Shown here piece by piece: positions 1 through 45,768 of a stretch of DNA of 45,768 nucleotides. Numbering within the stretch: position 1 is the stretch's first letter; the number at the start of each line of letters is the position of its first letter. The DNA comes from Candidatus Methanophagales archaeon (GTDB taxonomy: Archaea; Halobacteriota; Syntropharchaeia; Alkanophagales; Methanospirareceae). Location: contig JAPDIG010000003.1 of assembly GCA_025966525.1 (NCBI GenBank), positions 5,857 to 51,624 on the forward strand, in the 5' to 3' direction. The notes under the pieces were generated by a model. That model made no database searches, had not been told where the DNA came from, and saw only the letters and a program-made list of their open reading frames with translations. A program made the translations under genes and the position numbers.

Positions 1-21
1 TTTGCATTTTGTAATGTTATA

Positions 22-561
22 TTATCTGCCCATCACTTCTTCATGTAGTAGCTTCATCCTCTTTATGGATGGGTGCGCATCCCCTAATTTATCCTTCAAG
101 TCCTTTAATGCGTCTTCTATGCTTGTTCTCTTTGCCCCATCAATCAAATTATCCGCACATGCAACAATTTTCTCTTCTATCGTCTCTGGCACGAAATCCA
201 CCGGAGGCAGTCCTACTTCCTTCGCTTCCCCCGCTGTTATCCCTGCTCCTACATGCCTCTGAATTATTCTCACTACTTTTTCCTCCAGTCCTAATTCCTT
301 CGCTATTTCGCCACCCACGAACCCGTGATCCACACTATGCGAGCGTGCCCTGCCTATGTCATGCAACAGCGCTCCCTCAAAAACCAGTTTTTCATCTACA
401 CTATTACTATTATAACCCTCACGATGGTTGTAATGAAGAGCGATTTCTAAAGCCAGTTCTGCAACTGCTACGCAATGCTCCACAACTGATCCATCACATC
501 CAACTTCTCTCAGTAACTTTATGCACCTGCGCCTTATCCCTTTTTTATCTCGCGCTTCCAC
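22..561 (-). CDS. HD-domain (HDIG-type) metal-dependent phosphohydrolase-like protein
   Basis: ORF 179 aa; VVEHCVAVAELALEIA...GALLHDIGRARSHSVDHG...IIQRHVGAG HD signature. Confidence 0.85.
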   Translation of the reverse strand: MEARDKKGIRRRCIKLLREVGCDGSVVEHCVAVAELALEIALHYNHREGYNSNSVDEKLVFEGALLHDIGRARSHSVDHGFVGGEIAKELGLEEKVVRIIQRHVGAGITAGEAKEVGLPPVDFVPETIEEKIVACADNLIDGAKRTSIEDALKDLKDKLGDAHPSIKRMKLLHEEVMGR

Positions 562-1043
562 TTCTCTATCTCTTCTATTTTCTCTTCTAACTCTTTTATT
601 AACGCATCATTATCAACGTATTCAAATTTTGAGCTACATTCATCGCACCAGAAGTCTTTCGCCGCCGCTTCTTCAAATAAAACGCGCTGACAGTTGCACT
701 GATAAAACACTCCCTTGCGCTCCTCTTCAAGTTGACTGTTTAATCCCTGCAACAACCCCTCTGCCTCATCTTCCATTATCTTTTTAATATTGTCACGATT
801 AAAATGCCATAGATACGTAATCCATCCGCTATTATCATCACGTTCAGTTCTGTATTCAGCTATTCTGTTCTCGTACAACGTGTATAGAATCTTTCTTACA
901 GAAGTGAGTTTGGTATCACTTAGTCTTGCGATTTCCTCATCTGTTATTTCTTCCTCCGGGACGGTCTCCATTATCTTCAACCCTTCTTCCCCTATCATCT
1001 TCTTGAAATACTCCCGTACTATGAAATTCTCCGACTCGAACAT
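534..1043 (-). CDS. tfe: Transcription factor E, alpha subunit (TFE/TFIIE-alpha)
   Basis: 169 aa; N-terminal winged helix, C-terminal zinc ribbon CNCQR...CDECSSKFEY; located upstream of HD gene. Confidence 0.9.
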   Translation of the reverse strand: MFESENFIVREYFKKMIGEEGLKIMETVPEEEITDEEIARLSDTKLTSVRKILYTLYENRIAEYRTERDDNSGWITYLWHFNRDNIKKIMEDEAEGLLQGLNSQLEEERKGVFYQCNCQRVLFEEAAAKDFWCDECSSKFEYVDNDALIKELEEKIEEIEKWKREIKKG

Positions 1044-1114
1044 CTGCGATATTTCACCACTACAATTAATTATAACTTCTGATTAATTAAATTTTTCTAT
1101 TTTGTTAGCAACCC

Positions 1115-1888
1115 CTACAAGAACTTTTCTCTTATTTCACCTGCCTTTTCTATCCCGATTTCCACCATTTCCACTATTTCCTCTTCCTTTAACCCACCAC
1201 TACCGCTCTTCTGCATCGCAGATATGGTGCCATCTGCATTTGAAATCACCGTTAATCTGCTTGTGGCTGCATTTTCCTCATTAAAATTCGGGTCCACCAG
1301 GATATTCCCTTCAATTTCTACTGTCGTTACCGCCACCGGTGTGTCCCGCATGGGCAGTGTGTTTTCACCTGTTAAGTCATATCTTTCATTTGGTATGCGG
1401 ATATTCATAAGAGAAGCAATAGCACCTAACGCAGCGGCATCCACCAGATTACCATCGTTGTCTAATATATGTATATCTATAAAGACTATCCATACCTTCT
1501 CTCCTTCTTCTATACACAATTTCTCCAGGTCAATTGCTTCTGAGCCTCGAATGCCTCGGTCCACTACCCGCGCCAGTTGTACACTGTTTTCATCCGGTGG
1601 CCCTGACTCGAATTCGGGGGATGCCAGGGGCACAAATTCTGCATTTGTGATTATCACACCCTCATCAGGTGCATCAGGAAAAGGCTCACCAGGTTCGAGT
1701 TTTATGCCCACTAAAACATCGGTATTCCCTATTTTCACCCTTGCTGATCCCTCTGCGCGCTTTATTACATCCCTCTCCACGCTTATCTCGCGGTATTCGC
1801 GAAATCCCCTGCCATCTACTCTCTTCCCACTTCCTATCAAATCATGTACATAATCTTTCCTTATATCATCCACTATCTCCAGTCCCAT
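1115..1888 (-). CDS. rrp42: Exosome complex subunit Rrp42
   Basis: 257 aa RNase PH-fold protein; operon context with Rrp41/Rrp4. Confidence 0.95.
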   Translation of the reverse strand: MGLEIVDDIRKDYVHDLIGSGKRVDGRGFREYREISVERDVIKRAEGSARVKIGNTDVLVGIKLEPGEPFPDAPDEGVIITNAEFVPLASPEFESGPPDENSVQLARVVDRGIRGSEAIDLEKLCIEEGEKVWIVFIDIHILDNDGNLVDAAALGAIASLMNIRIPNERYDLTGENTLPMRDTPVAVTTVEIEGNILVDPNFNEENAATSRLTVISNADGTISAMQKSGSGGLKEEEIVEMVEIGIEKAGEIREKFL

Positions 1889-1890
1889 CT

Positions 1891-2637
1891 CTATGCCTCA
1901 CCTTCCCCTACATCCACACTCTCACTATATCTATCTATCAACGCCGTTCTTTGCAGCTCGTATATCTGATGACATGCACGCATCGCAAGCTTCAGCCCGC
2001 GCTCAAATTCTTCTTTTTCTAAACGACCGTCCATTTGTAACAATGTAATCGTGTTTGTTCTGGATACCATCGCCACTGGCATATCTGCCTCTCCGTGATT
2101 ATCCTCCATCGCATTCAAATCCAACACTACCTCCCCGCCTATTTTACCAACGGCAATGGAAGAAACCAGGTCTTTCATCGGTATCCCAGCATCAGCAAGA
2201 GCGACAGAAGCAGCATTTATCCCTGCTGTTCGCGTCCCCGCATCCGACTGAAGTATCTCCACATAAACATCTATCGCCGTCTTCGGATAATACTCTCTCA
2301 TAATAACGGGGTCCAGCGCTTCTCTACTCACCTTCGATATTTCCACGCTCCTTCTATCAGGCCCTGGTCTTTTTCTGTCATCTACCGAAAAGGGCGCCAT
2401 GTTATACCGGAATTTAACCACAGCCATTTTTGCATCCTGAGCGTGCCTCGGATGCATCTCCCTCGGTCCATATACCGCAGCTATCACCTTATTATCGCCT
2501 AATTCGAAATAACATGACCCATCTGCTCTTTTTAACACGCCAACCTCTATTTTTATAGGTCTGAGCTCGTCAAAACCTCTTCCATCTAATCTCTTCCCTT
2601 CTTTTATAAGCTCTATTTTTTCTTTTCCTTCTTTCAT
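1891..2637 (-). CDS. rrp41: Exosome complex exonuclease Rrp41
   Basis: 248 aa; [52 protein letters not shown]. Confidence 0.96.
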
Positions 2638-2646
2638 TCTCCCTCT

Positions 2647-3330
2647 TTATCTCCTTCCTTTTGCTCTTTTTAGTCTGAACGAATCTAAAAAAACCGCCAC
2701 TCTATCTGTTAAACCAGAGGTGTGGGACTCACTCGCAATCTTGAATATCGCCTCAGTTGCGAGGTTCATGTCATCCTCTCTGCCTCTTACCCAAATACGA
2801 CCATTCTTTGCTATGAATATAAAGCAATTGCATTTTTCCTTTAACATCTTTATCATCGAACCGTTCCTTCCTATAACTCGTGGTACCTTAGTATGTGGTA
2901 TCTCTATCAATCTTCCACCATGGCTCAGATTGAAATCTTCCTTTAATGCTAAATCTACCCTCATCATCACATCCACATTCGTCACTTTCGCTACGATCAG
3001 ATCATCTAAATCAAGATATCTACTCAAGCTACCAAACTCTATCTTCTCATCCCTCGTATCTGCAAATTCCGACATGTGTAATCGCGCTTCGTAAGGAGAA
3101 GCGATGTCAACAATCCAGAAAGGGAATGAAATCTCTGCTATTCTACCTATCACCACATCTCCTTCTGCTGGCACATACTTCCCGGAAAGCGGTACCACTT
3201 TTATCTCTCCCCTTTCGTCCACTATGCCATATCTCGCTGCATGAACCTTACCCTCCTCAACATAAGTCCCCTCTCCTGCACGACTCACCGCTTCTGAAAT
3301 AAAATCCCCTGGAACCACCACTTTATACAT
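2647..3330 (-). CDS. rrp4: Exosome RNA-binding subunit Rrp4
   Basis: 227 aa; VVPGD start, S1 domain, KH domain VPRVIGRNGSMIKMLKEKCNC. Confidence 0.95.
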   Translation of the reverse strand: MYKVVVPGDFISEAVSRAGEGTYVEEGKVHAARYGIVDERGEIKVVPLSGKYVPAEGDVVIGRIAEISFPFWIVDIASPYEARLHMSEFADTRDEKIEFGSLSRYLDLDDLIVAKVTNVDVMMRVDLALKEDFNLSHGGRLIEIPHTKVPRVIGRNGSMIKMLKEKCNCFIFIAKNGRIWVRGREDDMNLATEAIFKIASESHTSGLTDRVAVFLDSFRLKRAKGRR

Positions 3331-3336
3331 ATTTCT

Positions 3337-4029
3337 TCACTTCACGATCTTCGTCTGAACTTCCCCTTTTGTTATTGTATTCAAAAAAGAGAAGAATTCA
3401 TCCCTCATTCCTGCGGGTACTCGCACCAGTGCGATGAATGAACCATCACCCTGCCATTCCTCCTTCGTCACCGCATAATTCTTTTTTACCTCATATACAC
3501 GCCCGGTGTATGCTGCCGGGATTTTTATCGCTATCTGTATCTCCTCTATCTTTATCGGAATTTTCACCCTTATAGACTTCAGCGTTTCACTTACCAATTC
3601 GTCTATGGACTTAAAAGGGTCAATGTGCACCTTTGCTTCTTTCATTGCTATTTCTATTCTTTGAGGAGGGTGAGGCGTGTTTGTCTGTGGGTTTATAGAG
3701 ATGCGAGAAATTCGTTCTATCACCGCTTTCTTCTTCTCCTCCACCCTTTTCCTCCTTTGCTCGGCGGTAAGGTGCACCTCACCTTCTTTTATTATCCTCT
3801 TTGCTATTTCCCCTACATCTGCCGTAGAGAATACCGCTATCAAATCGCCTTCTGTTGCTTTTTCGCCTTTTGACGCATCCGCAAATATCTCTTCCACCGC
3901 TAAAGCATCTCCTATCTCTTCTTCAACACCACTCCTGATCAAATCCGCCCTTTCCGGGTCTACAAGGACTTCAAAATTCTTCTTGCCGTGCTTATACCTC
4001 GCTATTACTGCTTTGTCCAGACTCACCAT
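3337..4029 (-). CDS. SBDS/Sdo1 ribosome maturation protein
   Basis: 230 aa; VSLDKAVIARYKHGKKNFEVLVDPE; SBDS family and conserved position. Confidence 0.94.
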   Translation of the reverse strand: MVSLDKAVIARYKHGKKNFEVLVDPERADLIRSGVEEEIGDALAVEEIFADASKGEKATEGDLIAVFSTADVGEIAKRIIKEGEVHLTAEQRRKRVEEKKKAVIERISRISINPQTNTPHPPQRIEIAMKEAKVHIDPFKSIDELVSETLKSIRVKIPIKIEEIQIAIKIPAAYTGRVYEVKKNYAVTKEEWQGDGSFIALVRVPAGMRDEFFSFLNTITKGEVQTKIVK

Positions 4030-4043
4030 TTTATGTCTATGCC

Positions 4044-4820
4044 CTACCTCTCCTTTCCTTCTTTTCCCCCTTCACTCGCTCTCTCAGCTTTTTCATTCCC
4101 CTTCTTCACTTTCTTTATATACGGCTCTAACTCATCGGCACTCAAAATCCTAAATCTCTTCTTCTCTAATTCCGCAAGACCTGCATCCACGGTTGTTATG
4201 TCTATCTTCCCTTCTGTTACTTTATACAACGCTTCCAAACCGAGCAAGATAGCATCTTCAAGTATGAGGTCATCATTATACTTCTCCTCAAGCATCTCAG
4301 TTACGATGCTCCTTCCAGAACCGATCGCGGTTGCTTTATATTCAAGCAATGCCCCGCTTGGGTCAGTCTCAAGAAGATAATTATCACCATTATACACGCC
4401 CCCAATCAACAACGCGGTCCCAAAAGGTCTGAGCCCACCAATCTGTGTGTACGCTTGCTTAAAATCACATATCTTTTTCGCTAAGGTTTGCACATCTATC
4501 GCTTCATCATACAAGATTTTGTTTATTTGCGCTTCCACCCTGCCTCTATCTATCAGTATCCGTGCGTCTGCGACCAATCCCGAAGTTGCTGCACCTATAT
4601 GCTCGTCTATTTGAAATATTTTTTCTACGGAACCGCCTTCCAACAGACGAGAAGTCAATCTCTTGTCCACCAATAACACAACACCATCCTGCGCCTTTAT
4701 TCCAACCGCGGTAGTTCCTCTCTTTACTGCTTCTCTTGCGTATTCTACCTGAAATAACCTTCCATCAGGGCTGAACACCGTTATCGCCCTGTCATAACCC
4801 ATTTGTGGCATCATTTGCAT
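4044..4820 (-). CDS. psmA: Proteasome subunit alpha
   Basis: 258 aa; YDRAITVFSPDGRLFQVEYAREAVKRGTTAVGIK. Confidence 0.97.
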   Translation of the reverse strand: MQMMPQMGYDRAITVFSPDGRLFQVEYAREAVKRGTTAVGIKAQDGVVLLVDKRLTSRLLEGGSVEKIFQIDEHIGAATSGLVADARILIDRGRVEAQINKILYDEAIDVQTLAKKICDFKQAYTQIGGLRPFGTALLIGGVYNGDNYLLETDPSGALLEYKATAIGSGRSIVTEMLEEKYNDDLILEDAILLGLEALYKVTEGKIDITTVDAGLAELEKKRFRILSADELEPYIKKVKKGNEKAERASEGGKEGKER

Positions 4821-4860
4821 TTACATCACCCTTTTTTATTCCTATTTGGATACATACCTA

Positions 4861-4932
4861 TGGACTCGACGGGATTTGAACCCGTGGCTTCCTCCTCGCG
4901 AAGGAGGCACTCTTCCACTGAGCTACGAGCCC
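4861..4932 (-). tRNA. tRNA-Ala (CGC)
   Basis: Reverse complement GGGCTCGTAGCTCAGTGG...CCTCC-TTCGCGA-GGAGG...GGGTTCAAATCCCGTCGAGTCCA folds as a cloverleaf; anticodon CGC. Confidence 0.92.
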
Positions 4933-5004
4933 CCGCCTTTTATCTCCAAGATATTCAATAAATACAATATAAGAGAATAATAAATAAACATTTGAATTGA
5001 CAGA

Positions 5005-5685
5005 ATGTCAACTTCACCTTTTATCATCGGGATATCCCTGGTAGGAATAGGATTTCTGACGGGACTGAGCGGGGCATTGATACCGGGACCGCTTTTTGCT
5101 TTTGTCATATCAGATACATTGAAGAAAGGAGCGTTGTCCGGACCATTAGCCATAATTGGTCATATTTCCGTGGAATTACCGTTAATAGTTGTCCTTGTTG
5201 TTTTAGGACTCGAATTGATGAAAAGCTATTTCAGTCTATTTGAATCTTTGATATATGCAATAGGTGGCTTTGCCCTCATTTTAATATCTTTATTTATTAT
5301 TAAAGAGGGAAAGGCAGCAGCGGAATTACGGTCAAGCGAGAATGAAATAAGGGATGAAATGCGAGTAGCGAAGTATAACAGTTCAATCTTTGCCGGTTTT
5401 CTACTCACTGCTTTTAATCCTTCTTTTATACCCTGGTGGATGGGGATAGGTTTCCCGGTGTTATTCAACGGCTTTAAACAACTGGCTTTAATGGGTATAA
5501 TTTTGGTAACTTTGGGGCATTTCCTTTCCGACTTCGCTTGGTATTCTTTCGTATCTTTCTCTTTCGCTAAGGGCAAGAATTTCTTTGTTGGGAAAAGATA
5601 CGAATTGACGATGCTCGCAATTGCTATCTTTTTGATTGCTCTGGGTGTTCTATTCTTTATTAAAGGTGCAACCGGATACTTTTGA
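5005..5685 (+). CDS. LysE/RhtB-family transporter
   Basis: 226 aa, multiple TM; FLTGLSGALIPGPLFAFVISDTLKKGALSGPLAIIGH. Confidence 0.8.
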   Translation: MSTSPFIIGISLVGIGFLTGLSGALIPGPLFAFVISDTLKKGALSGPLAIIGHISVELPLIVVLVVLGLELMKSYFSLFESLIYAIGGFALILISLFIIKEGKAAAELRSSENEIRDEMRVAKYNSSIFAGFLLTAFNPSFIPWWMGIGFPVLFNGFKQLALMGIILVTLGHFLSDFAWYSFVSFSFAKGKNFFVGKRYELTMLAIAIFLIALGVLFFIKGATGYF

Positions 5686-5687
5686 AA

Positions 5688-6989
5688 ATGGAACGTAAGT
5701 GGCTAAATAGAATCCTGGGCAAAGAGAAAATACCATCCACGGTGGCATTCGATGAAATAGATAGCTGGTTAGAGGTGGCATCGAAATCGCTATTTCATGG
5801 TCTGAGTACAAATGCCGATCAGTTATATGAAGAGATAAGTAAAATACGTGAGAGGCTTGAACAGCATACCTCCGAGCTTCATGATGCCGAACCAGATGAG
5901 AATATGCCTCCGCAGATTGCAAAAATAGGGTTGTCAAACCGCGATAAGATGGTAAAACATCTCTACTCGCTGACTGAAAAAATGTTGATCCCGGCGCAAA
6001 CCGATTACAAAACAGTTTTGTCTTTTTATGAAAAAACTACATCCAGCATAAATTTCGTTTTTGATAAATCATCCAGGACTATCTACTATGTTCGCTCATT
6101 GTTTCCAGAAGAGGTTAAGGAAGTGATCACCGACCTCAAACAATTAAAAACCGCGCTTGACCAACTTATCACGCCCATGAAGGGAAAAGAAAGCCAGATT
6201 ATGAATTTAGAACGAGCGTCAGAGCTGGCGGTGGATATAAAAGAGGTAAAATCAAGGATAGAAAAGGAAAAAGAGAACGTTTGTGCTCTAGAAGCAGAGT
6301 GTTCTGCACTCGAAAGGAGAATCGAAATGGAAGGGGAAAGATTGCACGCAATTGAAGAGCAGGAAGAATGGACGCGGTTCAAAGAGCTCGAAACAGAATT
6401 GTTTTCCATGAAGGAGGAATTAAATGCGCTCGAATCGGATGTCAGCAAATTGTTCTCTCCCATTAACAAAGCACTCAACCTATTGAAGAAGCAGGATGAG
6501 ACGGGACGACGTACGCTTACTCCTGAAACGCAAAGGGCGATTTCTTCTATCCTGTCATCCCCAATTCAAGCGCTCGGTAAAGATATAAACGGATTTCTAC
6601 TCTCTATAAGGGATATAATCGAAGAAGATGCCTCTAGCCTGAAGGAGCGAAAGCGAGATACGACACTGAAATGGATAGACCATCTGTTACATAGCGAGCT
6701 ATCCTCTATAAAGGGAAAACATGAGGGGTTACAATCGAGAATTGAAGAGGTTATGGGTAAGCTTGCGTCTATGACGATACTCAAAGAGAGAGAAGAGCTC
6801 GAAAAATCAATTGTTTCAGCTAAGGGACAACTATCTCGTTTACAAGGAGAAGTAGCGCGAACAAAAAGGCACGTGTTTTCGTTGGAAGAGGAACTTATAG
6901 AGAAAAAAGGTCTTTTGTCAGAGGTTTTGGAAGGGATTGCCGGCAAGAAGATTGATGTCGAATTCGATCTCTTGACCATCCATGAGTGA
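5688..6989 (+). CDS. Coiled-coil protein of unknown function
   Basis: 433 aa, strongly charged heptad-like helices; ATG at 5688 just after the LysE stop. Confidence 0.7.
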   Translation: MERKWLNRILGKEKIPSTVAFDEIDSWLEVASKSLFHGLSTNADQLYEEISKIRERLEQHTSELHDAEPDENMPPQIAKIGLSNRDKMVKHLYSLTEKMLIPAQTDYKTVLSFYEKTTSSINFVFDKSSRTIYYVRSLFPEEVKEVITDLKQLKTALDQLITPMKGKESQIMNLERASELAVDIKEVKSRIEKEKENVCALEAECSALERRIEMEGERLHAIEEQEEWTRFKELETELFSMKEELNALESDVSKLFSPINKALNLLKKQDETGRRTLTPETQRAISSILSSPIQALGKDINGFLLSIRDIIEEDASSLKERKRDTTLKWIDHLLHSELSSIKGKHEGLQSRIEEVMGKLASMTILKEREELEKSIVSAKGQLSRLQGEVARTKRHVFSLEEELIEKKGLLSEVLEGIAGKKIDVEFDLLTIHE

Positions 6990-7240
6990 AGGGGGTAAAA
7001 AATGATAAGATTACTTCCAGATTTGGAAAAAGGCAAATTCTCTTTTTGTTAGTCCTTTTCATCGCTTTCTAACCCTCTTAGGTTTACCCTTAAATTCCCG
7101 AATTTATTTCTGTTTTATCCTCCTTTTCCTAACTTTTTTCGGCTTTTTATCTAAAACCAAGCTTTTTTAGGGTTTGGTTTATACGTCCCTAACATCCAAC
7201 TTTTCAAATAAAAAAAATTAGGAGGCGAAAAGAAGAAAAA

Positions 7241-10200
7241 ATGAACAAAATAAACAGAAAAAGCGCGGTTGTAGTGATAACAAGCGTTGTATTATTGGGG
7301 ACTCTTGCGCTATCTACGGGGATTACAAGCGCAGAGAAGATGCCAGCAGAGGAACTGTTCGAGCTTCTCTCCGGCGGCTGGGATTTCAATGGCACAATGA
7401 CCTTAAGCGAACTGACTATGCCTATTATCGGCACGCGAGCTGTCATCCTAACGGGGCCGACCGCTGCAGATTTTGTTGCAATAATGGAAGGAGCGGAGGA
7501 AGCCGAGATAGGGAAAGCTTGGTGGGACGCGGAAAAGGAGAAACTCGCGATTAAAGAAGGAGAAGAAGAACCGAAGTATTTCGATTTACTGGAAAATGGC
7601 TACGGTGGCACGTACGAATTAGAGGAAGGAATTCCTGAGTGGGGCATTACAGAGAAACTTTTCTGCGTGGAGAACCTGACTATCGTCGATGGGAATACCT
7701 TGGCACATATTTGGGTAGCAAGAAATAAAACAGGCATCCTGGTAGCAAAATGGGAAGCCACTTTCACTCGAACTGACAAATGGCACGTGTGCGAAGGCAT
7801 TTCGATTCAGGATGCGATTGAAAATGCAGATGATGGTGACACGGTAATCGTGCACGAAGGTATTTACGAGGAGCAGTTGTATATTGCGAAGAGTCTTGAC
7901 CTTAGGGCTGCGGAAGGTGAGAGCCCAGAGATTCTGGCGCCTGAGCCGGAAGAGCTGGAAAGTTATATCTGCAATTTTTCGCTGGTACCATGGTCATTCA
8001 TATATACACCGATAATCATGATGGATGGAGGCTCTGATGGGATTGTTGTGAACATCTCTGGCTTTGTTATCAATGGTAGCCCTGTAGCCGCGGGGAATTC
8101 TGAATATAGCATAAGTGGTGTGGTATATTACAATGCATCAGGCATTTTCGAGAATAACGAGGTAAAAAATATCTGGGGAGGGGTAAATGAGACAGCAAGA
8201 CCGCTTCCATGGAATGGGGATGCCGTGAGTGTGATTTCAAACTCCGGTGTAGCGATTCGTAAGAATTACATACACAACTATACAGGAGATGAAGCTGCTG
8301 GTATATTCGTTTACTGTGGTGCCAATGCTACGGTTACTCAAAACAATGTCAGCAGTCCAAGAACAAGTGATGCTTCCGATCAGTGTGGTATCGAGGTAGG
8401 GAGATGTTCAACAGCCACGGTGTGTGACAACATCGTCATGGGTCACCTTTATAAGGATCACTGGCGATATGTATGCGGGATTTCATTCTGGGATTCAAAT
8501 GGAACGATACGGAACAATACCCTTATTGATAACATGGTTGGCATCTGTGTCAAAACAGGATGGGCTCAGGCTTCTTCATCGGTGACTGTCGGGGATAATG
8601 TCGTGAGCGTAAGTGAGGTTGGCAATGCGCCTGGGGCTGGTATCATGGTTACCACCCATAAACCGTTCTTCGGGCGTGAATGGATACCTTCTCTCACAGC
8701 TACCATAACCGGCAATAAACTCATTGGCATTAATGGCTCCGGAACTGGCATCGTAATAGGGGCTATTCCTGAACACAAACCATTTGGCATGGTAACTGCA
8801 AAAATCACCAGAAACATCATTTCGGGCTGGGACTGCGGCATCAAACTCTTCAATACATCAAACAGCACCATCTACCTCAACGACTTCGTGAACAACACGC
8901 AGAGCGTTTTCGTGAATGAATCAACTAATATCTACTGCTCACCGGAAAAGTTGGGTTACACCTACGAAGCCAGGGATTATAAAAACTACGTAGGCAACTA
9001 TTGGAGTGATTATGTTGGCGAAGATACAAATGCCGATGGTATTGGCGATATTCCATACGAGATAACCGGAGATAATCCGGACATCTATCCGTTGATGCAT
9101 TCGCAAGAGAACTACGAGCAAATAGGTATTCTGGTCGTAGCGCACGGCAGTCCACGTGAATCGTGGTGCAAACCGGTTCGAGAAGCAGTGGAAAACGTTA
9201 GCATGGGGTATCCCACAGAGCTGGGCTTCCTGGAATTCGTTGGCGAACTCGAAGGCTACAACTTCGTACACGAAGCAGTTGATAAGCTCAATGAACAAGG
9301 CGTTACGAAGATAGTTGCAGTGCCTCTATTCATGTCCTCGAACAGTGGGCACATTGCGGAAATCGAATACGTGCTTGGACTGCGTGAAACGTTACCTGAG
9401 ATGGTAGCGGGTGCAGTAGAAGAAAAAGAGCCGGGAGAGAGAGTGGTAAGCAGAACTCGGGCATTTGTTGAGGGCGTAGAGATGGAGCGTTTCGTCATCT
9501 CACGCGAAGGACGATACTTCATTTCCTATACGCCGATAAGTAATGGTGAAAGTGTAAGTGCAATGCAGCACAGAGTAGAGGAAGAGGAACTCGTGCCTGT
9601 GGACACCACCGCAGAAATCGTGCTTACCGGCGCGATTGACGACCATTCTTTCATTGCACAGATTTTAGCAGATAGAGCAGCAGGATTGTGCACCGACCCA
9701 ACAAACGAAACGATTGTGATTGTTGGTCATGGCACAGATGAAGAAGATTTCTTCCCGGGTTGGGTTAACAGCTCAGAATCACTTGCAGAGAAGGTGAAGC
9801 TGATACTACGACACTGCAAAGGGATCGATATCGAAGATACGAGGTATTCTTTTGTGTTCTCACCTGACGATTACCCGGAAAATCTTACAGTCCGTGCGGT
9901 TGTGGAGAACGTTTCTGCAACTTCTCACCCTGTTGTGGTTCCGTTGATGGTAAGCGAAGGCTTCTTCACCGGCAGATATATCCCCAACATGCTGCTTGCA
10001 GGACTCGACTACGGCTACCCAGAAAGAGGTAGGAGAGCACTTACACCACATGAAAGCGTAGCGAACTGGATAGAAGTGACAGCGGCGAAAGAGCTCACTG
10101 AGGAGTTCGGATACCCCACGGTTCAGATATACGATGGCGAGGAATTGCTGGGCATTTCGCTGGACGAAGTGGGTGCGCATCACGGTAAGATATGCCCATG

Positions 10201-10615
10201 TGTAGCATTTGCATTCAGGTCAGCCTTACGAGCATTTTCCGAAGAAGAACTGTGGGATGGCATTCCACATAGAGGTAACGTGAAAATCATCAGTGCGCAT
10301 CCCTCTGACGGGCACCGGATGACGTTTGAGTACATCTTGAATTCGACCGGGGACGTAGTAATTCAGTCGTCAACGGACATAATAAACATCACTGCCGATA
10401 ATTACGTTTATACCTTTATAAACAAAACCACAAACGATTCGGTCACGCTCAGAGTGAAGGAAGACATATTCCCGGAACATTTCTTTGAACTGAGGACGGA
10501 GAATAAGTTGGGGACTGCAACAAAAGAGGATAAGAAGGCGTTTAAGTTGTTCTGGGGAATGCTAAGGGAAAAGGCGATGTATAAGCCAGCGGGAAAAGTT
10601 TTCGAGGAAGCGTAA
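7241..10615 (+). CDS. Secreted multidomain protein: signal peptide + NosD-like beta-helix + CbiX-like tandem chelatase halves + FmdE-like C-terminal domain
   Basis: 1124 aa; SIQDAIENADDGDTVIVHEGIYEEQLYI and VGNYWSDYVGEDTNADGIGDIPYEI (NosD-type); GILVVAHGSPRESWCKPV and IVIVGHGTDEED (CbiX-like); GAHHGKICPCVAFAFRSALRAF (FmdE-like). Confidence 0.8.
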   Translation: MNKINRKSAVVVITSVVLLGTLALSTGITSAEKMPAEELFELLSGGWDFNGTMTLSELTMPIIGTRAVILTGPTAADFVAIMEGAEEAEIGKAWWDAEKEKLAIKEGEEEPKYFDLLENGYGGTYELEEGIPEWGITEKLFCVENLTIVDGNTLAHIWVARNKTGILVAKWEATFTRTDKWHVCEGISIQDAIENADDGDTVIVHEGIYEEQLYIAKSLDLRAAEGESPEILAPEPEELESYICNFSLVPWSFIYTPIIMMDGGSDGIVVNISGFVINGSPVAAGNSEYSISGVVYYNASGIFENNEVKNIWGGVNETARPLPWNGDAVSVISNSGVAIRKNYIHNYTGDEAAGIFVYCGANATVTQNNVSSPRTSDASDQCGIEVGRCSTATVCDNIVMGHLYKDHWRYVCGISFWDSNGTIRNNTLIDNMVGICVKTGWAQASSSVTVGDNVVSVSEVGNAPGAGIMVTTHKPFFGREWIPSLTATITGNKLIGINGSGTGIVIGAIPEHKPFGMVTAKITRNIISGWDCGIKLFNTSNSTIYLNDFVNNTQSVFVNESTNIYCSPEKLGYTYEARDYKNYVGNYWSDYVGEDTNADGIGDIPYEITGDNPDIYPLMHSQENYEQIGILVVAHGSPRESWCKPVREAVENVSMGYPTELGFLEFVGELEGYNFVHEAVDKLNEQGVTKIVAVPLFMSSNSGHIAEIEYVLGLRETLPEMVAGAVEEKEPGERVVSRTRAFVEGVEMERFVISREGRYFISYTPISNGESVSAMQHRVEEEELVPVDTTAEIVLTGAIDDHSFIAQILADRAAGLCTDPTNETIVIVGHGTDEEDFFPGWVNSSESLAEKVKLILRHCKGIDIEDTRYSFVFSPDDYPENLTVRAVVENVSATSHPVVVPLMVSEGFFTGRYIPNMLLAGLDYGYPERGRRALTPHESVANWIEVTAAKELTEEFGYPTVQIYDGEELLGISLDEVGAHHGKICPCVAFAFRSALRAFSEEELWDGIPHRGNVKIISAHPSDGHRMTFEYILNSTGDVVIQSSTDIINITADNYVYTFINKTTNDSVTLRVKEDIFPEHFFELRTENKLGTATKEDKKAFKLFWGMLREKAMYKPAGKVFEEA

Positions 10616-10646
10616 GTGGCGAAAACGGGATAAAGATGTTTAATGG

Positions 10647-10690
10647 CAGATGCCTAACATAGGCGTCTGTTCTTTCTTTTTTTCTTCTTT
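10647..10690 (+). terminator. Hairpin followed by T-rich tract
   Basis: cagatgccta-aca-taggcgtctg (10-bp stem, one G:U) followed by ttctttctttttttcttcttt. Confidence 0.55.
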
Positions 10691-10791
10691 GGAAGTTCTT
10701 TCCTTTAGGGTTCCTGTTGTGAGGTCATCTAAAAATTATATTCTCTGAAAGAAGATAAGGTTTATAGCGACTACGTAATTTATAAGAAAAT

Positions 10792-11217
10792 ATGAAATTA
10801 CCATCTCGAGTAGAGGCTCTGAAGGCAGATTTTTTTCGCATGATTAAATTCTCAATCGTTGGTGTCATTGGTGCAGGGATAAACACGGGGTTCCTCTGGA
10901 TATTGACAGACCTTGCGGGGCTCTACTATCTTTTTTCTTCTGTGGTTGCGATTGAAATCGCCATAATGATGCAATTCATGATGAATGACCGGTGGACATT
11001 CAAGGATAGAAAAACCAATGATGTGGGACAATTCATTAAGCGAATTCTCAAGAGCAATTTATGGCGTTCTGGAGGATTATCTGTCAATGTTGGTGTTCTC
11101 TACCTCTTTACTGCGTACATCGGCGTATATTATCTTCTATCCAACATCTTTGGGATTATTTGCGCTTTTTCGCTAAATTATATCCTTGAAAGTCGATTGA
11201 CCTGGGGTATTGAGTAA
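10792..11217 (+). CDS. GtrA-family membrane protein
   Basis: 141 aa, four TM; FRMIKFSIVGVIGAGINTGFLWILTDLAGLYYLFSSVVAIEIAIMMQFMMNDRWTFKDR. Confidence 0.85.
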   Translation: MKLPSRVEALKADFFRMIKFSIVGVIGAGINTGFLWILTDLAGLYYLFSSVVAIEIAIMMQFMMNDRWTFKDRKTNDVGQFIKRILKSNLWRSGGLSVNVGVLYLFTAYIGVYYLLSNIFGIICAFSLNYILESRLTWGIE

Positions 11218-11273
11218 CAATGCCCGACAGACAAGAAGTTTTATTTAAATGTATCGCATTATTTATTACATAG

Positions 11274-13181
<1,908 letters not shown>

Positions 13182-13278
13182 TACTGCAATGGCGGAGATT
13201 TCTTTACTTAAAAGAAGAGGTTAATTATTAGAAGTAATATCATTAATTAAATATTTATATTAATATGATAGCCGATAA

Positions 13279-14499
13279 ATGCGCAAGGAAGTGGATGAAA
13301 TAGTAGTAGTTCCAAAGAAGGAATTGGATAAAAAAGAGGAATTAATAAAATCCTTAGAGGCTAAAGCTCAGAAGATGAAATCCGACTTCTCGAGGTATAA
13401 AGAGAGAGTTGAAGATAAAGAAGAAGCAATACGAAGAAAAGCATATAACGAATTAGCCCGTCGGCTGCTCAGCGTTGCTGATACGCTCGACCGGGCAATG
13501 GATAGCCATGAAGCAGATGGAGGTTGCGAACTCGTGGGAAAGATGCTGGAGGGAACGAGAAGCAATCTTGGGATGACCTATAATCAGTTGCTGACCGCAA
13601 TAGGAGTAACTCCAATCGCACCACTACCGGGTGAGAGGTTCAATGATGAATTGCACACCGCAATAGAAACCACACCAAACAGTTTTCTTCCTGATAAAGC
13701 CGTTGTTTCCCTGGTGAGAAAGGGGTATATGCTAAATGGCGAGCTAATCAGACCGGCTGAGGTGGTTATTTCTAAAGGAGGTGAACTTGGGGAAGCAGAG
13801 ATAAAGACTGAAACAACGCCTGTCTTATCCAAATTTATGCGCAGGATAGAGTCAAGGTTGTTCAAACGGAAGTACAAGGAATTAGAAGAAAGAGAGCGGG
13901 AATTGAGCAAAAATGAGGAAATGCTCCGAAACTCGGTTAAAGAACTCGATGCACGCGAGGAAGAGTTTAAAAAGAGGATGGAGGAATGGAGGAAACGAAA
14001 AGAGGCAGAAGAATCAAAGATTCACGAATTGGAGCAGCGCAAAGAGGTTCTGACCGCCGAACTTGAAGCGTCGAAAAGACAATTAGGCGTTATTCATGAG
14101 CATTTGAATGCGATGGATGCTAAAAAAGACAAAATGATTATTGAGAGCATTGCTTTGAACAGATATAATAAAGAGTTATTAGCAGAGAAAGAGAAGCTAT
14201 CAAATACGATAGAAGAAATGGAGAGAACAAAGGAATCTTTAAATGCAGAATTGAGTGAGATAGAAGAAAGAAAAAGGAAATGCAGCGAAGAGCTGTTAGA
14301 GATAGAGAGAGAACTGTGGAAATCGCGGGAGTCGGTAAATGCCGAATTAAGAGAGATAGAAGAAAGAAAAGCGAGGAGTATTAAGGATTTATTTAAGGTC
14401 AAAGAAGAATTACAAAAGACAAAGGAATTGTTAAATTCTGAGCTAAAAGATAAGGAAGAAGAAGAACTATCATTTATGGTGTTTGAAATGCCTTGTTAG
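13279..14499 (+). CDS. GrpE-like nucleotide exchange factor domain fused to a long C-terminal coiled coil
   Basis: 406 aa; GrpE-like core FSRYKERVEDKEEAIRRKAYNELARRLLSVADTLDRAMDS...GVTPIAPLPGERFNDELHTAIET...VVSLVRKGYMLNGELIRPAEVVISK, then ~210 aa charged coiled coil. Confidence 0.82.
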   Translation: MRKEVDEIVVVPKKELDKKEELIKSLEAKAQKMKSDFSRYKERVEDKEEAIRRKAYNELARRLLSVADTLDRAMDSHEADGGCELVGKMLEGTRSNLGMTYNQLLTAIGVTPIAPLPGERFNDELHTAIETTPNSFLPDKAVVSLVRKGYMLNGELIRPAEVVISKGGELGEAEIKTETTPVLSKFMRRIESRLFKRKYKELEERERELSKNEEMLRNSVKELDAREEEFKKRMEEWRKRKEAEESKIHELEQRKEVLTAELEASKRQLGVIHEHLNAMDAKKDKMIIESIALNRYNKELLAEKEKLSNTIEEMERTKESLNAELSEIEERKRKCSEELLEIERELWKSRESVNAELREIEERKARSIKDLFKVKEELQKTKELLNSELKDKEEEELSFMVFEMPC

Positions 14500-14511
14500 A
14501 AGGTGATAGAG

Positions 14512-16260
14512 ATGCAAAGAGAAGTAATCGGGATTGATTTTGGTACGACAAATTCGGGTGCGGCATTTATCGAATTCGATGAGCCCACGATTATAGAGAA
14601 CAATGAAGGAGAGCGTGTGACGCCCTCGGTTGTGTATTTTAAAGAAGATGGGAAGGTGGTAGTGGGAAGTGCGGCAAAGCGGAATATAATTGCAAATCCG
14701 GAGCGCACTGTAAAGTCAATCAAGAGATTTATGGGTACTGACCACCGGGTGCAAATAGGAAATGACTCATATCCGCCTGAGTATATCGGGGCGCAGATAA
14801 TAAAAAAACTCGTTCAGGACGCCGAGAAACGAGTCGGTACTTCTTTTACCGATGCTATAATAACGGTGCCTGCATATTTCATGGACCCACAGCGGCAGGC
14901 GGTTAAGGATGCGGGAGAGATTGCGGGCTTGAACGTGCTTGGAATATTAAACGAGCCAACGGCAGCAGCACTGGCTTTTGGGTTTGAAGAGGAGGAAGAG
15001 CGAAGGATTCTTGTCTATGACTTCGGCGGTGGCACATTTGACGTTTCGGTTCTTACCATAGGAGGAGGTTTCTTCGATGTTGACGCAACGAGTGGCGACA
15101 ACCATTTGGGTGGAGACGACATAGATGCACGAATCGAGGAGTTCATACTGGATAAAATAAAGGAAAAACATAAGATAGACCTGAAAAAGAAGCACGGAGA
15201 AAATCGCGCTCTGCTTCAGTCGTTGAGGGAAGAAGTAGAGCGCGTGAAGATAGAACTGTCGAGTAAGGAAAGGGCAACGGTTAATTTGCCTTTCGTTGGT
15301 AAGGGTAAACGAGGCGCACCAGTTGCATTCAGCTACGAGCTTTCGAGGCGTGAATTTACCGAGTTGATTGCGGATTTCATTGAACGGACGAGAATGCCGA
15401 TGGAACAGGCGCTTGAGGATGCTGCATTGCAGCCTGAGGACATTGACGATATCATTTTAGTTGGTGGAACCACGTTCATACCGGCGGTAAAGGGGTTTGT
15501 ACGTGATTTTTTTGGTAAAGAGCCGGAGCAGAAAGTGAACCCGATAGAAGTAGTCGCACTGGGAGCGGCAGTTGCCACCCTGAAGGAGGGCATAAAGGAG
15601 AAGGAGACACCGGGAAAAATAAGGAGACCCGTGGAAATAAGTGACGTCATCCCGCGCTCTCTCGGTATATTGACCTTTGAGGGGACGGTTCCAAAGATCA
15701 TTACGCGCAATACAAAGATTCCCATCACGCAAACGAGGTTATATACAAATGCGGTAGATTACGCAAGTGAGGGTGTAGTAGCAGTTTACCAGGGAGAAAG
15801 CTTGTATCCAGAGGAGGAAGGTTTTTTGGGCGAGTTCTTGTTTGAAATAGAGCCGAAACCGGCTGGCGAATCAAGAATTGACATATCCTTTACGGTGGGC
15901 GAGGAGTTTGGCATTTTGCACGTCACTGCGTACGATCATGACTCGGGGAATGAGCGAACAGTAAAGATGGAGGCTGTTGGCAGGCTGACAAAGGAAGAGA
16001 AGAACAAGTGGATGAAGAAAATGCTGCGGATGCATGCGATAAAGATAAAAGTAGTGAATATAGAAACAGAAGATGTTCTCCGCTACTATCTCAACCCGAT
16101 TTCGTGTATCGGAGATGTAAGGGAGGACCTGATGAGGAAAGGCATTTTAAGCGAAGGTATGGGCATTTTTTACAAGGATAATGAACTTACCGATGAGCAG
16201 CGGGTTAAGGATACAGGTATTAAGGATGGTTCTGAGCTAGAATTAAGGCAAAGGAAGTGA
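14512..16260 (+). CDS. Hsp70/DnaK-like chaperone with C-terminal ubiquitin-like domain in place of the lid
   Basis: REVIGIDFGTTNSGAAFI; LNEPTAAALAFGFEEEEERRILVYDFGGGTFDVSVL; IDDIILVGGTTFIPAV; SBD-beta present; C-terminal 73 aa read as a ubiquitin-like fold. ATG at 14512 preferred over GTG at 14503. Confidence 0.85.
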   Translation: MQREVIGIDFGTTNSGAAFIEFDEPTIIENNEGERVTPSVVYFKEDGKVVVGSAAKRNIIANPERTVKSIKRFMGTDHRVQIGNDSYPPEYIGAQIIKKLVQDAEKRVGTSFTDAIITVPAYFMDPQRQAVKDAGEIAGLNVLGILNEPTAAALAFGFEEEEERRILVYDFGGGTFDVSVLTIGGGFFDVDATSGDNHLGGDDIDARIEEFILDKIKEKHKIDLKKKHGENRALLQSLREEVERVKIELSSKERATVNLPFVGKGKRGAPVAFSYELSRREFTELIADFIERTRMPMEQALEDAALQPEDIDDIILVGGTTFIPAVKGFVRDFFGKEPEQKVNPIEVVALGAAVATLKEGIKEKETPGKIRRPVEISDVIPRSLGILTFEGTVPKIITRNTKIPITQTRLYTNAVDYASEGVVAVYQGESLYPEEEGFLGEFLFEIEPKPAGESRIDISFTVGEEFGILHVTAYDHDSGNERTVKMEAVGRLTKEEKNKWMKKMLRMHAIKIKVVNIETEDVLRYYLNPISCIGDVREDLMRKGILSEGMGIFYKDNELTDEQRVKDTGIKDGSELELRQRK

Positions 16261-16261
16261 G

Positions 16262-17431
16262 ATGGCGGAAGAGAAGAAATTTGAGGAATGGATGCGATTT
16301 TACACCTGTGATGACCCATACTGGGAAGTTCCTGCACGATACATGGATCAGTCGCGAATAGGACGGTTGGAAAAAAAGCTCGAGAAGTATGACCGACTCT
16401 ATCCGGGCTGCGTGGATGATCTGTACGATGGATTACCGACCTATTACGGGGTGCTTTGTGTATCAAAAAATGATTCGCGAGAGGTAATTGAAAAAGCGTA
16501 TGCACGAAAGAAGAAGTGCTCAGTTTATCCGGACGATGTGATTGAACGAGCATACGAGATGCTAAGTGACAAGAAGAAGCGCTCTACGTATAATGAAATT
16601 ATAAGCACGTTTCTGAAAATCATGATGGCATTCACGGCTGTTGAGAAGCGAGAGATAGCGGAGGACCATGATGACTGGTTAGAACGTGAAAAAAAGAGTG
16701 CTACAATGGGTTACATCATGGAAAATCACAGAGCGTGGCTTTACCTTTTCTATCTTGGCGCACCAACATTTTATAAAATCCTGGGTGTGAACAGAGCGAA
16801 GCTAAAAAACGGTGAAGAAGTAAAATGCAAAAAGAAGAACGTGGACCCCAGATTAGCAGAAGAGATTTGTAGAATACTGAATAATCCACAGCTAAGGTTT
16901 GAATATGATTTCATGCTTGACGAACTGAGTAAGCTTTTTGATGAAAACCCTCTTGCGAATGAACTCATACAGCACTTGCGTGGTTATGGATCATCATCAA
17001 GAAGAAAAAAAGCATTTTTAAAGGGAGAGGATGCTATGTATTTAATGCTGCTCAAATATTTTGATTATCTGGCGCGGTATGAAGAGATTATGAACGAGCA
17101 CCCGGATTGGGAGGAATATCTGGGCAAAAATAAAACGTTTTATACTGTGTTAAACCTCGATGTGGTTTCGATTCCTCCTGATAGACGAGAAGCAGAGAAT
17201 TATATCAGGCATGCATACAAGAATAAGAAGCGCACAGAAGAGGTCAATCTTGCATACAGCGTTTTAAAGAATTCCAGGCTGAGAGAGGACTATGATTGGC
17301 TGTTAAACCATCGGAAATGGGTGAGTGTGATGCATGAATTAAATTTAGAAGAGGCAAACAGTGCGCAAATAAATGAGGTGATGGAAATTGCGGATGCGGT
17401 TGTTGATACAAGAACAAAAGGTTTCTCGTGA
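16262..17431 (+). CDS. Protein with three degenerate J-domain-like repeats
   Basis: 389 aa; repeats TYYGVLCVSKNDSREVIEKAY...IERAYEMLSDKKKRSTYNEI, TFYKILGVNRAKLK...AEEICRILNNPQLRFEYDFML, TFYTVLNLDVVSIPPDRREAENYIRHAYKNKK...VNLAYSVLKNSRLREDYDWLL; no HPD between the helix II and III equivalents. Confidence 0.7.
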   Translation: MAEEKKFEEWMRFYTCDDPYWEVPARYMDQSRIGRLEKKLEKYDRLYPGCVDDLYDGLPTYYGVLCVSKNDSREVIEKAYARKKKCSVYPDDVIERAYEMLSDKKKRSTYNEIISTFLKIMMAFTAVEKREIAEDHDDWLEREKKSATMGYIMENHRAWLYLFYLGAPTFYKILGVNRAKLKNGEEVKCKKKNVDPRLAEEICRILNNPQLRFEYDFMLDELSKLFDENPLANELIQHLRGYGSSSRRKKAFLKGEDAMYLMLLKYFDYLARYEEIMNEHPDWEEYLGKNKTFYTVLNLDVVSIPPDRREAENYIRHAYKNKKRTEEVNLAYSVLKNSRLREDYDWLLNHRKWVSVMHELNLEEANSAQINEVMEIADAVVDTRTKGFS

Positions 17432-17459
17432 ATATCTGTACAATCTTGTATTACAAAGC

Positions 17460-18668
17460 TCAAAATGCTTCCTTAACACACTCTTTCGTATTGCACAACC
17501 TCGCATTCGCACCCCCACACAAAAGAGGTACGTATCGCAACATTTTACCTGAGTTTGTCAATACACAATCGTAGTTCTCAAAAGCTGGCGACACTACGAA
17601 ACATGTATCGCAAATTACCTTAACGCCGAAATTCTCTATCTTCTCTACTATTCGCTGCGTTTGAACGCTTTGCTCTATTGCACGTGCAGTAAATATGAAG
17701 AAATCTCTTCTTACTTTTCTTCTTTTACCCTCTGCCTTCAAGAGCTCGTATATACGTGTTAGTTCACACGAGGAGCAATGAGGACAGCCTACCGCTATTA
17801 CATCTGGTTCGTTGTTTTCAATATAAAACTCTTCAATATCATTTTTTTCTATCTCTATTTTCTCCTCAGATAACTTTGATTCCGTTTCTTCAGCTCCAGC
17901 CTCAACTCCTGCTTCTGGTGTTATTCCTTTTATATGATACATTCCTACGGACCCTGTTGCTCCTATCGCAGCGGATAAATGCTTCAATTCGTCTTTGCTT
18001 GGCGAAGAAACAGAGGAGGATGAAAAAAGCTCTATTAACGGTATTTTATCTCCTACAAGGTTGCCTATCAGAAATCCGAGTGCGCTGTAGTCGGCATCAG
18101 CGAGGTTGCATTTCACGCATACCCTTATCTCTGGCTCTCTGTTTTCGGGTTGGTGAAGCCCATAAGAAGGTGTTTTTCCTATTAATGCAGCAGCAAGAGC
18201 AGAAGGTGCGCCTTCCATATTCGTTCTTGCACCCAAGACCGAATTAGCATATAAAACCGCAGAAGATTCCGCCCATGCGAGATGCTCGCCCTTATCCGGT
18301 GCATTGCCAATTAGATATGGGACGCAGGTGCATTCGGCAGAGATGCCCAATTTTTTATACGCAGCAAGCACTTTTTCTTGCTTAATTGCAAAATCTATTG
18401 AGATGCCCATTTCATCCCATTTTTCTATATCCATGCCGATAGGATTTAAAGTGCTTTCGACTTTTACTGTGCCTTCAAGACTGTTTACGAACTCAAAAGC
18501 TTCGCCTATGGTTTTGTAAGATACACCAGATACGTGTGCGCTTTTTATCGGTATTAATTCAGAAGCGTGGTTTATGTCACCAATTGCGACAAGTATCTCC
18601 ATTGCCTTTTTCTTCGTCCACCCTTCCTCTCCTTCAAGTATCCGCTCTTCTTCTTTGGTGAGGTGCAT
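17460..18668 (-). CDS. Aconitase X family protein (probable large subunit of archaeal phosphomevalonate dehydratase)
   Basis: 402 aa; MHLTKEEERILEGEEGWTKKKAMEILVAIGDINHASELIPIKSAHVSGVSYKTIG; YANSVLGARTNMEG. Confidence 0.88.
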   Translation of the reverse strand: MHLTKEEERILEGEEGWTKKKAMEILVAIGDINHASELIPIKSAHVSGVSYKTIGEAFEFVNSLEGTVKVESTLNPIGMDIEKWDEMGISIDFAIKQEKVLAAYKKLGISAECTCVPYLIGNAPDKGEHLAWAESSAVLYANSVLGARTNMEGAPSALAAALIGKTPSYGLHQPENREPEIRVCVKCNLADADYSALGFLIGNLVGDKIPLIELFSSSSVSSPSKDELKHLSAAIGATGSVGMYHIKGITPEAGVEAGAEETESKLSEEKIEIEKNDIEEFYIENNEPDVIAVGCPHCSSCELTRIYELLKAEGKRRKVRRDFFIFTARAIEQSVQTQRIVEKIENFGVKVICDTCFVVSPAFENYDCVLTNSGKMLRYVPLLCGGANARLCNTKECVKEAF

Positions 18669-19069
18669 AGAGGAATAATAGATTTAATAGAACAAAACCC
18701 TTTCGGGGAAATTTAGAAGGGCTTAGCTGACACGAAAGTAGTTCCAATCATCCAATTTAGTTCCAAACTCCCACTTTTCGGGTATTACAGGCGGGTCTTT
18801 CTTGATGATTTCTTCTCCACCGCTCTTATCTCTCCCCGGTGGATGAGACAATACCGGTCCCAATTGTGATTATGCGTAAATATTTGCTTTACCGAGAGTT
18901 TAGAACCGCAAAATTGACCGACTTTTGTGGGAAGTGGAACATGCGCATCAGGTGTAACCTGGAGATAGAAGAGAAGAAAGAGTTCCATAGTTTTTACATA
19001 TACTGCTTCTATATTTATGGATTCCCTTTGAAAAGAAATATAAATATATAAATACGTAAATCAATAAAA

Positions 19070-19246
19070 ATGTTGGTGATAGCAAAAATGGTAAAAGTAT
19101 CTTTGGATTTGGAAGAAAGTTTGCATAAAGCAATAAGAAAGAGGGCAATAGACAAGGGAATAACAATGAAGGCGTATATAATTGAGCTTATCAAAAAGGG
19201 CAAAAGTGTAGAAGAAAGTGAGGCATTAGAAGAAACTGAAGAGTAG
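19070..19246 (+). CDS. Small ribbon-helix-helix (CopG/Arc-like) protein
   Basis: 58 aa translated by hand (below the ORF-track cutoff): MLVIAKMVKVSLDLEESLHKAIRKRAIDKGITMKAYIIELIKKGKSVEESEALEETEE. Confidence 0.6.
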   Translation: MLVIAKMVKVSLDLEESLHKAIRKRAIDKGITMKAYIIELIKKGKSVEESEALEETEE

Positions 19247-19438
19247 TTAGTTACGGAATAGACCGATGGGATGGTATGGACCTTTGAGGAAGAGGTATGT
19301 GAGGGTTGAAGGTATTAGAAGAGAGAGAAAGATAATTGATTATTGGATAAGTTGATAGAGGGGATGAATTAATAGGAAGTGAGAACATAAGAATACACGA
19401 AGGTACAAAAGGATTGAATACTATCGAAGGTACAATTT

Positions 19439-19466
19439 ATGTCGTATAATATAGATTATACGACAT
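19439..19466. repeat. Perfect 12-bp inverted repeat with 4-nt spacer
   Basis: atgtcgtataat-atag-attatacgacat. Confidence 0.9.
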
Positions 19467-19959
19467 GTGTTTTAAAAAACGCTCTAAAAACGCTTATTTG
19501 AAATTTAAACGATTTTTAGACCGATCAAAATATTATATGACATAGTGTATTAGAAAGGGTGTGGGATTATATGACAGGGGTTGGTGATTATAACAACTTT
19601 TATAACTTCCACCCCTTTTCAGATTTTTGAACAGTTGACATGATTGTTACAAATGATACAGGTATAATAAATGTCATGGATGTTACAAAAGATATAACCG
19701 TTACAAACTTTTTGCTTTTTCGGATGCCCGAAAGTTCTTTCATATTTGCGTTCTCAGCGAATTTTTCGTCAATCCAAAAGGGATTTTATTACAGTCACTT
19801 TTTTCTTTCGTTATATCGTAAATACAGGTTTGATTTTGTCAGTTGTAATTTTTAAACTCAATCCGCAATCATTGATGCACAAATCACAATTCCATGAATC
19901 CATAAAGAAGACCCATAAATCGGATATTTCAAGCCCCGACAACCGATATTTCACTATTT

Positions 19960-20440
19960 GCTATCCTGTGTGGAAAGCTTACGCCAAGGGATCAAACTCA
20001 ACGAACTCGATTTTATCCCTCGTTCAACTTATAAACTCGTTTATGCTCCTCAATTGCTCGCTATACCTGATTTCGTATTTCTTATTGAATTCAAATTTGA
20101 TGGATTTACCATTGAAAGAAATAACTTCTCGTGACGTACTCCATCCCCTCCTCACCGAACCACAGGAAGTTTGCCCCATTGTAAAATCCGCGGTCAATAT
20201 AAACCCTTTTTATCCTCTTTCCGGTTCATCGCCTTTTCCACCATCTCCTTCAGCGAAGGACCGTCAGCATCATTTATACCCCGCATCTTGAAGTAAATGG
20301 GTAGTCGATACATGACATCGTATATCACGAACAGCTTGTAGCCTTTCACGTTCTCTCTTTCTTCAGATAATTGAAGACAACCTTAGACCCTTCCTAAGTC
20401 AGTCCATCCACGTATATTTTACTGCTATCGCACGCCGAGG
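19960..20440 (-). pseudogene. Decayed DDE transposase remnant (frameshifts and stops)
   Basis: Reverse strand in three frames: DSSKIYVDGLT*EGSKVVFNYLKKER / NVKGYKLFVIYDVMYRLPIYFKMRGINDADGPSLKEMVEKA / RVYIDRGFYNGANFLWFGEEGMEYVTRSYF. Confidence 0.7.
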
Positions 20441-20859
20441 GACGAAGAAAAAATATTGTAGCATATATGGGGAGTGGGACTATTACTCCAAAACAACTTG
20501 TAAAGGTACTTACCGATGCTTTTACTGGAATGAGTTTTCAGGTATACATTGCTACCAAAGGTGCAAAGCCATTTGAAAGAGATAACATCAATGTAAACCG
20601 TAGATTTAATTTTAGTGACCTTATGCCAGAAGCGGTGGCATTCATAAACCACGGCGGACAAAACAGCTTAATGACGGGTTTAGTCAATGGTGTTCCCCAG
20701 ATCATATGTCCCGGCAATATATTTGAGCGTCAATATAATGCCACTTCTGTGGAGAGGCTGAATGCTGGAATATCTCTTGAAGCAAATGATTTCACATCTA
20801 GAGGAGCTGAGAGCAAGAAACATCCCCTTTCCACTCTCGGAAGAGGAGCTAAGGAATGA
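20433..20859 (+). pseudogene. Truncated UGT/MGT-like glycosyltransferase (C-terminal part only)
   Basis: VAYMGSGTITPKQLVKVLTDAF...FINHGGQNSLMTGLVNGVPQIICPGNIFERQYNATSVERLNAGISLE acceptor/donor-loop motif; no N-terminal domain. Confidence 0.65.
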
Positions 20860-21356
20860 AATCGAAAAAATCCGCAATTAGTAACTCAGGTCCTCTCATA
20901 CTTTACAGTTTGGTTATCCCTATTGAGGTAACGGTTGAGATTGTAGATACGGGAAAAGAAAAGGGATATGCCGATGCCGTTCAAGTGGAAAACGCAATAA
21001 AGAGCGGATGGATCAAAGTCACGACTGTACAGTTGACCAGTGAATTTTACGAATTTTCAGAAACGGCAGGTCCAGACATAGATTTAGCGGAGGCAAAAGT
21101 GATTTACTATGCCTACAAGAACGATATCACTGCACTATTAGATGACGACGCTGCAAGAGTCTTTGCAAGACGCTCTGGTGTTGAGGTCAGAGGTAGCTTG
21201 GGAGTATTGATCGAGGGACTGATTGAAGGCAGGTTATCCTACGAAGAAGCTGTAAGCGGCTTAAACAAGCTCTCAGAGATTATGTACCTGAGCGCAGGTT
21301 ATAAAACAGCATTGAGTGAAATTGAAAAAGAAAGAGAGAAGCTAAAGGAGATATAG
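20856..21356 (+). CDS. PIN-domain (DUF3368-like) protein, apparently with an N-terminal internal deletion
   Basis: SNSGPLIL followed almost directly by VIPIEVTVEIVDTGKEKGYADAV; DLAEAKVIYYAYKNDITALLDDDAARVFARRSGVEVRGSLGVL. Confidence 0.65.
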   Translation: MKSKKSAISNSGPLILYSLVIPIEVTVEIVDTGKEKGYADAVQVENAIKSGWIKVTTVQLTSEFYEFSETAGPDIDLAEAKVIYYAYKNDITALLDDDAARVFARRSGVEVRGSLGVLIEGLIEGRLSYEEAVSGLNKLSEIMYLSAGYKTALSEIEKEREKLKEI

Positions 21357-21737
21357 AAGTTTTGTTTGAAGGACCCAGAGGATTTGGATAAAATACAGAT
21401 AATAGAAGAGGATGGAGAATATTGGGTTAAGTGTGAAGAGTGAGAAAAACAATTTTAATCGCCTGGGGTAACGTACTGCAAATGGATAGGAAATTTGCGG
21501 AATTTGCCTTTCAGCGTAAAGTAACTATCACTATCGAAAGTCTTAAATAAGGTTATGATTTTATTTACATTGGAACTTAAAAATCTGATAAAATCGTAGG
21601 GGAGAGGAGGAGATAACGGGGATGGTGATAGCGGCAAAAAAGAAGAAGGTATTGAGTTGTTTGGTCGTGATTCTGGCTTTGATGTGTATGGTATCTACTT
21701 TTTTAATGGTATTAAGGTGTGGAAAGTAGGAGATGAG

Positions 21738-23474
21738 ATGAGAAAAGGGAAAGCGATGGGTAGAATTTTTGTCATCGTTATGTTGACACTTGGTAAGCAA
21801 GTAATCTTGACAGCAAAAGATTGGGGCCCTAACCCGGGGACAGGAAGAGCTATAGATGTCTCCTATACGGCGTTAAATGCTTTAGGGGCAAAAACGGATG
21901 ACAGAGTAAATATTGAGTTTGCAGACCAAAGTGCGTCACTGGGTCCCGTTCAATTTCATTCCACGCCTGATTATAACAGACAGGCAGCAGTAAATTATGC
22001 GATTAACTATGCCTACAGAGCTTGTGATTGTGGAAAGTACTATGGATCTTCTGACCCACCACAAGGCTCGGGAACTCCGCTAGGAAGCGATGGTGATTGT
22101 GCCCACTTCGTTTCCCATTGCTTAGAAGCAGGCGGGCTTAGCAATAAAGGGTGGTGCAAGGAGAGCTATGCTGATGGACAGGAGTGCAAGCGTGATGCTC
22201 GGGGATGGTGTGAAGGTGACGCTCGTGATTACATCGTAACAGCGCACGAAATGAGAGATTGGTTTTTGGACACAGTGATTACTTATGGATCACCCTCAAG
22301 CCATGCAGTCCTATATATTGGAGACTACAAAGGCAAGCCGCATCGTGTAGCAAGCCATTCGAGATGGGGTATTTTTTCATACACATACTTTGGAACACTA
22401 AGTGAATACTGGCATATTAATGTTGGGTCACTACCTCCAGGGCACTCATCTCTACCTCAAGACCACTCTTTGGTTCGCTGTTCTGATGACACAAAAGTAT
22501 ATTGGCTCCAGAATGGTAAACTATATTGGGTAACCGATTGGAGTATAATCAATGACATGTCTTCGCTACCTGGGTGGTCTATTGTCAATATATTCCCTTC
22601 AGATGTATTCAATCCAGATATTAACAGGTTTAGCATTGGGACATGGATCAAACAAGAGCCATTTTCAATAGATATGTTTTTAAATATAGCTTCATTCACA
22701 ACAGGGGAGACCAAACAGACTAAAGTTACACAAACTTCGGGTAGATTTTATACTGTAAAGACTTATTATCACGTGAAAAAACCGGATGGCACAAAGCGGT
22801 ATGCCTATTATCCAAATCCCTATTTCCAGCCAACTGATTCGCTTTCATTCTCTAATGCAAAGAGACCACTCCATGAGGGTACATGGATTTCTGAATTGAA
22901 AACATGGCATTTTGACACATATACATTTACAGGTAGCGAACCAGAAGGGCAGTGGAGTTGGGAGTTATGGTATGAAAATGTCAATAATCCCAGCGTCAAA
23001 ATTGCCTCTGATACGGTAACCTATACCTTTACTAGACCCCGCCAACAACATGAACAAAACGCATATCTCAACTGTGATGGGAAAGTAGATAGTAGTGACT
23101 CAGGGATCCTGATGATCTATTGGGGAACCGGTGGTTCGGGGGCTACAAGTTGTCAGTCACCAGACATCAACCAAGATGGAATTGTCGATTATCTTGATTT
23201 TAGCATTCTGAAGTCACAATGGACCTACCCGAATAAAGCTCCTGTATCCCCGATAACTATGAAATCGGGTTCTAAAACCGCATACGAGAACCAGATCCTT
23301 GAACTCAGGGTACCTTCCGGCGGGTCTGCTGAAGAGATAGATGGAAGTGGAATAGGGGATACGCCATACCGCATAGATTCCGACTGGGATTACCATCCGT
23401 TGACAGAACCTTTTGAAAATTACTTTATGTCACCAACTTTAGTCAAGGTATACTCTTTAGAGAGAAGATTGTAA
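21738..23474 (+). CDS. Secreted amidase-like (Amidase_6 type) protein with C-terminal dockerin-like repeats
   Basis: YNRQAAVNYAINYAYRACDCGKYYGSS...GSDGDCAHFVSHCLEAGG...SSHAVLYIGDYKGKPHRVASHS; dockerin-like LNCDGKVDSSDSGILMIYWG...PDINQDGIVDYLDFSILKSQW; NosD-like tail GSGIGDTPYRIDSDWDYHPL. Confidence 0.75.
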   Translation: MRKGKAMGRIFVIVMLTLGKQVILTAKDWGPNPGTGRAIDVSYTALNALGAKTDDRVNIEFADQSASLGPVQFHSTPDYNRQAAVNYAINYAYRACDCGKYYGSSDPPQGSGTPLGSDGDCAHFVSHCLEAGGLSNKGWCKESYADGQECKRDARGWCEGDARDYIVTAHEMRDWFLDTVITYGSPSSHAVLYIGDYKGKPHRVASHSRWGIFSYTYFGTLSEYWHINVGSLPPGHSSLPQDHSLVRCSDDTKVYWLQNGKLYWVTDWSIINDMSSLPGWSIVNIFPSDVFNPDINRFSIGTWIKQEPFSIDMFLNIASFTTGETKQTKVTQTSGRFYTVKTYYHVKKPDGTKRYAYYPNPYFQPTDSLSFSNAKRPLHEGTWISELKTWHFDTYTFTGSEPEGQWSWELWYENVNNPSVKIASDTVTYTFTRPRQQHEQNAYLNCDGKVDSSDSGILMIYWGTGGSGATSCQSPDINQDGIVDYLDFSILKSQWTYPNKAPVSPITMKSGSKTAYENQILELRVPSGGSAEEIDGSGIGDTPYRIDSDWDYHPLTEPFENYFMSPTLVKVYSLERRL

Positions 23475-23945
<471 letters not shown>

Positions 23946-23990
23946 CATAAATGCGGGTATAAATTCTATGATTGTGTACAATTAGCACTC

Positions 23991-24020
23991 GAAAAAAAAT
24001 CGAAAACTTTATATACCTAT
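23991..24020 (+). promoter_or_regulatory. Archaeal promoter (TATA element) of the first NapC/NrfH-like cytochrome
   Basis: aaaaaaaatcgaaaactttatata; same motif recurs at 25193-25216 before the second cytochrome. Confidence 0.6.
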
Positions 24021-24058
24021 AATTAAAAAAGTTGACATCGGAAGGAGGAACAATAGAT

Positions 24059-24529
24059 ATGAAAATCACAAAGAAGATGGTCATTGTTGGTTTGGCAGTA
24101 GTGGTGGTAGTGCTTGCGGTTGCTGGAGCTGCTATGTCCAGCTATATGCACAAACCAGAGAGCTGTGGTAAAATGTGTCATGAGATGCAACCCTTCTATG
24201 ACTCACTACTGGTTTCAGCGCATGGCCGTGCCGGAATAATGGACTGCCATGAATGTCACCGCCCAGAAGGTCCACCCATAGGGCACGGCATCGCGCATAT
24301 CAAGGGGATAGAAGCTTCAGAAATCGAAGATGAAATCCCTGAAGCACCAAAAAACGAATATTGCATGGAATGCCACTTGCGGTACCCTGCCGGACATGAG
24401 GAACATATCACGTGGATGGGTCAGGGATTCCCGGAGTATAGCGGCTATGAGTGCATAGTTTGTCACGACGACCATAGAATGACCGTTAGAGCAGGAACCT
24501 GCACAATTTGTCATCCAATACGTGCTTGA
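24059..24529 (+). CDS. Membrane-anchored NapC/NrfH-like multiheme cytochrome c (about 5 hemes)
   Basis: N-terminal TM anchor; CGKMCHEM (CX3CH), CHECH, CMECH, CIVCH, CTICH; ggaggaac upstream of ATG. Confidence 0.85.
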   Translation: MKITKKMVIVGLAVVVVVLAVAGAAMSSYMHKPESCGKMCHEMQPFYDSLLVSAHGRAGIMDCHECHRPEGPPIGHGIAHIKGIEASEIEDEIPEAPKNEYCMECHLRYPAGHEEHITWMGQGFPEYSGYECIVCHDDHRMTVRAGTCTICHPIRA

Positions 24530-24542
24530 GCTGGGAAAATAA

Positions 24543-25136
24543 TCAGAGTATTGTCGGAACGATCGCGGCTGCAATTATTACCGCGATAATCACCGGTACG
24601 AGAATAGCAAGGATTACAGCGAGGATTGCCATTCCGGGAGATAACTCGTGGAGTTCCATTACTCCGGTGATTACCAGAAGGAGAGACCATATCGGTGCGA
24701 TGATAATGTTCGGCCCTGGAAGCCAACCCAATATTAAGCACGGTGTTGCACCATACGTAATCGCTTTTGTTGTCTGCTTTAACCCTCTTCTACCGCCAAA
24801 CAGGTACACCCAGATGTGAAGCCAAACAGCGATATAAAGGGCGGCGATTATGCCCACAGCGATTATGCCCACAAAAGCACCTGCACCGAGCAACGGTGCG
24901 ATTTTACCAAGCCCCGGTAATCCCGGTATTAACGTCAGTTCAGACAATCCAAGCTTTGATACCATTGCGGTTACTGCAACTGCCACCACGATTGCGAGAA
25001 TCAGTGCGAGAATTGCCAGCAAAAGAACGTAATACTTGAAGGCGTCCGTGATTGTGTCTTCCTTGGCTGCTGCGAATTCTTTTGACGGATTGAACGAGAA
25101 TCCGCGTATTCTTTCGAGGATATTCATTTGTATCAT
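24543..25136 (-). CDS. Yip1-family membrane protein
   Basis: 197 aa, five TM; NILERIRGFSFNPSKEFAAAKEDTITDAFKYYVLLLAI. Confidence 0.7.
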   Translation of the reverse strand: MIQMNILERIRGFSFNPSKEFAAAKEDTITDAFKYYVLLLAILALILAIVVAVAVTAMVSKLGLSELTLIPGLPGLGKIAPLLGAGAFVGIIAVGIIAALYIAVWLHIWVYLFGGRRGLKQTTKAITYGATPCLILGWLPGPNIIIAPIWSLLLVITGVMELHELSPGMAILAVILAILVPVIIAVIIAAAIVPTIL

Positions 25137-25192
25137 CGTTTTTTAAGTGAGGTGATTCTACTATATAAAGTTTTCTAATTTTTCCTGTGACG

Positions 25193-25216
25193 CAAAAAAA
25201 TCGAAAGCTTTATATA
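25193..25216 (+). promoter_or_regulatory. Archaeal promoter (TATA element) of the second NapC/NrfH-like cytochrome
   Basis: caaaaaaatcgaaagctttatata. Confidence 0.6.
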
Positions 25217-25317
25217 TGCTTTTTGCTTAATGATGAACATCTCCTTTTGGAGCATAGACTATATAAGATAAGAAGTAAAAATGAAGGTTATGGATAGAAT
25301 TAGGAGGGAGATTGCGT

Positions 25318-25902
25318 ATGGAAAGAGGTGAGAAGGTCATCATTGCGCTGGTCGTGGTGGTTTTCATCGGGGTTCTCCTCGGTGCTGCAGTTGTGATGCC
25401 TGCGATGATGGAAGAGATGGAAAAGCCAGAGAATTGCGCAAAGAACTGTCATGAAATGGAGCCCTTTTACGTCTCTCTGGAAGGGTCTGTTCATGAGGGC
25501 ATAGATTGCCACGAATGCCACAAACCGCATGGACCTGAAATGTTTATGGTCATGGGGCATGCCCTTCACCATATGGAAGGAATGGTAGTAGGAAAAAGTC
25601 CCGAGGAGATGGCAGAGGAAATCGAGGAGAAACCGCCTGCATCGCCAAAGAGTGAAGTGTGTGAGGAATGTCACAATGGTACGAAAGCCAAGGTTGCGTC
25701 AGAGAAAATTTTAGACCCCTCTATCTCATGTTTTAAATGCCATCGCACGATTGATCACTCGGCACATAAGGTTGGTGATTACAGTGCCTACGAGAGTCCT
25801 GATTATAGTGGCTACGAGTGTGTGGCATGCCACAACGACCACGATATAGATGTTAAGGAAGAAACATGTACTATTTGCCATCCTCTTGAGAAGCACTCAT
25901 AA
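25318..25902 (+). CDS. Membrane-anchored NapC/NrfH-like multiheme cytochrome c (about 6 hemes)
   Basis: CAKNCHEM (CX3CH), CHECH, CEECH, CFKCH, CVACH, CTICH; paralogous to 24059-24529. Confidence 0.85.
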   Translation: MERGEKVIIALVVVVFIGVLLGAAVVMPAMMEEMEKPENCAKNCHEMEPFYVSLEGSVHEGIDCHECHKPHGPEMFMVMGHALHHMEGMVVGKSPEEMAEEIEEKPPASPKSEVCEECHNGTKAKVASEKILDPSISCFKCHRTIDHSAHKVGDYSAYESPDYSGYECVACHNDHDIDVKEETCTICHPLEKHS

Positions 25903-25925
25903 ACCTTTTTTGCACGCAAAAATGG

Positions 25926-27884
25926 TTAGTGGGGGGGATGGCTAATTTTTAATTTCATGAGTTCACCGAGTAGTAATACAGTCATCCCGATTCCCAGTAA
26001 TAATATCCCAAACCAAACAAGCCATATCAGGGGTACTCTCTTTACGACGATAACCGAATCTTCTGGTTGAACTTCCTGCCCCATAAGCGCGTAAAACATA
26101 GAATTGAAACTGGATTTTGTTTGGTGCATGGAAATATACATGTCCCCTGTGGGAGTGGAAATGATCACAGGTTCTGACACCACACCATGGTTTGTGTAGT
26201 AATACATCCACAGGGATTCATGGTGAACATCTGCACCATCTTCGATTGCAACATCTATTTTTAGAGCTGAGCGTTCAGGACCTACGAAAGAATGCTGAGG
26301 GTAGTAAACGCTTCCAGTACCGGGATACACGGTGAAATTACTCAACACAATTTGCATCCCTAAAGACTCAATAACGGAGTCTGGTTTTGCAATGATGTTT
26401 CCGCTCTCAGTTTCAGCAGCAGAACTGACAAAAACGCCTATTAAGACGATTATAATAGCAAGATGCACAAGGGTCTTGCCCCACAATCGTGAAGAGGAAT
26501 TCTTCTTTGACAAAAAGCGAGCAAAATTATAAGCGATAGCAAGTCCTGCCACGAGTAAGAGCGGAAGACCGAAGTTTACAAGCCAATTTGGCGTTGGTTG
26601 CCCGATAGCCGCTAAAACTGCTCCAATAGCCAGCACCGCTACGATTAACATGACATATCTCTTCATTTTCAGACCAATATTGCAACCAGTTAAAGCGGCT
26701 ACGAAGAGGAGCGTGAAAGGGAAGCACCATTTGTTATAAAACTCGGGACTCGTAGTCATGGGGTTCTCTCTGAAAAAGCCGCCTATTATTGGAGCTGCGT
26801 CTCCGAGGAAGCATATAATTAACAAAGACATCAGCGACCAGTAGGCGGCGAAAAGAGCGACAGAATAAAGAGAAGATGTGTCAAGGTCAAAAGTATAAAG
26901 TGGTTTATCCGCCCCCCGTGTTAAATAGAAGAAGTAAGGAACAGCGCAAAAAGCGAACCCTATGAGCACGGGTCCAACAGGCGATTTACCAAAGGCATGA
27001 ACTGACTCCAATAGCCCTCCGCGGGTGAGAGCAGTGGAGAAGATGATCATAAAAAACGTAATCAATAGCGTGAGTTCTTTTCCCAGGTCTTTGCTCCTCT
27101 GGGGCAAGTGGAAATATGCGGTGAGAGCTAACCATGGAAGTAATGAAGCCGTTTCCACAGGGTCCCAAGCCCAGTATCCTCCCCAGCCAAGCACTTCATA
27201 AGACCACCACCCACCAAGAGCTATTCCAAGAGCTAAAAACAGCCATGCCGCATAAAGGGAACGTTTTAAAGCTTCTCTTACTTCTTGCTTTTCGCTCTCA
27301 CCCGTTATCATACCAGCCAGCGTCAGCGCGAATGCGAAGAAGACAAATATGTATCCCAGGAATACCACAGGTGGATGAATGAGGACCCAAAATGTTTGCA
27401 GCAGTGGATTTAGCCCCGAGCCATCCAGGGGTGTCACGGGCAAAAGCTCAAAAGGGCTCTTCAGCAGGGTGACGAGAAGAAGAAAGATGAGAAGGATGTC
27501 CAAGATTTTATATGTGGTCGTGCGAAACATGCTTTCTTTCCCCAACCCCTTAAACCGATACCCAAAATATAGAATGGTAAAGAGGAAGGTTACAAAAAGC
27601 ATTGACCCGCTGCTGCCTATCCAGGGGTCGCCGAGCTTATACCAGAGGGCTAAGCTCGATGAACTGTACGTATAAACCTCACTCAACCAGAAGTTATCAT
27701 TCAGGAATGCCATAGTGAGCCTGAGATAAGAGGCTATTATTAGCACGCAAGCGATGGAAGAAGTGAAAAATGCAAGTTCACGCTTCTTCTTCTCTTCTAG
27801 ATCTGCCTTTGTCATTAACAACAGGATGAAATCAAGAACAAGAAGGACGCAAGCGAAGATTAAGAAGATTTCCCCGGTTTCCAT
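25926..27884 (-). CDS. ccmF: Cytochrome c biogenesis protein CcmF/CcsA family
   Basis: 652 aa polytopic; GWWSYEVLGWGGYWAWDPVETASLLPWLALTAYFH (WWD motif), LLQTFWVLIHPPVVFLGY. Confidence 0.93.
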   Translation of the reverse strand: METGEIFLIFACVLLVLDFILLLMTKADLEEKKKRELAFFTSSIACVLIIASYLRLTMAFLNDNFWLSEVYTYSSSSLALWYKLGDPWIGSSGSMLFVTFLFTILYFGYRFKGLGKESMFRTTTYKILDILLIFLLLVTLLKSPFELLPVTPLDGSGLNPLLQTFWVLIHPPVVFLGYIFVFFAFALTLAGMITGESEKQEVREALKRSLYAAWLFLALGIALGGWWSYEVLGWGGYWAWDPVETASLLPWLALTAYFHLPQRSKDLGKELTLLITFFMIIFSTALTRGGLLESVHAFGKSPVGPVLIGFAFCAVPYFFYLTRGADKPLYTFDLDTSSLYSVALFAAYWSLMSLLIICFLGDAAPIIGGFFRENPMTTSPEFYNKWCFPFTLLFVAALTGCNIGLKMKRYVMLIVAVLAIGAVLAAIGQPTPNWLVNFGLPLLLVAGLAIAYNFARFLSKKNSSSRLWGKTLVHLAIIIVLIGVFVSSAAETESGNIIAKPDSVIESLGMQIVLSNFTVYPGTGSVYYPQHSFVGPERSALKIDVAIEDGADVHHESLWMYYYTNHGVVSEPVIISTPTGDMYISMHQTKSSFNSMFYALMGQEVQPEDSVIVVKRVPLIWLVWFGILLLGIGMTVLLLGELMKLKISHPPH

Positions 27885-27887
27885 TTT

Positions 27888-28313
27888 TTACTCCCATATG
27901 ATAACTTTTTTATCCCTTACCAGCGTGCGAGCTTTTTCATCCACCACCTTCACAATCACCTTTACCATATCCCCCTGTCTCGGTATGGCACCTCTGGGGA
28001 ATCCGAGTACAAAATCGTAGGTACCATTCCCATGATAACCCTCAGCAGCCCAATAGCTGACTTTTGTATTGTTGATTATTGCAAGCGCATCCACACTCGG
28101 GAAACCCGCAGTGGAACTGTCCCTTGGGCTCTTCAAAGGATTCACCGCATCTTGTTCCACGTTAACGATTTCTACCGCCGGTTTGCCATCGGTCACCGTC
28201 ACCTCAGCCTTAACTTTTATTATTGGCACTTCTTCTATCTTTATAATCGGAATCATAACCAGACCGATTAAAAATAGAGCGGCAATAACTACAACAACAA
28301 TACCTTTTTTCAT
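27888..28313 (-). CDS. Membrane-anchored extracytoplasmic protein of unknown function, adjacent to ccmF
   Basis: 141 aa, N-terminal TM, stops just before the ccmF start. Confidence 0.65.
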   Translation of the reverse strand: MKKGIVVVVIAALFLIGLVMIPIIKIEEVPIIKVKAEVTVTDGKPAVEIVNVEQDAVNPLKSPRDSSTAGFPSVDALAIINNTKVSYWAAEGYHGNGTYDFVLGFPRGAIPRQGDMVKVIVKVVDEKARTLVRDKKVIIWE

Positions 28314-28319
28314 CGCTAT

Positions 28320-28979
28320 CTACGCACCCCCTTCTTTTTGTTTAAATATAAATTTTATAAGTGCTTTTAATATATTAGAGATAGTGGGATAAGTCATCTC
28401 TTCTGTTTTTTTCTTCGGTACGCCTTCTATTAATTGATACCCTGCCTCCTTATATTCTATTCCAAACGGACCATGACAAATGACGCACATGTCACCTGTT
28501 TTGTCGCCGTGGACGATATGAGGATTTCCATTATGACAGGAATCGCATTCTTCACTTTCCGGTATTGAGATGTCCTCTTTCTTACCATGGCACTCCTGGC
28601 AAGCGGTGTCCTGATGTATTTTGTGATACTTATCACAGGGAATTTCTTGAGATGCATTTACTATTCCTGTTCCCATGTGACAATCCACACATACTTTTAT
28701 GCCATGTGCGTTCTTCCTGATCTTATTCATGTCTATCGTCCCTGCGGAAGTATACGCTTCTCGATGACAGTTGCAAGACCCAAGCTTTGCAAGCAACTCT
28801 CGGTCCGAGAGAAGCGACACATGGCACTGCCCACACTCAGGTGCGGGGTGCCAGGAGCCTATGAATCCTTTGGGATTTGGCGGAATCACCTCGCTGGCTC
28901 TATCCCCTTCGCCTATGCTGGCGGATACAGCTGCGACAAAGATTACCAGGGCAAGCAAGGCAAATAATTTGATTTTCAT
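28320..28979 (-). CDS. Secreted multiheme cytochrome c
   Basis: Signal peptide; CGQCH, CNCH (CXCH), CVDCH, CQECH, CDSCH, CVICH. Confidence 0.85.
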   Translation of the reverse strand: MKIKLFALLALVIFVAAVSASIGEGDRASEVIPPNPKGFIGSWHPAPECGQCHVSLLSDRELLAKLGSCNCHREAYTSAGTIDMNKIRKNAHGIKVCVDCHMGTGIVNASQEIPCDKYHKIHQDTACQECHGKKEDISIPESEECDSCHNGNPHIVHGDKTGDMCVICHGPFGIEYKEAGYQLIEGVPKKKTEEMTYPTISNILKALIKFIFKQKEGGA

Positions 28980-29092
28980 CTCTTGTCTCTTGGTATATTG
29001 CTTTATTACAAGTAAAATGTATTTCGCTTTTAATTAGAACAGAAAAGTATAATTTTTAAGTAAAATAAACGAAATAGCATAAGAGAGAAGAA

Positions 29093-30205
29093 ATGAAGGG
29101 ATGGGAAAGAAGCGCATTGGTAATTTTGGTGTTATTAGTGTTATTCGGCTTCTCTGCGATTAATGTTACAAGCGCGGAGAAGGCGGTGCTAGTCTCTGAT
29201 GTTAATGGTTTGTACAATTATGTTCCTACGGACAGCAGTTTCGCGCACGGGAGTACACTCAAGGTGTACACGGAAATGCGTGGCGTAAATCACGCAGGAT
29301 TTGTCTTCGTTGATTTCGTTTTTGTCATAAAGGACCCCAGGGGGCACGTGGTCTCAATGGAACGTGTGGATGTGAGACACAGGAGTTACGATGACACCGT
29401 GTACGTGGAATACACAAAGGAAATTCCTTCATGGTGGCTGTATGGTAAATATGATCTCGATATATATGCTTACAATCGCCTCAACAAGACGAGAATAAAT
29501 GAATTAGAACGAAAGGTGAAGGTGACAAGCACCCTCGAGGAGCTGTTGAATAGCGAGGACGATTTTGAAGATCTGGAAGATTTCTTTGAAAACGCGTGTG
29601 ATGGAGATGAAGATGATTTGAAGGACTTAGGAGTAATAAGATCCATTGCGGATTCAAGATGGAGCAGAGAAGTAACACACATAAGTTTTTTCGTAAGCCG
29701 GGAAGAAGAGTTAAAACCTCTGGAAGAAGAAAAAAGAAAAGAGCCGAGTTTTACAGTCACTGATGTAGAACTAAATAAATTTAAGATTAAGCCTAACGAA
29801 ACTGTCTCAATATCGGTGACCGTGAAGAACAAGGGGATAAGGGGCACGAAAAAGGTTACGTTAGTAATAAACGGAGAAAAAGAAGCCGAAGAAGCGGTTA
29901 CCCTGGACTATTTAGCGTCAAAAACGATTCTTTTTACTGTAACGAAGGACCTGCCCGGTACTTATAAAGTCACTGTATCCGGCACAGACATAGTGAAATT
30001 ATTCTTTGTTGAAGAAAGCGAACCAAAGGAAACAAGAAATTCCACGGCTTCTGCACCCGGAGCACAGCAGTCAGGGGAAGAGGGAGAGAAAGGACCGCCA
30101 AACCACGTTTTCTGCTTCAGTATTGCTTTTATTGCAGCACTCGTAATCGTAATAATCTTGTTTCGCTTCCGCTCCAAAGACACAACTAACCATTTCAGCC
30201 GATAG
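29093..30205 (+). CDS. Secreted/surface protein with CARDB-like domain and C-terminal TM anchor
   Basis: 370 aa; signal peptide; FTVTDVELNKFKIKPNETVSISVTVKNKGIRGTKKVTLVING; terminal TM FCFSIAFIAALVIVIILFRFRSK. Confidence 0.75.
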   Translation: MKGWERSALVILVLLVLFGFSAINVTSAEKAVLVSDVNGLYNYVPTDSSFAHGSTLKVYTEMRGVNHAGFVFVDFVFVIKDPRGHVVSMERVDVRHRSYDDTVYVEYTKEIPSWWLYGKYDLDIYAYNRLNKTRINELERKVKVTSTLEELLNSEDDFEDLEDFFENACDGDEDDLKDLGVIRSIADSRWSREVTHISFFVSREEELKPLEEEKRKEPSFTVTDVELNKFKIKPNETVSISVTVKNKGIRGTKKVTLVINGEKEAEEAVTLDYLASKTILFTVTKDLPGTYKVTVSGTDIVKLFFVEESEPKETRNSTASAPGAQQSGEEGEKGPPNHVFCFSIAFIAALVIVIILFRFRSKDTTNHFSR

Positions 30206-30286
30206 CCTGAGCAGACCTTAAGTAAGACAAGAAGGGAGAGGGGAGGAAGGGATAAAAAATCCCTGTTCTTGTTTTATGTTGCCGTC

Positions 30287-30814
30287 TTACTTCATCACTT
30301 TTTTGTGTATCTCTGATATCTCCCCGACATGGCAAACCTGGCAGTCTTTGCCCCTCGACAGGTGTATATTCACGAGATTTCCCTTGCTTGGTTCGAGCGG
30401 GTTCGGTGTTCCGTGGCACTGCTCACAGGTCGTACCCCCCGGTCCTTTTTGAGGAATCGTAGGTATCTTGCCGTGACACGCCACACATCCAACTTCAGCA
30501 GGATGGACAGTATGCACGGTAGCATTTGCTCTACCATGACAGCCCCAGTAGTCAAAGCAACCCGGTCTTCCATTCACCAGCAATCCACCTTTCACATGAG
30601 CCTCCAAATTGGTAGTCTTCTCCCTTTCGTGGCACATGTCACAACTTAGCGCTGCTGCTACCGCGGGCGTGGGCGCAGGTGTTATTGCAGTTGTAGGCGT
30701 GGGCGTTATCTTCGGTGTTGGCGTCACTTCAGGCGCAGGTTTCTCCACACAGCCTGCTATTACCCCTATTACGACTACCGCAGCTATAACTGCGACAACC
30801 AATTTTTTATCCAT
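30287..30814 (-). CDS. Multiheme cytochrome c, probable lipoprotein
   Basis: TM/lipobox-like IGVIAGCVEKP, Pro/Thr linker; CDMCH, CFDYWGCH, CVACH, CEQCH, CQVCH. Confidence 0.85.
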   Translation of the reverse strand: MDKKLVVAVIAAVVVIGVIAGCVEKPAPEVTPTPKITPTPTTAITPAPTPAVAAALSCDMCHEREKTTNLEAHVKGGLLVNGRPGCFDYWGCHGRANATVHTVHPAEVGCVACHGKIPTIPQKGPGGTTCEQCHGTPNPLEPSKGNLVNIHLSRGKDCQVCHVGEISEIHKKVMK

Positions 30815-30872
30815 TTTTCCATCGTATTTGTATAGCTACGTATCCCTTTAAAAGGTTTTCGTTTTTTTTAAT

Positions 30873-31712
30873 CTATCGGAGTTTAATTTTAATGTATTTA
30901 CCAAAGTCGAGTTTAAAAGGCAGCGTCCCTTTTGTCTCATATACCGCCCATGAGAAGTATAAAAAGGCATATAAAACGAGAAGAGCATAAAAAAGGGCAA
31001 TCACATTGTTTATCTCAAGGAAGGCATCGAGAATCATAAAGCCGACAGGAACAAGAAGAATCGGGACAAAGACCATCGCCCATGCAGTAGTATTATTAAA
31101 GAGTTTGAATTCGGATGATATGAGCCCCCACCAGAGGAGATAAAAGAGGAGTGTGGCGAAATGGACGGCTCCGATTGATGTCGATATCATGAACAGAAAG
31201 CCAGACATTGTGATTATGGTTAAGAAGATCGTTTTTATTACAAAACTCATGGAAGTTCCAGGGGCGAGCATTCGTTCCACTTCTGGGCTTTCTTCTGCTT
31301 TCACCTGCTCGTCTATAACTGTCTGAACCTTGCGATCAATTCTATTTAAGCGACCCTCTAATTCCTCCATCTCGACGTGCGTCTCTGCCACTTTTCTCAG
31401 CACCGGCTCCAACCGCGTATATATCCCCTCGTCAAACGCGGAACTCACCAAACCTTCGTAATATACTGATTTCTTATATATGCGAATGGAGAAATAACCA
31501 AGAGAGATGCCGATAGCGAGGAATATTAAATCGATCACGATACCGTACCAATCGAATTTTAAAATTATGTCTATGAATAAAGAAAAAAAGGAATAGCCGG
31601 TTAGAATTATTGCTATGGTCAAAGCAATAGCCAAGCCTATTTTTTCCGTTACTGGCATAGCGATCCTGGTCTGTTGTGTGTTTCTCATTTTATGTTTTAT
31701 TTGTAAATCCAC
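30873..31712 (-). CDS. Polytopic membrane protein with central coiled coil, unknown function
   Basis: 279 aa; two N-terminal TM, helical LEPVLRKVAETHVEMEELEGRLNRIDRKVQTVIDEQ, then several TM. Confidence 0.65.
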   Translation of the reverse strand: MDLQIKHKMRNTQQTRIAMPVTEKIGLAIALTIAIILTGYSFFSLFIDIILKFDWYGIVIDLIFLAIGISLGYFSIRIYKKSVYYEGLVSSAFDEGIYTRLEPVLRKVAETHVEMEELEGRLNRIDRKVQTVIDEQVKAEESPEVERMLAPGTSMSFVIKTIFLTIITMSGFLFMISTSIGAVHFATLLFYLLWWGLISSEFKLFNNTTAWAMVFVPILLVPVGFMILDAFLEINNVIALFYALLVLYAFLYFSWAVYETKGTLPFKLDFGKYIKIKLR

Positions 31713-32040
31713 CTGCGTATGGACTTATGGTACCATTTTCATGGCATTCCCTACATGACACCGTGAAAGTTGCACCCGTGCCGTTTACACTTGCATTTGT
31801 GTAACAGGTTAAATTAGAGCGAGGACAGGCAGCGGAAGCTTCATTTCCCGTGTCCGGATTCGGATGCACACCTGAGCTCGTGCTTATATCTGCCGAATGA
31901 CACTTGCTACAATCGATTTCGCTTACTTTCACCCAGGTATGCTGACCACCGAATAATGAGATTGTGTGCGGCATAGCGACCATAACTGCGGACACAAGAG
32001 CAATAAACAAAAGCATCTTCTTTACGGTTGTATCTTTCAT
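31690..32040 (-). CDS. Small QHTW-family cytochrome c (2 canonical heme motifs)
   Basis: MKDTTVKKMLLFIALVSAVMVAMPHTISLFGGQHTW; CSKCH, CRECH. Confidence 0.75.
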   Translation of the reverse strand: MKDTTVKKMLLFIALVSAVMVAMPHTISLFGGQHTWVKVSEIDCSKCHSADISTSSGVHPNPDTGNEASAACPRSNLTCYTNASVNGTGATFTVSCRECHENGTISPYAGGFTNKT

Positions 32041-32783
32041 CTCTTCTTCGCCTCCTTTAATGTCAATATCACATAACCCATGATTGCCAAAATGCATACC
32101 GCATACCCATACACGCGTAGCGTTAAAAAGATGTTCTTTACGAACGTATATTCCGAGCCATATTTAGGGTTGTAGCGCATTTCTCTTGCATCAAGGATGA
32201 AATAATTGCCAACATCTTCTATCACGAGCGGTTTTTCTTCTACCTGCACTGCTTTAGCCATAATTTCTTCTTCATGCACTATCCAGGGGTCTGCCCTTCC
32301 GACTGCGTCTCCCGCTGTCCTTACTCCTTCATCTGTGAGGGCGATAACCCGGTGCGTAATGGGAAGCATATAATTCGGTTGTTCAAACATGATTATGTCG
32401 CCTTCCTCTGGCACCACGGATACTTTTTGCATGAGTACGAGGTCCCCTTTTTTGAACGTGGGTTGCATGCTATCCGAGACAATAGCAGTAAAGAACACGA
32501 GTTTAAAAAGAAGAACGAGAATAACTAAGAGGAAGAAGGAAAAGGGGAGGACAGAATGCAAAAAAGGCTTCCTGCCAACGTTAGAAATAGCTTTGTATTC
32601 GTTCATCTTTTCTCCCACTCGTTTATTCCGGGAATGCTCGCTGTATCCTTTTTTAAAACGATTATACAATCGCAGTGCCGATTCAGAACCCTTCACCGCT
32701 GTCAAATAGAGGATGTAAAATATCGCTGCTAAGAATGCGCTAATCGCGATAGTTGTTATTATCGCTTCTATAAAAAGTGGCAT
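32037..32783 (-). CDS. Signal peptidase I (archaeal S26B type)
   Basis: From MPLFIEAIITT; VSDSMQPTFKKGDLVLMQKV, PITHRVIALTDEGVRTAGDAVGRADPW. Confidence 0.88.
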   Translation of the reverse strand: MPLFIEAIITTIAISAFLAAIFYILYLTAVKGSESALRLYNRFKKGYSEHSRNKRVGEKMNEYKAISNVGRKPFLHSVLPFSFFLLVILVLLFKLVFFTAIVSDSMQPTFKKGDLVLMQKVSVVPEEGDIIMFEQPNYMLPITHRVIALTDEGVRTAGDAVGRADPWIVHEEEIMAKAVQVEEKPLVIEDVGNYFILDAREMRYNPKYGSEYTFVKNIFLTLRVYGYAVCILAIMGYVILTLKEAKKR

Positions 32784-32812
32784 TGTTTCTTCTTTTCTTG
32801 AACCTCCTATTC

Positions 32813-33592
32813 CTATGGTCTGTCGGAGTCTGTAACTTCCGATTCTTCCCCGGTACCGAAAGTTGTTGTTTCGTAAAAGTCTCGTGCCTCGAACTGCTCC
32901 ATCGTCCACTTGCCTAACTCGTTGGCTTTAGCTTCGGAGTACATCGTGGACGCGAGAGTCCAGTCTATCTCCATCGCAATGTCTGTGTGACAGGCAATGC
33001 ATGCCTCGTTTGAATCTTCCATCCAATTATTTTTTATTGCCTCCTGGACATATGCGTTGTGCACCTCCAGTACTCCGGAGTTGCTATCTCCCGCGGTATA
33101 GTTAAACGGAGACTTAACCGTCGGAGACCCACCCGAGGAGCCAGACTGAGGTCCTCTAAACCACTCTTCAAAACCAGACGAACCAGATGATGAATCAGAG
33201 GACGACCCGGAAGACGAAACACGGAATCCACCGGCAAACGGTCCCTGCGTAACTTTTGCATTGTGCTCATGGCATTCCATACAAGCGATGGTAGAAGCAG
33301 CATGTGCTTGTTTACCTGGTTTCACAGAACCGCCTCCGCCTCCTGCTGCATACTGTATTGTCTTATTAGCTCTATGACACGCGTAACAATCAAATGAACT
33401 GTGGTATGCTGTTTGATCCGAAAGTTCCGCATGTACATCGGCATGACACTTTTCACACGGTACACCTGCACCGCCAAGATCATACCAGGTATGCTGTCCA
33501 CTGAGCAGAGACATCGTGCTCGGAAGGGCAAAGATGCCGATTGCAACTACCGCTATTGCCATCAGAATTATTTTGTTTACGTTCCGATTCAT
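32813..33592 (-). CDS. QHTW-family tetraheme cytochrome c with Ser/Gly-rich insert
   Basis: SLLSGQHTWYDLGGAGVPCEKCH, CYACH, CMECH, CIACHTDIAMEIDWT. Confidence 0.85.
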   Translation of the reverse strand: MNRNVNKIILMAIAVVAIGIFALPSTMSLLSGQHTWYDLGGAGVPCEKCHADVHAELSDQTAYHSSFDCYACHRANKTIQYAAGGGGGSVKPGKQAHAASTIACMECHEHNAKVTQGPFAGGFRVSSSGSSSDSSSGSSGFEEWFRGPQSGSSGGSPTVKSPFNYTAGDSNSGVLEVHNAYVQEAIKNNWMEDSNEACIACHTDIAMEIDWTLASTMYSEAKANELGKWTMEQFEARDFYETTTFGTGEESEVTDSDRP

Positions 33593-33646
33593 TTCTTCTT
33601 GCCCTTGCCTCCTTTGGGATTTGTTTTTTTTTTGTTCTTGTAATAA

Positions 33647-34141
33647 TTAACTCTCGTTAGTCCAGTCTATCTCCATCGCAATGTCCGTGTGACAAGCAAT
33701 ACAAGCCTCGTTTGAAGATTCCATCAGACCATACTCTTTCGCAGCCTGTACGTAAGCGCAGTGTTTCTCATGTACGTCGTTGTTCTTGAAGTCGTGGCAC
33801 TCCAGACACGCGATCGTAGAAGCAGCATGTGCTTGTTTACCAATTTTTACAGTACTGCCACCCTCTGCATACTGTATCTTTTTTACTCTATGACAGGCAT
33901 AACAAGCTGTATTTGGGTCGTTACTCTTCTCTAATGTCCAGTGGGGGGCATGTCTTCTTGCCATTATTTCATATTCTTCATATACATCGGCATGACACTT
34001 TATACACGGTATATACTTACCATTCCTTGCATCAAGGTCATACCAGGTATGCACTCCACCTAAGACTGATATCGTGCATGGAAGAGCGAAGATGCCGATT
34101 GCAACTACTGCTATCGCTATCAGAGCTATTTTCCCGCTCAT
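33647..34141 (-). CDS. QHTW-family tetraheme cytochrome c
   Basis: SVLGGVHTWYDLDARNGKYIPCIKCH, CYACH, CLECH, CIACHTDIAMEIDWT. Confidence 0.85.
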   Translation of the reverse strand: MSGKIALIAIAVVAIGIFALPCTISVLGGVHTWYDLDARNGKYIPCIKCHADVYEEYEIMARRHAPHWTLEKSNDPNTACYACHRVKKIQYAEGGSTVKIGKQAHAASTIACLECHDFKNNDVHEKHCAYVQAAKEYGLMESSNEACIACHTDIAMEIDWTNES

Positions 34142-34354
34142 TTCTTCTTGCCCTTTTCGCCTTAACCTTATATTAGAATATGGAATTTCAGGATATAAAA
34201 AGTTTGCGTTTTCCTTCCATCGTAAACCTCTTTCATGCTATCCATTTTCAAACCGCCACCTTTAAAAGTATAGGGATAAGTATAGCCATCATGCTCGCCC
34301 ACGTCCCCAGAATTAGACTCACAGTCCACTTGAGGGGAAAAAATAAAATCTTAT

Positions 34355-35098
34355 TTATGGATTAGTCCAGTTGTTCGCCGTATTCACCTGCGTCACGTTC
34401 TCGCCACCAGCAGCAAAGCTCTGGATAGTCCACGTACCCGTTTCGTTCTCAGTTGCAGTGAACCCCAGATTCTCCTTCTTCGTCCACGTGATGTTCACTC
34501 CGATTCGCGTGTGGCATGCGATGCATGCTTCGTTTGCTCCTTCCATGAGGGTTTCGTTCATCGCATCGAGCACGAACTTCTTGTGCGCTGCCTTTGTACC
34601 TGTGTCTGTGTCGGTAGTATTATGACCAGGATTCATGGGGTCTTCAATTCCGAAACCGCCTGCTGATATGAAATCGGTAAAAACCCCTCCGCTATGACAT
34701 TTACTACACGTACCATACTCAGGGTCTGACCAGTGATTCCACTTAGTCCCATCATGCCAAATCCCGTGACAATCCATACACTCGACCGTGGATGCGGCAT
34801 GTGCTTCTTTTCCTGCCGCGGAACCGCTACCGTAACCACTTCCATAGATATAATTTGTAAATATCGTTCTGTGGCACATCGCGCAAGTCAAGTCGCGATG
34901 AACACCGTTATCATCACTTCTCATCTCGTCTGCTATCTCCGCATGGCACTTCTCGCATGGCACGTCATTCGGTCCCCCTGATAGGTCATACCAGGTATGC
35001 TGCGCACTGAATAATGAGACCGTGATCGGCAGTGTGAATATACCGATTGCAACTATTGCTATTGACATAAGAACCATTTTGTTTCTGTTTCCTATCAT
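34355..35098 (-). CDS. QHTW-family pentaheme cytochrome c
   Basis: SLFSAQHTWYDLSGGPNDVPCEKCH, CAMCH, CMDCH, CSKCH, CIACHTRIGVNITWT. Confidence 0.85.
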   Translation of the reverse strand: MIGNRNKMVLMSIAIVAIGIFTLPITVSLFSAQHTWYDLSGGPNDVPCEKCHAEIADEMRSDDNGVHRDLTCAMCHRTIFTNYIYGSGYGSGSAAGKEAHAASTVECMDCHGIWHDGTKWNHWSDPEYGTCSKCHSGGVFTDFISAGGFGIEDPMNPGHNTTDTDTGTKAAHKKFVLDAMNETLMEGANEACIACHTRIGVNITWTKKENLGFTATENETGTWTIQSFAAGGENVTQVNTANNWTNP

Positions 35099-35238
35099 CT
35101 CTTCTCGCCTTTGCCTTTTGCCATTCGCAATATATGAGAGTAACATATGTTTACAACATAAAAAGCTTTTCGCTTTATCGGTAGTTCCGAAGTTATTTAT
35201 ATCTTTTAAAATTAGATTCCATGTTTAAGCGTTAAATT

Positions 35239-36465
35239 ATGAACGAAGAGATATTGAGGGTATCAAGACTTTGTTATCAATGTGGGGAATGTACCGGGGC
35301 ATGCCCAATGCGAAGAGTATCAAAGTTTTCACCTCGCAGCTTTGTGTATAATCTTTTAGCATCCTCGGACTCTGATAAAGAAGAAAACACGAGTTTCAAT
35401 ACCGGTGAGCAATCTCAATGGAACTGTTTGATTTGTGACAATTGCTATATTATATGCCCCCAGGACGTGGATTTCCCTGCTCTTATACTAAATTTGAGGA
35501 TAGAAGGTGAAGAGGAAGAGACGGCAAAAGCAAAAGAAGATATTTTAGCACATAGAATATTCTCGGAAATAGCCTCTTTTATGACGCACTTCGATAAAGG
35601 CGTGCCTACGGATTTCAAGGGTGAAACAGACGAAGAGAGTGAATATGGCTATTTCACCGGCTGTTTGGATTATCTCGACCTGTTCATGGACGTTGGTGTG
35701 AACTATCATGAAATAGGCGATTATGCGGTAAAGCTGCTGAATGAGATGGGGATAAAGCCAAGAATTGTAAGTCTGAAGTGCTGTGGTCATGATATGCTTT
35801 ATCAGGGCAATTATAATATTTTCGAGCAGCTCGCCGCCTATAATACGGAAAAAATTAAGAAGTTGGGCATAAAAAAGCTTGTTGTGAGTTGTGCTGAAGG
35901 GTTCTTCACATTCAAGAAGTATTACAAGCTGGAAGATGCTGGTGTAGAGGTTATACATATTTCTCAATTGTTGAGCGAGCAAATGGAATTCTCAGATGCA
36001 GAAAAAGCGCGCAATCGAGCTATAACAGTAACATACCATGACCCCTGTGCGATGAAACGTTTTCAGTTATACGAAGCACCGAGGGATGCGATAAAGAAGT
36101 CAGGAGTAAAATATGTAGAACTGACGCATTCTAAGGATAACGCTCTTTGCTGTGGTGTCAGCGGGATGATGAACTGCAATGATATGAGCAAAGCACTGAG
36201 GGCTTTCAGGCTGAGTGAAGTGAAAGAGAAGCAGGTGGATGTGTTGATAACTACCTGTCCGAAATGCTTGTCACATTTGAATTGCTTGAAGCATGAGAGT
36301 GAGCGAGGGATTGAGGAGGAAGAGGGAAAAGAGAGAAAAGAGAGAGAAGGGGGGGAGACAGAGAGAGGGGGAGAAAAAAAAAGTGAATATGAACGTGAAT
36401 ATAATTTCGAGATAGTTGACCTCGTGGTATTTTTGGGGCGGTTATTGGAAGGTTCAAAAAGTTGA
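35239..36465 (+). CDS. HdrD-like (HdrC-HdrB fusion) heterodisulfide reductase family protein
   Basis: 408 aa; CYQCGECTGACP, CLICDNCYIICP (two 4Fe-4S sites); CCG-type motifs LKCCGHDM..., HDPCAMKR..., ALCCGVSGMM, CPKC. Confidence 0.85.
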   Translation: MNEEILRVSRLCYQCGECTGACPMRRVSKFSPRSFVYNLLASSDSDKEENTSFNTGEQSQWNCLICDNCYIICPQDVDFPALILNLRIEGEEEETAKAKEDILAHRIFSEIASFMTHFDKGVPTDFKGETDEESEYGYFTGCLDYLDLFMDVGVNYHEIGDYAVKLLNEMGIKPRIVSLKCCGHDMLYQGNYNIFEQLAAYNTEKIKKLGIKKLVVSCAEGFFTFKKYYKLEDAGVEVIHISQLLSEQMEFSDAEKARNRAITVTYHDPCAMKRFQLYEAPRDAIKKSGVKYVELTHSKDNALCCGVSGMMNCNDMSKALRAFRLSEVKEKQVDVLITTCPKCLSHLNCLKHESERGIEEEEGKERKEREGGETERGGEKKSEYEREYNFEIVDLVVFLGRLLEGSKS

Positions 36466-36553
36466 GGCTTTTTATACATCGCAAGCAGTATTGTTTTGTT
36501 CTTGTCCCAGAATCTCCAAAGACCTTCCTTTGGTCTTTCAAGAACTATGTCCT

Positions 36554-37564
36554 TTATATCCTCAGCCGGGCTATTTGGGTTTCATCCAAAGGCGAAACAA
36601 CCATTGACGTAACCTTAACCCGAGCTTCTTTTTGTTCCTTATCTTCATACTTAACTTCCACCAACACCTCTTTTCCTTCGGCACCCATAGTGGCATCAGA
36701 ATATCTTGCAGTCAGCTTTGCAGCAAGTTCAATCGCTTCTTTGCTCTTCAAACCTTCCAAAATCGTTATTGGACTCCCGTAACCCGGCACCTCGAAAACA
36801 TAATCTTCTGGACTCTTCAAATCCAAAAGAAGCTTATTCTCCGCTTCATTTCGCCCTACTATTATCTTTGACGCATCAAACCGGAAATGCCTGCCTATTT
36901 TCAGTAACGAAACATCTCTCTTTGCCACTCGTTCATTATGCTCGAACAAATCCCTCAGCTTAGCTGCAAATTCGCGATAGGTTAATAGACAGCCACCAGA
37001 TGGCGATGGATAGTCATTGTGCAAACCAAACTTTTTGGCAAGTGCAATCTGAGGCTTTCTGCTCTTACCCTTTATTGCGAAAAGTTTGCTCCTGTCCACC
37101 CAGCCTTGACGTTCCGGAATTGTTTCGGGGAGTAGTTTTGCAGATAGCGGTCTCAAGACCATTTTTTCCAATCCCGCTTCTTTTTCCTCGAGTTCCAATG
37201 CTTTCCTGTGCTGGCTCATTGGTCTTTCACCAAGAACATCGCCAGTGAAGATGAAATCTGCACCCTCTTCTTTCGCTATCCTCTTCGCTTCACGCAGCAT
37301 ATAAATACGACAATCTATACAGGGGTTCATTCCAGAACCATAGCCATGTTCAGGGTTTTTTACCATGTCGAAGTATTCTTCACTGGCTTCTATCCTTACA
37401 AGAGGTATCCCAAACCTCTTTGCTGCCTCACCTGCGTAATCCTCTTTTTCCGCTACGAAAGGCAGGATAAAATTCACTGCCACCACTTCTATACCCTGGT
37501 CTAAAATAATCTTTATTGCCAGAATAGAATCCAGGCCACCAGATAACAGGGCTAATGCTTTCAT
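36554..37564 (-). CDS. PP-loop tRNA-thiolation-like protein
   Basis: 336 aa; MKALALLSGGLDSILAIKIILDQGIEVVAVNF; GMNPCIDCRIYML. Confidence 0.8.
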   Translation of the reverse strand: MKALALLSGGLDSILAIKIILDQGIEVVAVNFILPFVAEKEDYAGEAAKRFGIPLVRIEASEEYFDMVKNPEHGYGSGMNPCIDCRIYMLREAKRIAKEEGADFIFTGDVLGERPMSQHRKALELEEKEAGLEKMVLRPLSAKLLPETIPERQGWVDRSKLFAIKGKSRKPQIALAKKFGLHNDYPSPSGGCLLTYREFAAKLRDLFEHNERVAKRDVSLLKIGRHFRFDASKIIVGRNEAENKLLLDLKSPEDYVFEVPGYGSPITILEGLKSKEAIELAAKLTARYSDATMGAEGKEVLVEVKYEDKEQKEARVKVTSMVVSPLDETQIARLRI

Positions 37565-37617
37565 TACTGTTTTTTATATAATTGTAGTAGATAAGTAGGT
37601 AGAAAGGTGGGCGCTAA

Positions 37618-38214
37618 ATGATCTTAATTATCGTTACCGGAATGCCGGGGGCAGGTTCGTCAACGGTGATAAAGAAAGGTTTGCAGTTGAGAACGGCAGA
37701 GAGAAGCGAAGGCATCGAGTTCATACCAAAAAACTATGGCGATATAATGTTTGAAACGGCGAGAGAGAAGGGGCTGGTCGAGAAACGAGACGAGTTGCGG
37801 AAGTTACCAGGCGAGAAACAGCGGGAGATTCAGATGCTTGCCTGTAACAAAATCGCAGAATGGAGAGAAAGCATGAACCTCATAATAGACACTCACTGTA
37901 CGATAAAGACGCCTTCGGGGTATCTCCCGGGATTGCCCGAATACGTACTACGAGAACTGAATCCAGACCAGTTTGTTTTGATAGAGGCAAGTCCGGATGA
38001 GATATTTGAGCGAAGGAGTAAAGATAAGACAAGGGAAAGAGATGTGGAGGATAAAACCAGTATAGAAGAGCATCAGTTCATGAACCGTGCGATGTCAATG
38101 GCTTATGCGTGCCTTACCGGTGCATCAGTCAAAATAATAGAGAATCATGACGGAGCGTTGGATAAAGCGGCGGCTGCGTTTTTTGAGTTGATGAAGATGC
38201 TAAGCAAGTCATAA
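37618..38214 (+). CDS. adkA: Archaeal adenylate kinase
   Basis: 198 aa; IIVTGMPGAGSSTVIKKGLQ; IIDTHCTIKTPSGYLPGLPEYVLRELNPDQFVLIEA. Confidence 0.92.
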   Translation: MILIIVTGMPGAGSSTVIKKGLQLRTAERSEGIEFIPKNYGDIMFETAREKGLVEKRDELRKLPGEKQREIQMLACNKIAEWRESMNLIIDTHCTIKTPSGYLPGLPEYVLRELNPDQFVLIEASPDEIFERRSKDKTRERDVEDKTSIEEHQFMNRAMSMAYACLTGASVKIIENHDGALDKAAAAFFELMKMLSKS

Positions 38215-38251
38215 TTTCCATTTGCACACCAATCTCACTTCTGGTTCCTTC

Positions 38252-39142
38252 TCACCGCACGATTTTGGTTATATCTATCTCAATAATGTCCTCAGCACCC
38301 ATGCTTTTCAATTTCGGGATTAAATTATTCACCTCACGCTTGCTAACCACCGTTTCCACTGCATAATACCGACGCTGGTTATTATCAGAATCATAAAGTT
38401 GGGATATAGTCGGCTTCTTCATTGCCGGTAGCACCGACACCACTTCCTTCAACTTATCCCCCACAACATTCATACTGAGCAGCACCTTCCCGCGAGCTTC
38501 TATCACGCCGGAAAGTAAGGTTCTTATCTCCTCTATCTCTCGCCTCTTTTCCGCATCACGCCACGAATCCTTATTCACGATTAACTTCGTGGAAGATTCC
38601 AGTATGGTATCTATAATCCGCCAGTTGTTTTTCCGCAGCGTCTCCCCGGTCTCCGTGAGCTCGACTATCCCATCCATCATGTCCTTTGCTTCGGTAGCGC
38701 CATAAGAAAAAAATATCTGCACAGGTATGCCAAGTCTGTCAAAGAAAGATTTTGTAAGGCGAGGATATTCAGTGCTTATCTTACTTTGCGGTCTTATGTC
38801 CTTCGCTTCTTTTAGGTCGGCTCTGTCTGCCTGCACTGCTAAGACGATTTTTACACTGCCTTCTTTTTCTGCGGTTTTACTGTAGCTCAGGTCCGCTACT
38901 TCCACTACATCCGCACCCCTTTCCTCTATCCAATCTTTGCCTGTTATGCCGGCGTCAAAATACCCTTTCTCGACGTATTCCGGTATCTCCTGCGGTCTTA
39001 ATATCTTCACGCGCTCTATCCTCTGGTCTTCTATCCTTGGATTGTACTCCCTATCTGCTTTTTTTATTTCCAGATCCGCCTGCTTGAATAACAGCAGTGT
39101 TTGCGTTTCTAAACTGCCTTTTGGAATTGCTATGCTTATCAT
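38252..39142 (-). CDS. hisG: ATP phosphoribosyltransferase (long form)
   Basis: 296 aa; SIAIPKGSLETQTLLLFKQADLEI; GYFDAGITGKDWIEERGADVVEVADLSYSK; C-terminal ACT-like regulatory domain. Confidence 0.94.
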   Translation of the reverse strand: MISIAIPKGSLETQTLLLFKQADLEIKKADREYNPRIEDQRIERVKILRPQEIPEYVEKGYFDAGITGKDWIEERGADVVEVADLSYSKTAEKEGSVKIVLAVQADRADLKEAKDIRPQSKISTEYPRLTKSFFDRLGIPVQIFFSYGATEAKDMMDGIVELTETGETLRKNNWRIIDTILESSTKLIVNKDSWRDAEKRREIEEIRTLLSGVIEARGKVLLSMNVVGDKLKEVVSVLPAMKKPTISQLYDSDNNQRRYYAVETVVSKREVNNLIPKLKSMGAEDIIEIDITKIVR

Positions 39143-39181
39143 TTTTTCTCATTTAACAGCTAATGCCTTTATCATAAAAAA

Positions 39182-40357
39182 ATGAATGAGAAAACGAAAA
39201 GATTTGTGCGTAGTAAATTTGAAGAGTATTACAGACGGGCGAAGATAGAGATCCCGAGAGAGTCATGGATGCGAGAGTGGGGCTTTGTCCTCTTTGACCA
39301 GTATTTCCCTGAGAAAATGGTGATGAGAAGGCACAAATCTTTTGCCACCAGCAAAGATCTAGTGAATTACCTCAGGGAAAATGCCCCTGCCCATGCATAC
39401 CACTCCGCCGCTATTTATAAATATCCCTCGGCGACTATGGCGAATAAAGGCTGGCTCGGTGCGGACTTGATTTTTGACCTCGATGCGGACCATGTCATAA
39501 GCGAAGCGGAGCTCTCGAAGTATTCCTACGAGGATTTGTTGATCCTTGTAAAAAAAGAAACAATGAAATTGGTTCACTTTCTGCTCGACGATTTTGGATT
39601 TCGCGCGGATGACATAGAACTGGTATTCTCTGGGTCAAGAGGCTATCACTTGCATATCAAAACAGAAGAAGTGCGGGGGCTTGGGAGCAGAGAAAGGAGG
39701 GAGATAGTTGATTATCTCACAGCAGCAGGGCTTGACATGGATAGAATTTTTGTAAAAGGTAAAATAAGAACGCTTGACGGCTGTGTAGGGAAAGAGAGCA
39801 CCTTATTAAAGCCGATTGGAAGCTGGGGGAAAAGGCTTTATCGAGAGACAATAGATTTTTTTCAGAAAATATCGGAGGTGGAAGAAGATGAGGCAGTGGA
39901 GGAATTAAGAAAGATAAAGGGGATAGGGGATAAAAGAGCACGAGAGATAATAAGAATTGCGAAAGAAGAAAAGCAGAAGGAAGAAATAAAAAGGGGAATA
40001 CTCAGCCCTGATATTCCTATGCTGGAAAAAATAAGAGATCATCTTAAAGCAAAGATAAAAGATACTCCTGATGAACCCGTCACTTCAGACATAAAGAGGC
40101 TTATCAGGCTGCCTACTTCGCTACACGGCAAATCGAGCTTGGAAGTGAAACCAGTAAGAATCGAAGCCTTTAAGGACTTTGACCCATTAGAGGATGCAGT
40201 TGTGTTCGGCGATTCGCCAGTAGAAATAAGTGCGGCTCGAAACTCTTCAATAGAGATGAAAGGCGAAAGATATGAGGTGGAAGCAAGCGAAATTGCTTCG
40301 CTGCCTGAGCATGTTGCTCTTTATTTTATGTGCAAGGGTGCAGCAGAAATTAAGTGA
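39182..40357 (+). CDS. priS: DNA primase small (catalytic) subunit
   Basis: 391 aa; LGADLIFDLDADH; LVFSGSRGYHLHI. Confidence 0.93.
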   Translation: MNEKTKRFVRSKFEEYYRRAKIEIPRESWMREWGFVLFDQYFPEKMVMRRHKSFATSKDLVNYLRENAPAHAYHSAAIYKYPSATMANKGWLGADLIFDLDADHVISEAELSKYSYEDLLILVKKETMKLVHFLLDDFGFRADDIELVFSGSRGYHLHIKTEEVRGLGSRERREIVDYLTAAGLDMDRIFVKGKIRTLDGCVGKESTLLKPIGSWGKRLYRETIDFFQKISEVEEDEAVEELRKIKGIGDKRAREIIRIAKEEKQKEEIKRGILSPDIPMLEKIRDHLKAKIKDTPDEPVTSDIKRLIRLPTSLHGKSSLEVKPVRIEAFKDFDPLEDAVVFGDSPVEISAARNSSIEMKGERYEVEASEIASLPEHVALYFMCKGAAEIK

Positions 40358-40501
40358 ACGTTTTGGACAAAAATTCCTGGAAAAAGAATACTTCAGGGAA
40401 ACAGAAAACTTTGTATCGAGGAGATGAATTCGGCACTCCGCCCAAATTAGCCTATTGGTGAACTCCTTTTATCTTAAAAGAAAGTATTTTTAGTAAAGTT
40501 T

Positions 40502-41158
40502 TTGCGAAGCAAAAAGAGTATGGACATAGAGAAGCTCTGGGAAATCCTGTATAGGGAGAGAAACACGGCATCACTGCAAGAGTTACCTGATTCCTTCTGC
40601 GAGGAGGTTCGGGAATACATAAAGAAGTTAGAAGAGGAGAAAAGAGAAGTCGATATAAAGAGAAGTGAGCTTGTGGAAGACGAGATAAGGAATGCGCGGA
40701 TGAAGGTAGAAGACATAATCAAAAGACGTATAGGAAAGATAGTAAAACTCGCCAGTTCGGGCATGAAAGCAGCACCTAAGGGGATGTTAGAGGAAGAAGA
40801 GAAGATATTCGAGGGTGTAAAAAGTCATGTCGAGGAAGGCAAGGAACGGATATTCGCGCTGATCTTGGGCGAGAAAGAAGGCGAAAGCGAAAGAGAAGAA
40901 AAAAGAGAAAAGGAGGCTGAAGAACTTGCGGAGGCAACTCTAAAAGAGGTTGAAAAAACAACAAGTTCCGTTCTCGAAAAGAGCAGAAGTGAGGAACTGC
41001 ATATAGTTCGGATATTAGAAGACATACCTACTTTTATGGGTATTGATGGAAGGATTTATAAAGTGAAAAAAGAAGATGTTATTATGTTACCGAATACCAA
41101 CGCCGAAATATTGTGCAAGAGAGGAGTTGCAGTGAGGTTTGAAGGAGAAAAAAAATGA
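40502..41158 (+). CDS. GINS complex subunit (Gins51-like)
   Basis: 218 aa; [41 protein letters not shown]-terminal beta domain; next to priS. Confidence 0.8.
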
Positions 41159-41433
41159 AGATGCCGAAACATGTGAGGATTCATTGCCCTTTTTGCGGCA
41201 AGCATACCATACACGAAGTGGAAAAGGTAAAAAAGGGGAGACCATCTTCTTTGACCTGGATAGTGGAGCAGAAGAAGCGCAGGTCTGGCATAGGTAATGC
41301 AGGTAAATTTTCAAAGGTTCCAGGAGGGGACAAGCCAACAAAAAAGGTTTTTCTCCGATATAAGTGCACGGAATGCAAGAAATCACATCAAAGAGCGGGT
41401 TTCAGGGTGTCGAAGCTTGAGTTTGTGGAATAA
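41155..41433 (+). CDS. rpl44e: 50S ribosomal protein L44e
   Basis: 92 aa; [33 protein letters not shown]; zinc-binding [10 protein letters not shown]. Confidence 0.96.
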
Positions 41434-41451
41434 AAGGAGAGCGCCATAGCG

Positions 41452-41637
41452 ATGAGGAGAGAGAGGAAAACGAGAAGCAAATTTTTGAGGGTGAAATGCA
41501 CGGATTGTGAAAACGAACAGATTGTTTTTGACCATGCATCATCGAGTGTGAAATGCAATGTCTGCGGGAGAACATTAGTTGAGCCAGGAGGAGGGAAAGC
41601 AGAGATAAAGAGTGAGATTATTGAGGTCTTTGAATAG
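41452..41637 (+). CDS. rps27e: 30S ribosomal protein S27e
   Basis: 61 aa; [42 protein letters not shown]. Confidence 0.96.
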
Positions 41638-41645
41638 CAACTAAA

Positions 41646-42458
41646 ATGAGAGAAGAATGGCCAGAAAAGGACGAATTAGTAGTTTGTACGGTTGACGAGC
41701 TTAAGACTTTTGGTGCTTTTGTTAAGCTTGAAGAATACGAGGGAAAGGAAGGACTTATCCATATATCCGAAGTAGCCCCGGGTTGGGTAAAACATCTGAG
41801 GGATTACGTGAGAGAAGGGCAAAAAGTCGTATGCAAGGTGTTGCACGTGGACCCACAGAGAGGACATATAGATTTATCATTAAAGGCAGTAAAAGATGGG
41901 CAGAAAAGAGAGCGAATAAATGCGTGGAAGAGGGAGAAGAAAGCAAAAAAGTGGCTCGCTCTTGCTGCTGCTTCTTCTACACTCACGATTAGCAACGAGG
42001 AATTAGCTGAAATTGAGATGAAATTAACGGATGCTTTTGGTAGCTTATATGATGCATTTATGGAGGTCGTAAAGGTTGGCAAAAAAGCGCTGATTGCAGC
42101 GGGGGTAAAGCCCGAGCTCGCAGATGCAATACGAGAAGTTGCTGTCGCCAATGTCAAGCCGCCATCTGTACAGATAGCCGGGTACGTAGAGCTCACATGT
42201 CCCTTGCCTGCGGGTGTGGAAATAATAAAGGAAGCGTTGAAGAAGGCAAAAAAAGAGATAAAAATACCGCCTTCTGGCATAAATACAGTTGGCACTAAGG
42301 TGGAATGCTTCTACATAGGTGCACCAAGGTATAAGATATGCGTCACTGCTTCTGATTATAAAACGGCAGAAAGCATATTAAGCGATGCGGCAAACACTGC
42401 CATTGAAGTAATAAAAAGAAACGAAGGGCATGGGAAGTTCTATCGAAATCTTTCTTAG
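41646..42458 (+). CDS. Translation initiation factor aIF2 alpha subunit
   Basis: 270 aa; N-terminal S1 domain EKDELVVCTVDELKTFGAFVKLEEYEGKEGLIHISEVAPGWVKHLRDYVREGQ. Confidence 0.96.
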   Translation: MREEWPEKDELVVCTVDELKTFGAFVKLEEYEGKEGLIHISEVAPGWVKHLRDYVREGQKVVCKVLHVDPQRGHIDLSLKAVKDGQKRERINAWKREKKAKKWLALAAASSTLTISNEELAEIEMKLTDAFGSLYDAFMEVVKVGKKALIAAGVKPELADAIREVAVANVKPPSVQIAGYVELTCPLPAGVEIIKEALKKAKKEIKIPPSGINTVGTKVECFYIGAPRYKICVTASDYKTAESILSDAANTAIEVIKRNEGHGKFYRNLS

Positions 42459-42489
42459 GCAAACTTTCTTTAAAAGTAAAAAAGGTTTT

Positions 42490-42660
42490 ATGAAATCAAA
42501 GATAAGGAAATGTGAGATATGCGGAGAATACACACTAAAGGAGGTATGTGAGAGGTGTGGGAGAGCAACGAAGAATCCAACGCCTCCAAGATTCTCCCCT
42601 AAAGACCCTTATGGGGGATACAGAAGGATGATGAAATATGGAAGAAATAGAAGTGCATGA
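42490..42660 (+). CDS. Nop10-like rRNA pseudouridylation (H/ACA RNP) protein
   Basis: MKSKIRKCEICGEYTLKEVCERCGRATKNPTPPRFSPKDPYGGYRR. Confidence 0.93.
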   Translation: MKSKIRKCEICGEYTLKEVCERCGRATKNPTPPRFSPKDPYGGYRRMMKYGRNRSA

Positions 42661-43396
42661 GCTAAAAAAGGTGAAATTGAACAAGCCTGTGATGATCGAG
42701 GGGCTGCCGGGAGTAGGAAACGTGGGGAAATTGGTTGCTGAGCATATGATACAGGAGCTGGAAGCCGAAAAGATAGTTGAGATATATTCATGGCATTTCC
42801 CACCGCAAGTATTGGTAAATAGCAACGGAACAGTTCGTTTATGTAAAAATGAACTATATGCATGGAAATCAAGGAAGCTTGATTTATTGATTGTCAGCGG
42901 AGATCAGCAGAGCGTTACGAATGAGGGGCATTATCTCATAGCTGAGAAGCTACTTGACCTCGCACAGCAATATGATGTCTCTCGCATTTATACCCTAGGT
43001 GGATATGGTATAGGTCAGCTTGTAGAAAGGCAAACGGTGCTTGGGGCTACAAATGAAGCTAAACTTGTGGAGGAGATGAAGAAATACGGGGTGGAATTCC
43101 GTGAGGAAGAGCCAGGAGGGAGCATAGTAGGAGCATCAGGGCTTTTATTAGGGCTCGGAAAACTGAAAGGTATCCCTGCAATATGTTTATTGGGTCTTAC
43201 CTCAGGATATTTGGTGGACCCGAAGAGCGCACAAGCAGTGCTCAAAATCCTGTGTCAAGTATTAAATCTTGAATTAGACATGCAGGCTTTGGAAGAACGT
43301 GCGGAAGAGATGGAGAAGGTTGTCGAGCGACTGAAGGAGATGGAGCAAGCACAGATTCCAAGGCGTCGAGAAGAAGAATTGGGATACATCCGATAG
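42638..43396 (+). CDS. PAC2-family protein (proteasome assembly chaperone-like)
   Basis: 252 aa; KPVMIEGLPGVGNVGKLVAEHMIQEL; GASGLLLGLGKLKGIPAICLLGLTSGYLVDPKSA. Confidence 0.9.
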   Translation: MEEIEVHELKKVKLNKPVMIEGLPGVGNVGKLVAEHMIQELEAEKIVEIYSWHFPPQVLVNSNGTVRLCKNELYAWKSRKLDLLIVSGDQQSVTNEGHYLIAEKLLDLAQQYDVSRIYTLGGYGIGQLVERQTVLGATNEAKLVEEMKKYGVEFREEEPGGSIVGASGLLLGLGKLKGIPAICLLGLTSGYLVDPKSAQAVLKILCQVLNLELDMQALEERAEEMEKVVERLKEMEQAQIPRRREEELGYIR

Positions 43397-44587
43397 TTAA
43401 GCGGAGTCCGCTGTTAGTACCCTTAGGGATGTAGGCATTTTAACTACGTCCCCCATTTTTATCCCCACCACGTAATCCAAATCCTTCTCTTTTGCGAGGT
43501 CCACTATTCGCTGTGTTACCACGCCGTCAAATACCACACTATTTGCAGGCTCCTTTGTTTCTTTCAATTCTTTCGCCAGTTCTCTTACTGTGGTTTCCTT
43601 TACTATATTCCTCCCCTTGTCTAACAGCCGTGCCTTAAAGGTGCCCTTGAGTTCTTGCAAGTGCGCCTCAAAGGGACTCAGACTTTTTTTCTTTTCCTCT
43701 TCTGCTTCCTCTTCTTTTACTTTGACGCTCTTTCTTTGTATTATTCGTGGCTGCTGCTCTTCCTCTTTTTTCACCTTGATGTAGTCCTGCTGCTCTACGG
43801 GCATTTTATTATGCAACGCTTTTGCTATTTCCTTGTAGGTCATATCCTCAACGCTTCTTCCCTCTGGCGCTATGGCGATATAATCAACGTCTGCGACTTG
43901 CAAAAGCTCCTTTAATATGAGTTCCCCACCTCTATCACCATCGAAGAAAGCTGTAACAGTCTTCCTCTTGCTCAGCTTGGTTATTGCCGGTGATATATTC
44001 GTGCCTTCTACGGCAATTGCATTTTTTATCCCGTATTTAAGCAGATTTAACACGTCTGCCCTTCCCTCTACTATCAATATGGCATCCGAGCTTTCTATGT
44101 TGGGTCCCGCGGGTAAGCCCTTATAATTACTTATCTCTTCCATCCTAACCGCCTGCTTCACTTCGTCCACCATCATTTCACTGTCTATACCCTTCTCGAC
44201 CGCTTCACGCATTAGCTGTTTCGCTCGCTCGGTTATCCGCCTTCTCTTTGTCGCCCTTATGTCCTCTACCTTTGCAACCTCTACGTGCGCAATACACGGA
44301 CCTACTCTATCTATGGTCTCTAAAGAAGCAGCCAGGATTGCCGTTTCAACCTTATCCAAGCCCGAAGGGATGAGTATTTCCCCACTTGATCTCCCGCTCT
44401 TCGACTCTATATTCACCTCTATTCTACCTATCCGGCTGCTCTTCTGCAGGTCTCTCAGGTCCAACTCTTCGCCCAACAGCCCTTCTGTTTGACCAAATAT
44501 TGCACCCACCACATCAGATTTTTCAACAAAACCTTCAGCTGTGATGTTAGCATGAATCACATATTTCGTTGTATCTATATCATGCAT
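43397..44587 (-). CDS. dnaG: Archaeal DnaG-type primase / exosome-associated DnaG
   Basis: Start MHDIDTTKYVIHANITAEGFVEKSDVVGAIFGQTEGLLGEELDLRDLQKSSRIGRIEV; Toprim AILIVEGRADVLNLLKYGIKNAIAVEG, AFFDGDRGG. Confidence 0.95.
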   Translation of the reverse strand: MHDIDTTKYVIHANITAEGFVEKSDVVGAIFGQTEGLLGEELDLRDLQKSSRIGRIEVNIESKSGRSSGEILIPSGLDKVETAILAASLETIDRVGPCIAHVEVAKVEDIRATKRRRITERAKQLMREAVEKGIDSEMMVDEVKQAVRMEEISNYKGLPAGPNIESSDAILIVEGRADVLNLLKYGIKNAIAVEGTNISPAITKLSKRKTVTAFFDGDRGGELILKELLQVADVDYIAIAPEGRSVEDMTYKEIAKALHNKMPVEQQDYIKVKKEEEQQPRIIQRKSVKVKEEEAEEEKKKSLSPFEAHLQELKGTFKARLLDKGRNIVKETTVRELAKELKETKEPANSVVFDGVVTQRIVDLAKEKDLDYVVGIKMGDVVKMPTSLRVLTADSA

Positions 44588-44770
44588 TTTATTTCCCTCC
44601 TCAAAGGCTTCATCGCCCTTGTCTTTTAACTTACCATCACCTCGTACCATATCCATCTTTATCCTGGCAACATAAACCAATTGGTATATATGTTATAGTA
44701 AATGATAAAAGTTAAACTATGAAAGCAAGTAACATTTTCAAACCGAGAAGTTGAAAGGGGGATGTATCAA

Positions 44771-44878
44771 ATGAGCAAATCATCGCCATCTGTTCAAGAT
44801 TGGAAGAGATTATATGAAGCTGCAGTGGAATTCAAGCAAATCCGGTGTTGGAATTGGGTGTTTGATTCGGATGTTTGA
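44771..44878 (+). pseudogene. Short N-terminal remnant of a larger conserved protein
   Basis: MSKSSPSVQDWKRLYEAAVEFKQIRCWNWVFDSDV* stops after 35 aa within what looks like the start of a globular domain. Confidence 0.4.
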
Positions 44879-45011
44879 AGATAGAGCCGTCTTGCAGAAG
44901 CCGGATTTGGAAGTGATAAAAAAGCTTGGGCTGAAGTTTAGAGGGCGAATGCGGGCAGACCATCATTCCGGTCTCATTTCTCATTTTCCCTTGAACTTAG
45001 AGAATAGTAAA

Positions 45012-45085
45012 TGGGCTCGATGCGATTCGAACGCATGACCTCCGCCTCGTGAAGGCGGTGTCATAACCAACTAGACCACGAGCCC
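45012..45085 (-). tRNA. tRNA-Val (CAC)
   Basis: Reverse complement GGGCTCGTGGTCTAGTTGGTTATGACACCGCC-TTCACGA-GGCGGAGGTCATGCGTTCGAATCGCATCGAGCCCA; anticodon CAC. Confidence 0.93.
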
Positions 45086-45160
45086 TTTTCTTTTTCATGC
45101 ATATATTACTTTTGAGGATTTAAATAACTTTACATTACAACGTGAAGAAAAACAAGAAAT

Positions 45161-45768
45161 ATGGAGTGGGAAAGAATAAAAGGCGGACTTTGCGCAGTGA
45201 AAGGAGTAAGGGCATACGGAATAAAAGAGCGAAATAATGGGTTAGCATTGATAGAAGGAAAAGGAAAAGCCGTAGGCATGTTTACTTCAAACAAAATAAA
45301 GGCTGCACCAGTGAGGTTTACAAAGAGGCAGCTCGAAGAGGGGGAAGGGATAATAAGTGCAATAATTGCAAATAGCGGCTGTGCAAACAGCTTTACCGGC
45401 GAGGAGGGAATGAGAAACGCAGAGAAAATGGCGAAGCTTGCTTCTTCTTCTTTAGGCGTTGATAAAAAAGAGGTTGCTGTTGCCTCTACCGGACCTATCG
45501 GGAAACAGATGGACATGGGGGTAATAGAGAGGCAACTCGGGGAAGTGACGAAGAGGTTGACTTCTGATGAGATGGGTAGCCTGACCGCGGCGAAGGCTAT
45601 AATGACCACTGACACCTTCCATAAGGAGAGAGCAATAAGTATTGATGCTGGCGATGAAGAACAGGTGGCAATAGGGGGAATAGCAAAAGGCTCAGGGATG
45701 ATATTCCCTCACTTATGCCTGTCTTCTGCTACGATGCTTTCTTTTATTTATACGGATGGTTCTTTGGA
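45161..45768 (+). CDS. argJ: Bifunctional ornithine acetyltransferase/N-acetylglutamate synthase (truncated by window end)
   Basis: MEWERIKGGLCAVKGVRAYGIKERNNGLALI...IANSGCANSFTGEEGMRNAEKMAKLA...VAVASTGPIGKQM...AIMTTDTFHK. Confidence 0.92.
   Translation, partial: MEWERIKGGLCAVKGVRAYGIKERNNGLALIEGKGKAVGMFTSNKIKAAPVRFTKRQLEEGEGIISAIIANSGCANSFTGEEGMRNAEKMAKLASSSLGVDKKEVAVASTGPIGKQMDMGVIERQLGEVTKRLTSDEMGSLTAAKAIMTTDTFHKERAISIDAGDEEQVAIGGIAKGSGMIFPHLCLSSATMLSFIYTDGSL

Follow-up and report, generated by a model that had tools for sequence, protein, structure and literature searches.

A 45,768-nucleotide stretch of the genome of a Candidatus Methanophagales archaeon, here called the window, contains a gene that appears to place a metal chelatase outside the cell. 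This raises the question of what such a protein might act on there, and in which direction. A sequence-only reading had proposed a secreted fusion of a beta-helix, two CbiX-like halves and an FmdE-like domain, handling tetrapyrroles or metals at the cell surface in connection with c-type cytochromes. We compared the protein with profile and structure databases, and with relatives found in a search of 59 relatives and 397 genomes of the phylum.

Domain organization and export

The open reading frame of 1124 amino acids extends exactly over positions 7241-10615 (+) of the window (Table 1). Pfam matched NosD (PF05048) to residues 388-593 (E 3.6e-16) and CbiX to residues 635-714 (E 1.5e-10, 41.8 bits against a cut-off of 22), and gave no match to the N-terminal domain. 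The second chelatase half also had no Pfam match in the window protein; it was clear in the alignment and in the structure model. Searches of NCBIfam returned the CfbA sirohydrochlorin nickelochelatase (F430_CfbA, 6.6e-9, 35.8 bits against an equivalog cut-off of 120), and the NosD family (5.8e-22; TIGR04247 as a domain match of 77.8 bits against 300). Within the beta-helix, PDB sequence matches were obtained to 2kzw and NosD 7o0y at residues 581-620. Identification as a NosD copper maturation protein was rejected, the score being far under the cut-off and Nos genes not being seen. Two of the domains named beforehand, NosD and CbiX, exceeded their Pfam cut-offs, whereas FmdE was weak in the window protein. 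The chelatase module was 52-70% identical in eight further loci; it is therefore neither a product of chance nor a frame artefact, and chance domain similarity was rejected.

Table 1. Features of the gene for the chelatase-like protein, in window coordinates
Feature	Position	Strand	Basis or remark
Whole gene	7241..10615	+	secreted multidomain protein, 1124 aa
Signal peptide, about residues 1-31 (MNKINRKSAVVVITSVVLLGTLALSTGITSA)	7241..7333	+	sequence, hydrophobicity
N-terminal domain, 'GGWxFNGTMT...'	7334..7783	+	also in G013, G021, G022 relatives
Right-handed beta-helix, NosD type	7787..9100	+	Pfam NosD 388-593; PDB matches
Chelatase half 1, putative metal site	9110..9388	+	Pfam CbiX, alignment, model
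Putative metal-site residues H635, E665, H704	9143, 9233, 9350	+	in chelatase half 1; alignment
Beta-rich insert separating the chelatase halves	9389..9580	+	alignment, model
Chelatase half 2	9581..10080	+	H830 (9728), H937 (10049); alignment
FmdE-like domain	10109..10612	+	C985-P-C987, H1020-P-S-D-G-H1025; Pfam FmdE

The signal peptide has a basic n-region and a hydrophobic stretch at about residues 9-25 (mean Kyte-Doolittle value 2.41), and the orthologues likewise start with signal-peptide-like sequences. The protein contains 27 N-x-S/T sequons, 15 of them in the beta-helix. When its own residues were shuffled 2000 times the mean was 7.7 and the maximum 17, and export is supported by this excess. 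Sequon density is 2.40 per 100 aa, against 0-0.9 in soluble-looking open reading frames of the window. Two relatives (G007 and G014) have a C-terminal hydrophobic segment and a basic tail, resembling archaeal surface anchors. Judged from these sequence features, the window protein is exported and probably glycosylated. The proposal of a secreted fusion of a beta-helix with CbiX-like halves and an FmdE-like part was borne out by the open reading frame, the profiles and the signal peptide.

Chelatase fold and putative metal site

An AlphaFold2 model of the module, based on 23 aligned modules, had a pLDDT of 91.3 and a pTM of 0.90; it replaced an earlier model made from nine close sequences (pLDDT 62). 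The best Foldseek match in the PDB was SirB of B. subtilis (5zt8, E 1.7e-8, probability 1.00), with an alignment TM of 0.73-0.75 of the target. FetB of P. gingivalis (9b86, 1.0e-6) and ferrochelatases (2.5e-6) followed, and further matches were the periplasmic CbiK of D. vulgaris (2xvz, 1.9e-5), Salmonella CbiK and archaeal CfbA. There was also a sequence-profile match to CfbA 6m25 (E 1.6e-5), and a BFVD search gave nothing significant. In the model, both CbiX-like halves join into a single bilobal fold of the class II chelatase type. Pfam CbiX, alignment, model and Foldseek all agree with the initial description of this region as a pair of sirohydrochlorin-chelatase-like halves.

The metal site of SirB, His10/Glu43/His76, corresponds to His9/Glu42/His75 of CfbA (PMC11301274). 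These residues map to H635, E665 and H704 of the window protein (H12, E42 and H81 of the module). Both histidines are identical in 23 of 23 modules, from seven archaeal families, and the acidic position is Glu or Asp in all 23 (Asp in two). Other invariant residues are W642, E660, H937 and G629. Relative to CfbA, the spacing between the PLF motif and the histidine of the second motif is longer by one residue, giving a gap in the alignment. In half 2, H830 is kept in 22 of the 23 modules and the second His of the pair is replaced (SEGFFTGRYIP); the site is therefore asymmetric, with its His pair in the N-terminal lobe. The same arrangement is described for CbiX-L and SirB (PMC7689651). Taken by alignment, the metal-chelatase site is apparently intact. 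The catalytic-type histidines were conserved in every relative examined, rather than lost from all homologues, and this favours a function over a purely structural role.

The archaeal protein and SirB are thus alike in the bilobal two-repeat fold and the His-Glu-His set of the N-terminal lobe. SirB, a sirohydrochlorin ferrochelatase, is however cytosolic and single-module, whereas the archaeal protein is exported, shares about 13% identity with it, and has an insert, an FmdE-like domain and a beta-helix. Where SirB has Arg134, the alignment of motifs places H830 in the archaeal second lobe. Closest to the module by sequence, on the NCBIfam and PDB profile values given above, is CfbA/CbiX-S of archaea. 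This is a cytosolic homodimer of 120-145 aa that serves F430 or siroheme synthesis, whereas the window protein is fused, exported and below the equivalog cut-off.

The FmdE-like domain

FmdE (PF02663) was matched by the window protein with an E value of 0.015 (15.8 bits against 22.9; 22.9 with neighbours in frame). Two orthologues passed the Pfam cut-off, L067 with 23.8 bits over 2-133/133 and L016 with 23.0 bits over 2-132/133; a further one scored 19.3 bits against 22.9. When the FmdE-like part was searched against PDB sequences, only chance matches and no FmdE structure came up; in the structure search with the module, chelatases predominated. Known FmdE structures bind Zn or Ni through HGHxC and a distant Cys (PMC2954224). 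The corresponding motifs of the window protein are HHGKICPC, in which one of the three HGHxC ligands is missing, and HPSDGH, which has no equivalent of the distant Cys. HGHxC(PC) is kept only in L005, L067 and L068. Compared with the FmdE proteins DSY1837 and Ta1109, which are cytosolic and of uncertain role, the window protein is exported and has HGK for HGH, CPC for CPG and HPSxGH for the Cys55 motif. The FmdE assignment therefore holds in part: orthologues pass the cut-off, but the domain is divergent here, and its motifs mark it as FmdE-like rather than FmdE proper.

Secreted FmdE-like relatives that have no chelatase part are found in feo operons (L028, L029, L031, L032, L033 and L077). 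The window's own genome also encodes a secreted protein (L063, G000:C14, 1-5238) whose Pfam FmdE score of 26.0 bits exceeds the cut-off; its neighbours are CbiM, CbiQ, an ABC ATPase and a DUF4198/PGF-CTERM protein. The association of exported FmdE-like proteins with metal importers seems to be a general one.

The conserved module and its carriers

Comparison of the relatives shows that the CbiX-CbiX(-FmdE) module is the constant unit of the family and that the beta-helix is optional. Beta-helices were present in G000 (the window's own genome), G011 and G021, and by sequence also in fragments from G027 and G277. In G012, G372, G395, G155 and others the signal peptide leads directly into the chelatase. 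Being present in some relatives and absent from others, the beta-helix is a replaceable carrier and lies outside the conserved unit. The beta-rich insert is also missing from several relatives (L010, L069 and L078).

Additional chelatase halves were found in G007 and G383, where the FmdE part is absent, and the second chelatase copies of G007 are degenerate. Several modules occur in single proteins of 4226 aa in G389 and 1650 aa in G147. A scan of viral contigs found no relative of the module.

Some individual loci had further features. The 4226-aa reading frame (L072, G389:C1, 4880-17560 (-)) contains at least four chelatase modules and adjoins a DtxR-type gene, with FeoB about 8 kb away; the G389 genome has 5,751,492 bases. 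At L018 (G029, 1618-3741 (-)) an in-frame junction connects the beginning of the N-terminal domain with the tail of the beta-helix, which looks like a deletion of about 570 aa that the G021 relative retains. In the genera g53 and g68, methyltransferase-like genes of similar sequence are neighbours of the secreted chelatase gene (L069, 7008-7841; L087, 1937-2779).

Genomic context

The module gene of relatives adjoins split or fused feoB, feoA, feoC-like and DtxR-type genes, and Pfam confirmed FeoA, FeoB_N, FeoB_C and Fe_dep_repress near module genes. A feoB gene (PF07664) was located within 10 kb of the module gene in 15 of the 29 module-bearing genomes, where 0.5 were expected; the nominal P of 1.7e-19 treats related genomes as independent and therefore overstates the linkage. 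Linked cases come from seven families (f1, f8, f10, f12, f23, f32 and f37). On the module tree, linkage to feo is found on all deep branches and is lost on inner branches. In seven of the other genomes the contig is too short to tell or the gene is at a contig end; G011, G014, G259 and three f8/g53 genomes are unlinked. Serving as a rough control, short cytosolic CbiX copies in G155, G159, G348, G372 and G395 have no feoB close by. FecCD-type genes were found nearby only in G383.

These data bear on a purely structural role at the surface, for which the chelatase and FmdE folds would have become functionless building blocks like the beta-helix. The variable carriers, the repeats of the module in giant proteins and the degenerate second copies of G007 could be explained in this way. 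However, H12, H81 and H314 are invariant across the 23 modules, which diverge to identities as low as 28%, and the feo linkage is non-random. A structural role is already disfavoured, and we regard it as very improbable.

The window's own copy lies among genes for a LysE-type transporter, a coiled-coil protein, a GtrA-type protein and GyrB. It is not beside feo, the feoB of this genome being on contig C62, so that we can only infer for it the same function as in its relatives. A separate cytosolic CfbA is encoded on contig C19. A cytosolic biosynthetic CfbA was rejected as an identity for the window protein, because of this separate copy and because of the signal peptide and sequons. No match to MCR alpha was found in the genome, which is 95% complete.

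The feo operon of this genome (L061, G000:C62, 3631-7062 (-)) holds a shortened secreted FmdE-like reading frame of 118 aa, which retains its signal peptide and is otherwise unlike its relatives, and a shortened FeoA-type reading frame (108 against about 235 aa). Both are broken copies or assembly joins.

The sequence-only reading had tied the protein to the c-type cytochromes of the window. The cytochrome and CcmF-like genes begin at about 24 kb, about 13 kb downstream of the gene, and the module is not among cytochrome genes in the neighbourhoods of relatives that were read. The link was rejected on both grounds.

The cytochrome region itself (24032-35146) contains seven small multiheme c-type cytochrome reading frames with 4-5 CxxCH motifs each; a CcmF-like/Cytochrom_C_asm protein (25926-27884) and a signal peptidase (S26, 32037-32909) are encoded within the cluster. 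Elsewhere in the window, a 605-aa exported-looking reading frame (21657-23474) matches amidase_6, dockerin and DPBB, here in an archaeon. Consecutive GrpE, Hsp70 and DnaJ-domain genes are located at 13279-17431; GrpE (406 aa) and DnaJ (389 aa) are unusually long, and Hsp70 is under the DnaK equivalog cut-offs.

Proposed role in iron acquisition

We propose an extracytoplasmic class II chelatase-like protein of archaeal iron acquisition, which would obtain Fe2+ from tetrapyrroles, or bind Fe2+, for FeoB; we give this an even chance of being correct. A tetrapyrrole, for example heme or siroheme from decaying cells, would occupy the interlobe cleft. Fe2+ would be withdrawn onto the His-Glu-His site, the protein acting as a reverse chelatase (dechelatase) or as an iron relay outside the membrane. 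The iron would then pass to the CPC/HPSxGH site of the attached FmdE-like domain, or to separate FmdE-like proteins anchored in the membrane, before import by FeoB. The beta-helix would serve as an interchangeable scaffold. A narrower version, which we put forward tentatively, is a dedicated extracellular tetrapyrrole dechelatase of anaerobic archaea with a fused FmdE-like relay, mining heme or siroheme iron for FeoB. The original suggestion of a tetrapyrrole- or metal-handling surface protein gains from the fold, the site and the feo/DtxR context of relatives, but draws no support from the cytochromes.

Three points favour removal of metal over insertion: the neighbouring genes import Fe2+ and include iron-type regulators, biosynthesis already has a cytosolic CfbA of its own, and there are two bacterial precedents. 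In B. fragilis, heme iron is removed in the periplasm with the ring spared and is imported via FeoAB (PMC6460266). This Bacteroides system resembles the archaeal one in extracytoplasmic iron removal and Feo import, whereas its BtuS/HmuS proteins are relatives of class I (CobN-like) chelatases and are not homologous to the archaeal module. IhtB/FetB of P. gingivalis is thought to take heme iron at the outer membrane (PMC10913741; PMC13402209). This surface heme lipoprotein (9b86) shares with the archaeal protein an extracytoplasmic class II fold and a place in an iron/heme system. It differs in being a bacterial outer-membrane protein of CbiK type that works with the Iht transporter and has no FmdE part; no feo tie is described for it in these papers.

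For FetB, formation of Mn-protoporphyrin at the surface is also reported (PMC13402209), so that insertion in place of removal is conceivable. The archaeal protein would then place Fe, Co, Ni or Mn in exogenous sirohydrochlorin or porphyrin, salvaging metal-free tetrapyrroles outside the cell. Metal insertion is the activity of all well-studied class II chelatases (PMC7689651), and a periplasmic CbiK, for which heme binding is reported, exists in D. vulgaris (cited in PMC11301274). This cobaltochelatase (CbiK-P, 2xvx/2xvz) is likewise an exported class II fold in an anaerobe, but is of CbiK type and single-module, unlike the archaeal fusion. Against insertion, the module gene is accompanied by iron importers and DtxR-type regulators rather than by importers of tetrapyrroles, and we consider it improbable.

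The main rival to iron removal from tetrapyrroles is plain capture of Fe2+ or another divalent metal outside the membrane, with free or sulfide-released Fe2+ held by the His-Glu-His and FmdE-like sites and passing to FeoB, and no tetrapyrrole involved. It would fit the feo/DtxR context. Tandem and degenerate chelatase copies that lack an FmdE part (G007, G383) resemble binding arrays, as does the multi-module 4226-aa protein of G389; secreted FmdE-like relatives accompany Feo and CbiMQ with no chelatase part, and FmdE proteins bind Zn or Ni (PMC2954224). Plain metal binding, however, needs neither the entire bilobal fold nor the non-ligand invariants W642, E660, G629 and H937, all of which are kept. 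We judge it rather unlikely.

Exported class II chelatases are already known in two bacteria. New here are the archaeal occurrence, the SirB-like position of the site, the FmdE-like fusion and the feo tie. In the literature on CbiX with FeoB, FmdE, NosD or Methanosarcina, no description of the module family was found. Methanogen iron acquisition beyond FeoAB has been called poorly known, relatives included, and the homologue survey in the same study excluded SirB/CbiX chelatases (PMC8351635), so that the module group could easily have been overlooked.

The release of heme iron under anaerobic conditions, without the oxygen-dependent heme oxygenase, is an unsettled problem for strict anaerobes, and the heme dechelatase of Bacteroides has been described as unidentified (PMC6460266). 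The occurrence of a secreted chelatase with feo/DtxR ties across archaeal families makes this problem testable in a genetically tractable archaeon. If the proposed removal of iron is true, the dechelatase would be the kind of enzyme still missing for anaerobic, ring-sparing release of heme iron.
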